This document shows, one piece after another, positions 1 to 64,000 of a DNA stretch of 64,000 nucleotides. The notes under the pieces are model-generated. The model saw only the letters and a program-made list of their open reading frames with translations. It did no database searches and was not told the DNA's origin. This DNA comes from Rhizophagus irregularis (taxonomy: Eukaryota; Glomeromycota; Glomeromycetes; Glomerales; Glomeraceae). The stretch is from assembly GCF_026210795.1 (NCBI RefSeq), contig NC_089439.1, positions 992,001 to 1,056,000 on the forward strand. The letters run 5' to 3'. The stretch's first letter is position 1. Every line of letters begins with the position of its first letter. Position numbers and translations under genes: made by a program.

Positions 1-1
1 C

Positions 2-949
2 AAATTAATAACAGGAGGATTCCGAGCTTGGAGAAAAGCAGTGACGCTAGCAATTTGGAAAAATGAAATCTTAAACAGCGAAAGGTTAGAAGATCTATTT
101 ATGTACAATTATAGAAACGAATTCGACTGGATCACAAGTCTTGAATTTATTAGTAACAGAGTTAAATTTTCGCAAAGACAATGTGGTGATAAAGATACAA
201 TTGAACGCTCATACAGAATCAAAAATTTACTTAAAGAACTGCCCACATACAACATCTTATTCAAAAGAAACACGAACAAAATTGACACAGACAAATGTAA
301 AAGATGTGGGGAAATCTTCACAGAAGACTGGGAACACATATGGATATGTGAAGATAATGATATATCAATTGACGAAATCATATGAGAATCACCATATAAT
401 TTCGAAAAGGTTTTAGCTAACTCTAACCAAAGCGAAGAACTAGAAATCTTAAGAAATTACAATTGCGAATTTATTAATATAATAGAAAGTCCTTCAAATA
501 TTTTGTTGAGGAAAAACAGAAAATGGGAATTACTAAGAGGGATTTATAATAATAAATTCAATGATTTATCTAAAGAGAAAAAAGATAGAGATTTAATCAA
601 AAAGCTTTGGATGTTCACGTACGACGAGATTAAGAAACGAATATGGATTCCACGATGTGAAGAAATTAAAAGATTAGAAAAACGAGAACAAATTAAAAAA
701 ATAGATCTTAGAAGGAAAAGAGATGTGAAAGATAATATATTAGAAGACGATACTGACACGGATACAATACCAGAGAAAATTAAAAAACAAAAAACAAAAG
801 AAAATTTAGTTAAAACAGAAAAAAATACAAATATAAATAAACAGATTAGCTTAGTAACGTTAGACAAAATGAAAGGATTAATCACAGAAGGTATTAATAT
901 AACTAAATCTTGGAATACAACAATCAAATTAACGAACGCTCTAGTTTAG
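2..949 (+). pseudogene. 3' end of a LINE ORF2 (C-terminal fragment)
   Basis: The reading frame is open from the left edge of the window to 949 except for one TGA at 383-385. The protein contains a zinc-finger-like cluster CKRCGEIFTEDWEHIWIC near 290-350 and, further on, KKRIWIPR followed by a lysine/glutamate-rich tail. The two full LINE ORF2s in this window have the same order of motifs at their C-termini (CHSCLDSKEDFMHLFMC, then RKRIWLPR), so this is the end of a related but divergent LINE on the + strand. The upstream part lies outside the window. Identification rests on these motifs only. The stop suggests a dead copy. Confidence 0.7.
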
Positions 950-1143
950 ATATAGTTTAGCAATATTTAGATATAGTGTGAAATTTTTATTATAAATTTT
1001 TATGATAGATTTAGTCATAGTTCGATAAATACTTAGTTATAGGGTTTGAATTTTTCAAGCTCTAGGTGTTTAATTTTAATTATGTAATTTATATATAAAT
1101 TCAAATAATTAATAAACGCGTTACTATTTAAAAAAAAAAAAAA
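950..1143 (+). other. LINE 3' untranslated region with A tail
   Basis: AT-rich sequence follows the LINE stop codon and ends in an AATAAA-like stretch and a run of As at about 1128-1142. This is the expected 3' end of a retrotransposed copy. No target-site duplication can be checked because the 5' end is missing. Confidence 0.5.
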
Positions 1144-1200
1144 TTAGAAATTTTTTTAAAGGAATATATTTAATATTTTAAATAATAATAGATATAATAC

Positions 1201-4200
1201 ATGACCGGAAAACCAATGGGTGGAGGTGAAAAACCAATTTGGAGTCCTTATTTGAATTGTAATGTAAAAAAATACTATAAAACATGCACTGGTGTAAAGC
1301 ATTGCATGTTTTTAAAGGATTCAATAAAAAACTCAACCCATACTAAAGTAGATATGAATAAAGATCTTACTCAACATAATAATGAAATTGCAAGATTACA
1401 AAAAAGTAAAGAAGCTAAAACTTATATGTAAGTAAGGTATTTCATTACCATCAGGAAATTTTTTGGAAAGCAGATCTGCGCAGATTTTCAGAAATTATAT
1501 CTGCGCAGATCTTATACCCTGGCGCAAAACATTAGAGGAAAATTCTAATAAAAAACTGCGCAGATTTTATAAATAGCAATGTTCTGCGTGGATTTTTAAA
1601 TAAAAAACCTTTGAAATAAATCGAAATATAAAATACAATTAATATATGATAATTTATAGTCCATTTATATTAATTAATCATAATCAATTCTTTATTTCTA
1701 CCAAAAAAAAGCAACATAAAATTTCACGTAAAAATACGAATTATAAAAAAAATTAAAGTATTTCAAAGAAATACAATTAAAGAATATAAAATTACGAATT
1801 ATAAAAAAAATTAAAGTATTTCAAAGAAATACAATTAAAGAATATAAAATTACGAATTATAAAAAAAATTAAAGTATTTCAAAGAAATACAATTAAAGAA
1901 TATAAAAAAAATGATATAAAAAAATTAAAGTATTTCAAAGAAATACAATTAAAGAATATAAAAAAAATGATATAAAAAAATTAAAGTATTTCAAAGAAAT
2001 ATGATTAAAAAATATAAAAAAAATGATATAAAAAAAAAATTAAAAAATATAAAATTACGAATTATAAAAAAATTAGTATTTCAAAGAAATACGATTAAAG
2101 AATATAAAAAAAATGATATAAAAAAATTAAAGTATTTCAAAGAAATACAATTAATCCTGAGGAAATTGCGAATCTAGATTATTAATCTAAAAAAAAATGA
2201 TGATTTAGCTTAGTAAAATAATTCAATTAAGTGTATAATCGAACATAAATAATAACTTTAACTTACAAAATCATCATAATTTTCATTTTCAACCGAATCG
2301 CTGCTCTCTTCTGCGACTGCTGACTCGTATTGATCGGTTTTTTGACTAACTTCTTTCACTTCTTTTTCAGCTAATTCCTCCATTATTTGAAGAGTTATTT
2401 GCATTTTATTTCTAAACGCTTGCTGTTAATTAATTATAGATTAATATCTGTAAAATATTAAAAGATTAAAAGAACTGCAAAAATTTGCAAAAATTATTTA
2501 CTAGAAAAAATTCGACTCTTTTCGTAACAGACTTGTTATTACACTTAATACTATAGTTATTGGGATTTAACAAGATGTCACATATTGATAAAATATACGC
2601 ACAATGCGTAAAATGAAGTTCTTTATCCCTATACTGTTTGAAAACCAAATGGCCAATTTTTGTTAGAATATCGTGATTTTTGAAAAGTTCATAAAACGCA
2701 TTACGCGTTTTTTGATTCTGTTTCCATTCAGCGATCTTCATAGAAGAAGAATTGTTATCTATGCGTTCCAATCGCTGTTCTCCAAAGACGGAAAACATGG
2801 CACTCCTGATACTTGCGGCAAAATCATTTCTCCTGCTTCTGCATTTAGTTTTTATCTAAAAAAAAAGTTAAATAAATATAAAAAAATACCTTTTTTAACG
2901 ATTATTAATATTTCACATACCTCTGCCAACAACTTATCTGAAAATAAAGAAATCCACGCATTTTGCCCAATATTTTTAATGTAATGTTCTGCATGTTTAG
3001 ATAAATATGTTTCTAAAGCCTTTCGGTACTCTATATCCGAAAGATATAAAGACGTTGGAATAAATTCTTTAGCTACATTTTTATAAACGCGCTGTGAAGA
3101 TATTTAGTTATTATAAGTATCTTTAGATTAAAATCAAGTTGATAATTTTTAATTAACTTACATTCCAGAAATCATCGCTTAATACATTACTTTTTGCAAC
3201 AATTTGCGTATCTTGAATACTTTTTTATTGCTGATCTCCAATATATTGACAAAGTTTGTAGATGGCGTTTACCTTTCCATCTAATGTATTCATGGCATAA
3301 TTAAACTCTTTCACAGTTAGGTAACGTTCACCCTCTACATTATGTGGTTTTGGTAAAGGCTCACAGGTATCACTTTTATCGCGGTTATCATTTTGTTCTT
3401 CGTTATCATCGTCATCGACGTTATAATAATCAATTTCTTTATCAAGGTCAATTTGCATTGGACTAAGTATGGGAGTTGGCATTCTCGAAGTTCTTTCATA
3501 ACTCATAGGAGTTACAGATGGCGTCAATGTAGTTGAAATGGAAGTTTCAGTATGTGCAGTCCTGACTAAAGAATTCTCGCGATTTGTTGAGGATTTCTCA
3601 CGATTTGCTGGAGTAAAATAAACAGATTTAACTAAAGATCTTTCACGATCTACATCAAATGGAGTAACGAGTACGAAAGGACCAGTAGGTGATTTTTCAC
3701 GATCTGTACGCTGATCTTTAGGAATTTCTGAAGATTCTACTGTTGGCGTTCAGCAAAAGTTAATTATAATGTTAAATTGCAAAATATCAGCATCTTGACG
3801 ACTAACTACCTGATAACATTTGTGCAAATATATTTTGTTGGCTTTCATTCTGTCCTTCAGGAACGTCAAGTGCTTGTTTTCTTCTTTGTCCTTCAGGAAT
3901 ATCAAATGCTTGCTTTCTTTTTTTTGAGTTTTTTGCATTTTTTGACCTTTTAGACGCCATAATCACTTAAATTCTAAATTCGTATAATTTGTATAGGAAA
4001 AATATTGCAGAGAAAAATTCAAACAACAATTAATTCGAAAAATTGAAAAAAAAATCGTTAAGATTCATATAAATGTAAAAATATGCGATGATTCAGCCAA
4101 CCGAAAAAAAATGAAAAAATTCTTACATTATAAATAATTGAAAAATTGTGTAAGGTTAAAAGTTTTGCCAGAATTTTTTTAAAAAATCAGTTACTCCTGA

Positions 4201-7200
4201 ATTAAAATAAATATATTTAAGGATCAGTAAATTAAATAAATTAATTGTTAATGAATTGGTAAAAAAATCAGTTACTCCTGAATTAAAAATATCAGTAAAT
4301 GAAAAAAATTAATTACTAATTAGTAAATAAATTAATTATTTTTCAGTAAACAAAAATAATCAATTATCAGTAAAATTTATATTCGCTTGATAATCAGTAA
4401 AAAAAAAAATATACCAAAAGTAAATCTTCATAAATATTTCTCGCGTGAAACTAATCAAAAAATTTTCCTGTGTTAATTTCTAAACTCGCATTAATTTCTA
4501 AAGAAAAATGGTCAGATATAAATGTCAAATTTGCAAGAGATATTTTTCAACTCCCAGCAGTTTGAGACAGCACGCTAATGCCAAACACCATGAAAGAACA
4601 ACAACTTCTCGACCAAGTGAACCAAGTGAACACGTTTAAAGATTCTCGTGACAACCATCAAGAACAGCGGTTATGCCAGAACATGATGTTCAGTTATGGA
4701 ACACACCCATTACAATGCCAGATACATTTACTTCGCATGAAAAATCCACATACCAAGATGATAATATTGGTGAGATGGAGGATATAATAATCAACGAAAT
4801 TCCAACTCAAGATGCAAACAATTTAGAATCTGAACCACGTTATAATCTGCGAAAAAGATCAAAATCAGAAAATATAGAAGAGAGAGCTGAAGAAATTTTT
4901 GAAGAAAATTTTGAGGAGTTGGGAACAGAAATACCAGTAAATCTCGACAATATTGATCTAGATCCTGAAGATCTTCAAGAAGCATCGTTAGATGATGCTT
5001 TAGATGCTATTGAAGGAAAAAATCTACCAGAACACGTAGCAAAGTGGCCAAACGATGCATACAGAGATTTCATGAGATTAATTGTAGAGGGTAATATATC
5101 TAACAAAATTGGAGATCAAATAATTAAATTCTTTAATAAATATAGCAATCTGGAAGAATCTTCATTACCGAAATCAACCAAAAATGGCAAAGACCATCTC
5201 AATCAAATAACTTCACCTTCATTAGACTTCAAAGAAAAAGTTGTTTCAACCTACAGTGGTATTGACATTACACTCTACTATCGTCCCATATTTTGCGCTA
5301 TTCAAGCTCTTCTGCAACAACCAGAAGTAGCTAATAATTTTGTCTATAAGGAAATTCTAAAAAAAAAAAGGGTAAATTTAATAATTATGAATAACTAAAA
5401 AGAAACTGAAGATCATCACTCATATTTTTGGTTGTTTATATTCTTAGGATGATGGAAGCGAAACAAGAGTGTTTGGTGAGCTATATGAAGGCGACTGATA
5501 GCTGGAAACGGAGAAGACTCTTCTGCCATTAAATCACCTATTGTCTATCATCTTATATTTGAATGGGACCACTTTCGATGGACTGGGCAAGACATCAGGC
5601 CATCCAGTATTTTTAACGCTTGAAAATGTTCCAAATTGGGTTCAAAACCTACCAGAATTTAAAATACTTTTAGGTTTTTTGCCTAAAGTTCAAGATTCAG
5701 GCATTAAAACTACCGAAGTCTTTCGAAGTTTGCAGCGTGAAATATTTCACAAATGCTTTAATATTATGCTTTGGCCTTTACTGGAGAAACCTGATACATT
5801 ATGTTTTGGGATTAATGGACAAGCGAAAACATTTGCTGCACGAATTTCTTTTTTTCTCGCAAATATGCTCGAAGCAGATGATGTGACCGCTACATATAAA
5901 GGAGCGCGATGTAAAATGCCATGCCATACTTGTATGGTTCTGCAAAATAACTTAAACGATATAAAACTTACACGAGAAGATATACTTTTCAGAACTCATG
6001 AAAATATGAAGGAAATGGTTAGCGCTGGACAAGGAAAGGAGTATTCTGTACATTATGTCAAAAATGCCTTCTGGGAATTTCCGTAAATATCACTAAATTT
6101 TATAAGTAATGACGACGTTGTAAAAATTTTTTTACATATATAAATTTTTTTACAGAAATCTGAATATATACGAAGCGTGCGTTCCTGACCGTATGCATCA
6201 TATCGACCTTGGACTTTTTAAATATCAACTAGAGTTTACGCAGGAAATCTTAAAAAAGGTCGGAGGGTTGGAATTACAGAAGATTTTCGACGAACGTCTT
6301 TGACAAATTCCACGTTTTCCAGGCCTTAAATTGTTAAGTAAAGTAGGTCAACTAAAAGTAATGACAGCATCAGACTATCGTCATATTATGAAGATAGCGA
6401 TTTTTGCTTTGGATGAAATTTTCAGCGAAGAAAATGAAATACAGTCAACTCTCTTTATAGTCACACATTTGGGACAGTCCATATTTGGTGATTATAAAGA
6501 GATGTGACTATATAAAAAAATTTCTTATATTTGTATATCATAATTCCAGACAAAAATTAACATAATTTTAGTCAGAATTATACTTAAAACTTTATTGTAT
6601 TGTAACTTCGCCAATATTAATCGTAGAGAGATGATCTTACCGCCATTCGATTCGTCTTGATGAGACGGTTCTAATGGTATAAAATACGTCGAAATCCAAT
6701 AACTAGATTAATTTCCGAAATTAAAAAAATATTAATTGTTTTTGTGTAATAACTCTGTTAATATTGATCCTAGAAAGACGATCTTGCTACCATTCGATTC
6801 GTCTTGATGAGACGAATCTAATGGTATAAGATACATCGAAATCCAATCACTAGATCAATTTCCGAAATTAAAAAATATTAAATGGTTTTTAAGTAATAAC
6901 TCCGTCAATATTGATCACAGAGAGACACAGAGAGATGAGCTTACCACCATTCGATTCGTCTCGATGAGGCGATTCCAACAAGCTATAAATCGTCTTTTTA
7001 CAATCACTAGGTACTGAGAAATCTAGCAAAATGTTAAATGGCGCAGTAAACATAAATCAAGAAATATTATAATGCCGATGTTTAACATTTTGTTGAATAA
7101 CTCGTCAGCCAGTGATCGGAAAAGGATAAAACTACCACCATTCGACTTTATACGATTATTAGATGCCAAGTTATTTAATATATTCTTTATATAACTGTGA

Positions 7201-10200
7201 TTATAAACAGTTTTTTTTAATATAAGATTTTTGAGGATAGGTGTGATAGTGACTATAGATAGATTGTGACTATATAGGATAGATTTTAATAATAAAGTGT
7301 TTTGAACATTCAACTGATGTGACTATATAGTAAAATGTGACTATAACGGGAGTGACTATAGAGGGAGTTGACTGTAACTTGTAAAGAACTTTGTGAACTT
7401 TACACAAAGTTTAATAAAATGTATACTATAAGCAGACAAGAATCATATACCGAAAATGAACTGAATATCTTAGAAGTAAGAAGAAAAAATTTAAAAAAAT
7501 TAACTTTCTTTAAAAGTTAATAGATGATCTAACTACTAACTAAAATAGGAAGCAATCATTGATTGGTGCATAGAATTTAAAAGGATATTCTCCCCATTAT
7601 CTACTATGGATTGCAGTTTTTTAAAGCTGCATAGTTGGCGTTATCATGCAGGTAATATAATTTGAAGATGGCTATTAATTTATACAAATTTTAATTTAAT
7701 TTAATTATTTCAGTACCTGCCATTGTCAAATATGGTGCACTGAATGGCCTATCAACGGCGACTTATGAAACGCTCCATAAATTATATATTAAAATTCCAT
7801 ATCGAGCAACAAATAGAAAACACGTGATGCAACAACTGGTGAACGCTGTTAGTAAAAGTTTTATAAGATTTTTTTAACTTTTCTCCAACCATAAATACTA
7901 AATTATTAATATTTTTGCAGGTAAAGCGTAAAGAATTAATTCCAACTACCAGCGGCATGAAAGTTATTTGTCGTAAAACCGAAGGGTTTGGAAAAATTCT
8001 TTGGGAATTAAATCTAGACTCCATTGATGAAAAAATAAAATCTTTAAAAAAATCTGAAAATCCGTCACATCCAAATTATATTGAAGGATTGGCACAAATA
8101 ATTACAGCATTGGATACTTTTTTAGACACATCCTCGCAAGATTCAGAAAATGATTTTTTTATCAAAATTTATGATTCAGTTCATCTAGAAAGTGGAAAAA
8201 TTCTAAGATTAACAGGTGAATTCCAAGGAAAAGAATGGTTTAGCAATGTCGCAGTAACTCATGCAGAGGATCAAGGACAAGACGAAGGTGCTTGGTACAG
8301 AAAAGTAAGTGAACTTTAAAAATTCGTAAGTACGATTTTACTTCGTAGTTCTTTACAAATTATTTCTTTTCAAGGTATTGCTATTTTTAAAATTCTTTCG
8401 AGGATCATATAAAGAGCCATACGAACTTGCTCTTGTTCGTTGGTTTGACATTCATCCAATAGAGCCTATAGTCTATGGTTACTCCCAATTATACTATACT
8501 GAAGAATATAACATTATTCCAGTTGAATCTATCAATTAGGAGGTTCATATAATTCCGAGGTTTAACAAAGAAAATTGCTTTCTGTTAAATAAATATATGT
8601 TCTAAATCTTCAAAATAAAATTGTATTAAATAACATCAGTAAATTTTTCGGCACATGGATCCATAAGGATTCCTCAGATTTTTCTAGAATCCTTAAGGAT
8701 CTGATAATTCGCAGATTCCTTAAAAATCTTTCAATGAATTATAAAGTTCTTTAAGGTTTCTATAAATTATTAGATCCTTAGGGATTTCCAATAAAAAATT
8801 CTTTAAGGAATTTTTAGAATCATTTTATTAAAATCACGTAGCAGTACATCAAACTAAAAAATGATATAAAAATTATGTACCACGTGATACACATGATATA
8901 ATCATGATTTGATTTTTTTTTCAAATAAACTTTCATTCTTCCCTTTCATTGTCTCCCTGCCTCTCTTTCCATTTCACATCCCTTCTTTTTCTCACACAGG
9001 TCGAAAAGTGAAAAATCAGGCACCAATCGGTCACCAATCAGGTAGCTGATTGGTGCCTGATTGGTGACCGATTGGTGCCTGATTGGCATTTTCGCCAAAT
9101 ACGTCACCAATCAGGCAGTTTGCTAACTTTTGATCCAGTGATCAGAAAAGAATGAAATATAGCTCATTGGAATCGTCTCAACATGACGAATCTAATGGTA
9201 GTAAAATCTCATTTCTAGGATTAATACTTGATGAGAAATTAAGTAAAATATAAAAATAAAAATGTATCATTTATATTTTATTTAATTTTTTATTAACTAT
9301 TAATCCTAGAAATGCGATTTTACTACCATTAGATTCGTCTTGCTGAGACGATTCCAATGAGCTATATTTCATTCTTTTCTGATCACTGGATCAAAAGTTA
9401 GCAAACTGCCTGATTGGTGACGTATTTGGCGAAAATGCCAATCAGGCACCAATCGGTCACCAATCAGGTACCTGATTGGTGACCGATTGGTGCCTGATTG
9501 ATGCCTGATTTTTTACTTTTCGACCTGTGAGTCCATGTATGTGGATATACGGATTATGTATGAGTAAAAATTTCAACAAAACTTTAGGCGAAATGTTAAC
9601 TAATAAACATTTTGTTCTCTTTTTTTTAGGTGGTTTTGGGTTTCTCATAACATGGGACCGGTAAGTAAAACAACTTTTTTTTCAATTTTTTTTTTATACT
9701 AACAAACATTTCTAACTGTTCGTTTCTCTTCTTTTTTTAGGCAGTTCTTCAAATCTCTAGACATAGTAAAACTGGTAAATAAAGAAAAAATTTCAATTTT
9801 TTTTATAGTAATGAACATTACTAATTGTTTATTTTCTTCCTTTTTTTAGGCAGTTTTTTTAAGCTACTGTAGACGTATACCGGTAAGTAAAAATTAATTC
9901 TAGTAAATTAATTTTTTATTTAATGAACATTATTAACTGTTCATTTTTCTTCTTTTTTAGGTGGTTTTTTGAGTCTTTTTGAATGTGAAATACCGGCAAG
10001 TAATATAAAAATTTTTTTTCAATTTTTTATATATTAACGAACATTACTAACTGTTCGTTTATTTTCTTTTTTTTTAGGCAATTTTTGAGTCTTTCTAAAT
10101 GTAGAATACCGGTAAGAAAACAAAAAAATATTTTCAATTTATAGGTTTATTTTATTTTCAGGTTTTTTTTTATTAATATTATGATTTTTTTCTTATTGTT

Positions 10201-12332
10201 AAATAGAAGAAACGGCTGAGAATGATCGCTCAAGTGCGTTTAATATTTTCTGAGATGAGGAAATGAAACAATTGTAAGTCTAAGAAAGAAAAAAACTTTA
10301 TTTATTTTTTCTTTTTTAGGCGGTTTTTGAGTCTTTCTAGACGTGGAATATCAGTAAGTAAGAAAGAAAAAAAAATGTTTTTTTTTTGTTTATTTTATTA
10401 ATGATGAGATCCCCCAATTCCCTCTGTCATCAATTTACAGAGTTGCCACATCAAACGGGCATTCTCATGGTCGAGCGAACGAATAAACGAACGAACGAAC
10501 AATTAAACGAGCGAGCAATTAATCAACAACATAATTAACAAACATATTCAACGAACAACATATAACAACAATATATAACAACATTCTTGGTTCACAACAT
10601 AAATAGCGTTAGTAATATAAAACGTTGAACGATATAAAATAAAATTTACTTCTCTAAATTTTCCCCAAATTATATCCACTTTTACCTTTAATTTCAAACT
10701 TCGATAGCTCTCACTACGAATTATTACTTTAATTAACATTAAACTTCATTAACAAATAATTAAATGAAACTTATATTTTTATTGAGTTCTGTGGATGAGA
10801 ACTATGGAATTACTTTGAATTCCGTTCTCTATTTATACAAATTTTACGCTACTTTCTATTCTATCTATATACTATCTTTTATGTTCTTTTACATTTTATC
10901 TTTAAACTATCTTTCTAATATACTATCTACATTTTAAATACGCTATCTTTTAATATGCTATCTTATATATTATTTTATATGTTATTTTTTTCTATTATTC
11001 GAATATTACATCGTAAAGAAATAATTTATAACCCATCTTTTATGGCTGTGCTATCTTTTCTTTAAAATAATCTTCAAATATTATGTCGTAAAGATATAAT
11101 CCATCTTTTGTGGCTGTGTTATCTTTATATATGTTCTTTTTAATATGTTATCTTTTATATTCCATCTTTATACTATCTTTTTATATTATCTTTGATATTA
11201 TTCTATGTTCTTTAATCTTTCTGACATTATTTTATATGTTCTTTTAACTTGCTTTATGCGTTTCGCTTATAATCTATCTTTTGTGGCTTATAATTATTCT
11301 TTCTAATTGTTCTTATTATTAAAGATTGCTAAGCCGCAATTGATCGACTCTATTTATCCTATTGGTTCTTTGTCAATCATTTGATAAATATTACATCATA
11401 TAGATCATTACTCTTCCTAAATGTTTATCCTTTTCGGCTAATTATTTATCCATCTACGCCAATTCATAATTAATTTGTTCGTTCTTAATACTTGGTAATT
11501 ACATTTGGCGATTAAATTTCATCATATTTTCATGCTTGATATTCGGCCGTTTATAACGAGCATTACTAACTATTTATTTTTTTTCTTTTTTAGGCGGGTT
11601 CTTCAAGTCACTGTGGACGTGATACAAGTTATATAATAAAATTTTCTAGTTTTTTTTTATTAGCGAACATTACTAACTGTTTGTTTTTTTTTCTTTAGGT
11701 GTTTTTTTTTGGGTCTCTCCAGACTTGGAATATATGTCAGTTAGTAAAAAAAAAATTCTCATTTTTTTTTATATTAACTAACTGTTCGTTTTGTTTTCAT
11801 TTTTTAGGTGATTTTTCAAGTCTTTCTGGACAGCGTGTCTAGCAAAAACAGAAGAGTAGGAAAATGGATAACGATGCATATGAATAGGGAACATGAGCAA
11901 GACTTTTGCTTGTATTTTTTTACTTGTTTTATTTTATAGGTTATCTGGGTATTGTAGGAGAGTTAATAATTTAAAAATGGTAAGTTTCATTGAGAAACTT
12001 CTCGTTTGTTTTCTTTTTTAATAGAAATTAAATAACATTTTTTATTTTAGGTTATCTGGACATCAATGGGAGAGCTAAGAATTTAAAGATGGTAAGTTTT
12101 GTCGTGAAACTTATCATTTTTATTTCTTTATTTATTATGGTTACTAATATTTTTAATTTTTTTATTTTGTAGGTTCTGCCTTTAAACTTTATATTTACAC
12201 TTTTTCAATTTTTTTATTTAGAATTTTCAATAGATCTTTTCTAATTATTGTTTTATATTTTATTAATTCGGAAAAAAAATGTAATAATATATATAATAGA
12301 TAATAGATAAATGAATAAAAATTAATAAATAC

Positions 12333-12363
<31 letters not shown>

Positions 12364-15106
12364 AAATCTATTGATAAATATATAAATAAATATAATAATA
12401 AATATCCTTAAGGATTTCTTATTGGTAAACTTAGGATCCTTAAGGATTCTATAATAATTTTATGATAGGGAATCCTCGCTGGTGGGGAAGGTTCCTTAAG
12501 GATCCTCACTAATTACAGGATTTTTAGAATCCCTAAAGATCCGCGCCCCAAAAAATTTACTGATGAAAGAAAAATGACATTTCGTCATCCATACAGTATA
12601 TCTAAAACGCTACTTTAGCTTTTTTCGCTAGTTTTATGAAAAGCCTTTCAGATTGACAAAAAGAGGGAGTCTTTAATAGTATGATATCTTACAGGTTGCT
12701 AGTAAATTAAAGCAATTAAACAAACTGTAAAAAATAGCAATTTATCTCATAATTTCCGTCAGTTAGTATTAGTACAGAGTTTTCTTCAGTTAGTAATATA
12801 GTGGTTATAAAAGCGGAAATCTGCAAAATCGCAGATTACCGCAGAAATACATACATAAAAAATCAGAAACTTGCAAAATTGCAGATTATTGCATAATTTT
12901 GTAAAAAATAAAAGCGGAAATCTGCAAAATCGCAAATTACCGCAGAAATGCATACATAAAAAATCGGAAACTTGCAAAATTGCAGATTATTGCATAATTT
13001 TGTAAAAAATAAAAAGCAGAAATCTGCAAAATCGCAGACTTCCGCATAAATTCACAAAAAAAATGCGGAGATCTGCTAATTTTACAGATCTCTGCAGTTC
13101 TGCATCTTAAAAAATTTCCCGATGACTAATTGGTAAAACAAATTAACTACTAAAAGTCTAAATATACTAAAATATTTATTCATATAGTAAATATCTTGCA
13201 ACATTTGAATTAAAATGCCCTTATAATAAAAGTAATTGTCTTGGTGATTTTGTAGTTCAAAAACGATCAAATAATGATCCAAATGCTACATATATGTGGT
13301 TTATTGGTTGTAGTCGCTGGTGGAAAAAGGAGGCTGGTAAAGGAAAGCACTTTTTTCAACGTTTAAAGGAAGACATTGATCCAATTTTACTTGGTAAATT
13401 ATTCAATAGAGAATCTGTAAGTCATTTAAATCAATTTTATACTTTTAATATTTTTATGTTATTAATTAATATATGAATATTTATTAGATTAATCTGGCAA
13501 ATGAAGCAGATTCTTGTTCCGTTGTATTATCTACAAAATCTTACAGCACAAAATGTGGTAATTAATATTTTTTAATATTTTATAAGATTTAAACAGGTTT
13601 TCTAAAAAAAATTAATTATATTTATATTTTTCTAGGATTTTTACATCAATATACAAATGGTGGAATGGAGAAAGGAAAAATTATTAAAAAAGGTTGTAAT
13701 GTAATTTTTTACAAACTAATTCCATATGATTTGGAAAAAACGCCATATGTCATTTTAGTTAGTAAAGGCTAAGGTTGCTTGTCTAAACCTCTTCAAAATC
13801 CTACGATTAGTTTTGTCAAAATTTTACTATAGATTTATTATAGTTTCGGCAGAATTTCACTTTTTGGCGAAACGCCATCTTGCCTAAACCCCTAGGTTTC
13901 GGCAAGCAACCTTAGTAAAGGCATTCACATCCATCCACCACCTCCTCCAGGAAGAATACTTCAAGAAGTTACATATAAATTAAAAGTTATGATTGAAACT
14001 GCACATGAGGATTTGATTGATATTTCTCCAAGAAAATTAATATCTAGTAAGTAAAGTAACTTTTAAATTCTTTAAATAATTTAAATTATAAAATAATTTC
14101 TAATCATTGTAAATATTTATAGGTAACCTTATAAAGGCTACATTTGGCACAGATTATCTTTTACAAGTTCATGCATCGCTCAATGATATAGATAAATTAA
14201 GACGTTTAATATCAAAAGTACAAAAAGAACACAATCCTTATGGACAAGGTATTCTTGGCCTAACATATGATATATGGAAAGGCAAGAAAGAGTATAAAGA
14301 TTATGTTCAACAAGCAGGTACAGCATATATATGTATTACTTGTATTATTATTATAATAGCAATGATACTAATGTTTAAAAAATTTTCTAGGTGTATTTAC
14401 AGATGGCCAAATTATAGTAATTTGTATGTCTGAAAAACAAGCTAAAGCCTGGGTATCTCTTGACTACTTTGAAATTGATTTAACTTTTAAAAGAGTTCAG
14501 GGAGATATTAACGAGTTTGAAGTGAATTGCTATAATGAATGCTATAAAATTGGTAATTAAGTTTTCATTTATATTTTATTATATATATTTTTTATGTTTA
14601 ATTAACAAATTAATTTAATTAGCATTAACATACGCACGTGTATTTACAAATATTACTAATTCTACATCTTACGAGCGCATGTTTAGTTTACTTTTTAATT
14701 GGATTTATCAATTAACAGGGTCTAATCCAAAAATTTTCCATATTGATAACACTGGGTGGAAATGCATTCTTGGAGATCTGGATCGAGCTCAGGCTAAAGG
14801 ATTGGGTCTTGCACTTAATAGATTGTATCCAAATCTTACTTGGGAAGAACATCTGACCCATATATTTAAAAGTTGTCGAATTCACTATAATAGGTAAGTA
14901 AATTCATCATTTATAACATTAAATTTATAAAATCTTATTATAAATATTTACCACTTAAAATTTTTTTTTTTTTTAGAAATATTAAAAATAATAAATATCC
15001 AAACAATGTTAAGCAGTTAATGTATGAATACCCTAATGCAAATACTATTGAAAGAGTTGAAGAAATTATTCAAGAATTAAAAAACTCACAAGAAGTCAAG
15101 AACTAA
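1201..15106 (+). CDS. MULE-like transposase gene, 8 exons, intron 1 expanded by transposons
   Basis: I assemble exons at 1201-1427, 13188-13416, 13488-13557, 13636-14046 (interrupted by a 145-bp insert at 13770-13914), 14123-14317, 14391-14552, 14623-14893 and 14977-15106. Every junction has GT and AG and keeps the reading frame. Without the insert and one copy of its 8-bp duplication the frame is open for 513 codons. The N-terminal part has cysteine/histidine clusters (SPYLNC, CTGVKHC, CPYNKSNC, FIGCSRWW) and the core carries FEIDLTFKRV and DRAQAKGLGLAL, which I recognise from a MULE-type transposase family abundant in Rhizophagus. The 513-codon frame stops at 15106, but related-looking exons continue to 15872. 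The 145-bp insert shifts the frame, so this copy is probably not functional. Family assignment is from memory. Confidence 0.65.
1464..1600. repeat. Subterminal array of TCTGCGCAGA palindromes
   Basis: The motif CTGCGCAGAT or a close variant occurs several times between 1473 and 1570. A related array of GCGGAAATCTGC motifs lies at the other end of the same insertion (12810-13110). Subterminal arrays of this kind often hold transposase-binding sites; that role is inferred. Confidence 0.55.
1728..2155. repeat. AT-rich tandem repeat
   Basis: Units built from 'TTAAAGTATTTCAAAGAAATACAATTAAAGAATATAAA' (split: TTAAAGTATTTCAAAG, then AAATACAATTAAAG) recur about eight times with a period near 55-60 bases. 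Each holds the small palindrome GTATTTCAAAGAAATAC. No coding potential. The rest of 1600-2465 is AT-rich with nothing recognisable. Confidence 0.75.
2466..3960 (-). pseudogene. Four-exon gene of unknown function, head-to-head with the Plavaka-like gene
   Basis: I assemble exons 3960-3810, 3739-3162, 3091-2921 and 2855-2466 on the minus strand. All three introns have GT-AG ends and the phases agree, giving 429 codons with one internal TAA at 3225-3227. The protein starts with a basic stretch (MASKRSKNAKNSKKRKQ), has two copies of a 'RKQA[FL]D[IV]PEGQ' repeat, then a serine/threonine-rich region with repeated 'DRE[KR]S' motifs and an acidic patch. The C-terminal half contains 'RNDFAASIRSAMFSVFGEQ'. 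I do not recognise the family. It is divergently placed 547 bp from the Plavaka-like transposase, so it may be the second gene of that element. The basic start suggests a nuclear protein. The TAA (after CAA) indicates decay of this copy. Confidence 0.55.
3961..4507. promoter_or_regulatory. Intergenic region between two divergent element genes
   Basis: This 547-bp AT-rich gap lies between the start codons of the two head-to-head genes, so it presumably carries both promoters. It contains repeated short strings such as 'TCAGTTACTCCTGAATTAAA' (twice, 4188-4290) and many 'TCAGTAAA'. No defined promoter element can be named. Confidence 0.35.
4508..8539 (+). pseudogene. Decayed Plavaka-type (KDZ/CACTA-related) transposase gene
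   Basis: Coding segments run from an ATG at 4508 to a stop near 8539. The start encodes a C2H2 finger (CQICKRYF...LRQHANAKH). Downstream come an acidic region, then (5541-6086) 'LYLNGTTFDGLGKTSGHPVFLTLENVP', split here as LYLNGTTFDGLGKTSG and HPVFLTLENVP, 'ATYKGARCKMPCHTC', 'CVPDRMHHIDLGLFKYQ' (6178-6240), 'KYGALNGLSTATYETLHK' (7730-7785) and 'ELALVRWFDIHP' (8427-8462). This order matches Plavaka transposases as I remember them, and introns with GT-AG ends separate the parts. Defects: TAA and TGA soon after the zinc finger (from 4638), adjacent TGA TAG at 5497-5502, TGA at 6301-6303, and a 933-bp element inserted at 6442. It is a dead copy. Exact exon edges are not fixed. Confidence 0.65.
6442..7374. 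mobile_element. 933-bp Tc1/mariner-type non-autonomous element
   Basis: Termini CAGTCAACTC...GAGTTGACTG are inverted and flanked by TA on both sides (6440-6441 and 7375-7376). Removing the element and one TA restores an open Plavaka reading frame across the site, which confirms the boundaries. The inside has no gene. It carries four copies of a hairpin of the form GATTCGTCT-loop-AGACGAATC near 6650, 6800, 6955 and 7140, and short repeats of 'GTGACTATA' at both ends. A second, interrupted copy lies at 30488-32560. Confidence 0.85.
8998..9532. repeat. Foldback (palindromic) element
   Basis: The two arms, about 8998-9230 and 9300-9532, are near-perfect inverted copies. Both begin with AGGTCGAAAAGTGAAAAATC and contain repeated 'CACCAATCAGG / CACCAATCGGT' motifs, then a shared 'GATCCAGTGATCAGAAAAGA' block. 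A short AT-rich spacer separates the arms. The inner part has the same AATCGTCTC...GACGAATCTAATGGTA hairpin sequence seen in the 6442 and 30488 elements. Confidence 0.85.
9610..10370 (+). repeat. Tandem mini-exon-like array, block 1
   Basis: Six units of roughly 105-115 bases (the last after a 230-base gap) each show a pyrimidine tract ending TTTTTTTAG, then about 32-40 bases resembling GCAGTTTTTGAGTCTTTCTAGACGTGGAATACCG (written in halves: GCAGTTTTTGAGTCTTTC, TAGACGTGGAATACCG), then GTAAGTAA or a variant. Unit cores lie near 9630, 9742, 9851, 9961, 10078 and 10319. Each looks like a short exon flanked by consensus splice sites. The core is not an open frame throughout, so the product, if any, may be non-coding. 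Confidence 0.6.
10371..11569. other. Low-complexity stretch without a gene
   Basis: Contains a CGAACGAA/CGAGCGAG microsatellite near 10475-10520 and a long region of degenerate repeats of CTATCTTTTATGTTCTTT (about 10850-11290). No ORF of note and no RNA gene recognised. Confidence 0.5.
11570..12180 (+). repeat. Tandem mini-exon-like array, block 2
   Basis: Three further units of the block-1 type occur near 11595, 11698 and 11808. They are followed by two units of another type near 11940 and 12050, with cores reading GGTTATCTGG...AATTTAAA[AG]ATG and then GTAAGTTT. Splice-acceptor-like and donor-like bases flank each core, although donors in the first three are degraded (for example CAAGTTATA). 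Confidence 0.5.
12805..13112. repeat. Subterminal array of GCGGAAATCTGC motifs
   Basis: Two units of about 120 bases carry GCGGAAATCTGCAAAATCGC and 'AAATCGGAAACTTGCAAAATTGC' type strings (the second about 12960); a third, shorter unit ends in GCGGAGATCTGC and ACAGATCTCTGCAG. The array sits just inside the proposed right terminus at 13122 and is the counterpart of the array at 1464-1600. Confidence 0.6.
13770..13914. mobile_element. 145-bp hAT-like MITE in an exon
   Basis: Inverted ends TAAGGTTGCTTG...CAAGCAACCTTA are flanked by the 8-bp direct repeat GTAAAGGC (13762-13769 and 13915-13922). Removing it restores the MULE-like frame. An 8-bp duplication is typical of hAT elements. The element encodes nothing; it also has an internal 'GTTTCGGCAGAA' / 'TTCGGCAAGCAACC' segment. 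Confidence 0.85.
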
Positions 15107-15183
15107 ATATAAATGGTTTATATTGAATTTTATACAGATTACTTATTAATTACAATAATTAATAAAAAGTTTTATTTTTTTTA

Positions 15184-15874
15184 GATTGGATATTATTTTA
15201 TACTATTTTTTGGGTACGAGCATCATTAAATATTTTATATTCCTTCATCAGTGAAGATACCTGGTACGCGTCACCAGATAATACTAATGTGGTTGAATCA
15301 TGCCATGCAAATGAAAATCAGGATGGCAAATCATTGTCGCTTGAAGTTGCAATTTTAAGGTAAAATATCAACTATCTATCTATCTATTTATTTTTTTGTA
15401 TTTAATTTACATTTTATTTTATTTAGAGCTAAAAAATATAATGAAAGAAATTTTGTAACATGCCAAACTCAAGATCAATATGGTATTAGAAAAACTGGAA
15501 AGGATCATGGAGTGTAATGCGAGAAAAGCAAGCAATGTGTAGATCTCGTCAGTATTATTTAAAAAATTAGCAAAAAATTATTTTATTTTATTTTATTTTA
15601 TTTAATTTAATTTTATTTTGTTTTAATAGTGAAAAGAGGTCAATCTTCTAATAAAGTTGAATCATTCACTATACAAAAAGGAAATAAATCCAGGAAAGTC
15701 ACCAAAATTCACGTAATTGATGATCTTGAAAAAGAAAAACAAATGATTTCTTTGAAGGAAAAAAAATTAGAATTAGAGGAAAAAGAGCTGAAACTTGAAA
15801 AAAAAAAATTAGAACTTGAGAAAGAGAGGTTGGAACTACTTAAATCCAAGCAAGAATTAGGATTTACAGAATAA
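15184..15874 (+). pseudogene. Probable 3' exons of the MULE-like gene
   Basis: After an acceptor-like TTTTTTAG at 15176-15183 a frame reads through 'WASPDNTNVVESCHANEN'-like sequence (written WYASPDNTNVVESCHAN) to a donor at 15361, then another exon (15427-15517) ending in a stop, and finally an ORF to 15872 rich in heptad repeats (EKELKLEKKKLELEKE). The sequence order resembles the C-terminal region of the same family, including 'PDNTN...E..HA'. I could not find a donor that joins this in frame to the exon ending at 15106, so it may be disabled. Confidence 0.4.
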
Positions 15875-16262
15875 GTCTCTATTTTCATTAGACGTGATAA
15901 ATACTTAAATATAAATCATTAAGCATTCTGCATTTATAACTTACTATTTATACTATAATACTGCACATATTATACATTTGCATGCATTCTTTGCACTTTG
16001 AAAGATTTCTTTTTTTGTATTGGCGATTGAAACAATTTATTTGTCTTTTCAAATATGTATTTATATTAGCAATAAATGCTTAATATAGCGTAATATAAAC
16101 TAATATTTCAAATTAAGAAATGAATAATTAATTAAATAAATAAAATATTTAAACAAATTTAAAAAATTTATATAATGTACATAACTAAAAATTTTTCAAA
16201 TATTTCAAGAACAGTATTTTCAGATATATTCTTGGATATTTCAATATTTGTTATACTGTATA
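15875..16262. other. AT-rich spacer
   Basis: No ORF, repeat or RNA gene recognised between the MULE-like gene and the next element. Confidence 0.4.
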
Positions 16263-17391
16263 TGGTCCGATGCAAAAAGATTCGTACACCAAAAAAAATG
16301 GTAATAAAAAATTTTTTTATTAAGTGAACTTTATTTTTTTTTATGTAAATCTTATCAGTACATATTCGGAAATATTATAATATCATTGTTTACATTAAAT
16401 CATACATCATCATCGGTGTCACTATAATCATCTGATTCTTCACCAATTAAATTTGCATTTTCATTAGCCTCAAAATATGCCTTAGCATTTTTAAGCGTTT
16501 TTCTCCACAATCTGAGTATAACCTTTGAATTAATTTTATTTTTAAATGCGTCCAGAAGTGTATTTTGAATTGATAATAAGTTTGGATGCGGTCCTGACCT
16601 TGCAACTTCACCTTTTACAACTGCCCAAACATCTTCAATTGGCTGGAGTTCGCAGTAATATGATGGCGTATAAAAAACTTCATGGCCATATTGTTTTGCT
16701 ATTTCAACACATGTAAATGATACCTTCTCCTTATGCATCTGAATCAGTTCCAATAGTTCAGGTTTTCGTAATTCATTAGAAAAAGAAATATTGTGAACAG
16801 TTAGCCACTCCACTATTTCTTGTTTTTTTGTGCTTGAAGTTGAAATGTTTTCAACCCGACGTTTATGATAGCTTGCCCGAAGCAACTTCCATTTAGAAAA
16901 TGTATATCCATTTTCAGAAAGAAACTGACATAGAACAGGTGTGGAAACTTGCTCTGCAGTTTTGTTGGAATTCAAAATTTTTGTACGCAAAAGTTCTGAA
17001 ACATCATCATCAGTTTGAAATTTAGGCCGTCCAAGTGTTTATTCCAGTCTGCCACAATGCACCCAACTGTACTTTCTGCAACACCCAGTGCCTCAGCAAC
17101 TCGCTTGCGTAATGTGGACTTCAGATGGCTTTCTTCTGAAAAGTTAACCTTAGAGAGATAATTATGCGCATTTATTATCATTAATTTTTCATTGTCTGTT
17201 AGTGGTGTGCCACTTCGTTTTGAGAAAGCAGGAAGCATTGTATAATAAAAATTTTTTAAGCAGCAGATTCAGATAGTTATATTCTAACAAACGTGTGAAT
17301 TTCAGACCGATATGTTTAGTTATACAGGATTTCTCCTTGGCATAAATCCTTTCCTTTTTTGGTGAGGTACGAATCTTTTTGCACCAGACCA
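16263..17391 (-). mobile_element. Internally deleted Tc1/mariner-superfamily element
   Basis: Inverted termini TGGTCYGRTGCAAAAAGATT lie at both ends with TA on each side (16261-16262 and 17392-17393). The only genes are the remains of a transposase on the minus strand. The size and missing core identify it as a deletion derivative that would need a transposase from elsewhere. Confidence 0.8.
16400..17238 (-). pseudogene. Truncated DDE (Tc1/mariner superfamily) transposase
   Basis: Two overlapping frames remain. The upstream one (17238-16972) begins MLPAFSKRSG and has a helix-turn-helix-like part (RVAEALGVAESTVGCIVADW). The downstream one (16990-16400) ends with the DDE C-terminal part 'YYCELQPIEDVWAVVKGEVA', where the glutamate in PIEDVW is the third catalytic residue, and an acidic tail. 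The segments carrying the first two catalytic aspartates are absent, and the two frames do not match, so an internal deletion and a frameshift have occurred. No activity expected. Confidence 0.7.
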
Positions 17392-17393
17392 TA

Positions 17394-18148
17394 GTATGAT
17401 ATGATATTTATTCGAGTATTCAAAAATTTGATATGTATACTCAGCAAAAAATACTGAGTTTTGCAGTTCATAATTATGTGGAATCAAGCCAAAATCACAC
17501 TATACTGACACCATACTAAACTCAGCTAGGCAAGTAGACTCAATTGTAAAAGGAATTACTGCTTTTTAATCATTTTAAGGTTAATTAATTATCTTGATTG
17601 TTGTTTATTTTTTGGTTCAAAAATAAAAAAATATATATATCAGAATATGTGATTAACATTAAATAATAATACAGTAAGATTGTTTATTACTTAATAAAGT
17701 ATTTATTTAAAATTTACTATCATCATTTTTGGAATTATGGCTCTGGAAAAAAATTTTTCACAATTACATTGTAATAAAACAATTCTACTATCCGATTGTT
17801 AATCATTTTTAGTTCTGGAAAAATTACGATAACTAAACATCATAATACTAATAAGACAATGATAATGAAATTTTACCATTTGGTTGTTGTTTATTGTTTT
17901 GTTTCAAAATAAAAAATTACTTGATATAACATTTATTTAAATTTTATCATCCAATCGTTGAGAAAAAAAAAATTTTATGATAACATTGTAATAAAACAAT
18001 AATTATATTATCCAATTGTTAATCATTTTTAGAATTACTACCCTGAAAAAATTTTCATGATAGGATTATAACGATAATGAGATGACGATAATGAAAATTT
18101 ACCATTCGATTGTTGTTAATTTTTTGGTTCAAAATAAAAAAAAATATG
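17394..18148. repeat. AT-rich region with three degenerate repeat units
   Basis: A segment containing 'GATTGTTGTTTATTTTTTGG', 'TTCAAAATAAAAAA' and 'CCGATTGTTAATCATTTTTA' recurs imperfectly near 17590, 17880 and 18110. No gene found. Confidence 0.4.
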
Positions 18149-18369
18149 TACAGTCACCTCGGAAAGTATTGCCCGATTTAAAATTGATGCCAAAAATGGC
18201 CAAATTTTATTGATTTTTATTAAACTTTACGTAAAAAAATAATTTCTAAAATAACTAATAATGTGTTGGCCCTCCTCTTGCTTCTAACACTGCATTGATT
18301 CTTTGTGGCATTGAAGCAACAACCTCTTCAAAAATGGAACAATCCAAATTTTCCCACCCTATAAAAAAT

Positions 18370-18666
18370 ATGTATACGGTTTTTATACTGTATATACGTA
18401 TTTTTGATACAGTTTGCATTTTTACATACGGCATATCAGTATAATGTATACTGTTCGCAAAATGTGCTTAGTAAAAAATACAATAAAGTATACGGTAAAC
18501 ATACTGTGTGATACGGTATATTAAATTCATACGTCTATAACGTATATCATTTCTACTGTATATCAGTATTTTGTATACGGTTCACAAAAATATTGTAAAT
18601 AAAGGATACGGTATACGTATTATTTTACAGTATATTAAAATTCATACGTTTATAACGTATTTTCTA
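18370..18666. repeat. Subterminal ATACGGTAT / ATACTGTATA array, left
   Basis: Dense repeats of ATACGGTATAC, ATACTGTATAT and CATACGTCTATAACGTAT. The right-hand counterpart is at 26400-26760. Motif type and position suggest binding sites of the mobilising enzyme (inference). Confidence 0.6.
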
Positions 18667-18668
18667 CA

Positions 18669-20524
18669 GGTCAAATAAATAAAAATCAGATTTTTGCCCT
18701 TTTTAATATGGCTGTCTGATTTTTTGGCAATTTTAATATAATATTTCTGATTTTAATAAATATTTCTGATTTTAATATAATATTTCTGATTTTTAACATG
18801 AAATTGCCGATTTTTGGTTATTTGTAATAGGATTTTTCGATTTTAATATATAACATGTGATTATGTATTACGGTTTAATATTTATTTATTAACTTGGATT
18901 TTTTTTTTATTTCAGTTATAATTATTTTTTTGCCTTAAAAACTTTACTAAAATACTTTTTAAATACTTTATAAAATAGAATTAAAATATTTTTTTTCTTA
19001 AATATAAATACATTTAAATTAAATAACTCATAATTTAAAATATAAACAAATATTATATTTTTTTTACATATATTTCAAAGTATGGTTTGAGCATTTTGGC
19101 TGAAGTAAATCTTATTCTTTTAATTAAAAGTAGTTTAGTAAGTTTAAAACTGTTAAGATCATAAAAGTACAGTTAATATTTTTGGAATTATTTACATTTT
19201 TTATATTATACAGTAGTATTAAGTTACAAATTTTTTTACCTTCAGAGCGTATTTTGAGATCTTTAGCCAAAGTAAATCAACTTCTTATATTAATTGTAAG
19301 TTGTTCGGCAGGTTAAAATCTACTTGGATATTAATTTTCATGAAGGTACAGTTAATACTTGATGAGTTATTTACAATTTTCACAACAGTACTCATTCACG
19401 ACTTTTATTTTTTTCATTTTGTCACTTCAGAGCGTATTTTGAGCACTTTATCCAAAGTAAACCAACTTCTTATATTAATTGAAAGGTGTTTAGCATGTCA
19501 AAATCTACTTGAATATTAATTTTCACGAAGGTACAGTTAATACTTGATGAGTTATTCACGATTTTCACAATGGTACTCATTTACGAATTTTATTTTTTTC
19601 CATTTTGTCACTTCAGAGCGTATTTTGAGCACTTTAGTCAAAGTAAATCGACTTCTTTTATTAATTGAAGTTGTTTAGCATGTCAAAATCTACTTGAATA
19701 TTAATTTTCACGAAGGTACAGTTAATACTTGATGAGTTATTCACGATTTTCATTTACAAATTTTATTTTTTTCCGTTTTGTCACTTCAGAGCGTATTTTG
19801 AGCACTTTAGTCAAAGTAAATTGACTTCTTTTATTAATTGAAAGTTGTTTAGCATGTCAAAATCTACTTGGATATTAATTTTTACGAAGGTACAGTTAAT
19901 ACTTGATGAGTTATTCACGATTTTCACAACAGTACTCATTTACGACTTCTTTTATTAATTGAATGTTGTTCAGCAGGTCAAAATCTACTTGGATATTAAT
20001 TTTTATGAAGGTACAGTTAATACTTGATGAGTTATTCACGATTTTCATAACGGTACTCATTTACGAATTTTATTTTTTCCATTTTGTTACTTCAGAGCGT
20101 ATTTTAAGCACTTTAGCCAAAGTAAATCGACTTCTTTTATTAATTAAAAATTGTTCAGCAGCTTAGAATCTACTTGAATATTTATTTTAATGAAGGCACA
20201 GTTAATATTTGTGGAGTTATTAATTTTTTATAATTGTGCGTATTACATTAAATTACAAGTAAATTTATATTCTTAATGTATTTTGTTTAAAATTTAATTA
20301 TTTAAGATTAGTTTTTTATTTAATATTGCTTAATAAAATATTTTTTAAATTTTAATTCAATATTACAATATAATTTTTTATAAAAATATATATTTCATAA
20401 TGTATATACAATTTTTTGTATAGTGAAAAAACTGAAAAATGTGGTTAAGAATTGGTAATACGGCTGTAAAAAGTCACAAATCGGACAAATATAGCTAAAA
20501 TCAGCCAATTTTTATTTATTTGAC
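18669..20524. mobile_element. 1.86-kb non-coding element with GTCAAATAAATAAAAAT ends
   Basis: The left end GTCAAATAAATAAAAATC and the complement of the right end GTCAAATAAATAAAAATT form an inverted pair. The inside has subterminal 'TCTGATTTTAATA' / 'ATCAGCC' repeats and a large tandem array (19241-20160). No target-site duplication was clear. Confidence 0.45.
19241..20165. repeat. Tandem repeat, about 185 bp period
   Basis: The string TTCAGAGCGTATTTTGAGCA starts units at 19241, 19426, 19612, 19785 and 20091, with a partial unit between the last two. Units also share 'GAAGGTACAGTTAATACTTG' and 'ATGAGTTATTCACGATTTTC'. Short ORFs here merely follow the repeat. Confidence 0.85.
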
Positions 20525-20739
20525 GTGTGATAGAGTAAGTTTTTCTACACTTTAAAGCATCAAACAATACTAGTATCTGCTAATATGTACTATCCAAAAA
20601 CTCACTGATGTAAAATCACAATTATTAAAAAATTCACAAGAATTTTTGTTAATACTGTTTAATTTTTAAGTTCAAAGTCCGATTAATAATACTAAATTCA
20701 AAACTCAATTATAAATCATTTTTATAAATTATAATTTAA

Positions 20740-21066
20740 AAATTAAGCAGTATTAAGGAAAATTCTCATGAATTTTTCTTAATACTACTTAATTCTAATT
20801 TTACTAATTTAGTATTAAAGTTTTAATTTAAAAATTAAGCAGTATCAAGGAAAATTCTTGCGAATTTTTCTTAATACTGCTTAATTCTAATTTAACTAAT
20901 TTAGTATTAAGGTTTTAATTTAAAAATTAAGCAGTATCAAGGAAAATTCTTGCGAATTTTTCTTAATACTGCTTAATTCTAATTTAACTAATTTAGTATT
21001 AAGGTTTTAATTTAAAAATTAAGCAGTATCAAGGAAAATTCTTGCGAATTTTTCTTAATACTGCTT
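20740..21066. repeat. 92-bp tandem array of hairpins
   Basis: TTAAGCAGTATCAAGGAAAA...TTTTTCTTAATACTGCTTAA forms a hairpin of about 46 bases that repeats at 20837, 20929 and 21021 with a 92-base period, plus a diverged copy before them. The same unit reappears at 22150-22400. Confidence 0.8.
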
Positions 21067-22149
21067 ATATCTGCCAATTCGTGAAATTAGCCAAACATAA
21101 AGATTTGCACATTTTAACAAGAATTATGTTTCACAAGCTTAAACTGTATGTGTTACATAATCAGATGATCTAAATCTATCAAAAAATAAAAAAAATTTTT
21201 TAACGTTTATTCAAAAATAACAATGGCAACTACTTTCTTTTTCAATCACTTTTCAATTAGTTTATAGGCATATATAGCAGGTTTTTTTTAATCAGTAAGT
21301 AAGAAAACAAATATTAATAATTTTTATTAATAAGAAAAATCTTTTTTCATTTATTTTTAACCTTATTTCCTTCTTTTTTTTAGTAAAAATATATACAAAA
21401 TAAAAATGTGAGTTATGATTTAGAGTTGTTGAGATGTTTTTTTTTGTTTTTTACTATACTAATTTTATTCTACTTGTTAATTACTTTTTAAAATTGATTT
21501 TATTAATTCATTCAATTTAAAACAGAAATGGCAAATAAAAACTTGTTAAGTAAAGTAAAAAGAGCCCAATAATACCTGTAAAGATCATCTTTTGGTAAGA
21601 ATTATAATTTTAAAAATTTTTGTGTCAGAGTTTTATTCAATTAACAAAATCGTTAATATCTCGGCGTACATGTATGCTAAACACATATATTTATATTCAT
21701 ATGAAAGCCCAGAATCTACTCTACCTGAACGAAAAAAGATTATTCAAATTGAATTACTAGAAGTGAAGATATTAACGATCAAAGTCAAAGGTTAAAAATA
21801 AATATATTGAACGTAATTATTCAGCAACTTGTGATCCAATTCATGTGATATTTGGTTTATGGATAGCTCTTGATTACCTCTTTCTAATGAATATAAATTC
21901 ATTCGTCTAGCACACATACACGTTAAGTTATTCAATATTTTGTCATGACAATTATATTTAAATTTTTTAATTTTAATGATATTATTAAAAAAATCAAAAA
22001 ATAATATAATCAAATCAATTTTATTTATATCAGCGGTGTGAATCTATCATTTTCATGTAAATTGTATTAGCATTTTCTTAATAAAGTTAGTTTTTTGAAT
22101 ATAAAAACTTAATTCCATAAATCAGCCCATATGTTAATTTTAATTTAGT
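21067..22149. other. AT-rich stretch between two hairpin arrays
   Basis: Only short doubtful ORFs are present. The two flanking arrays of the same hairpin (20740-21066, 22150-22400) suggest that this stretch is the interior of another non-autonomous element, but I could not define its ends. Confidence 0.3.
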
Positions 22150-22400
22150 AACTAATTTAGTAGTATTAAAGCTTTAATTTAAAAATTAAGCAGTATCAAG
22201 GAAAATTCTTGCGAATTTTTCTTAATACTGCTTAATTCTAATTTAACTAATTTAATATTAAAGCTTTAATTTAAAAATTAAGCAGTATCAAAGAAAATTC
22301 TCACAAATTTTTCTTAATTCTAATTTAGCTAATTTAGTATTAAGGCTTTAATTTAAAAATTAAGCAGTATTAAGAAAAATTTTTAAAAATTTTCTTATTA
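22150..22400. repeat. Second block of the 92-bp hairpin unit
   Basis: Two to three degenerate copies of the TTAAGCAGTATCAAGGAAAA hairpin unit. 22401-22915 after it is AT-rich with nothing recognisable. Confidence 0.7.
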
Positions 22401-23213
22401 AAAAAAAGAACTTTTAAATTACTAATTAAACTTTAAAAACAATCTGTATGATTTAAATTTTAAAAAAAATACTTCTGCTTTTTAATTTTCGCATTTCTAT
22501 ATTTAACCAATTAAAATTCAGCTGATCACCGATCACATGCATTAATAACACGTTATTGTTTATTTTTTGTTTATTTTTTCAAAAATATTCTTTTCTCTTC
22601 TTTTTTTTTAGAAAAAAAAAGACAATAAAAATGAATACCAAAATTATTTTAACATATAATAATAACTGGCTTGAATTACAATAGTAATTTGAGCCATTAT
22701 AAAAATTAAATAAAAAACTTATTTTGATAATATATAATATATATATTTGTACCAAACTACTAATTATACAAAAAGTGATATGCACGTATATCAATTAACA
22801 ATTACTTTCACTAATATCTCTCTGGAATTGTAATGGTGAATTTTAACAATATTAATTAAACAACTATATGTACACCGTTTTATGTTTTTATTTTTATATT
22901 AATATTATATGTTAAGGGAGCTTACATATATTACGTAATTATTGGAGGGGGGGGGAGTTTTCTAATATCTCACATCTAGATTAGCCAATCGGAATATAGA
23001 ACCAAAGCACATGACGATTTACATTCGTAACTGGTAATACATGCATTTGAACATAAAATACAAACGGTTTTGATACAAATAAATATATTGTTTTTAAGAG
23101 ATATAAAATAATAGAAACTTTATTTATTAATAAACATGACATATCAAAGTACATGTAGTTTTAATATTTCAGAATAATAGTTTTTTCTAACAGAGACACT
23201 TTGTAACACTTTC

Positions 23214-25442
23214 TTAATACTCACCTTCTGATTGTATTTCTCGGTCATGTATTACGACAAATACTTGTTCAGCTGGCACGGGCATAACTGAAAAATCATC
23301 AATAGAATTGGTAAATGACTTTTTTTGCTTAGCTGGTCGTCCTCTTCGTTTTGGATGTTGAATTTTTTTATGAAGGCCAACGATAGAAAGTGTTGGGAAA
23401 TATGCATTGCAGATAGGACAGCAGAGACGATTATAAGTATCCGAACTAATAGAAGGACAATGGGTATCGTATCTGGGTATTTTGAGTTTATTGAAATACT
23501 CTAATATATGAAGAGGATTCAAGTAGTGCCCATCTTTTCCTTTTGTTACAGGTGGCAGAAAACCATTATTTTCTGCGAGAAGAATAGCTGCTTCTTCACA
23601 ACGTTTAGGTAGACAGCAAAGAGAATCTTCACATTTTTTAATGTCAAGTGAGTATTGGCATATTTTAGTGTGATTTTCTATCCATTGCCAAGGTACAGAT
23701 TCATCGGTATTTTCTTTATCACATCCAGGAAACATAATATCGTCAAATGGAAGGCTTCTTTGATCAATATATTGTGTTGTTACCGGTCTTTCGAAGATAG
23801 GATCACGTTCCCAAAGAGTGCACAAAGTTTCGCCAGCATAACGCATATTCTTCATTGCAAGCTCTGAATCAACTACTTTACCTTGAGAATTGAGGTGAGA
23901 GCCATATTTATCAATCGGTAATGTTATGCCAGCTAGTTTTTGAGAAAGTGTTGCCATACTACGCTCAACAGGGTTGTATGCCGATTGACCAGGTGCATGT
24001 GTTCGAACAGAAAGATAATCAATGTCAAAAGCACGGAACATTCTGCAATATTGAATGATATTTTTCATGTGGCGAGGATTTTCATCTGGACCTCCATCAA
24101 CTAAAAGAATCCAAATGGGTTTGATCTGCTCATTAACTTTTAGTATTTCGTCAAAACGGCTATCTTGTACCAGAGAATTCAGGTCGCTCATGTGAGAAGT
24201 TGAGCTTGTACCAATTTGGTATTGCGGACGTACAAAAATTGAATGTTGACCATTACGAAAAGTATCATTTGTATCACTTGGGTTAATGAGTAAATAGATG
24301 GACGGAATAAGTTTTTGCTGCATTCCAATTGGAAAATCATGATCAGGTAGTCTAACTAGTTCTCGAAAACTTTGCATTGTTTTGAAAGTTCTTCCAACTG
24401 CAGGGATACCGAGAGGAACCTTGGCTTTGTCATCTTGTGAAATGATAACGGAATGAGTTGGAAATAAAGCTGCAAATTGTTTTGCTCCTTTAACGGAAGC
24501 AAGACAATAATGCTCATCAGAATGTTCTTTTTTTTCATCTCTAGAAACGGAGGCAATTGCAATGTTAGCAGGGTGGTGATGAGCTCTTGCTGCTATAGAA
24601 TTTGATCGAGATGGTAGCAGGTAATTGCTGAGGGTGGTACGAGAAAGGTATTCATTATATTTTGAATTGAGTTCTTCTTGGAGGTGGCGGATGGTTCTGA
24701 CTTTAATGACTTCCTTCCTTCTTTTTTTATCTGCATCTCCAAACTCGATACATTCATGTATATGTTCATGTAAATCGGGATATTGGACCAAAAGAGTTGG
24801 GCGACCAGGAGACTCATACATCATTACTTCTTGATGTTCATGTAGGTGTTTCATTTTTTTTTCTCTGCATTTACGTTGATAGCTTGCTTGGCGCTTCAGT
24901 TTTTTAACTTTATTATTTTCGTTGCATAAAATTTCCTTAAGGTTTGTTATGCGCTCCATTAAATTACACCAAATTTCTGGATCACTAGTTGAATTGTATA
25001 TTCGTTGAAGTTCTGCAAGTTTCATGTTAGTTGCATTAATAGTTTCTACGGCTTTTTTCTGTGCAGAAGCATTTGGAGGTAGATTAACATCAGCAATGAT
25101 AGTCTCCTCTATTGGTTTTTGAGAGGTCTGGGACTCAATGGATTTTGATCTTTGTGATGGGCCAACAGGTCTCGAACTGTTAGTTTGCAGAAAACCTTGG
25201 ATTGGAACAGGAGTTGTCAGATATTCCCAGATTTTACTTTCAATTTCATCTTGAGGTTTACACCTAATTTCTTTCCATGCATTAGTACATTCTGTACACA
25301 GACTTATTTTTGGATACGCCGGGTTTCTTGCATTCACCATTTGATAATATCCAAAAGCGTTACAGAATCTTTGGTGTTGATTTGTAGGAGTTTTATAAAT
25401 GTAAAACTTATTATATTTTGGTGTAGTTAGGAAGGTCTGCAT
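23214..25442 (-). CDS. DDE-type transposase with C-terminal C2H2 finger
   Basis: Intact 742-residue ORF starting at an ATG, running from near one terminus of its element to 213 bp short of nothing but spacer on the other. It has a cysteine pair early on (CTECTNAW, about 49-56), a basic coiled-coil-like region (about 135-200), and a probable RNase H-fold catalytic core: IISQDDKAKV (D336/D337), LLVDGGPDENPRH (D449) and APGQSAYNPVERSMA (E493). A C2H2 finger (C675, C678, H691, H696) and an AT-hook-like GRPAKQKK follow. I recall proteins with DGGPDENPR and SAYNPVER motifs from many cnidarian and fungal genomes but cannot assign a named superfamily. The catalytic triad is proposed from motif conservation, not proven. 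No introns or stops, so it may be recently active. Confidence 0.75.
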   Translation of the reverse strand: MQTFLTTPKYNKFYIYKTPTNQHQRFCNAFGYYQMVNARNPAYPKISLCTECTNAWKEIRCKPQDEIESKIWEYLTTPVPIQGFLQTNSSRPVGPSQRSKSIESQTSQKPIEETIIADVNLPPNASAQKKAVETINATNMKLAELQRIYNSTSDPEIWCNLMERITNLKEILCNENNKVKKLKRQASYQRKCREKKMKHLHEHQEVMMYESPGRPTLLVQYPDLHEHIHECIEFGDADKKRRKEVIKVRTIRHLQEELNSKYNEYLSRTTLSNYLLPSRSNSIAARAHHHPANIAIASVSRDEKKEHSDEHYCLASVKGAKQFAALFPTHSVIISQDDKAKVPLGIPAVGRTFKTMQSFRELVRLPDHDFPIGMQQKLIPSIYLLINPSDTNDTFRNGQHSIFVRPQYQIGTSSTSHMSDLNSLVQDSRFDEILKVNEQIKPIWILLVDGGPDENPRHMKNIIQYCRMFRAFDIDYLSVRTHAPGQSAYNPVERSMATLSQKLAGITLPIDKYGSHLNSQGKVVDSELAMKNMRYAGETLCTLWERDPIFERPVTTQYIDQRSLPFDDIMFPGCDKENTDESVPWQWIENHTKICQYSLDIKKCEDSLCCLPKRCEEAAILLAENNGFLPPVTKGKDGHYLNPLHILEYFNKLKIPRYDTHCPSISSDTYNRLCCPICNAYFPTLSIVGLHKKIQHPKRRGRPAKQKKSFTNSIDDFSVMPVPAEQVFVVIHDREIQSEGEY

Positions 25443-25940
25443 GTTAAAGAAGTTTCGGATAAAGAAATCAAAGTGGCGACGCGATCAGATCATTATTACG
25501 CGATATTAGATATTACAGATCACGTTGAAGAATCACATGTACATAGTTGCGAAAAATTTTTTTCAAATTGATCTGATTTATTGATTTATTGATAATAAAT
25601 TTATTTACTGTATTCGTAAAATCGTAAAATTCCTTTCTTAATTTATTTTCTTCATAATATGGTGTGTGCAAACATAACATTGGCAAGAGAGTGTTTCAAA
25701 ATTTATGTTAAATAGAAAAAAAAACACCGAAAATTTTAGGTGGTGTGTCAAAAAAGAAATTTCATTTTTTTCTTTTTTTTTATTGAAAATTAGATTGATG
25801 GGAAAAAGTTGTAGTATTTTTAACGGATGACAATGTGATTTTATTGTGTGACAGGTTATACTAATCTATATATGATATTTGTTTATAAACAGATTTCAGC
25901 CAAAAGAATATTATCAATTACGTTCACGTGATATTATAAT
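25443..25940. promoter_or_regulatory. 5' flank of the DDE transposase gene
   Basis: About 500 bases between the transposase start and the subterminal G-run. It must contain the promoter if the gene is expressed. AT-rich, with no motif I would name. Confidence 0.3.
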
Positions 25941-26008
25941 CTCACTAGGGGGGAGGGGGTTCGACTATATAGTAATTCATAATTACGTAATATATGTAAG
26001 CTCCCTAA

Positions 26009-26399
26009 CATATATTAATTATATTTTTTTTTTTACTTTTATGTATTTTATTTAATTTTTTTAATATATTACTAACATTACTACTATCGTTTTATTACTT
26101 TTTATATCTAACTAATATATTAATAATATTACTAACTTTTTATTATTTCTTTTTTATATTTAAAATAATGATAATATTACTAATTAAATTTCTTTTTTTT
26201 TACTAACCTTTTATTATTCCTTTTTATATTTAAAATAATGATAATATTACTAATTAAATTTCTATTTTTTTACAAATAGTATATTATTTTATACTAGTTT
26301 TTTATTTATATTATTTATAAAAAAATATTTGTATATTTAATATTATTTAATAAAAATTTTATTGATTATAAATGCATTTTAAATTCTGTTTGCAAATAT
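26009..26399. other. AT-rich spacer with short direct repeats
   Basis: The string TTTATATTTAAAATAATGAT with the following AATATTACTAATTAAATTTC occurs twice (26155-26210 and 26222-26265). No gene. Confidence 0.4.
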
Positions 26400-26760
26400 A
26401 AAATATACGATTTAATTGAATAATATATACTATTTATCAGTACAAAATATGCAGTTTAAACTGGAAAAAAGTACTGTTTATCAGTATAAAATATACAGTT
26501 TATCCTGGAAAAGTATACTGTTCGCAATATAAAATATAAAACAATATACTGTTTATTGGTATAAAACATATGGTTTTTCTACTGTTTACAAGTATAAAAC
26601 ATACGGGTGAAACTGGAAAAATATACTGTATGCAAACCATATATATGATACGGTGTGCAGAATACCGAATATATACAGTATGTGAAAATACTGTAATTAT
26701 ACGGTAATAATACTATAAATATACTGTTCACAAAATACAAAAATACAGTATACTAACCGT
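26400..26760. repeat. Subterminal ATACGGT / ATACTGTATA array, right
   Basis: Counterpart of the array at 18370-18666, with TATACTGTTTATCAGTATAA and related motifs at 20-40 base spacing. Confidence 0.6.
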
Positions 26761-27570
26761 ATATATATTTTTTATAGGGCCATTCTTTACTTAGTGCAAC
26801 TTTAAGTTCACTCACGGTTCTTAGAAAGGTCTTACGGGCCTGAATATTGTCTTTTAATTGTTTCCAGATGTTCTCTATTGGGTTTAAATCAGGAGAATTT
26901 GCCGGCCAATCAATAATCGCAATTTTATTCATCTTTAACCAATTTTTGGTTATTTTCGCGGTATGAATAGGCGCATTATCCTGTTGGAAAATTGCAGCCC
27001 TTCCTGTTAATTCGGAAACTGTGTGTTGAAATGGATATAAATGTGAATTTAAGATTCCAATGTAAGTGTTTGAATTGATTTTTTCATCTTCTTCTTTATT
27101 TTCATCACAAAAAATTAATGGTCCTTTTATTCCTCCAGCAAAACATCCCAAACCATAACTGATTTTCGACCACTTTTAAAAGTAGGTGTCAAACATTCAA
27201 TGTTAAACCTTTCCCCTGTATGTCTCCAAACTCTTATCTGTCTTGACTGCTTGCCAATCTCAACACTTGATTCATCAGAGAAAATAACTTGGTTCCAATC
27301 CTGGATTGTCTTTTCTTTATATTTCTCACACCAACTAACACGAGCTAATGCATGCTTTTTTGATACAAAAGGTTTTTTTGCTGCAACATAGGAATGGATG
27401 TCAGCATCATATAGTGTCTGTCTAGCAGTTGTTAGACTGCAACTTAAACCCAATGTATTAATAATTTCATGCAAAGGTTCGCGTCTGTTCTTCTTAACTT
27501 CATTTATAAGTGCATTTTTCTCATTATTATTGAGAGCAGGAGTAGTATGAAAACCCCAATTCTGGCTCAC

Positions 27571-27935
27571 CTACTTATCTCATAATCTAAATCGTTTATT
27601 AATATTTTCACTTACTTATATCCTACTTTTTTTATAACCTAAATCACCAATTTATATTTTTACCTACTTATATCCTACTTATCTCATAATCTAATTCACT
27701 TATATCCTACTTATTTCATAATCTAAATCACCTATTTATATTTTCAACGACTTACCTCCAACCGAACAAGAAATAGGATTTCAAAGCCAACGGAGCCAAA
27801 AAAGGTAAGGAAATATTAACCCATCCAGGAAACCAGCCATGGAGTCAATAGAGCGGAATAGCAAGGCAAGCAATTTCCCTTATACCGAGAAAAAATGTAA
27901 TTGAATAAAAGATTCATATATAAAAGGTTTACAAG
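27571..27935. other. Junction between Tc1 remnant and Polinton-like DNA
   Basis: To about 27750 the sequence has three imperfect copies of 'ACTTATATCCTACTTATCTC' / 'ATAATCTAAATCACC'. From about 27780 it becomes less AT-rich ('CCATCCAGGAAACCAGCCATGG'). The left end of the Polinton-like element may lie here, but no inverted repeat partner is in view. Confidence 0.3.
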
Positions 27936-28860
27936 ATGTCACAATACAGACCATCACTAAGACGTATACTAGGTCAGTTTGAACTCAACATAGAAGAATG
28001 GGTAAAGGAAATAATGTGGTATTTAGATATAGCATATTTAAAAGCTTTAGATTCTGAATTTAGCAAAGAAAGTATGTTAGTATCTGGATTAGAAGAGCTA
28101 GTAGAAATATTTGATGAGATGTTAGAAGGTGATGATATATGGATACATCCATCACTTTTATCACGAATAAGATATTCTATTCTACCAAATGAGATGGCAA
28201 TATATACATGTAGCCGAAACCTCCATGAAGCTGGACAAGGTTTCGGCCTTTCAGTAATTTAATTATAATAAATTATTAAAAACTATCCAGAAATCCATCT
28301 GAAACTTCAAAGACTTTATATTATAGTTTCGGCTGGATGTGGAGATTAATTTTTATCATTTTTTAACTTAATTTTGATTTAAAAATGTGGCCGAAAATCA
28401 CGTGAAAAGGTTTTGGCTACAAGTATATCTGTATATGGCAATATATGAAAGATTTTCAGATATTATTAAGAACTTCTCAGAGGATAAAGAATTAGCATAT
28501 GCATTATTAGACTTAGTAGAAATATTATCAAAAAAGAAACCTACAACATTCAACATTATAGATTACAATATACAAAGAATATTCACAAATCCTAATGATG
28601 AATATAGAAATGAATTCAGCATCTACTATATTAAAGGAGATGAAGATATGGATGAAGATACAAATGAAGACATAAATGAAGACATAAATGAAGAAGAGCA
28701 GAATGATTTCAATGAATACTACCAGAATCTTACACCGACTACTGAGAGTCAACTGGATAGGCTAAAAAATGAGTTGGCTATAACTCTATGTGACGAATGT
28801 CTTATGCCAACAAGAAGTCAGGAATGCGATTGCTGGATTTTACAAATAGAGGGTTTTTAG
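27936..28860 (+). pseudogene. Acidic protein with LCDECLMP zinc-like tail, interrupted by a MITE
   Basis: Two ORF halves (27936-28205 and 28447-28860) join in frame at MAIY when the 241-base insert and one 12-base repeat copy are removed, giving 227 residues. The N-terminal half is helical with no recognised domain. A run of DEDTNEDINEDINEEEQND-type acidic residues follows, then ITLCDECLMPTRSQECDCW. The CxECLMP segment is shared with the NPITGR protein at 43696-44277, which links this gene to the Polinton-like set. Function unknown. Confidence 0.6.
28206..28446. mobile_element. 241-bp MITE with TGTAGCC[GA]AAACC ends
   Basis: Inverted TGTAGCCGAAACC / GGTTTTGGCTACA lie near the ends and the 12-base string ATGGCAATATAT flanks the insert (28194-28205 and 28435-28446). 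Only one of the two repeat copies belongs to the gene. The precise end of the element within a few bases is uncertain because the inverted ends do not abut the direct repeats. Confidence 0.7.
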
Positions 28861-28879
28861 TTTTCAGTGAAACTATTTT

Positions 28880-29956
28880 TTACCTCTCACAATCTGGAAT
28901 AGGTGCATCACAAATAAAATCTCCAAAATCATATGGATTAGAAAACAACTTCTGTAAGAACTTGTAAACCATATCAGCATCCAATTCAGTCTTAGTGCCA
29001 AATATATTAACCTTACCAGATTTAGGCCAGATATGTACCTGAATCTTTGAAGTAAAGATTATAGTAATTTTAGAATGAATATCACCCGCATCATTCTTAA
29101 TATTATATTTTATTGGAAAGGGAAGAATCTCACGAATACCATCTATAGATTCTAAAGCATATGCTAAGGTAGAAAGATTAATAAACTTATCACCCCCAAT
29201 ATTAATCACAAATTTATAATTGCGCAGGAGAGCTTTATTTTCACCCACAAGTTCTACAGAAGAAAACTCAGGTAAAGAACATTCAGAAAGGTAACGTAAG
29301 AAGATAGCAACAGGATCAAAAGACCTGAAAACTTGTATACTATCAGATTTAGGAAAATAACGAATAGTATGTAAAGTATCAGCTAAGATAATAACAAACT
29401 CAATGCATGCATTAAAAGTACTACCATCCCCTGTACGTTACCGTCTATTTAATAGATTGTCAGGTGTACTTTGTCTGCATTGCCTCTCATCTTTTGGTTT
29501 AGACAAGTACTGCTCATAACCCTCAAAAGCTTTATGAACACTGGTAAAAAAATGGTCTATCCTACACATATCCTACACATATCTTACATATATCGGGTAC
29601 TCAAAATGTAGAAAATCATACACAAATAATACACATATCATATACATATCGGGTACTTATATATATAGTATACCTATCAGGTACCTGATATATGTATGAT
29701 ATATATATTAGTACCCGATATATGTATGATATGTGTATTATTTGTGTATGATTTTCTACATTTTGAGTACCCAATATGTGTAAGATATGTGTAGGATAAA
29801 TCATTTTTTTACCAGTGGAATAAAGTTGCTATTAATGGCAATAACATTCTTAGTAGGTTCAAGCTTATTACCAAGCATGGCGTAATCAAGTCCTTCAACA
29901 TTGATCTTAAATTCAGTAACAGTAAGAGATGGAGTAAGTTCACTAAAAGTAATCAT
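28880..29956 (-). pseudogene. Possible TBP-like two-repeat protein, stop codon and MITE inside
   Basis: From an ATG at 29956 the frame runs to 29818, is interrupted by a 279-bp element, and continues in frame from 29535 to a stop at 28880-28882, 264 codons in total. One TAA (29438-29440) lies inside. The last 110 residues contain 'ITIIFTSKIQVHIWPKSGKV' and 'NIFGTKTELDADMVYKFLQKL', an order of strand-strand-'SGKVN..G..'-helix that recalls a TATA-binding-protein repeat; the start (FKINVEGLDYAMLGNKLEP) could be the beginning of the other repeat. The resemblance is by eye and weak. The gene is divergent from the F-box gene at 30061. Confidence 0.45.
29539..29817. mobile_element. 279-bp CACTA-like MITE
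   Basis: Inverted ends CACTGGTAAAAAAATG with GAA duplicated on each side (29536-29538 and 29818-29820); removal restores the host frame. Nearly the whole element is one imperfect palindrome made of ATATCGGGTAC, CCTACACATATC and 'TAGAAAATCATACACAAATA' repeats. The CACTG start and 3-bp duplication fit the CACTA superfamily. Confidence 0.8.
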
Positions 29957-30060
29957 ATCTAGTTTGTTCTATTGAAAGAAAAGAAATATTCAAATTATCT
30001 TATCCTAAGAAAAAATCTAGTTAAATAAAACTTCTTCATCAATATCTTATACAAGATACC

Positions 30061-30487
30061 ATGACAAATAATAGCTTACCTACTGAACTTTTAGAAAAGA
30101 TATTCAAAACTACATATGAAGGCACTTACTACCGTTGGTATTATCTTCAAAAATATGCATTAGTGTGTCGAAAATGGGCTGTAGTAGCAAACTCTCTCCT
30201 ATGGGGTGAAGTAGACCTTTATAACTGCTATAATGTGAAGGAATTCCAAATGTATAAACATCTTACAAAATCAGGAACAGTATGTGGAAAATATATCAGA
30301 AAGCTTAATATGGATGAGGTAAAATTATGGCCCATTTGTATTGTAAAAATGCTACAAGCTTGTCCCAATATCCAGGAACTTAGCATAAAAGATTATCAAT
30401 ACTATGGTGGAAAAGGTGATGTTAGAGATTTGCTAAGTAAAATCCTACATATATTACCAAACCTTCAAAAGTTAAATATCAGATATA
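30061..30487 (+). pseudogene. F-box/LRR protein, 3' part lost
   Basis: The ORF opens with MTNNSLPTELLEKIFK, then YALVCRKWAVVANSLLWGEV, a typical fungal F-box, followed by leucine-rich-repeat-like stretches (MLQACPNIQELSIKDY, ILPNLQKLNIR). F-box proteins bridge substrates to SCF ubiquitin ligases through Skp1. After LNIR the coding sequence runs into the terminus of a transposable element at 30488, so the remaining LRRs are missing. A second F-box ORF lies at 60933. It sits among Polinton-like genes and may be a cargo gene of that element, or host DNA. Confidence 0.7.
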
Positions 30488-32560
30488 CAGTCAACTCCTT
30501 CTATAGTCACTCCCATTATAGTCACATTCTACTATATACAGTCAACTCCCTCTATAGTCACTCCCGTTATAGTCACATTCTACTATATAGTCACACCAGT
30601 TGAATGTTCAAAACACTTTATTATTAAAATCTATCCTATATAGTCACAATCTATCTATAGTCACTATCACACCTATTCTCAAAAATCTTATATTAAAAAG
30701 AACCGTTTATAATCACAGTTATATAAAGAATATATTAAATAACTTGGCATTAGTGCTTCGACCCAGATGAAAACCGTCATCCGGATTACACAAAAAAATA
30801 ATCCGGATTATATCCGGATTGACCCGGATTTTGAATCCGGATCAGATAATCCGGATAGAAACCGGAAACCGGATTGGATTTACAAATGGTCAGCAATAAT
30901 TCTGGCCAGAATTTATAACGCCGGCCAGAATTACAAATTGTGTAACATTAAATTTTCATGCCAGCCGATAAAAAATTTTTTGCCCGGTGGCTAAACTATT
31001 TTTCCGGTATCACGTGATGTTAATTTCGGCCAGAATTACAAATTTGGCCAAAATTATCCAAGATCACGAAATTTACATAATTCCAATTTTATTAAATATT
31101 TTTATTTAAAACAATTTCATATTATTTCAGCATTGTCTCAGACTATTGTTTAACATTTCTTTGTAAATTAACTAATTATGAAATTTTAAACGATATTTTT
31201 ATATACAGCTAAAGATTACTATAAATAGATGTGTTGGGTTAGTAAGGCAATTTTTTAAGGATTTGTTTCTTCTTTCAAAAATTAAAGAATCATTTGAATC
31301 AAATTATATAACACTAGTTTTAATTTTTAAAAAAAGTTGTTATAATTATATAAATTTATAATATTGAACAATTTTTCATTTAAAACAATAATTATTATTT
31401 TGTTGTAACAAAAATAATATAAAGTTTTTTTTCTTTTGAACATTTGAATGTGAAATCTAAAATTATTTTTATTTGTTAATGTATAAATTTAAATAAAATC
31501 TGATACAAACTTCAATAAATAAATTATAATTGAAAAATCTTCTTAAACTTACTGTATTAAAAAGTTTAATATAACAAATATAAATTTAATAAATTTTAAT
31601 AAAAAAATTGGTATTAGGCGCAAAAATAATTAAGCCATAATATCATTTAGATATAGATCTTTATGGATCAGCAAAATTATTATTAATAAAAAAAAAAAAT
31701 AATAAAAATTTCATCCGGATTCCGGGTCAAACCGGATATTTTTCATCCGGTTTATAATCCGAATGAAACCCGTGAAAATCCGGATATCCGAAAAAAAAAA
31801 ATCCGGATCAATCCGGATTGATCCAGATACGGGTCGAGGCACTACTTGGCATCTAATAATCGTACAAAGATGTATCATAGCTTGTTAGAATCGTCTCACT
31901 GAGACGAATCGAATGGTAGTAGTTTTATCCTTTTCGGATCACTGGCTGACGAGTTATTCAACAAAATGTTAAACATCGGCATTATAATATTTCTTGATTT
32001 ACGTTTACTGCGCCATTTAACATTTTGCTAGATTTCTCGGTACCTAGTGATTGTAAAAAGACGATTTATAGCTCATTGGAATCGCCTCATCGAGCGAATC
32101 GAATGGTGGTAAGCTCATCTCTCTGTGATCAATATTGACGGAGTTATTACTTAAAAACCATTTAATATTTTTTAATTTCGGAAATTGATCTAGTGATTGG
32201 ATTTCAATGTATCTTATACCATTAGATTCGTCTTATCAAGACGAATCGAATGGTAGTAAGATCGTCTTTCTAGGATCAATATCGGCAGAGTTATTACACA
32301 AAAACCATTAATATTTTTTTAATTTCGAAAATTAATCTAGTGATTGGATTTCGACGTATTTTATACCATTAGAACCGTCTCATCAAGACGAATCGAATGG
32401 CGGTAAGATCATCTCTCTACGATTAATATTGGCGAAGTTACGATACAATAAAGTTTTAAGTATAATTCTGGCTAAAATTATGTTAATTTTGGGCCGGAAT
32501 TATGATATACAAATATAAGAAATTTTTTATATAGTCACATCTCTTTATAATCACCAAATA
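30488..32560. mobile_element. Second copy of the TA-flanked 933-bp element, truncated and interrupted
   Basis: Starts with TA then CAGTCAACTCC at 30488, in inverse orientation to the copy at 6442. The terminal 50 bases are tandemly duplicated (second CAGTCAACTCC at 30538). A hAT-like element is inserted at 30751-31844. The far end lacks the last roughly 40 bases and passes directly into a LINE fragment at about 32561. The GATTCGTCT/AGACGAATC hairpins are present at 31890, 32230 and 32380. Confidence 0.8.
30751..31844. mobile_element. 1.1-kb hAT-like non-autonomous element with CCGGAT arrays
   Basis: Ends TAGTGCTTCGACCC...GGGTCGAGGCACTA are inverted (one mismatch) and CTTGGCAT is duplicated on both sides (30743-30750 and 31845-31852), an 8-bp duplication as in hAT elements. 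Both subterminal regions are packed with ATCCGGATT motifs (30775-30880 and 31715-31825). The middle is AT-rich with a few CCGGCCAGAATT strings. No transposase. Confidence 0.85.
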
Positions 32561-35500
32561 TCTTCCAATCGGTCATTACTCCTCCTTTGGTCCAGTATTC
32601 TTCTACTGATTCATTTCCTCCACGTTGGCAAAGAGCATATACTCCTCTTTCTGACATCGATTCGTCCTATTATATACTTCGGTAATGTCTCCTATTCTGG
32701 CCGATGAATGGAAAAACACTATTAACTCTATGCCTAACAATAAAGCCTCTGGTCCTTCCAAGATCTCTTATGAGATGCTCAAACATTTAACTGGAGAAGC
32801 TTTTAATTTATCCCTTGTATTAGCCAACGCTTGCCTCATTCATGGAGATATTCCTGCTGATTGGCGTGAAGCGCTTGTAGTGCTCCGAAAAAAATCTGAT
32901 CTGATCAGATCAGATCAGATAAATTTAATCTGCAGTTCAAATTCAGATCAAAAAAAATTTGATCTGAACAAATCAGATTAGCTTCAGATCAAATCAGATC
33001 AGATCAGATCGGATTCAGATTTGGCTTATTTAAAATCTGAATCTGATCAGATTGAATCTGACAGATTTGATTCAGATTTCAGATTTGATTTTACTAATAA
33101 TTTCAGCCGAATTCATAATGCCGGCTGGAATTAATTCCTAATTTTTAACTCCAGCCAAAACGGATATGTCGATCATTTCCTTTTTTGGTGATAGCCGTTC
33201 CACAAAAATCGATTTTTATAGGAACCAAGTTGGCATTTTGTGTAACCTAAATTTCTTTTTTGGGAAATTCAATAATTCCTGCCAGAGTTAAGTGCATAAT
33301 TCTGGCCGAATTACATATTTACAAATTATAGCTTTAGAATTTATAATATATTTATTCAGATTCAAATCAGATTCAAATCAGATCAGATCAGATCCAGATC
33401 AGATCAGATTTAATCAGTTTTGAATCAGATCAGAATCATTTGAATAAAAATCCGATCGATCCAGATTAAATTTAAACCGATCTGATTCAGATCAGATCAG
33501 ATCAGATCAGATTTAATTAATTTCAGATCAGATTGAATCTAAGTAAAATCTGATCTGATCTGATCTGTTAGGAGCACTAAGCGCTTGTTTATCCCATTCC
33601 AAAGCCTCATGAATTTGACGCCCAATTGAAGAATACGCGACCTATCACTTTATTGGAAACAGTACGTAAATGTGTGGTTAAGGTCGTTACAACTCGACTT
33701 TCAAAAATCCTAGCTGACAATCAAGTGCTCCAAGGTGGTAATTTTGCTGGATTGCCAGGCGGTTCCACTGACATTCCTATTAAGATGCTGGATGCCATTA
33801 TTCATCAACGCCGTTTTGACAAATCTGATGACCAAGAATTATGGATTGTTTCTCAGGACATTTCTAAGGCCTTTGACTCAATTGATTTGAATATGCTTAG
33901 ATTGGCTCTAATCCGTCTACATATACCTTCTTTATTGATCAAATTTATCCTTAATCTTTTTACAAGACGTAATAATAAAATTATTACCCATCATGGTGAT
34001 ACTTCTGGATACAGAGTTAGAATTGGTATTAACCAGGGTGAAATCATTTCTCCATTATTATGGGTTATTTATTTGGATCCTTTGCTTACTACACTTAATC
34101 GAGAAGCTTGTGATCCTTTTACTTTGAAATCTTCTGCATTATTGGATTATTCTCCACTTGAATATGAACAACACAATCTTCCTGTTTCGCATATCACATT
34201 TATGGATGATTCTACTTTAATTGCTTCATCTAAACAAGGAATTGAAGATCGCCTTTCCATTACTGCTGAATTTTATACTTTAAATAATACTCAAGCAAAT
34301 TCAGCAAAATATATCCTTCTTTCTTCTGAACAATTCTCTCAAACTATAATGTTTGATCTTTCTCCATCTCCTTTAATTATGACTTCTACCCTTACTTTAA
34401 AGGCTTTATCCTTATCATCATCTTTCCGTTTTTTAGGTGTTTGGTTCTGCCTGTCGGCTTCTTCTCGCTTTGTTCACAACCAAACTACTTCCATGGTTAA
34501 AGATATGGCTGCTTTACTCAGTCCTAAAAAGCTTTTGGCTCAACACGTGGCTTATCTCTATAATGTTGTCTTGCTTCCGAGGCTTGAATTTCGCCTACAA
34601 ACCACATTATTTGCGGAATCTACCATTAATCGCATGGTTTCTCCAATGCTTTCTCTTATTCGACAAAAGGCTGGTCTTGCCTCAGTCACTCCTCTTTCAC
34701 ATTGTTGCCTTTCTCTATTCAACAAGCGTTTGGTCGATTTCTATCCTCCCATATGGCTTCATGGCAGAAAATATTTTTTCACCCTTCATATAAGCTTTTT
34801 GCCAATTATATGATTACTTATCTCCAAGGTTTTTTGGACTGTGATGCTTGCCCTTCTATTATTGACCTGGAACCATGGTCCCACACCTTTTCTTTGCGAA
34901 CACATTCTTTATTTAACTCTTTATTGTTCTCTTCTCGTTTAAATATCACGTGGTCTTTATCGTTCCGACCTCTGAGGAAAGATTTACGTCCGGCGATTCC
35001 ACTCCGGTCTATTTTACCTAAAGAATTATTTACTTCCATGAAAAATATTCGAAACAATTTTGGTACTCGTTTCCTTGCCCAACTGGTTTCTCCGTGTGGC
35101 TCTTGACTTCTCTCATGGAAAGATTTATGTTTTCTTAAACGAGTATCGAACAAAGGATCTGTGCCTGCGTGGTTTAATTATTTATTTAATTTTATTGTTA
35201 TTCCTGATTCACTTTCTTTTTTTATTTTACAACAATTTAGAATTCCTAGTTCTCATACTGTAGCTTCTATTTCTTTTATAGACATTAGTCGAAATTATTG
35301 GTTTAACCCTCAATGGGCTATTTCTTTTAATCGTAATACTAACTCTTTTCTTGTTGGCCGTGTGATTACTACCTATCCTGCTCCACGTAATGAAGCTCTT
35401 ATTTCACATTGGACTGCGTCTTCAGTAGATGACTTGCTTTCTGATTTTGTTGCATGCCAAGGTTGTGCCTCTGCTCTTCCGCGATCCTCTACCTCTAAGA

Positions 35501-35680
35501 CTCTCCTTAAACGATGTCCCTCTGAAGGATGTTTCTCTTATGTTCCATTATCAAGTCTGATCCGTTATCCTACGAAACCTCGTACTTATATACATGCGGA
35601 CACTCGTTCGGTTTCACTTTCTGCCTCGTTAGGCTATGCCAAATCTCTTTTACTATTTCATCTTTTTGCTCCGGATCGGC
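32561..35680 (+). pseudogene. 5'-truncated, frameshifted LINE ORF2
   Basis: Reading frames in order encode SPILADEWKNTINSMPNNKA (32685 on), then after a 702-bp insert KNTRPITLLETVRKCVVKVV, ISKAFDSIDLNMLRLAL and the polymerase motif FMDDSTLIASS (near 34200), then C-terminal parts in other frames (34702-35106, 35161-35670). The order matches the reverse transcriptase of the two full LINEs at 44411-60784, but the protein is clearly diverged. Frameshifts near 32685, 34700 and 35110 make it dead. The 5' end begins abruptly at the junction with the preceding element; RNase H is not present. Confidence 0.8.
32878..33579. mobile_element. 702-bp hAT-like element with GATCAGATC arrays
   Basis: Ends TAGTGCTCC...GGAGCACTA are inverted and AGCGCTTG is duplicated (32870-32877 and 33580-33587). 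Removing it restores the LINE frame at the PIPKPH motif. Both subterminal regions are runs of GATCAGATC / CAGATTTGATC motifs. The TAGTGCTCC start resembles the TAGTGCTTCGACC start of the element at 30751, so the two are probably moved by the same enzyme family. Confidence 0.85.
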
Positions 35681-36180
35681 GTCGTCGGGCTGGATGTGGG
35701 TCTCGCTACCGCTCCACCCACCTCGGCCTCATGGCCTCGCAGTACCTCCTTCCCCCCTACGGGGGATCAGGAATCCCCATATATCCGCCACAATCTGGGA
35801 CAACATATGGAACAAATATATATACCAAATAACTAGAAAACAATAGAAAAGGAAGGAATAATGGATATAATGAGAGGGTTGTCCCGGATGTGGCAGATGT
35901 GGCAGATGTTTCAGAAAAAATATGAGAGGACATCCCCCCAGAAAAAGTTTTATTTTTACCCCCCAGATCCGCCACATCCGGAACATCTGGAATAAGTCAG
36001 GATTCCGTCTAATAATCTATTGGAAGCAGTGAGACAGCAAACCAGGTAAATTAGTAGGTAAGCCCCTAGAAGGTCTATAGAGCCAGTAAGACCAACCCCG
36101 TCCCACCCCCGTCAGAAAAAATAAGTAATTGAACAATGGGTATTGAGAATAGAGCATATCAAGATAAGTTTAGAAGACAG
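35669..36180. other. GC-rich patch and non-coding junction
   Basis: From 35669 to 35790 the sequence is strikingly GC-rich for this window ('GGATCGGCGTCGTCGGGCTG', 'CCTCGGCCTCATGGCCTCGC'). It is followed (35880-36000) by imperfect inverted copies of CCGGATGTGGCAGATGT / ACATCTGG that may be part of a small element, and then by C-rich sequence up to the Zn-ribbon gene. No gene recognised. Confidence 0.4.
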
Positions 36181-36182
36181 TA

Positions 36183-36503
36183 CTAATCCGTCTTCCTCTT
36201 TTTTGCCTCCTTAAGGCATTTATCAATACACTGTTTACACGCATTATCAGAATCTAAGATTTTCTGTCCAAGTTTTTTGCATTGCCGATTGTAAGCCGTC
36301 TGCTGTCTCTTAGCAGCGGTTTCTTTCTTTTTCTCCTTAGTCTTCTTCTTGATTACCCAGTCTATTCCAGTAAAAGTATTCTTATGCATACCACAAATTG
36401 TGCAGTCACCATGCAGCCGGTAACGCCCATTTGTAGTCATATCTTGTATTTCACTAGCAGTCTCAGTTTCCTTCTTGCACTTTAGGCAGTAAAAACGTGT
36501 CAT
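36183..36503 (-). CDS. Small Zn-ribbon protein (DUF5679-like)
   Basis: 106 residues. The N-terminus reads MTRFYCLKCKKETE, then GRYRLHGDCTICGMHKNTF, giving the pairs CLKC and CTIC expected of a zinc ribbon. This pattern (YCxxC...GxxxxxGxCxxCGxxK) is common in short proteins of large DNA viruses and Polinton-like elements. The rest is lysine-rich with a second cysteine group (CKQCIDKCLKEAKKRK). It probably binds DNA or acts in transcription; that is inference. The start codon is 44 bp from the divergent integrase ATG at 36548. Confidence 0.65.
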   Translation of the reverse strand: MTRFYCLKCKKETETASEIQDMTTNGRYRLHGDCTICGMHKNTFTGIDWVIKKKTKEKKKETAAKRQQTAYNRQCKKLGQKILDSDNACKQCIDKCLKEAKKRKTD

Positions 36504-36547
36504 TTTAAGATTTGAAGTCTAAAACCATTCCTTTAATTTGTTGTAAT

Positions 36548-37639
36548 ATGTCACACTTAGAGAATTACTATAAGTACTACAATCTCTCCGGAGTACCAGC
36601 ACGAATTCTAAAAGGTGAAGAGCACTACAACCTATACAAAAAGCCCCTAAAGGAAAAGTCAACAGAACGCCCAAAGGTAATTGTATGGAAACCAAATGCA
36701 ACACATCAGGCAGATCTTGCAGAGATGCCAGTTGACCCCAAAGGATTCCACTATTTTCTCGTAGTGGTGGAAGTTGCAGGAAAGAGAGTTGATGCAGAAC
36801 CCCTAAAGGATAAGACTGCAAATAGAGTTCTAAACGGGTTTGTCAAAATCTACAGAAGAAATCGTATTAAGCCACCAACACACAGACTGGAGACAGACTC
36901 CGGATCAGAATTCACTAACGACCAGGTACGTGATTTTTTCCTGAACAGCCTAGGGGTAATGATGAGGTTCGGAGAGCCAGGAAGGCATAAACAGCAATCT
37001 TATGCTGAAAGAGCTATCCAAGCCATCCAAGAACCCCTTCTTAAACGAATGGTAGCACAGGAGTTGAAAACCGGGGTGACATCCGTGGAATGGTCAGAAG
37101 ATTTCCATAATATAGTGAGTAAAGTAAATGAACTCTGGCAGAGAAATCCCCCAGACATTCCGACAGGATCACCCAAAGTGTCAAAAAAGACGGATCTCCT
37201 CTCTGAAGGAGCACGTGTCAGAGTCAAGTTAGATGAACCTATTTCAGTACTCGGTAATAAACTTCACGGAAAATTCCGTACAGGAGACATAAGATGGAAC
37301 CCAAACATTCGTGTAATCAAAAAAATGATACTCTCACCCGAACAGCCTCCTACATATCTTCTTAATGGACCACATGGTCGATTAGGTGTATCCAGATGTG
37401 CATATACCCGAAAGGAATTGCAAGTAGTTCCTATTAATGAAAAGCCTCCACCTGACTCTGTGATAAGAGGACAACCTGAAAGATTTGTTCCTGAGCAGAT
37501 ACTTCGGCATCGCATTAGAAAAGGTCAAGACCAGTATTTGGTTAAGTGGGAGCGCTATCCAGACACTGAGGCTTCTTGGGAACCTGCTGACCGGTTGAAG
37601 GAGGATGTCCCTGACTTAATTCGCAAATTTTGGGAATAA
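36548..37639 (+). CDS. Retroviral-type (rve) integrase with chromodomain
   Basis: I start at the ATG at 36548, which gives 363 residues. Catalytic residues of the integrase core are visible as QADLAEM (D56), ETDSGSEF (D117) and SYAERAIQ (E154), a DDE triad with a spacing of 36 between the last two. After a linker with an SH3-like region ('LSEGARVRVKLDEP'), the C-terminus ends in a chromodomain (QYLVKWERYPDTEASWEPAD). Polinton integrases have this layout. It would join element ends to host DNA, and the chromodomain may direct it to marked chromatin. The gene ends 25 bp from the end of the opposing protease ORF. It lacks the usual neighbour of an LTR-element integrase (no reverse transcriptase), so a Polinton origin is the better reading. 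Confidence 0.9.
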   Translation: MSHLENYYKYYNLSGVPARILKGEEHYNLYKKPLKEKSTERPKVIVWKPNATHQADLAEMPVDPKGFHYFLVVVEVAGKRVDAEPLKDKTANRVLNGFVKIYRRNRIKPPTHRLETDSGSEFTNDQVRDFFLNSLGVMMRFGEPGRHKQQSYAERAIQAIQEPLLKRMVAQELKTGVTSVEWSEDFHNIVSKVNELWQRNPPDIPTGSPKVSKKTDLLSEGARVRVKLDEPISVLGNKLHGKFRTGDIRWNPNIRVIKKMILSPEQPPTYLLNGPHGRLGVSRCAYTRKELQVVPINEKPPPDSVIRGQPERFVPEQILRHRIRKGQDQYLVKWERYPDTEASWEPADRLKEDVPDLIRKFWE

Positions 37640-37664
37640 AAAAAAATAGAAGAATTAAAGGGTC

Positions 37665-38404
37665 TTATTTTTTATCCCCTCGATTAGCATCAGGAACTAT
37701 CGGGATAAAAACATTCTTCCCATCACAGGTAAAGGCTATATGTTCACGTGATTCATGGACATCATAATTGTAACGTTTCAGACACGTTCGGCTTAACCCA
37801 ATTTCCCTATGCTTGTAACCACTTAAGACTGCAAGGTCCTCAGTGATAGCATAATCAGGGGTAAGTTTGATTGTCACTCCCTTTACCATGCCGAATGTCC
37901 TACCTGTTCCTGAAGCACCAGATATGTTATATGTAATACTCTTGTCAATATCCAACCCTAATTCCTCAGCAGCTTCTCTCTGAATAAAAGACGCATTAGC
38001 ACAAGTGTCTGCTAAACACTGAATTGCTATTCCATTAACCTTCCCATCCAGTGCTAAAAGATCTTTAGTATTCTCTAAACGAGCTATGTCAATATCCATA
38101 GGATCATCTACCCTGATATCCTCTTCTTGTTCCTCCTCAACTAGGTCCTCCGGAATCTCTGTGACTTTTCTAGCAGACAATAACTCCTCCTGAAGAATCT
38201 CACGGAGTAATTTCCTAAAGTCTGCAGACCTTAACAGGCTTAATAAATCATTCTTAGTAACAGCTTTTGCAGGTGTAGACTTACTACCAGTAACTTTCAC
38301 AGGAATCTTAACAGGGGTTGCTTTGCCTTTCAATGGCACACTAGAAGAGCTAACTGCTGTCTTATTTGGGGACGACTTAAGAAGTTTTGAGATACTCAAA
38401 CCTA
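37665..38404 (-). CDS. Retropepsin-like aspartyl protease ORF (reached by -1 frameshift)
   Basis: About 244 codons with no usable ATG before DPMDID near codon 101. The N-terminal part is basic and proline/serine-rich, followed by helices and an acidic patch. The protease-like core begins LDGKVNGIAIQCLADTCANA, where D131 is the expected catalytic aspartate of a retropepsin monomer; the usual DTG/DSG is DTC here. A hydrophobic continuation (ASFIQREAAEELGL) is typical of retrotransposon proteases. The reading frame is exactly the -1 frame of the short ORF upstream, with A AAA AAG at the junction, so expression as a Gag-Pro extension is likely. Whether DTC is active is unknown. Confidence 0.7.
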
Positions 38405-38527
38405 CTTTTTTTTTGACCCAACACGAACCATATAGACATCACCATCTTTTTCTCTCAATTCTACCTTTTCACCAAAACTCGCAGTATCAATGTCCATAGC
38501 ATCATTATTAAGATCGAGGTTTCTCAT
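38402..38527 (-). CDS. Short bridging ORF between Gag and protease
   Basis: Starts with ATG at 38527 (MRNLDLNNDAMDID) and ends VGSKKK with TAG at 38402-38404. It lies in the same frame as the Gag ORF, separated only by TGA (38531-38533) and one codon. Its last codons form the heptamer A AAA AAG directly before its stop. It can be the readthrough continuation of Gag, a separate short peptide, or a segment cut off by a recent stop mutation. The DAMDID motif recurs as DPMDID in the protease ORF. Confidence 0.5.
   Translation of the reverse strand: MRNLDLNNDAMDIDTASFGEKVELREKDGDVYMVRVGSKKK
38405..38411 (-). promoter_or_regulatory. -1 frameshift heptamer A AAA AAG
   Basis: On the minus strand the zero-frame codons are TCA AAA AAA AAG TAG. 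A -1 slip on A AAA AAG gives GTA GGT TTG AGT as the next codons, which is the protease frame. The heptamer stands immediately before the zero-frame stop, the classical place for such a signal. I did not fold the downstream sequence to look for a stimulatory structure. Confidence 0.65.
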
Positions 38528-38530
38528 TGC

Positions 38531-39832
38531 TCAGGCCAAATCCAGATCATCACGTCTATCTTTAGCCTTCTGAAGTTGTTTTGTAAGTATTTTAGACGTC
38601 CCACTTTTATATCCCATAATAAGATCAATAGCATTTTGATGATCATCCAAAGTCCACTCAGGAGCATCAGGGTCATCACCAACATCATGATCTACATAAC
38701 CATCATCCCAATCAGGATCCTGAGAATCCTGAACAACACGTCTCTGTGGTTTTGGTCGAACAGGTTTAATCTGCTGTCTATAGACTGGTGGATTACGAAC
38801 TGGCCGAGCCTGTAATTGTTTAAATTGCACCTGAAAATTCTTGGTAAGTTCCTCAGCTTGAGCCTTAAGTAACTCTTGTAATTGTTCTTGAGTAACCCCA
38901 GATGACTTTGATGTCAGTACGACAGGTTCCTGTTTTCCTAACGGAGGTTGAGTTACATCACTGTAATCTGCTTGAAGTCGTCGATTTCTATCTTGTAACC
39001 CCAAGCGCATTTCAGCCCTTCTCCGTTCTAAATTTCTCAAATGTTTAACCAAGTCATCAGGATTAAGATTACTAAACCTTTCTGCTTCAAAAATATTATC
39101 AGCCGAAAGACCTCTAAAGAACTGGTCGATAATAAGATCATCAGTTAGTTTTAGTAATTTTCCAGCTCTCTTTACAGTTCTATAAAATGCATCGACTGGC
39201 TCATTTTCCTGATAAAGACTGTTAAAACGGATACGTTTCTTTTCATCTAAAATAGTTGGGAATTGTGTTCTAAGCCAATAAAATGCCTGGTTAGGTTTAA
39301 CACCTGGAAAAACTATAGAACGATTATTATTAGCAGCAACACCAGCATCTGCAGTAGCTGGAGCAGCTCTATCTGTCGAACGAGCACTAGCTCTTCCCCA
39401 AGCTTTATCTCCACCTATTAAATCATGGGTAGGAATAAATGCTGCTCTAATAGTTACTAATGCATTAGCTGCATCTGTAGCATGAACATGTGCTTCAGAC
39501 CCATTTACATAGGTACCTGCATTTGGTCCTCCTGCACCTTCTGGTATTACTAATGCTACAAAAGCAGCTAAATTAGCTCCACCTCTTGAAGTGATACCAG
39601 AAAGTTCCCAATTTTTTCCTGTAATTTCTCGATCAAACCATTCAGCCGCTTCACCAGCCATGCAGCTTCTAAGTATACCCATAGCTCTTTTCCAAGACTC
39701 TGGTGGTCCTCCAGCAGCATATGGGTTAAGATTAATAGTATCAAGATAACCCATGTAAAGCCTAACAAATGTATCAACATCATCAGTAGCTTTACCCTCA
39801 AAAATCGGCAATCCTATCGCAGTGGTAGCCAT
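38531..39832 (-). CDS. Gag-like capsid protein (Ty3-type)
   Basis: 433 residues from the ATG at 39832, or longer if made by frameshift from the preceding ORF. The N-terminal region reads LPIFEGKATDDVDTFVRLYM with 'AAEWFDREITG' after it, and the middle has RFNSLYQENEPVDAFYRTVK with DQFFRGLSADNIF following; this is the pattern of a retrotransposon Gag capsid domain. Between these lies an unusual glycine/alanine-rich insert (residues about 85-160). The C-terminal part is basic and proline-rich (QIKPVRPKPQRR), with an acidic tail, and has no CCHC zinc knuckle. It overlaps the coiled-coil ORF by 19 bp. Its place inside a Polinton-like gene set, without reverse transcriptase, is unexpected; capsid formation is inferred from the family. 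Confidence 0.75.
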   Translation of the reverse strand: MATTAIGLPIFEGKATDDVDTFVRLYMGYLDTINLNPYAAGGPPESWKRAMGILRSCMAGEAAEWFDREITGKNWELSGITSRGGANLAAFVALVIPEGAGGPNAGTYVNGSEAHVHATDAANALVTIRAAFIPTHDLIGGDKAWGRASARSTDRAAPATADAGVAANNNRSIVFPGVKPNQAFYWLRTQFPTILDEKKRIRFNSLYQENEPVDAFYRTVKRAGKLLKLTDDLIIDQFFRGLSADNIFEAERFSNLNPDDLVKHLRNLERRRAEMRLGLQDRNRRLQADYSDVTQPPLGKQEPVVLTSKSSGVTQEQLQELLKAQAEELTKNFQVQFKQLQARPVRNPPVYRQQIKPVRPKPQRRVVQDSQDPDWDDGYVDHDVGDDPDAPEWTLDDHQNAIDLIMGYKSGTSKILTKQLQKAKDRRDDLDLA

Positions 39833-40611
39833 ATCGACTCTAGTGGATTGTTTAAAAGAGGTGGAGGAGGGTTCAATTGTCTAATTCGAAACCATTGTAC
39901 CTGAATTCTAAGAGCAGCTATCTGTTGGAAAAGTCTATTTCTAAGTCTCCCTAATGTCTGAATCCCAAAACGCACCCTATTATTAGCATGTGCTAGCTGT
40001 GCATTAACCTGTCCAAGTTGCGCATTAACCAATACAAGTTGTCCTCCAGTCCGAGTAGCCCTCAGCCGCCAATGATTTAAAAGGATATTACCACGATTCA
40101 CAGCATTTTGAGCCTCATTACGATCCCTTACTGCTTGAGTATAATCTGCTTGTAATACATTATGTTCATGTCGTGCCTGATTACGTTCACCTATAGCCCG
40201 TCGACGAAGCTCTACCATAGTATCATAATCTCTTTGCAGGTTATGGTTTTCTTCTATGAAATTATCATTGGCAGCACGTATAATAACTAATTGACGTTCT
40301 AAATTAGTAAACGTTTCATCAAATGCATTTATCTTACCTTGTGCAAAAACTAACAAATCTTTTGTAATACCAAGTTCTTCATGTTTTGCTTTACAGCGAT
40401 ACATTAATATATTAATAATATGTTTGATTTGATTATTTGCCTCCTGTATCTCTGAATCAACAGTTAAACGACCCCTGGTAGTCAATAAATTTGCATGAGC
40501 CTTAAGTATTCTAACTAATTCATCATCGTCTTTTTCATTGACCAAGTGTGCAGGAGGCGGTCCAGTAGGTTCTGAAGGAGTATAAACTGGAATTGGTGTT
40601 GATGTCGACAT
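39814..40611 (-). CDS. Coiled-coil protein preceding Gag
   Basis: 265 residues, ATG at 40611. After a proline-rich start (IPVYTPSEPTGPPPAH), most of the protein is helical with heptad spacing and many Q, N, R and E residues (ERNQARHEHNVLQADYTQ; QLGQVNAQLAHANNRVRF). No enzyme motif. It ends PPPPLLNNPLESIWLPLR, and within that end lies T TTA AAC in frame, which would pass ribosomes into the Gag frame. It may form an N-terminal extension of Gag that promotes assembly (inference). The start is only 31 bp from the divergent ATPase start, so both genes share a very short promoter region. Confidence 0.65.
   Translation of the reverse strand: MSTSTPIPVYTPSEPTGPPPAHLVNEKDDDELVRILKAHANLLTTRGRLTVDSEIQEANNQIKHIINILMYRCKAKHEELGITKDLLVFAQGKINAFDETFTNLERQLVIIRAANDNFIEENHNLQRDYDTMVELRRRAIGERNQARHEHNVLQADYTQAVRDRNEAQNAVNRGNILLNHWRLRATRTGGQLVLVNAQLGQVNAQLAHANNRVRFGIQTLGRLRNRLFQQIAALRIQVQWFRIRQLNPPPPLLNNPLESIWLPLR
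39850..39856 (-). promoter_or_regulatory. -1 frameshift heptamer T TTA AAC
   Basis: On the minus strand the coiled-coil ORF reads CTT TTA AAC AAT. The heptamer T TTA AAC is in the correct phase; a -1 slip continues CAA TCC ACT AGA GTC GAT ATG GCT, which is the Gag frame with no stop before its ATG. The same heptamer is a well-known -1 signal of coronaviruses. No downstream pseudoknot was checked. Confidence 0.7.
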
Positions 40612-40642
40612 AGTATTTAAACTAAGTTAGAATAAAATTCAA
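40612..40642. promoter_or_regulatory. 31-bp gap between divergent coiled-coil and ATPase genes
   Basis: AT-rich, with TATTTAAAC near the minus-strand start side. Two start codons on opposite strands are separated by only 31 bases, so promoter elements must overlap coding sequence or transcripts must begin very close to the ATGs. Confidence 0.4.
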
Positions 40643-41374
40643 ATGGATCTTTATGTATACAATTTGGACGAGTACACGACTGACTCAAGACAAGGCAATG
40701 AGTTTGCTCCATCATGGCCCTTTCGATTAGCCGTAGCAGGTAGCTCAGACTCAGGTAAGACAACTATGATCATTAATTTGTTAATGGGTGACAAGAAAGC
40801 AAAGGAGAATGGTAATCGGTATGTACTATGTGATGCAGTACTTTTAGTTGGCAGATATCTTGACGAGCCGAAGTGGGCAGTTGTACATGATTTTTTCGAA
40901 GAGGAGAAGATCCCATTCACTGCAGTAACCCATAGTGAGATTCCAGAGATTGACTCCTTCGACCCTACTCAAGCTACTGTGGTAATCTTCGAGGATCTGA
41001 TGGATGCACCTAAAAAAATCCAGGATCTCATCACTGGTTACTTTACACATGGACGACACAAAAATATTTCATGTATTTATGTAGCCCAAAGATTCTTTGC
41101 CATTCCTAAGGCTATTCGAGAAAATGTTAACTACATCTCACTGCATGGAGGTCATGGGAGCCTTACAGATACCAAGAGAATCATCCGCCTATATACAGAA
41201 CAATCAGAGTCATTAGCACCAGTAATTGATGATCTTACTCTGCAACGTAAATTTGTAGTGTTTGATCTTAGACGGTCCAAAAGTGATCCACTGTCCATTC
41301 GAGTAAGATGGGATACTAGTCTCAGTTCTATCACAGAGCAATCTCAGTTCAATCCTAGTTCGATCTCAGTCTGA
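40643..41374 (+). CDS. A32/FtsK-HerA-like genome-packaging ATPase
   Basis: 243 residues from the ATG at 40643. Walker A is AGSSDSGKTT (residues 32-41), Walker B is TVVIFEDL (E117, D118), and a later 'CIYVAQRFFAIPKAIRENVN' matches the sensor region of poxvirus A32-like and Polinton ATPases (written CIYVAQRFFAIPKAI). In viruses this enzyme drives DNA into capsids; its presence implies that the ancestor made particles. The ORF ends in a run of CAGTTCRATC-like repeats at 41320-41395, and a second open frame with no ATG continues the coding sequence downstream (see 41305-43106), so the C-terminus may be longer than shown. Confidence 0.85.
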   Translation: MDLYVYNLDEYTTDSRQGNEFAPSWPFRLAVAGSSDSGKTTMIINLLMGDKKAKENGNRYVLCDAVLLVGRYLDEPKWAVVHDFFEEEKIPFTAVTHSEIPEIDSFDPTQATVVIFEDLMDAPKKIQDLITGYFTHGRHKNISCIYVAQRFFAIPKAIRENVNYISLHGGHGSLTDTKRIIRLYTEQSESLAPVIDDLTLQRKFVVFDLRRSKSDPLSIRVRWDTSLSSITEQSQFNPSSISV

Positions 41375-41551
41375 ACCCAGTTCAATCACAGTTCGATCCA
41401 AGTTTAGTCCCTATGGTCAGAAAGCTGAATTTGAAGCAAAAAAAGGTGGACACTTGATTGAATTTGCTCGGGTATTTCCATCCCCTAAAGAACGTCAACA
41501 TTTACTTGTACCTGGTGTCTTAGCCAAGAATGCAGATACCTGGATTAAATA

Positions 41552-42833
41552 CAGTGTGTTGCAAAAAAAACCGGAATTTTATTCACATGACATAAATCGG
41601 ACTTACGTACCCAATTTGTATCCGATTTGGAAAATCTAAAATGGAAAATCGACATGACGATCATGACCATAAATCCCGACCTAATTCGTAAATAATATAT
41701 TTATGTTTTTCCGAGCTACTGCGCCGCAAAATGACAGTTTCAAAGAAAGAAAGGCAGCGACAAACAATTTTACAATTGTGGAGTGAGGGTATGCGTAAAG
41801 GGACTGAAATACACAAGATTACACGCATCCCACTCTCCACTATATATGATAATATTAAAAAGTTAAAAGAGGATAACATAGTAAACCGAAAAAAGGGAAG
41901 TGGTCGCCCAAGGAAAATTACCGGCAAATTTTCCAGGTCCCTTGGACAAAGTATCCGAAGAGATACATCAGTTCCAACGAGGACTTTGGCCAAAAAATTG
42001 GGCCAAATGGGCCTTGAAGTATCCCACTCGACAGTTTCAAGGCACTTAACTGTCCATGGCTATAAAAAATCACTTCCAAGGGCGACCCCAATGCTTACTG
42101 CTGCGCATAAGCAAAAACGTATCGAATGGGCGCAGCAGCACATTAATGATAATTGGAACACAACACTTTTTTCGGATGAAACAGCCTTCCAACTCTTCCG
42201 GAACACTGTGAAGCGTTGGCATAAGAAAATTCGGCCAATACGCCCCATGCCAAAAGACAGAACAAAGATTTTTGCATGGGGCGGATTTTGCGTAACGGGC
42301 AAAACAAGTTTGTTTTGCTTCCGTCGAATAATGAATGCTGAATTTTATGTTGAGATCCTTGAAAATCATATTCCGGAGATTGATGCAATGCTCGGTGATG
42401 ATTGGCGGCTCCAGCAAGACAATGACCCGAAGCATACTAGCCGTCTTGCTAAAGAATTCCTCCAAAACAATGTCCCGGAAGTCATGGATTGGCCCTCAAA
42501 TAGTCCTGACTTAAATCCGATAGAAAATTTATGGGCTATTGTTAAGGGGAATGTGGAGCGCCGAATGCCAAAAAATCTCAATGAATTGGAGAGTTTTATG
42601 GCAGAGGAATGGTCGGCAATTCCGGATACCGTGATAAAGAATCTCGCCGGTTCAATGAAACGACGTTGCGAGCTAATTATCGAAAATAATGGAGAACGAA
42701 TCTCCTATTAAATTATATTAATAGAAAGAGCTGGTTTCTAGCTCTTAAATAAAAAAAAATTTACTATGTTTTTATATTCTCAATGTGAAGTTATGGCCGT
42801 TTACTTTATTCCGGTTTTTTTTGCAACACACTG
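41552..42833 (+). mobile_element. Complete Tc1-like transposon, 1282 bp
   Basis: Perfect 26-base inverted ends begin CAGTGTGTTGCAAAAAAAAC, with TA at 41550-41551 and 42834-42835. It carries one intact transposase ORF and no internal damage, so it may be a recent insertion. Confidence 0.95.
41731..42711 (+). CDS. Tc1-like DDE transposase
   Basis: 326 residues from the ATG at 41731, with no stop or frameshift. The N-terminal part has two helix-turn-helix regions (KGTEIHKITRIPLSTIYDNI and TRTLAKKLGQMGLEVSHSTV) separated by an AT-hook-like GSGRPRKI. The catalytic triad is visible as FSDETAF (D149), QQDNDPKHTS (D230) and DLNPIENLW (E265), i.e. D,D34E as in Tc1. It cuts and pastes the element at TA sites. 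Protein length is normal for the family. Confidence 0.95.
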   Translation: MTVSKKERQRQTILQLWSEGMRKGTEIHKITRIPLSTIYDNIKKLKEDNIVNRKKGSGRPRKITGKFSRSLGQSIRRDTSVPTRTLAKKLGQMGLEVSHSTVSRHLTVHGYKKSLPRATPMLTAAHKQKRIEWAQQHINDNWNTTLFSDETAFQLFRNTVKRWHKKIRPIRPMPKDRTKIFAWGGFCVTGKTSLFCFRRIMNAEFYVEILENHIPEIDAMLGDDWRLQQDNDPKHTSRLAKEFLQNNVPEVMDWPSNSPDLNPIENLWAIVKGNVERRMPKNLNELESFMAEEWSAIPDTVIKNLAGSMKRRCELIIENNGERISY

Positions 42834-43089
42834 TATGTCTTTCGGGAAGCTTATGGACTCTCTGGTAAGACCCTAGGAGCTGACTTTCAGGATTTCTTAG
42901 CAAAAGTACAGGGTAGGACTGCAAAGACTGAAACTCTGAAAACTGAGAATGTGAAGGAGTTATTCTCCCGATATGAAGCCCTGAAGTCTAGTCGCCCTCT
43001 GGATAATAAACAAATAATAGAAGGTATTGAAGTCCTTCTACAAATCTTTTCTAAGAGCCACATGGACCGTCAAGCATTACAAGTAGGGA

Positions 43090-43650
43090 TTAATAGTATC
43101 TTGTGAGAATATCAAGTAATTCGTCTGCAGAAGCTCTAAGAATCATAGCACTTTTTTTACGGCCTTCAAAGTCAATCCTTAACATCTTAGCCTTCAACCC
43201 TATTGCTCCTAAAGCACGAGAAGCAAAGTTCTTAGTCATTGGATTACTTATATGATTTACATAGTTCTCATAGAATGTAGTGAAAGGCTCGTCAATACCA
43301 TCTGGATATGTATCCCTTAGAAATTGATATAAAGCAATTTCTCTACTGTCATAACCTATGGCTATAAGCTGTTCGAGAAGCCACTTCCTAATGTCTTCAT
43401 ATGGCTCTCCATCCATAATATTCATATCCAGTTTTTGTGTAAACAATTGTGTAAAGTCCACATTACTTCCCCGACGAATGATCTGAACTAACTTATCCCT
43501 AGCAAGTCCCAAGGCTTGTAGAGGGTCATTCTCATCACTAATCTTCTTTATAATCTGTCTGTATAATACACTGGATAATCCTCTGTATGCTGTTTTTGGA
43601 GTGATTACTCCACAGTTTTGGCACTGGTTTATTACGATTGATGTTGACAT
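43090..43650 (-). CDS. Unknown protein with N-terminal CxxC
   Basis: 186 residues, ATG at 43648-43650. It starts MSTSIVINQCQNCGVITPKT with one CxxC pair, then helical sequence without further cysteines. No domain recognised. It lies between the split ORF (tail to tail) and the NPITGR gene (same strand, 45 bp downstream of it), so it is probably part of the Polinton-like gene set. Function unknown. Confidence 0.6.
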   Translation of the reverse strand: MSTSIVINQCQNCGVITPKTAYRGLSSVLYRQIIKKISDENDPLQALGLARDKLVQIIRRGSNVDFTQLFTQKLDMNIMDGEPYEDIRKWLLEQLIAIGYDSREIALYQFLRDTYPDGIDEPFTTFYENYVNHISNPMTKNFASRALGAIGLKAKMLRIDFEGRKKSAMILRASADELLDILTRYY

Positions 43651-43695
43651 GGCTATCTTTCTTTATGTAAAAAAGAATTATTCAAAATTAAGTAA

Positions 43696-44277
43696 CTATT
43701 CAGAGCAGTCCTTGCACAACTTGTCCGTTAAGTTACTTGGGCTTACAGGCATGAGACATTCCCTACACAACTCAATATTAAGCTCTGCAAGTCTCGGGGT
43801 ATGGTCCTCCAAAGTTCGTGGACGACTGGAAGGACCGGAGGAAGGTGTTCTGTTAGTCGTATCTTGCTGTAAGATAAAATCATCATATTCATCTTGGTCA
43901 GCCTGAATAGCAGTCCTGATTTGTTGTATATCATTGAAAGTTAACCGCTGCCCATCAAGATTTTCCTCATTATAGCGTGTTTCATTGATGATTTCCTCTA
44001 TAAGCGCCTCTTCTTCATAATGGACAAGGTAGTAATCCTCAACTACCTCATAGTCACTCTCAATCAGTCTATAATATGTTCTAGTACCACGTCGAACATA
44101 ACGTCCTGTATCTGTATTTAAATATACAGGTTGCTCTTCAGGTGGAGGTGCAGTTTGTCTACGGACAAGCCTTCCATCAATATAATCATGGGATTCCATA
44201 ACTATTCGATTAAAGGTATCTCCACCGATAATAATTGGACGTCCAGTTATAGGGTTAGCTATATAAGGGTAAGACAT
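43696..44277 (-). CDS. NPITGR-motif (2-cysteine-adaptor-like) protein with zinc-like tail
   Basis: 193 residues. The start MSYPYIANPITGRPIIIGGD contains NPITGRPI, the hallmark of the short adaptor domain (NPxTGRxI) found in several large DNA virus proteins. The middle is acidic with Y/E-rich runs, and the end has LCRECLMPVSPSNLTDKLCK, with DC following, four cysteines in two pairs that may bind zinc. The N-terminal cysteine of the adaptor domain is not seen here. The CxECLMP tail is shared with the gene at 27936. Role unknown; probably a virion or scaffold component by analogy. Confidence 0.6.
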   Translation of the reverse strand: MSYPYIANPITGRPIIIGGDTFNRIVMESHDYIDGRLVRRQTAPPPEEQPVYLNTDTGRYVRRGTRTYYRLIESDYEVVEDYYLVHYEEEALIEEIINETRYNEENLDGQRLTFNDIQQIRTAIQADQDEYDDFILQQDTTNRTPSSGPSSRPRTLEDHTPRLAELNIELCRECLMPVSPSNLTDKLCKDCSE

Positions 44278-44344
44278 GTCTTTTTTCTGTACGTGTCTAC
44301 ATACCTAATAGTTTTCTTCAATTTACAATAACCAAGTGACATGG

Positions 44345-44410
44345 TCATCAGTCCTTATCAAAAAATACAAGAATACCTGATGATAAGATTACATGGTCAT
44401 CAGTCCTTAT
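44345..44410. repeat. 53-bp hairpin repeat, left side of the LINE pair
   Basis: One full unit (TCATCAGTCCTTATCAAAAA...ACATGG) and the start of a second, cut by the LINE at 44411. Further units lie beyond the LINEs at 60785-60930, so the array was continuous before the insertions. Each unit can fold through CTGATGA/TCATCAG. Confidence 0.8.
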
Positions 44411-44678
44411 TAAGGCAAACATGGCATAGTAGCCTTTATCTTTATTAAATTTATTTAACGAACTTACAAAAATAAAATAAAATTTTTAAAGTACAAAAAA
44501 GAAAAATAAAATTAACTAAAAACAAAACTATATAGTCTCCAAAACAGTAATAAAGCTATAAAATAATTCAAAAAGAAAAATCGCATAACACTAAAACTAT
44601 CCTGATCCCCCGCCTAAATATATTTCAACCTAAGAAGAGGCAACTATGCAAACAAACCAACGAACAATGCGCCCATTA

Positions 44679-47600
44679 TTAAAATCGACACACCACCCTG
44701 CTAAAGCTGTTAGTAAGTTGCACCGTTAGACGACCCATAAAACCCGAATAGTGATTAAACCAAGGCAAACCATATTTCATCGAGTTCTTTAAATAATCGA
44801 CGTCGGAGTCACGTGCGGCGTCGGAAAGGGTCGGAGGAGGTAAAGTTGAGAAAGGTAAGTACGTAGACTTCGGCAAATTTGAAGGCCGAGAAAGTTTGAG
44901 TTTATGAGTAATATTCATCGCGTCTTCCCATTTAGATTTATCATAGGAGCGCGGTAGCCAAATTCGTTTTCTAATCTTTTGGATAAAGTGATTGTGGATA
45001 GCAGAGATAACCTTCATCGCAGAGTTATGTGGAATAGAAAGTTCTTCAAAAAATTCGACAAAGGATTTCGGAAGGCAGCCACGGACAAGGCTATATGAAG
45101 TCCAATTTGAAGAAGAAAAGGACCAACAAGGAAGAGATTTAAATTTGTTAATAATTAAAGAGGGATCTTTCTTAACGAGATCACCAGCTTCTTGAAGTTT
45201 GTTGATAAAGTGATGTTGGTAGGAGAAGAGTATCTGTTCCATAGCGATTCGTCTACATTTGCACATAAACAAGTGCATGAAATCTTCCTTGGAGTCGAGG
45301 CACGAATGACACAATAAGATGTCAATATACAAGTCTGGGCGGATTCTTTTAAGATGTTCCAAGGTAGGCAAATCTTCCAAAAAGAGTTTGAATTTGAAGG
45401 TGCGATGAAAGGAAGCATGAGCACGAGTAAATGAAGCATCATGCTGAGGTTCAGAATTTAGCGAGAACCAGGTAAGATCCCAATCAATCACGAAATCTGA
45501 GATAGAGGATAAAGCAATGGTAAAGTTAAAACGCGATAAACGCGTTAATCTACGCATCCACAGCATTTGCGAATATTGCTTAAATAGGCGTCGTGGGTTG
45601 GATTCGCATAAAATATCATCATATTTTAATAGGAAATCGTGAGGAGATACTTGATCCAGATCAGAAAGAAGAATTGCTGAAGGAGAAGTATGCGCAGAGT
45701 TGGCCAGAGAGTCCGCGTAGTCATTATAGAAATTACCAGAGTGACCTTTCACTTTAACAGCCGTGACGGATAAAGATTTGGAGGAAATGAGACGTTCAAT
45801 AATAGCCCAGAGTTCAAAATTGGTGGTCTTGTAATAAAGCCTACTATTGGAATAAGAAAGGGTAGCACATAGACGAAGACCATCTATGGCAGATTGAGAG
45901 TCAGTATGAATAGTGACCGTTGAAAATGGAGGAGTGACTGTAAGAGCAGCATGTATAGCGGCGATTTCAGCTCTTGTAGAAGAAGGCCAATTGTGAAAAA
46001 TTCCATGAGCGTGAGCAGCGATAGATTGGAAAAAACCAGCGCCATCAAGGACTTGTACCCAAGACCAACCCATAGAAACATCAGGAGTGCCAAGGTTAAT
46101 TAAAGAACCATCAGTATAAAAACAATAATGATTATCAGGAGGAGTCGCTAACGGTGAAACAGCAAAAGCAAGAGAGGCAGCCGAATCCAAGGAGGGAGAA
46201 GGAGAAGGAGAAGGGAAAGTAACCACATCTTCTTGTGAAAAATTAGGTAGAATATCCAAACGACCATAGTAGGATCTTACAATCTCGTCAAGATCTGCCC
46301 AGGTAAAAGGAGAAGTAATAGTGGTGGTGTCATGTCTAATACGCTCCTGCGTTGTTGGGAGAATTAAAGATCTAAGAGGAGGAAGTTTAGGGATGATACA
46401 TAAAGGAGTAACATCTGTTGGATTGCTTTTAGTATGGGTAACCGGTACATGTTTAGAACAACCGGGACAAGGAGTAAGCGTGATAACATCATTAGGTCGA
46501 GTCACACAATCAGAGGTCCAATAGACAATCTTGCAAGAATATTGTTGTTTGCTAAGTTGTTTTCCAAAAAGAGGAGAGCCATCATCGTCCAAAGTCACGA
46601 TCCATTTCATGGATTTTCTGGAGGAACCAAAGGCTGGAGCCAAATCAATGTTTGAAGGGATTGCTTCAGAAGAAAATTGATCCAAGAGCAGAGAATTGGA
46701 ATTTGGAACAGTGACGCATTGGTGGATGTCATTGAACCATTTATGCGGGAGGACTCGATGGCCTTTCCTACTTGATAGATTGGATAAATAAACATTCCAA
46801 GTGATCATATGGGTTCCGTGAGGCGTGATGAATTGAGATAGGTAATAGAGTTGCAAACTTCTTAGACGTCGGAAATAAGATATAAAAATTTTTGGAGTCA
46901 TCACTTCAAATAAAGGCGTGTGACCATTAGGTACGGTGAGGTCAGACGAGGATGAAAATCGAGAACGTGACAACTTGAAAGGAGTGGTGGTCAGGAGAGC
47001 AATAGTGCAAGTGATATAATCCTGTTTAAAAGCGAAAAGTTTAGACCATAAAGTCCAATCTTTAACTAACAAGGGAGAAATGGGAATCAAAAAAGAAAAT
47101 TGAATTAAACGTAATCTATATAAAAATAAATTTTTCATAAAAAAAGAGGAAGAATTAGCTAATAAAAACAAATTAGTTAAATGTGTTTGTGATTGGTGAA
47201 AAAATAAATTAATCAATTCCAAGCCTTGAGATAGAAACAAAATGGAATCAGGGAGTACGCGTGAAAAATTGGCCTTATGTTTAACCAGGGAACGGATACT
47301 GCTGGTTGCCGAGGCACATTCAGATTCAGAGAGGTGTGTGACTTGCATGCGATATTCCAATTTTGGAATAAGGACAGTGTTGTGTAAATAAACTACTTGT
47401 TTAGCAGATAATTTGGCAGGACGAACGGTAGCAGCGAAAGAGTTACATTCTCGAGCAACTTGCTTTCTGACAAAATCACGAGATCCAGCGACATTAAACC
47501 AGACGCCCAGGAAGCGAAAAGAACTATTCATGGAAATAGGCACAATAGAAATGGAAGGAACTTTGTTCAGTCCAGATAATTGCAAGTCAAACACGACTGG

Positions 47601-50300
47601 AGAAGGTGAAGGAGCTGAAGTGGGAGGCAACGAATTAGTAATTAAAACATATTTGTTGTGGTTAGCGGAAGTATTATTAATCTGATAAAATTCTTCCGTA
47701 ATATAAAGCATCGATTCCATTCCAGCTTTAGATGACGAAATTAAAGTGGAATCGTCCATAAAGACCAAGTTGTTCATACGTAATCCATCTGGACTTGTCT
47801 CAGCCAAGGGATTAGATAAAGGAGGAGCATGAAGTATATATGGATCCATCATTTCATTCTTAAGAACAGTCAATAAAGGGTCTATATATATAACCCAGAG
47901 TAAAGGAGAGATAACTTCGCCTTGATCTATACCAATACGAACACGGTAAGAAGGTGTAGTTCCATGAGCAGTAAAAACGCAATTAGAGCGCTTCATAAAA
48001 AGGGATAAAATAAACTTGGTGGCAGAAGCGGGAAGTTTAATGCGTTCTAAAGCAAAATGCAACATCTTGAGATCAACCAAGTCGAAAGCCTTCGAAATAT
48101 CTTGTGAAAGGATCCAAAGCGGCGATTTGTTGACATGAGCATCATGGATAATAGATTCCAGGACGACAATAGGGTCGCGACAAGAACCACCAGGGAGACT
48201 GGCGAAGTTTTCTCCTTTGAGAACTTCATTCGAAGCCAAAATGGAAGCGAGACGATTATAAAAGAGTTTGACCAAAGATTTTCTAATTACTTCAAGTAAA
48301 GTAATAGGTCTTGTATTCTTAAGTTGACATTTCCATTCGTGAGGTTTAGGGATAGGGAAAACCATAGCTTGACGCCATAAATCAGGAATGTCTGCAGTGT
48401 GGAAACACGATTGGACCAGGATTAAAACCAGAGCAGTAGCGTTTGAACCCAGATGCTTAAGCATCTCATAAGTAATCATAGAAGGACCAGGAGCTTTGTC
48501 GTTAGGCATAGAAGAGACCGTAGACAACCATTCTTCAAGAGTAGGAGGATCCAGCAAAGAATCATAAATAGAAGAATTCACATCATCCATAGGGCGATAA
48601 GCAGAAGACCATGTTTCAGGAAGAACTGAAATGTTATCAGGAGGAGATGATTTAATAGGTACGGAATTCTGGAAGTGGTTGATAACAGCGTCATCAATAT
48701 CATGCAGGTCCGTTAGAAGTTTAGGTTGTGTAGGGTGGTCGATAAAGACACGATCCAATGTAATACGACGTCGAGTCCTTGAGAGCGCTGAATTAATGAA
48801 TGAGGAAATATCAGATTCAAAATTGTTGTCCCTATCATCCAATTTGGCACGAATGGAAAAATCTTGAAAATCTTTTTCTTTGAGAAGAAGGAGGCCATAA
48901 AGGGCACTGGAAATAGTCTTTAAGGATTCTAGTAAAGAATTAAACCCGTCTTGCCTACATGTGGTTAAAGAAGTAGGTAAAATAAGGGGGGAAGGAATAA
49001 CCTTCTTATAAAGATGAAGAATTTTTTGAAGTCGAATGAAATGAGTGGACCAAACATGTTCATATCTATTAAAATATGTGGAAGGATATTTGCGCAATAA
49101 GCGTATCGAATGCAAAAGACGGCTGAGAAAACGATAATGTTGAGTTAAAGCTTCCAAATCTTTAGGCACCGTAGGTGTGTATTGATTACCGACCGTGACA
49201 GATGGAAGAGAAGCATTAGCAGCTTTCACGATATGAGAATGTAAGTATTCACATTGTTGATTGATGTGCCATGTTGAAAAAGTAGAAGGAAGAACGTCGC
49301 AAAATGAGTCAGTGTGAGTGGAAAAAGATTCCCATTGTTGAATAGTGACTGAATCAAATTTGAAAATGCGGCGAGTTCGACGTTGAAGTTGTTTAGCACG
49401 AGCAACCTTGATAGACGCAGCCAAGAGTGAATCATCAAAATACGTGATGACAGGATTGTGATCAGAAGAGCAGGTATCATGGGCGTCGAATATGTAGGAA
49501 GTGAGAGCAAAGCTTTTTAGCATCGGGCAGGACCAAACATAGTCTATGCGAGTAATCTGGTCATCACGGTGGAAGGTGCCTAGGGAATCAGAAGCATTAA
49601 CAGGAATGGTTTCTTCATAACCATGAGATAAAAGATGATGCAACAAACGATAAGACCGTTGAGAAGCAACAGAAGGGCGGTTAAAATAAATAGGGTAATA
49701 AGTATCTAAGTGCATATTAAAATCGCCACAAATGGCGTGATAAAAATTTTGTTGTTTAGTTTGCACTAATAATTGTAAAAGGAGATCGATAGTATCAGAT
49801 CGTAATTTAGAGTCGGAAATAGGAGGGATATATATAACAAAAATACGCAATTTAATGTTGCCTTTAAAATAAAGGTCAACAGATAAAATACGTGAGGAAT
49901 GTGAAACAAAATCTTGTACATGAGAAGCAAGAGAATTTTCAATAAAAAGGGAAACGCCACCAGTAGATTTGACTTGTTTAGTTTTATCTATGTCAGAGGA
50001 AAAGACAGTATAATTAGGAAGGCGTTTAGATAAAAAATGAATTTGTTTGGGGGGTAAATGGGTGTCTACAATGCCACCAAAGGAAATATGTTTCAGGTTG
50101 AAAAAGTTTGAAATTTGTTCAATTTTAACTTGACTATTATGGCGAAGGCCATTAATATTAAAGGATGAAATATTAAAGGAATTGGGAATAGGGGGGGAAT
50201 TTAATGTAGTAAATAAAGATTCATGTTCTGAAAAATTATAAGTATCTACAGGATTGAGTGGGTTTTGAACAAACGTATCATAATTAAAATTGTCAGACAT
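44679..50300 (-). CDS. LINE A ORF2: endonuclease / reverse transcriptase / RNase H
   Basis: 1873 residues without a stop. Order of domains: apurinic-type endonuclease (SFNINGLR about 46; CGDFNMHLD 191-199; SSDHNP with D280 and H281), reverse transcriptase (ISKAFDLVDLKMLHFAL; GIDQGEVISPLLWVIY; FMDDSTL with its DD at 849-850), RNase H (YTDGSLI with D1397; STRAEIAAIHAAL; HTDSQSA with D1467; NDYADSLAN), then a CHSCLDSKEDFMHLFMC finger-like group. It nicks DNA at the target and copies the element RNA there. Start ATG at 50300. One substitution in the RT (AFDLVD where copy B has AFDSVD) is notable but the catalytic aspartate is kept. Confidence 0.92.
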   Translation of the reverse strand: MSDNFNYDTFVQNPLNPVDTYNFSEHESLFTTLNSPPIPNSFNISSFNINGLRHNSQVKIEQISNFFNLKHISFGGIVDTHLPPKQIHFLSKRLPNYTVFSSDIDKTKQVKSTGGVSLFIENSLASHVQDFVSHSSRILSVDLYFKGNIKLRIFVIYIPPISDSKLRSDTIDLLLQLLVQTKQQNFYHAICGDFNMHLDTYYPIYFNRPSVASQRSYRLLHHLLSHGYEETIPVNASDSLGTFHRDDQITRIDYVWSCPMLKSFALTSYIFDAHDTCSSDHNPVITYFDDSLLAASIKVARAKQLQRRTRRIFKFDSVTIQQWESFSTHTDSFCDVLPSTFSTWHINQQCEYLHSHIVKAANASLPSVTVGNQYTPTVPKDLEALTQHYRFLSRLLHSIRLLRKYPSTYFNRYEHVWSTHFIRLQKILHLYKKVIPSPLILPTSLTTCRQDGFNSLLESLKTISSALYGLLLLKEKDFQDFSIRAKLDDRDNNFESDISSFINSALSRTRRRITLDRVFIDHPTQPKLLTDLHDIDDAVINHFQNSVPIKSSPPDNISVLPETWSSAYRPMDDVNSSIYDSLLDPPTLEEWLSTVSSMPNDKAPGPSMITYEMLKHLGSNATALVLILVQSCFHTADIPDLWRQAMVFPIPKPHEWKCQLKNTRPITLLEVIRKSLVKLFYNRLASILASNEVLKGENFASLPGGSCRDPIVVLESIIHDAHVNKSPLWILSQDISKAFDLVDLKMLHFALERIKLPASATKFILSLFMKRSNCVFTAHGTTPSYRVRIGIDQGEVISPLLWVIYIDPLLTVLKNEMMDPYILHAPPLSNPLAETSPDGLRMNNLVFMDDSTLISSSKAGMESMLYITEEFYQINNTSANHNKYVLITNSLPPTSAPSPSPVVFDLQLSGLNKVPSISIVPISMNSSFRFLGVWFNVAGSRDFVRKQVARECNSFAATVRPAKLSAKQVVYLHNTVLIPKLEYRMQVTHLSESECASATSSIRSLVKHKANFSRVLPDSILFLSQGLELINLFFHQSQTHLTNLFLLANSSSFFMKNLFLYRLRLIQFSFLIPISPLLVKDWTLWSKLFAFKQDYITCTIALLTTTPFKLSRSRFSSSSDLTVPNGHTPLFEVMTPKIFISYFRRLRSLQLYYLSQFITPHGTHMITWNVYLSNLSSRKGHRVLPHKWFNDIHQCVTVPNSNSLLLDQFSSEAIPSNIDLAPAFGSSRKSMKWIVTLDDDGSPLFGKQLSKQQYSCKIVYWTSDCVTRPNDVITLTPCPGCSKHVPVTHTKSNPTDVTPLCIIPKLPPLRSLILPTTQERIRHDTTTITSPFTWADLDEIVRSYYGRLDILPNFSQEDVVTFPSPSPSPSLDSAASLAFAVSPLATPPDNHYCFYTDGSLINLGTPDVSMGWSWVQVLDGAGFFQSIAAHAHGIFHNWPSSTRAEIAAIHAALTVTPPFSTVTIHTDSQSAIDGLRLCATLSYSNSRLYYKTTNFELWAIIERLISSKSLSVTAVKVKGHSGNFYNDYADSLANSAHTSPSAILLSDLDQVSPHDFLLKYDDILCESNPRRLFKQYSQMLWMRRLTRLSRFNFTIALSSISDFVIDWDLTWFSLNSEPQHDASFTRAHASFHRTFKFKLFLEDLPTLEHLKRIRPDLYIDILLCHSCLDSKEDFMHLFMCKCRRIAMEQILFSYQHHFINKLQEAGDLVKKDPSLIINKFKSLPCWSFSSSNWTSYSLVRGCLPKSFVEFFEELSIPHNSAMKVISAIHNHFIQKIRKRIWLPRSYDKSKWEDAMNITHKLKLSRPSNLPKSTYLPFSTLPPPTLSDAARDSDVDYLKNSMKYGLPWFNHYSGFMGRLTVQLTNSFSRVVCRF

Positions 50301-50347
50301 TAGAACACTATGATAATAAAGTACGGGGAAAGGAGGTGAGAAATCAG

Positions 50348-52480
50348 TTATTGCGAAGGAGCTGAAGCTCGATCGGAAGGAGAACCACCAAGAGAAGCAA
50401 TAAAACCTTGGATGGAACCAGTGAGTGATTGTAAAGTATCTTTAATCGCTTTTTGATCTTGAATAACGGAGTTCAATTCGTCTTGCGGGGAAGGGTTAGA
50501 AGTGGATGCGGAAGCAGAGTGTGAGGCTTTGTTGGATGTAGATGCAGAGGAAGAGGATTTCAGTGAACCAGCAGATAAAGGCGCATTGGGATGCTGGATT
50601 AAGGTGCCAGTGGTTTCAGGAGGGTCTTCTTCCATTCGATCAGGTTCAGTATTAACGACAGGTGCAGAGGGAGGATTGATGCCTAAATGGGCTTCAATAG
50701 CAGATAGCCGTTGATTGTTAAGTTCAAGATTTGAAATGCGGGATTCCACTCGAGCAACATCTTGTTGAAGATTCTTTAAAACATTAAGAATCTTAAGGGC
50801 AGCCTCAAGAGCATTAGGAGAATTCGGATCCAGGAGTGGAGCATGAGCATTGGACGAAAAGGAAACAGATCTATCTTTGCCTTTACGGTTGTTGGAAGGT
50901 GTACGTCCATGAGCAGTTGAGGAGGAGTTAGCTGAGCCAGAGGAGGAGGAGGGCTTAGCATTAATATTGGAATTATTATTATTAGATCTATTGGAGGTGG
51001 AATTAGAACGTTGAGCTGAAGCAGAATGATCCCGAGATTTAGATCGAGATCGAGAACGAGAATTATTGCGCGGCGTTCTTTGTTGGGTGGGCCTTTGGCC
51101 AATGTTGAAGCGTTCTTTAAGAGCAGCCACAGGGTCACGTGTACGTGAACGACCACGGCATTGGTTAAGCGAACAGGAGGTAGGAGCACAACCGAGTTTA
51201 CCACATCGGTGGCAAAGAGCTTTCGAATCGTTGGATGTACCCCATCGAAGAGTACGACCTTGGAAACCAATAGTCTGCTCTATAGCGGCATCCATCGTCT
51301 CTTGCGAGTTGAAGGTAACATAAGCCCAAGGTTTGGGTTTATAAGAATTTAGGGAAAGGGGGATGTTAATGGCTTTTGCTCCATGTTCTTTGACCAAAGG
51401 GGCGAGATGGATATCTTTGGTATTAGCGGGAAGTTCAGAGAGAACAGCTACAAACGCTCTACGAGCAGCTTTTTGATCCAAAGAGTAATGGCATGGGGTA
51501 ACACGTAAGCAGGTGGAAAAGCAGTAAACTGCCCATTGAGTAGTGAAACGGGAGATGGCATCAGCATGATCATAGACAATGCGAGCTTGTTGCATCTTAG
51601 CACCTTTCCTTGAGTAGAGATGAAGAGCAAGGAGATTGCCGAATTTCTTGAAGTAGGATTGGAGTTGCGGTTTAGTAATGAAGAAAGGTATATCCGTGAC
51701 TTGAATTGCACGGAGGTCTTCATCGGACCGGAGTTGTTTGGGATCGTATAGGTGGAATTGTAGGTCCGGAAAATCGGAGTGTGTGCTTCCAACACACAAA
51801 TCACGAGCCTCCGCAGTATGAAAATGTATGATGAGACGCTTAGCGTCCCCTGAACCAGTCATACGAGCCCGACCGGTATATGATTCGTAAGTTTCTAAAA
51901 ATAAATTGTTAACGGCATCTATAATTGCCTTATTAGTTTTAAGTTTTTCTAGAGTTTGGGGAGCGGAGTTGGGCGCAGCCGCAGCCAGGAAATCTTGACG
52001 ATTAATGGTAATGGTGGGGGAGGGATCAACAACCTGATCGGGCGATGTACCATCATTTACGTCCATATTAGGGGACGCGCTAGGGGATGAGTTGTTTTCT
52101 TTGTTTCTTGGTGCATGAATAGACGCGTTAGCTCCAGAGGACGCGTCTTGGCCAGGCGCAGTAGGCGCAGCAGAATTATTCGGGGTAGAAGCTTGAGTAT
52201 TTTCTTGGGCAGTGCTGCGGGAATTATTTTGTTGAGGAATAGCGGTCGAAGTTGAACCAACTAAACCACCGTCAGCCGGCGCGTCGGCAACGAAATCTTC
52301 ATAGTCTTCATCCATAGAGTCTTTTGTAATAATACGGGAACGTTTTTGGGAAGTGTTATCACTATCGGAACCAGAGTTGTCAGAGAGTTGTTTTTTATTA
52401 TTTTTCTTTTCTTGACGAGCAGCCTTATTACTGTTAGGGTTATAGCTGCCACCACCTCTTCTAGCAAGGTTTCTAGACAT
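50348..52480 (-). CDS. LINE A ORF1: RNA-binding Gag-like protein
   Basis: 710 residues. Low-complexity acidic and Asn/Ser-rich start, then two RRM-like domains ('TDIPFFITKPQLQSYFKKFG' near 260-325 and 'VAVLSELPANTKDIHLAPLV' near 345-405), a short CHRCGKLGCAPTSC finger (about 425), an SR-rich region (RNNSRSRSRSKSRDHS) and a C-terminal coiled-coil segment (VARVESRISNLELNNQRLS). Such proteins coat LINE RNA and carry it to the nucleus. Lies upstream of ORF2 with a 47-bp gap, so ORF2 is probably translated by reinitiation. Confidence 0.88.
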   Translation of the reverse strand: MSRNLARRGGGSYNPNSNKAARQEKKNNKKQLSDNSGSDSDNTSQKRSRIITKDSMDEDYEDFVADAPADGGLVGSTSTAIPQQNNSRSTAQENTQASTPNNSAAPTAPGQDASSGANASIHAPRNKENNSSPSASPNMDVNDGTSPDQVVDPSPTITINRQDFLAAAAPNSAPQTLEKLKTNKAIIDAVNNLFLETYESYTGRARMTGSGDAKRLIIHFHTAEARDLCVGSTHSDFPDLQFHLYDPKQLRSDEDLRAIQVTDIPFFITKPQLQSYFKKFGNLLALHLYSRKGAKMQQARIVYDHADAISRFTTQWAVYCFSTCLRVTPCHYSLDQKAARRAFVAVLSELPANTKDIHLAPLVKEHGAKAINIPLSLNSYKPKPWAYVTFNSQETMDAAIEQTIGFQGRTLRWGTSNDSKALCHRCGKLGCAPTSCSLNQCRGRSRTRDPVAALKERFNIGQRPTQQRTPRNNSRSRSRSKSRDHSASAQRSNSTSNRSNNNNSNINAKPSSSSGSANSSSTAHGRTPSNNRKGKDRSVSFSSNAHAPLLDPNSPNALEAALKILNVLKNLQQDVARVESRISNLELNNQRLSAIEAHLGINPPSAPVVNTEPDRMEEDPPETTGTLIQHPNAPLSAGSLKSSSSASTSNKASHSASASTSNPSPQDELNSVIQDQKAIKDTLQSLTGSIQGFIASLGGSPSDRASAPSQ

Positions 52481-52582
52481 GTTAGAAGGTATGAGTTGGG
52501 TAAAATATAAGAGTTGTTAGTACGAAGATATAAAATTTTCTTTCCGAAAATTTTTGGTTAATAGATCGGCGGTAAGAGATCT

Positions 52583-52610
52583 ATCAGTCCTTTTATCTAT
52601 CAGTCCTTAT
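52583..52610. repeat. Target-site remnant between the two LINEs
   Basis: The 28 bases ATCAGTCCTTTTATCTATCAG plus GTCCTTAT repeat the target string TATCAGTCCTTAT twice. This shows that each LINE is bounded by the same target sequence. Confidence 0.7.
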
Positions 52611-52881
52611 TAAGGCAAACATGGCATAGTAGCCTTTATCTTTATTAAATTTATTTAACGAACTTACAAAAATAAAATAAAATTTTCAAAGTACAAAAAA
52701 GAAAAATAAAATTAACTAAAAACAAAACTATATAGTCTCCAAAACAGTAATAAAGCTATAAAATTAATTCGAAAGGAAAAAAATCGCATAACATTAAAAC
52801 TATCCTGATCCCCCGCCTAGATATATTCCAACCTAAGAAGAAGCAACTATGCAAACAAACCAACGAACAATGCACCCATTA

Positions 52882-55800
52882 TTAAAATCGACACACCACC
52901 CTGCAAAAGCTGTTAGTAAGTTGCACCGTTAGACGACCCGTAAAACCCGAATAGTGATTAAACCAAGGCAAACCATATTTCATCGAGTTCTTTAAATAAT
53001 CAACGTCGGAGTCACGTGCGGCGTCGGAAAGGGTCGGAGGAGGTAAAGTTGAGAAAGGTAAGTACGTGGACTTTGGCAAATTTGAAGGCCGAGAAAGTTT
53101 GAGTTTATGAGTAATATTCATCGCGTCTTCCCATTTAGATTTATCATAAGAGCGCGGTAGCCAAATTCGTTTTCTGATCTTTTGGATAAAGTGATTGTGG
53201 ATAGCAGAGATAACCTTCATCGCGGAATTGCGTGGAACAGAAAGTTCTTCAAAAAATGCGACAAAGGATTTCGGAAGACAGCCACGGACAAGGCTATATG
53301 AAGTCCAATTTGAAGAAGAAAAGGACCAACAAGGAAGAGATTTAAATTTGTTAATAATTAAAGAGGGATCTTTCTTAACGAGATCACCAGCTTCTTGAAG
53401 TTTGTTGATAAAGTGATGTTGGTAGGAGAGGAGAATCTGTTCCATAGCGATTCGTCTACATTTGCACATAAATAAGTGCATGAAATCTTCCTTGGAGTCG
53501 AGGCATGAACGACATAATAAAATGTCGATATACAAGTCCGGGCGGATTCTTTTAAGATGTTCCAAGGTAGGTAAATCTTCCAAAAAGAGTTTGAATTTGA
53601 AGGTTCGATGAGAGGAAGCATGAGCACAAGTAAAAGAAGCATCATGCTGAGGTTCAGCATTTAACGTGAACCAGGTAAGATCCCAATCGATTACGAAGTC
53701 TGAAATGGAAGATAAAGCAATGGTAAAGTTAAATCGTGATAAACGCGTTAAACTATGCATCCATAGCATTTGCGAATATTGCTTGAACAGGCGTCGTGGG
53801 TTAGATTCGCATAAAATATCATCATATTTTAATACGAAATCGTGAGGAGATACTTGATCCAGATCAGAAAGAAGAATTGCTGAAGAGGAAGTATGCGCTG
53901 AGTTGGCTAATGAGTCCGCGTAGTCATTGTAGAAATTACCAGAGTGACCTTTCACTTTAACGGCTGTGACGGACAAAGATTTGAATGAAATGAGACGTTC
54001 AATAATAGCCCAAAGTTCAAAATTGGTGGTCTTGTAATGAAGCCTACTATTGGAATAAGAAAACGTAGCACATAGACGAAGACCATCTATGGCAGATTGA
54101 GAGTCAGTATGGATAGTGACCGTTGAAGAGGGAGGAGTAACTGTAAGAGCAGCATGTATAGCGGCAATTTCAGCCCTTGTAGAAGAAGGCCAATTGTGAA
54201 TAATTCCATGAGCATAAGCAGCAATAGATTGGAAAAAGCCAGCGCCATCAAGGACTTGAACCCAAGACCAACCCATAGAAACATCAGGAGTGCCAAGGTT
54301 AATTAAAGAACCATCGGTATAAAAACAATAATGGTTATCAGGAGGAGTCGCTAACGGTGAGGCAGCAAAAGCAAGAGGGGCAGCCGAACCCAAAGAGGGA
54401 AGAGGAGAAGGAGAGGGGAGAGTAACCACATCTTCTTGTGAAAAATTAGGTTGAATGTCCAAACGACCATAATAGGATCTTACAGTCTCGTCAAGGTCCG
54501 CCCAAGTAAAAGGGGAAGCGATAGTGGTGGTGTCATGTCTAATACGCTCCTGCGTTGTTGGGAGAAGTAAAGATCGAAGAGGAGAGAGTTTTGGGATGAT
54601 ACATAAAGGAGTAACATCTGTTGGATTGCTTTTAGTATGGGTAACCGGTACATGTTTAGAACAACCAGGACAAGGAGTGAGCGTGATAACATCATTAGGT
54701 CGAGTCACACAATCAGAAGTCCAATGGACAATCTTGCAGGAATATTGCTGTTTACTGAGCTGTTTTCCAAAAAGAGGAGAGCCATCATCATCCAAAGTTA
54801 CGATCCATTTCATGGATTTTCGAGAGGAACCAAAGGCGGGAACCAAGTCGATATTGGAAGGAATAGCATCAGAAGAGAACCGATCCAAAAGGAGAGAGTT
54901 GGAACCTGGAACAGTGACGCATTGGTGAATGTCATTGAACCATTTGTGTGGGAGGACACGATGACCTTTCCTGCTCGATAAATTGGATAGATAAACGTTC
55001 CAAGTAATCATATGGGTTCCTTGAGGCGTAATAAATTGTGATAGGTAATATAGTTGCAAACTTCTAAGACGTCGGAAGTAAGAAATAAAAATTTTTGGAG
55101 TCATAACATCATATAAAGGTGTATGACCATTAGACATAGTAAGGTCAGGCAAAGTTGAAAGTTGTGAGCGCAACAACATGAAGGGAGTGGTGGTCAGGAG
55201 AGCAATAGTGCAAGCGATATAATCCTGTTTAAAAGCAAAAAGTTTAGACCATATAGTCCAATCTTTAACTAACAATGGGGAAATAGGAATTAAAAAAGAA
55301 AATTGAATTAAACGTAATCTATATAAAAATAAATTTTTCATAAAAGAAGAAGAAGAATTAGCTAACAAAAATAAATTAGTTAAATGTGTTTGTGATTGAT
55401 GAAAAAATAAATTAATCAATCCCAAGCCTTGAGACAAAAACAAAATAGAATCAGGGAGTACTCGTGAAAAGTTGGCCTTGTGTTTAACCAAGGAACGGAT
55501 ACTGCTGGTTGCCGAGGCACATTCAGATTCGGAGAGGTGAGTGACTTGCATGCGATATTCCAATTTCGGGATAAGGACGGTGTTGTGTAAATAAACTATT
55601 TGTTTAGCAGATAATTTGGCAGGGCGTACGGTAGCGGCGAAGGAGTTACATTCTCTAGCAACTTGCTTCTTGACAAAATCACGAGAACCAGCGACATTGA
55701 ACCACACGCCCAAGAAGCGGAAAGAGCTATTCATGGAGATAGGCACAATAGAAATGGAAGGAACTATGTTCAATCCGGATAATTGCAAGTCAAACACGAC

Positions 55801-58503
55801 TGGAGAAGGTGATAAAACTGAAGTGGGAGGCAACGAATTAGTAATTAAAACATATTTGTTATGATTAGCGGAAGTATTGTTGATTTGATAAAATTCTTCC
55901 GTAATAGAGAGCATTGATTCCATTCCAGATTTGGATGACGAAATTAAAGTAGAGTCATCCATGAAGACCAAATTGTTGATTCGTAATCCACCTGAATTAG
56001 CCTGAGCCAAAGGATTAATTAAAGAGGGAGCATGAAGCGTATATGGATCCATCATTTCATTTTTGAGAACAGTCAATAAAGGGTCTATATATATGACCCA
56101 GAGTAAAGGAGAGATAACTTCGCCTTGATCTATACCAATGCGAACACGGTAAGAAGGAGTAGTTCCATGAGCAGTAAAAACGCGATTAGAGCATTTCATG
56201 AAGAGGGATAAAATAAACTTGATAGCAGAAGCAGGAAGTTTAATGCGTTCTAGAGCGAAACGCAACATCTTGAGATCAACTGAGTCGAAAGCCTTTGAAA
56301 TATCTTGCGAAAGGATCCAAAGCGGTGATTTGTTGACATGAGCATCATGGATAATAGATTCAAGAACGACAATAGGGTCGCGACAAGAACCACCTGGGAG
56401 ACCGGCGAAGTTACCTCCTTTGAGAACTTCATTTGAAGCCAAAATGGAAGCGAGACGATTATAAAAGAGTTTAACCAAAGATTTCCTAATTACTTCAAGT
56501 AAAGTAATAGGTCTCGTATTCTTGAGTTGACATTTCCATTCGTGAGGTTTAGGGATGGGGAAAACCATAGCTTGACGCCATAAATCAGGAATATCAGCAG
56601 TACGAAAGCATGATTGTACCAGGATTAGAACCAAAGCTGAAGTGTTGGAACCCAGATGCTTAAGCATCTCATAGGTAATCATAGAAGGGCCAGAAGCTTT
56701 GTCATTCGGCATCAAAGAGACCGTAGACAGCCATTCATCAAGGGTAGGAGGATCCAACAAAGAGTTGTAAATAGAAGAATCCACATCGTCCATAGGGCAA
56801 TAAGCAGAAGACCATCTATCTGGAAGAGCGGAAGTATTGTCAGGGGGAGATGACTTTATAGGCACGGAATTCTGGAAGTGGTTGATAACAGCGTCATCAA
56901 TATCATGCGGGTCCGTCAAAAGTTTTGGTTGTGTAGGATGATCGATAAAGACACGATCCAAGGTGATGCGGCGTCGAGTCCTTGAAAGAGCAGAATTAAT
57001 AAAGGAGGAAATATCGGTTTCAAAATTATTGTCCCTATCATCCAATTTGGCACGAATGGAAGAATCTTGAAAATCTTTTTCTTTGAGAAGAAGGAAACCA
57101 TGGAGGGCATCGGAAATAGTCTTTAAAGATGCCAATAAAAGTTTAAAATCGTCTTGCCTACATGAGGATAAAGAAGTAGGTAAAATAGGGGGAGAAGGAA
57201 TAATCTTCTTATAAAGATGAAGAATCTTTTGAAGTCTAATGAAATGAGTGGACCAAGTACGTTCATGTCTATTATAATAAGTGGAAGGATATTTTCGCAA
57301 TAAACGTATCGAATGCAAAAGACGGCTGAGGAAATGATAATGTTGAGTTAGGGCTTCCAAATCTTTGGGCACCGTAGGCGTATGTTGATTGCCAACCAGG
57401 ACAGACGGAAGGGAGGCAGTAGCAGCTTTCACTATACGAAAATGTAAATATTCGCATTGTTGATTAATATGCCATGTTGAGAAGGTTGATGGCGGTACGT
57501 CGCATAAAGAGTCAGTATGAGCAGAGAAAAATTCCCATTGTTGATCAGTAACTGAATCAAATTTGAATATGCGGCGATTTCGATGTTGAAGTTGTTTAGC
57601 GCGAGCAACCTTGACAGACGCAAACAAGAGTGAATCATCGAAATAAGTGATGATGGGATTGTGATTGGAAGAGCAGGTGTCTTGGGCGTCAAATATATAG
57701 GAGGTGAGAGCAAAGCTTTTAAGCATTGGACAAGACCAAACATAGTCAATACGAGTAACTTGATCGTCACGGTGAAAAGTGCCTAAGGAATCAGAAGCGT
57801 TAACAGGAATAGTTTCTTCATATCCATGAGATAAAAGATGATGTAGCAAACGATAAGTTCGTTGGGAAGCAACAGAGGGGCGGTTAAAATAAATAGGATA
57901 ATAGGCATCTAAATGCATATTGAAATCGCCACAAATGGCGTGATAAAAATTTTGTTGTTTAGTTTGCACTAATAATTGTAAAAGAAGGTCAATGGTTTCT
58001 GATCGTAATTTAGAATCAGAAACAGGAGGAATATAAATAACAAAAATGCGCAATTTAACGTTGCCTTTGAAATAAAGGTCAACAGATAAAATTCGCGAAG
58101 AATGTGAAACAAAATCTTGTACATGAGAAGCAAGGGTTTTTTCAATAAAAAGGGAAACGCCACCAGTAGATTTAACTTGTTTAGTTTTATCTATGTCAGA
58201 TGAAAAGACAGTATAATTAGGAAGGCGTTTAGATAAAAAGTGAATTTGCTTGGGGGATAGATGGGTATCTACGATACCACCAAAGGAAATATGTTTAAGG
58301 TTGAAAAAGTTTAAAATTTGTTCAATTTTAACTTGGCTATTATGTCGAAGACCATTAACATTAAAAGATGAAATATTAAACGAATTGGGGATAGGAGAAG
58401 AATTTAAAGTAGTGAATAAAGATTCATGTTCTGAAAAATTATAAATATCTACAGGGTTGGGTGGGTTGCGAACAAACGTATCATAATTAAAATTGTCAGT
58501 CAT
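52882..58503 (-). CDS. LINE B ORF2: endonuclease / reverse transcriptase / RNase H
   Basis: 1873 residues, the same length as in LINE A. The endonuclease motif is SSNHNP (N280 in place of D280; codon 57664-57666), an Asp to Asn change at a residue normally needed for phosphodiester cleavage. The RT motifs (ISKAFDSVDLKMLRFALE, GIDQGEVISPLLW, FMDDSTL) and RNase H motifs (YTDGSLI, HTDSQSA, NDYADSLA) are intact. If the endonuclease is dead, the copy could move only through nicks made otherwise. Confidence 0.9.
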   Translation of the reverse strand: MTDNFNYDTFVRNPPNPVDIYNFSEHESLFTTLNSSPIPNSFNISSFNVNGLRHNSQVKIEQILNFFNLKHISFGGIVDTHLSPKQIHFLSKRLPNYTVFSSDIDKTKQVKSTGGVSLFIEKTLASHVQDFVSHSSRILSVDLYFKGNVKLRIFVIYIPPVSDSKLRSETIDLLLQLLVQTKQQNFYHAICGDFNMHLDAYYPIYFNRPSVASQRTYRLLHHLLSHGYEETIPVNASDSLGTFHRDDQVTRIDYVWSCPMLKSFALTSYIFDAQDTCSSNHNPIITYFDDSLLFASVKVARAKQLQHRNRRIFKFDSVTDQQWEFFSAHTDSLCDVPPSTFSTWHINQQCEYLHFRIVKAATASLPSVLVGNQHTPTVPKDLEALTQHYHFLSRLLHSIRLLRKYPSTYYNRHERTWSTHFIRLQKILHLYKKIIPSPPILPTSLSSCRQDDFKLLLASLKTISDALHGFLLLKEKDFQDSSIRAKLDDRDNNFETDISSFINSALSRTRRRITLDRVFIDHPTQPKLLTDPHDIDDAVINHFQNSVPIKSSPPDNTSALPDRWSSAYCPMDDVDSSIYNSLLDPPTLDEWLSTVSLMPNDKASGPSMITYEMLKHLGSNTSALVLILVQSCFRTADIPDLWRQAMVFPIPKPHEWKCQLKNTRPITLLEVIRKSLVKLFYNRLASILASNEVLKGGNFAGLPGGSCRDPIVVLESIIHDAHVNKSPLWILSQDISKAFDSVDLKMLRFALERIKLPASAIKFILSLFMKCSNRVFTAHGTTPSYRVRIGIDQGEVISPLLWVIYIDPLLTVLKNEMMDPYTLHAPSLINPLAQANSGGLRINNLVFMDDSTLISSSKSGMESMLSITEEFYQINNTSANHNKYVLITNSLPPTSVLSPSPVVFDLQLSGLNIVPSISIVPISMNSSFRFLGVWFNVAGSRDFVKKQVARECNSFAATVRPAKLSAKQIVYLHNTVLIPKLEYRMQVTHLSESECASATSSIRSLVKHKANFSRVLPDSILFLSQGLGLINLFFHQSQTHLTNLFLLANSSSSFMKNLFLYRLRLIQFSFLIPISPLLVKDWTIWSKLFAFKQDYIACTIALLTTTPFMLLRSQLSTLPDLTMSNGHTPLYDVMTPKIFISYFRRLRSLQLYYLSQFITPQGTHMITWNVYLSNLSSRKGHRVLPHKWFNDIHQCVTVPGSNSLLLDRFSSDAIPSNIDLVPAFGSSRKSMKWIVTLDDDGSPLFGKQLSKQQYSCKIVHWTSDCVTRPNDVITLTPCPGCSKHVPVTHTKSNPTDVTPLCIIPKLSPLRSLLLPTTQERIRHDTTTIASPFTWADLDETVRSYYGRLDIQPNFSQEDVVTLPSPSPLPSLGSAAPLAFAASPLATPPDNHYCFYTDGSLINLGTPDVSMGWSWVQVLDGAGFFQSIAAYAHGIIHNWPSSTRAEIAAIHAALTVTPPSSTVTIHTDSQSAIDGLRLCATFSYSNSRLHYKTTNFELWAIIERLISFKSLSVTAVKVKGHSGNFYNDYADSLANSAHTSSSAILLSDLDQVSPHDFVLKYDDILCESNPRRLFKQYSQMLWMHSLTRLSRFNFTIALSSISDFVIDWDLTWFTLNAEPQHDASFTCAHASSHRTFKFKLFLEDLPTLEHLKRIRPDLYIDILLCRSCLDSKEDFMHLFMCKCRRIAMEQILLSYQHHFINKLQEAGDLVKKDPSLIINKFKSLPCWSFSSSNWTSYSLVRGCLPKSFVAFFEELSVPRNSAMKVISAIHNHFIQKIRKRIWLPRSYDKSKWEDAMNITHKLKLSRPSNLPKSTYLPFSTLPPPTLSDAARDSDVDYLKNSMKYGLPWFNHYSGFTGRLTVQLTNSFCRVVCRF

Positions 58504-58550
58504 TAGAACACAATGATAATAAAGTACGGGGGAAGGAAGTGAGAAATCAG

Positions 58551-60683
58551 TTATTGCGAAGGAGCAGAAGCTCGATCGGAGGGAGAACCACCAAGAGAAG
58601 CAATAAAACCTTGGATGGAACCAGTGAGCGATTGTAAAGTATCTTTAATCGCTTTTTGATCTTGAATAACGGAGTTCAATTCGTCTTGCGGGGAAGGGGT
58701 AGAAGTGGATGCGGAAGCAGAGTGTGGGGCTTTGTTGGATGTAGATGCAGAGGAAGAGGATTTCAGTGAACCGGCAGATAAAGGAGCATTGGGATGCTGG
58801 ATTAAGGTGCCAGTGGTTTCAGGAGGGTCTTCTTCCATTCGATCAGGTTCAGTATTAACGACAGGTGCAGAGGGAGGATCGATGCCTAAATGGGCTTCAA
58901 TAGCAGATAGCCGTTGATTGTTAAGTTCAAGATTTGAAATGCGGGATTCCACTCAAGCAACATCTTGTTGAAGATTCTTTAAAACATTAAGAATCTTAAG
59001 GGCAGCCTCAAGAGCATTAGGAGAATTCGGATCCGGGAGTGGAGCACGAGCATTGGACGAAAAGGAAACAGATCTATCTTTGCCTTTACGGTTGTTGGAA
59101 GGTGTACGTCCATGAGCAGTTGAGGAGGAGTTAGCTGAGCCAGAGGAGGAGGAGGGCTTAGCATTAATATTGGAATTATTATTATTAGATCGATTGGAGT
59201 TGGAATTAGAATGCTGAGCTGAAGCAGAACGATCCCGAGATTTAGATCGAGATCGAGAACGAGAATTATTGCGCGGCGTTCTTTGTTGGGTGGGCCTTTG
59301 GCCAATGTTGAAGCGTTCTTTAAGAGCAGCTACAGGGTCACGTGTACATGAACGACCACGGCGTTGGTTAAGCGGACAGGAGGTAGGAGCACAACCGAGT
59401 TTACCACATCGATGGCAAAGAGCTTTCGAATCGTTGGATGTACCCCATCGAAGAGTAAGACCTTGGAAACCAATAGTCTGCTCCATAGCGGCATCCATTG
59501 TCTCTTGCGAGTTGAAGGTAACATAAGCCCAAGGCTTGGGTTTATAAGAATTTAGGGAAAGGGGAATGTTAATAGCTTTTGCTCCATGTTCTTTGACCAA
59601 AGGAGTGAGATGGATATCTTTGGTATTAGCGGGAAGTCCAGAGAGAACAGCTACGAACGCTCTACGAGCAGCTTTTTGTTCTAAAGAGTAATGGCAAGGG
59701 GTAACACGTAAGCAGGTGGAAAAGCAGTAAACGGCCCATTGAGTTGTGAAACGGGAGATGGCATCAGCATGATCATAGACAATGCGAGCTTGTTGCATCT
59801 TAGCACCTTTCCTTGAGTAAAGATGGAGGGCAAGGAGATTGCCGAATTTCTTGAAGTAGGATTGGAGTTGCGGTTTAGTAATGAAGAACGGTATATCCGT
59901 GACTTGAATTGCACGGAGGTCTTCATCGGACCGGAGCTGTTTAGGATCGTACAGGTGGAATTGTAGGTCCGGAAAATCGGAGTGAGTGCTTCCAACACAC
60001 AAGTCACGAGCCTCCGCAGTATGAAAATGTATGATGAGACGCTTAGCGTCCCCTGAACCAGTCATACGAGCCCGACCGGTATATGATTCATACGTTTCTA
60101 AAAATAAATTATTAACGGCATCTATAATTGCCTTATTAGTTTTAAGTTTCTCTAGAGTTTGAGGAGCGGAGTTGGGTGCAGCCGCAGCCAGGAAATCTTG
60201 ACGATTAATGGTAATGGTGGGGGAGGGATCAACAACCTGATCGGGCGATGTACCATCATTTACGTCCATATTAGGGGACGCGTTAGGGGATGAGTTATTT
60301 TCTTTGTTTCGAGGTGCATGAATTGACGCGTTAGCACCAGAGGACGCGTCTTGGCCAGGCGCAGTAGGCGCAGCAGAATTATTCGGGGTGGAAGCTTGAG
60401 TATTTTCTTGGGCGGTGCTGCGGGAATTATTTTGTTGAGGAATAGCGGTCGAAGTTGAACCAACTAAACCACCGTCAGCCAGCGCGTCGGCAATGAAATC
60501 TTCATAGTCTTCATCCATGGAGTCTTTTGTAAGTATACGGGAACGTTTTTGAGAATTATTATCACTATCAGAACCAGAGTTGTCGGAGAGTTGTTTTTTA
60601 TTATTTTTCTTTTCTTGACGAGCAGCCTTATTACTATTAGGATTATAACTGCCGCCACCTCTTCTAGCAAGGTTTCTAGACAT
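58551..60683 (-). pseudogene. LINE B ORF1 with in-frame TGA
   Basis: Matches LINE A ORF1 throughout (RRMs, CHRCGKLGCAPTSC finger, SR region) but TGA at 58953-58955 replaces the CGA arginine codon of copy A, a C to T change at a CpG. The remaining 133 codons (to 58551) stay open in frame, so the mutation is probably recent. The upstream 576 residues could still be made without the C-terminal coiled coil. Confidence 0.88.
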
Positions 60684-60784
60684 GTTAGAAGGTATGAGTT
60701 GGGTAAAATATAAGAGTTGTTAGTACGAAGATATAAAATTTTCTTTCCGAAAATTTTTGGTTAATAGATCGGCGGTAAGAGATC

Positions 60785-60930
60785 TATCAGTCCTTATTAA
60801 AAAATGCAAGGATACCTGATGATAAGGTTACATGGTCATCAATCCTTGTCGAAAAAATTTAAGGATACCTGATGATAAGGTTACATGGTCATCAGTCCTT
60901 GTCAAGAAATATGAGGATACCCGATAAATA
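60785..60930. repeat. 53-bp hairpin repeat, right side of the LINE pair
   Basis: Units start at about 60783, 60836 and 60889 (TCATCARTCCTT...AAGGATACCTGATGATAAGG). Self-complementary CTGATGA/TCATCAG and ATCAGTCCTT/AAGGATACCTGAT pairings suggest hairpins or cruciforms. Confidence 0.85.
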
Positions 60931-60932
60931 AG

Positions 60933-61349
60933 CTACTCCTGTTGAGTCCATTCATTCCACTTCCAGTCCAGTCTCCAAGGATCGCCTCCCCATCTTTGTT
61001 CACTTAATGCATGCTCTATGGTTTCCCTCTCTTGGGGGTCCACGACCATCCCATTCCTAAGCATTTTCTCCATAATATAAAGCTGATCCTCAGTGAGGCG
61101 GTCTATCCATCTTTTATAGAAGTCGTTTACATCTTCAAATGATATCCAGTCAATATTCCCTTTTTCAAACGGCTTTCCAAGAGCTTGGACATGCCCAATT
61201 GTAGTAGCGTAATTTTTCCATCTCTTATATACTTCTTGACGAACCTCCTGCCACCACACACTATCTACTTTACTCGCTGCAATAAGGTCAGTATCTGGGA
61301 TCTTTGCAACAATGCGTTCGACTATTTCTACTGGTAATCGGTCCAACAT
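60933..61349 (-). CDS. F-box-like protein
   Basis: 138 residues, starting MLDRLPVEIVERIVAKIPDT and continuing DLIAASKVDSVWWQEVRQEV, an F-box pattern (LP.E....I...I...DL......V...W). The rest is tryptophan-rich (WNEWTQQE at the end) with no LRR. It lies between the repeat array and the next Polinton-like gene on the same strand. It may recruit Skp1 and redirect ubiquitination; that is inference. The F-box hit is by eye only. Confidence 0.6.
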   Translation of the reverse strand: MLDRLPVEIVERIVAKIPDTDLIAASKVDSVWWQEVRQEVYKRWKNYATTIGHVQALGKPFEKGNIDWISFEDVNDFYKRWIDRLTEDQLYIMEKMLRNGMVVDPQERETIEHALSEQRWGGDPWRLDWKWNEWTQQE

Positions 61350-61442
61350 GATGTTATGTTACTTATACTATAGCCATCTTCAATTACTGTATGCCCATTA
61401 CAAATGGATAAAAAATATAAACTAAATTCGTACAGGAGCCGC

Positions 61443-61913
61443 TTATGCAAGAAGTTCTGCTAAGGTTTTCTCAGCCTCGTTTTTAGTAATAGCTTGCTTT
61501 GGGGGACCGGTTGATAAGTCCTTAGTCGCATTATAATACAATTCGAAGAGGACCTCAAGCTTATCTAGGAGAGCTTGTTTATTCTTGTATGATTCACGGA
61601 TTTTTGCTATCTTAGCAGTATATGCCGCATTATCTGGGAAGAGTTTTCTGGCCACGAACTTCACATATGATACAGGAGAATTTGCCGTCTGGATTCGCTT
61701 GATATACTTCACATGATCCTGGACAAGGTAGCTGGTTTTGCTAAACCCAGATACTAATGCGACTACTATAGTGTCTTTTAATGCACGGATAATCTTGAGG
61801 ACAGTTTCATCAGAGACAATGGTGAACTGATTGTGTGATGCATCATAAATAACTTTATCACTAATGCTGTCAGTGCTGTTAATAATGCTTGCTAATTCGG
61901 TATATGTTGACAT
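61443..61913 (-). CDS. Unknown 156-residue protein
   Basis: Helical protein starting MSTYTELASIINSTDSISDK, with lysine-rich middle (KIAKIRESYKNKQALLDKLE) and no cysteine pairs or enzyme motif. Located between the F-box-like and polymerase genes in the same orientation, 93 and 113 bp from them, so it is probably a gene of the Polinton-like element. No family recognised. Confidence 0.5.
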   Translation of the reverse strand: MSTYTELASIINSTDSISDKVIYDASHNQFTIVSDETVLKIIRALKDTIVVALVSGFSKTSYLVQDHVKYIKRIQTANSPVSYVKFVARKLFPDNAAYTAKIAKIRESYKNKQALLDKLEVLFELYYNATKDLSTGPPKQAITKNEAEKTLAELLA

Positions 61914-62026
61914 GATTCCTTATACTTTTTTGTACTTTGTAATAAATAGGAATCTTCAAATTGACTTTACATTCAAGCAAGAAAAAATATATATACCTAC
62001 TATAAACCCAACCGCATTCTTGGCAA

Positions 62027-63907
62027 TCATGTCCAGATAACCTTGTTTGCATTTTTCACATGGCAGTATCCTGCGGTTTCAAACTTGAGAGCTTTCAATG
62101 CTTTGGATGCATTTTCTGGACAAGTGATAAGTGTAGGACTACTCGGCTGTTCCTCTAGAATAAATCCATTTGTATGGATGCGTCGTACTTTATCCTTATA
62201 TGGTTCTAATAACTCTGAAGTCGTCTTCCGTCCATGTGCTAATAAGAATGGAGCGATCCTAGGATACTCACCCTTGAAGGGACTACCTGGGTTTGTGAAC
62301 TGGAATCGCCACTGGTCAGATCCTACTGGTACGATGGAGTCAAGTGTGTGGCCTTCTGGAAACTTGAATGGATCTGTTTGATCTGTGGTGAGTGTCTTGT
62401 AATTGCGTTTCCTCTGGCAGAGTGCTCCCCATAGTGTATTGAGAACTCTCTTTGCAACACGACCGGCCACGCCACCCTGGTTCTTTATATTGAAGAGAAA
62501 GTGGACATACTCACCAAATATTACAGTCCCAGGAATTCTTGCTTCTCTGTCATATATCAAGGCATTTGGCTTTCCATCCTGGATTAACTGTATATCGAGT
62601 CCAAGTTTCTTTGCTCGTTGTAAGTCAACAAATGTATAGACTCCCCTCTTATTCTGTCGGAAGAGAATGTCATTACCACTTACCTTGCCCTTGGGCGCTC
62701 CCTGGGAGCTAGCACGAAATAATCCATACAAGGCATAACCTCTATGGTCTACAAAGTCTTTGAGTATTTGAAACTTACCTTGTCGGATTGGAAAGTTTGC
62801 ATTTGATTGCTGAATACTTGGATACAAACTTGTCACGTCGTATTGCCTTCCATAGCCCTTCCATTCATTGTCTGCCCAGATAAGACCTCCCATCATTGCA
62901 TCACTTATCCACTCTGCTTCGACTGGGTCAAGAGGATCATTGGCTGGAACCCCTACACTAAACCGTTCAAAAAGCCAGAGTGCAGTTCTCTTGTACGACC
63001 AGTTGTGGTAAGATAAGTCGATTCCTAGACCGAACTTCTTTGTAGCCTGTAGAAAGGAATCCCGCTCTTCATGGATCCTCTGGTATGTTTCCTCAAATGT
63101 TTCATATATTCCAGTTTTACAATTCTTCTCGATAGGGATGAAGGAGTAACTATCAGAGTTCTTACCTTTCTGAAACTGTCCAACTGTAAGAGACTTAACT
63201 GTCTTACCATTGTATATTGTTACTACATTATTAACCCCATCTTCACGATAAACAAAGGGAGACTTTTGTTTTCTATCTAATTTGCTAGGGTGGAGTCTTC
63301 CGGGATTCAGTGCAAGAGAATAGTGGCCTTCAGACAAAATAAGTGTTGCACGTCTGTCAGATTTGCTCTTAGAAATTCGAGTGGAATCCCCTACAATATT
63401 AAGTGCAAGGCTTCCTGCAAGTTGTTCAACCTTATCCATATATGAGACTGAAACTGGAGCATCACGATTGAGACCTAATGCCTTTTTGATATATTCGGGC
63501 TTTTCGATTGACTTTGGCATTTTAGAGAATGTGCCGTAGATATATTTCAGGCATTCATACAGGCAATCATTTAGCTTCCCGTTGCAACCCCCTGCAACCG
63601 GTGAGGCATCTCTCACATAAATTATGAATCGTTCAAAATAATCAGGGTCTGCGTCATCCAGTAGTTGTGCTTCGTCGTAGTGGTCCAAGAGTGAGAAGAG
63701 GCTGGCTGGTTGGTTTCCTGATGTCCATCCACCGGGTTTCCAGTTTTCATAGGGGAGCAGAATCTGAAATTTATGTGTCAGATACCGGGATTGGAGTCGC
63801 TGTCCAAGTCTTGCTATTGCTCCTCTGGAAAATCTTGCGCCTGAATACTGTAATTCTTTGATATCCGGTCTTGTAGGTAAAGCACGGACAATCTCTAAAT
63901 AAACCAT
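62027..63907 (-). CDS. Family B DNA polymerase with OTU-like N-terminal region
   Basis: 626 residues, ATG at 63907. Polymerase motifs: A is YDVTSLYPS (D357), B is KRVLNTLWGALCQRK (487-500), C is IHTNGF (578-582), where the second catalytic aspartate expected after HT is Asn (codon 62168-62170). The N-terminal region contains GGCNGKLNDCLYECLKYIYG (C115) and, 80 residues on, EGHYSLAL (H195), resembling the Cys/His arrangement of OTU-type proteases. No exonuclease domain is visible between them, and the whole is shorter than the 1000 or more residues common in Polinton polymerases. It probably replicates the element DNA, unless the Asn has inactivated it. Confidence 0.8.
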   Translation of the reverse strand: MVYLEIVRALPTRPDIKELQYSGARFSRGAIARLGQRLQSRYLTHKFQILLPYENWKPGGWTSGNQPASLFSLLDHYDEAQLLDDADPDYFERFIIYVRDASPVAGGCNGKLNDCLYECLKYIYGTFSKMPKSIEKPEYIKKALGLNRDAPVSVSYMDKVEQLAGSLALNIVGDSTRISKSKSDRRATLILSEGHYSLALNPGRLHPSKLDRKQKSPFVYREDGVNNVVTIYNGKTVKSLTVGQFQKGKNSDSYSFIPIEKNCKTGIYETFEETYQRIHEERDSFLQATKKFGLGIDLSYHNWSYKRTALWLFERFSVGVPANDPLDPVEAEWISDAMMGGLIWADNEWKGYGRQYDVTSLYPSIQQSNANFPIRQGKFQILKDFVDHRGYALYGLFRASSQGAPKGKVSGNDILFRQNKRGVYTFVDLQRAKKLGLDIQLIQDGKPNALIYDREARIPGTVIFGEYVHFLFNIKNQGGVAGRVAKRVLNTLWGALCQRKRNYKTLTTDQTDPFKFPEGHTLDSIVPVGSDQWRFQFTNPGSPFKGEYPRIAPFLLAHGRKTTSELLEPYKDKVRRIHTNGFILEEQPSSPTLITCPENASKALKALKFETAGYCHVKNANKVIWT

Positions 63908-64000
63908 TTAATGTATTTATGAATTGTGTTCAGTTGTAATATAGGTTTTTTATACAAAAAATATAAGATAACTAAGAAGTGCTTATCTTATTAAAAGGAG
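63908..64000. other. Right edge, upstream of the polymerase gene
   Basis: AT-rich flank that should contain the polymerase promoter. The Polinton-like element probably continues beyond the window, and no terminal inverted repeat is visible here. Confidence 0.3.

Follow-up and report, generated by a model that had tools for sequence, protein, structure and literature searches.

The element described here lies on contig NC_089439.1 of Rhizophagus irregularis and spans positions 35681 to 67613 in the numbering of the window, the whole 64,000-nucleotide stretch of DNA that was analysed, with its right end beyond the window edge. It is of the Polinton/Maverick type with terminal inverted repeats (Table 1), and these enclose all of its genes, a point that the preliminary description of the locus had proposed to check. 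The open reading frames (ORFs) are positioned as that description had it, with 25 bases between integrase and protease and 31 bases between the coil-like ORF and the ATPase. The 6-mers flanking the element, TCGGCG and TCGGCT, a candidate for the 6-bp target site duplication expected of a Polinton, are equal at 5 of 6 positions in this one copy. Point changes and insertions, both LINE and mariner, have damaged the window copy, and the LINEs interrupt it; shorter repeat-bounded copies measure 14.3 kb.

Table 1. Features of the element, in window numbering.
Feature	Position	Strand	Evidence
Left terminal inverted repeat, 463 bp	35681..36143	+	97.6% identical inverted match
Small zinc-ribbon-like ORF, DUF5679	36183..36503	-	Pfam E 3.5e-17
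RVE integrase with C-terminal chromodomain	36512..37639	+	rve E 5.4e-9, Chromo E 2.2e-16
Retropepsin-like aspartyl protease, motif LADTCA	37665..38399	-	Asp_protease_2 E 6.7e-9 (Pfam), above cut-off
Run of nine A at Gag/protease junction	38406..38414	-	protease open in -1 frame
Gag-like capsid ORF, 433 aa in window copy	38531..39832	-	family profiles
Coil-like ORF, 265 aa	39814..40611	-	ORF list
A32-type packaging ATPase	40643..41374	+	Pox_A32 E 7.2e-10
Tc1/mariner transposase, an insertion	41731..42711	+	HTH_Tnp_Tc3_2 E 1.3e-14, DDE_3 E 2.3e-13
ORF without assignment, 186 aa	43090..43650	-	no Pfam family at E <= 10
ORF without assignment, 193 aa	43696..44277	-	weak 2C_adapt match, E 0.0017, below cut-off
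Two inserted LINE copies	44679..60683	-	1873-aa ORF twice and their first ORFs
F-box-like ORF, 138 aa	60933..61349	-	F-box E 0.0043, below cut-off
ORF without assignment, 156 aa	61443..61913	-	no Pfam family at E <= 1
Family-B DNA polymerase, viral/organellar type	62027..63907	-	DNA_pol_B_2 E 1.4e-7
Primase-helicase gene, 3' end (border approximate)	63908..64000, continuing to L069:2558	-	DUF5906 E 2.3e-17
Right terminal inverted repeat (partner)	67151-67613, outside window (L069:3151-3613)		inverted match to left repeat

The ATPase also matches phrog_2666, a terminase large subunit family (E 5.1e-9), and the primase-helicase gives a primase_Cterm match below the cut-off (E 3e-7). Neither a double-jelly-roll (DJR) capsid nor an Ulp1/adenain cysteine protease was matched in Pfam among the 14 ORFs of the element that were scanned, in agreement with the preliminary description, which had found neither in the window. 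It had also raised the case of a DJR gene just outside the window; reading on from the window edge as far as the right repeat revealed nothing DJR-like. A genome-wide search with PF21738 (DJR) gave no match, which is no proof, because nothing matched in its control genomes either. The element's own ORFs that were scanned contain no reverse transcriptase (RT) or RNase H, and the RT ORFs present in the window belong to the LINEs, so that the earlier remark on a Gag without an accompanying RT holds for the element itself.

The terminal inverted repeat is listed in 40 copies in the R. irregularis genome, and 12 of the 17 inverted repeat pairs found among the matches listed span 14.3–14.9 kb. Inside these 17 pairs, the matches listed include Gag in all 17, the ATPase in at least 15, the integrase in at least 14, and the family-B DNA polymerase (PolB) and the protease in at least 11 each. 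Genome-wide, 99 Gag matches are listed, and for 83 of the 97 compared a listed ATPase lies within 6 kb, an association that goes beyond chance. The co-occurrence count took in 97 of the 99 Gag matches, 97 of the 152 listed ATPase matches (A/B type), 70 of the 71 PolB matches and a subset of the 113 integrase and more than 150 protease matches, and its figures are therefore lower bounds. Subtracting the counted genes, the repeats and four small gaps from a 14.32-kb copy leaves about 0.9 kb.

The Gag module was found in copies read from four families (A to D), whose ATPases are about 40–90% identical. Related Gag proteins are present in families B (L074), C (L070, L071) and D (L072), in the copies read from C and D the protease, integrase and ATPase lie next to Gag, and relatives of Gag occur across Glomeromycotina. 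Relatives in viral contigs were sought by ATPase, Gag and PolB, and none was confirmed. Among the listed D-type Gag matches, 42 of 76 had no listed ATPase within 7 kb, in a count that left out the A/B-type ATPase matches and kept 56 others. Between families A and B, dN/dS is 0.36–0.38 for Gag (dS about 1.0) and 0.08 for PolB (dS 0.84), and within family A, pN/pS is 0.42 for Gag and 0.13 for the ATPase, calculated from copies without in-frame stops (Gag 17, ATPase 26, protease 19, coil 19). Judged by these ratios, purifying selection acts on both Gag and the ATPase. The preliminary description had named related Polintons without the Gag block as a finding that would speak against it; with Gag in every repeat-bounded copy found, we consider Gag almost certainly an integral part of the element.

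The likeness of this protein to the Ty3 capsid is weak for single proteins and better for profiles. The Ty3-type Gag pattern reported earlier is weak for the window protein alone, which scores below the Pfam cut-off for Retrotrans_gag (E 0.021; 15.5 bits against 24.1), and the family D protein gave no single-sequence Gag match. It becomes good with the family profiles: the Gag profile has the PEG10 capsid as the best of its four matches in the PDB (E 0.0018), and the capsid (CA) profile, run against 272 ORFs, recovers its own sequences and the four Ty3 Gag ORFs included among them, and no others (E about 1e-6; next-best ORF 0.18). As these four are 94–99% identical members of one family, they amount to one test, not four. 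The alignment of the CA profile with Ty3 runs in order over both lobes (hhalign probability 92.7), with some 90–100 extra residues between the lobes relative to Ty3 Gag; the second lobe alone reaches 3.7 bits. A full A1 Gag alignment against one Ty3 Gag gives a probability of 4.9, and a combined Gag alignment including the coils places PEG10 (E 0.12) behind coiled-coil proteins in the PDB. A-type and D-type Gag match each other with a probability of 100 (E 1e-51), and the family C copy L070 has a CX2CX4HX4C knuckle, as does most of the alignment of D-type relatives. In family D an N-terminal coil-like part and Gag form one 698-aa ORF, to whose N-terminus the window coil ORF shows no significant pairwise match. 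Taken together with the protease, these profiles make homology to a retroelement Gag-protease very probable.

Retropepsins usually carry DTG or DSG. The protease, rightly described before as an aspartyl protease of DTC type, has the motif LADTCA in 28 of 30 family A loci, and since families A and B read DTC in this place we are unsure of its predicted activity. The junction between Gag and protease, which is absent from the preliminary description and new here, consists of a run of A with Gag ending at it and the protease open in the -1 frame, an arrangement present in families A to D. The run is nine A long at 24 of 30 family A loci and at each of the loci read from the other families (one B, two C, one D). 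Of 30 copies, 11 have a Gag of 476 aa; that of the window copy is ended upstream of the run by a stop at 38531–38533.

We suggest that the protease could be made through a -1 slip at this run. Production of Gag-protease by splicing instead, with an intron that removes the nine A and an unspliced message that yields Gag alone, is a possibility to which we give somewhat less than an even chance, and it would concern the expression step only. Some deposited models, P0123 with its 920 aa and 49 member sequences among them, do fuse coil, Gag and protease without the nine A, but gene predictors often bridge frame changes by false introns. The RNA 3' of the run gave no structure signal at five loci (z -0.41 to 1.39, with mononucleotide shuffles and only 38 bases for the B locus), which fits splicing. 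Against it, nine A followed by GT is common to copies of all four families although the next stop varies (TAG, TAA, TGA), no run of eight or more A occurs outside the junction in the window ORFs of the element (9,043 sense bases) or in 13.4 kb of LINE ORFs, and 13 of 19 metagenomic Gag relatives have KKK or KKR at their end.

We propose, with a probability of roughly 0.6, that the element belongs to a Polinton/Maverick lineage, found in arbuscular mycorrhizal fungi, whose usual DJR capsid and Ulp1 protease have given way to a Ty3-type Gag and a retropepsin. In the most likely mechanism the integrase would insert element DNA with inverted-repeat ends, the polymerase and primase-helicase would copy it, and Gag would be made together with less Gag-protease, the latter by the -1 slip or by splicing out of the run. 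Gag would then assemble into a shell, the ATPase would drive element DNA into it, and the protease would cut Gag. Gag is probably the structural protein of a particle, and that its shell is filled with element DNA has, in our view, slightly better than even odds. Of the earlier idea that DNA is packaged in a captured retroelement capsid, what stands is an integral, conserved and selected Gag-protease module in a Polinton with inverted repeats; the homology would naturally be read as capture from a retroelement.

That the element is a capsidless transposon, whose Gag-protease is an accessory while no DNA is packaged and the ATPase has another role, appears unlikely to us. Gag-derived proteins are able to take other roles, which counts in its favor. 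The Gag-protease might, for instance, act as a nucleoprotein on transposition intermediates, coating or trafficking them, or assist in target choice. Polintons without a capsid gene are, moreover, already known (PMC4028283, PMC7805220). However, the packaging-type ATPase is strongly constrained beside Gag (pN/pS 0.13) and the protease is retained too. According to PMC4028283, nine Polintons without a capsid gene tend to have lost ATPase and protease as well, unlike the present element, which keeps both functions beside Gag.

It is improbable that the protein is a helical protein other than Gag, similar to the Ty3 capsid by chance or convergence: the weak single-sequence scores would allow it, but the profile matches to PEG10 and Ty3, the knuckle and the retropepsin adjoining downstream argue against it. 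A retrotransposon remnant inserted by chance can be dismissed, even though LINE and mariner insertions do occur in the window copy, by the presence of Gag in all 17 repeat pairs found and in families A to D, by selection, and by the lack of any RT or LTR seen with Gag.

The R. irregularis Polinton has been recorded as lacking a known capsid (PMC7805220), and Polintons of this kind, that of R. irregularis included, have been read as shifted to a transposon life (PMC4028283, PMC7805220). With a candidate alternative capsid module kept together with a packaging ATPase, the question of transposon or virus therefore becomes testable. Since the element has a retrovirus-like capsid and protease where its relatives have unrelated ones, it may be a DNA virus with a swapped shell. 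To the full reading, a DNA virus lineage of Glomeromycotina with Polinton (varidnavirus-type) replication and packaging, a Gag capsid and retropepsin maturation via a -1 slip at nine A, we give an even chance. If DNA is packaged, capsid and replication types would be exchangeable between virus realms, and DNA loading of a Gag shell would be a new subject; if the element is a DNA virus, it would represent a natural capsid swap across realms, with an ATPase pumping double-stranded DNA into a Gag shell.

Among known systems, the element resembles Polintons/Mavericks (Polintoviricetes) in its inverted repeats, RVE integrase, family-B DNA polymerase, A32-type ATPase and size of about 14 kb, but differs in having Gag and a retropepsin, with no DJR capsid or Ulp1/adenain protease found in 14 ORFs. 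With Ty3/gypsy elements (Metaviridae) it shares a retropepsin, Gag-like and protease ORFs in different frames and, in its relatives, the CCHC knuckle, and its Gag resembles their two-lobed capsid at the level of profiles. Ty3/gypsy elements have long terminal direct repeats in place of inverted ones; neither RT and RNase H nor LTRs were found as parts of the element itself, which has a DNA polymerase and a packaging ATPase. Caulimoviruses and foamy viruses are a precedent for DNA inside a Gag-type shell, but both depend on reverse transcription and lack a packaging ATPase; we know of no precedent for an A32-type ATPase loading a Gag shell. Virophage elements with inserted retrotransposons (PMC8547959) likewise combine retroelement genes with a Polinton-like DNA element, but the cases described there are whole Ngaro elements with RT present as insertions, whereas in R. 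irregularis the Gag-protease is part of the element.

We describe a DNA element of the Polinton/Maverick type with terminal inverted repeats, genes of the integration, replication and packaging types, and a Gag-protease module. The preliminary description had raised terminal inverted repeats around all genes, and a 463-bp pair with 97.6% identity does bracket the element, its right member lying in L069, the locus to the right of the window. Outside the repeats stand TCGGCG and TCGGCT, equal at 5/6 bases, which would be compatible with a 6-bp Polinton target duplication as read in this one copy, and the flanks look like two parts of one LINE, the RT side on the left and the RNase H side on the right. 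The window occupies C11:992001-1056000. Across the genome (146.7 Mb, 32 contigs) the terminal repeat has at least 40 copies (40 scored among 268 candidates), and the copies listed make up 17 inverted pairs whose members are under 36 kb apart. Of these, 12 span 14.30-14.89 kb; the pair of the window copy spans 31.9 kb because two LINEs and one mariner lie inside it. All 17 pairs enclose Gag among the matches listed, and the same matches place the ATPase in at least 15, the integrase in at least 14, and the family-B DNA polymerase (PolB) and the protease in at least 11 each, these four counts being lower bounds whose lower figures are no sign of gene absence.

From left to right the element reads DUF5679 ORF, integrase with chromodomain, protease, Gag, coil, ATPase, the inserted mariner, two unknown ORFs, the two inserted LINEs, F-box-like ORF, a further unknown ORF, PolB, primase-helicase and a last small ORF. 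Repeats and counted coding sequence amount to 12.8 kb (helicase measured from the polymerase border); a 14.32-kb copy has 1.48 kb beyond this, of which four small gaps take 0.54 kb, and the remaining ~0.94 kb leaves little room for a double-jelly-roll (DJR) capsid gene. The earlier observation that a DJR capsid and an adenain protease were not found is upheld, as neither a DJR nor an Ulp1/adenain family matched in the 14 ORFs scanned with Pfam, including the L069 side, at an uncontrolled sensitivity for distant DJR proteins. The window copy is not intact: besides the insertions it has an early Gag stop (after residue 433; 11/30 copies have 476 residues) and an altered polymerase motif. The changed position lies in what we take to be a catalytic motif, and the one family B copy read does not show the change. 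An OTU protease domain is described in Polinton polymerases in the available part of PMC11071308.

Coordinates of features in the element, its relatives and the genome
Feature	Sequence	Position	Remark
Left terminal repeat	window	35681-36143	
Right terminal repeat	window numbering	67151-67613	L069:3151-3613
ORF	window	43696-44277	weak 2-cysteine adaptor match, E 0.0017
F-box-like ORF	window	60933-61349	under Pfam cut-off; perhaps of host origin
Polymerase	window	62027-63907	Cys...His pattern in N-terminal part resembling OTU protease domain, by eye only
Integrase, family C	L070	4039-5688	no chromodomain match
Integrase, family D	L072	1062-2096	no chromodomain match
Second A run, family C	L070	735-743	
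Second A run, family C	L071	268-277	
Second A run, family D	L072	5974-5981	
Gag row	C9	1635064	
Gag row	C10	2673523	
Gag row	C3	729721	

The window copy belongs to family A, one of four sister families (A to D). Family B is ~86-91% identical to it in the ATPase, ~90-94% in the integrase, ~84-88% in the protease, ~84-89% in the polymerase and only ~50-55% in Gag; Gag thus stands apart from its neighbours (~84-94%), though its dS between A and B (1.00-1.04, from eight A copies each paired with a single B copy) is similar to that of the polymerase (0.84, one pair). The corresponding dN/dS values are 0.36-0.38 for Gag (0.28-0.31 over its first 280 codons, same copies) and 0.08 for the polymerase, and Gag therefore has a similar divergence time and is under constraint, changing 5-6x faster at amino-acid sites, which might fit a shell protein. 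Within family A, pN/pS is 0.42 for Gag, 0.44 for the coil, 0.56 for the protease and 0.13 for the ATPase. In families C (L070, L071) and D (L072), whose ATPases are 43-44% and 40% identical to that of the window copy, one cluster holds coil-Gag, protease, integrase and ATPase; the integrase lies there between coil-Gag and ATPase, whereas in A it lies beyond the protease. The family C integrase is homologous to that of A (E 8e-14), and by eye the C and D integrases have an extra, nuclease-like C-terminal part. The Gag regions of both C loci are interrupted by frame changes; family D Gag is a single 698-aa ORF, and its relatives, 56 deposited proteins known from proteins alone, come from R. clarus, Glomus cerebriforme, Entrophospora, Paraglomus, Diversispora and Gigaspora. 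The annotation of Rhizophagus irregularis DAOM 197198 contains Gag relatives with identities of up to 97%, which makes R. irregularis very probably the host of the element. The three tabulated Gag rows and others are ~40% identical to family D Gag in frames of 784-1081 aa, with no ATPase within 7 kb among the matches listed.

We suggest that Gag would form a shell, that the ATPase would load it and that the protease would mature it. As far as the available text of each source goes, the Polinton set is polymerase, RVE integrase, Ulp1 protease, ATPase and capsid proteins (PMC11071308, 'gag' being absent from its main text), a Polinton of Glomus intraradices (R. irregularis) has no detectable capsid gene, none having yet been found there (PMC7805220), and Maverick is among the recently expanded families of R. 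irregularis, with many low-methylation copies (PMC8647823). The full-text literature within reach, which excludes most subscription papers and Repbase reports, showed no paper that presents Gag as a Polinton component. Alternatively, Gag could be an accessory, non-packaging protein. In the genome, 42/76 Gag rows have no ATPase within 7 kb among the matches listed, where the Gag list is the best 64 of 583 candidates and does not include the Gag-bearing C loci, and the remaining Gag rows listed are mostly at ~40% identity. At least 20/56 divergent ATPase rows lie no more than 7 kb from a Gag among the matches listed. The best argument for a Gag shell loaded by the ATPase, albeit an indirect one, is the ATPase itself: nine Polintons without a capsid gene also lack ATPase and protease, read as concerted loss in the accessible part of PMC4028283, whereas in this element an ATPase and a protease accompany Gag, as seen in full readings of families A, C and D and, by coordinates, in B.

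The likeness to Gag is weak in single sequences and better in families. The Ty3-type Gag pattern of the preliminary description did not carry the window protein past the Pfam cut-off for Retrotrans_gag (E 0.021), and the family D protein as a single sequence gave no match to it; the assignment fared better with families, 18/31 members of the A-type alignment matching at E <= 1 (best 0.0041) and 10/25 of the D-type alignment at E <= 0.1 (best 2.2e-4), with zf-CCHC in 8/25 of the latter. The two alignments match each other over 295 columns (probability 100, E 1e-51). The PEG10 capsid is the top PDB match of the A profile (E 0.0018), covers the second lobe of the Gag capsid region (CA) and falls to E 0.12 once coil-bearing sequences join. 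A CA profile from 32 relatives, run on 272 ORFs of the window, L069 and four of eight Ty3 loci, matches itself and then, at 21.4-22.1 bits and with E values from 1.1e-6 to 1.7e-6, four Ty3 Gag ORFs, which are 94-99% identical and therefore one test; the next match has 4.9 bits (E 0.18). Both lobes align in order (16.0 and 3.7 bits), with ~90-100 extra residues between them, and hhalign detects the first (probability 92.7). A misassigned helical protein would be in keeping with the single-sequence scores and sits poorly with this ordered match.

A run of A stands at the Gag/protease junction in 30/30 family A loci read: 24 loci have nine A, 3 have eight, 2 have seven and 1 has ten. Nine A put the protease in the -1 frame relative to Gag and seven fuse it to Gag (L012, L021); by coordinates it is in the -1 frame in 26/33 A and 16/24 B copies compared. 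Exactly nine A followed by GT also occur at the junction in L074 (B), L070 and L071 (C) and L072 (D), though the stop codon after the run differs (TAA, TGA). No run of eight or more A occurs in 9,043 sense bases from eleven element ORF stretches of the window, junction excluded, or in 13.4 kb of LINE ORFs, and 13/19 metagenomic A-type Gag relatives end in KKK or KKR. The run looks like a kept slip site that would give some Gag-protease from much Gag, with transcriptional slippage, frameshifting or splicing as possible routes; RNA structure downstream of the run gave no signal and public gene models splice the run out, both of which count against a classical ribosomal frameshift. Retroviruses likewise make little Gag-protease beside much Gag, which for the element we infer from the nine-A run and the -1 frame, and families C and D carry another run of 8-10 A where the protease ends, with one more short open frame behind it, which resembles a gag-pro-pol arrangement with two slip sites.
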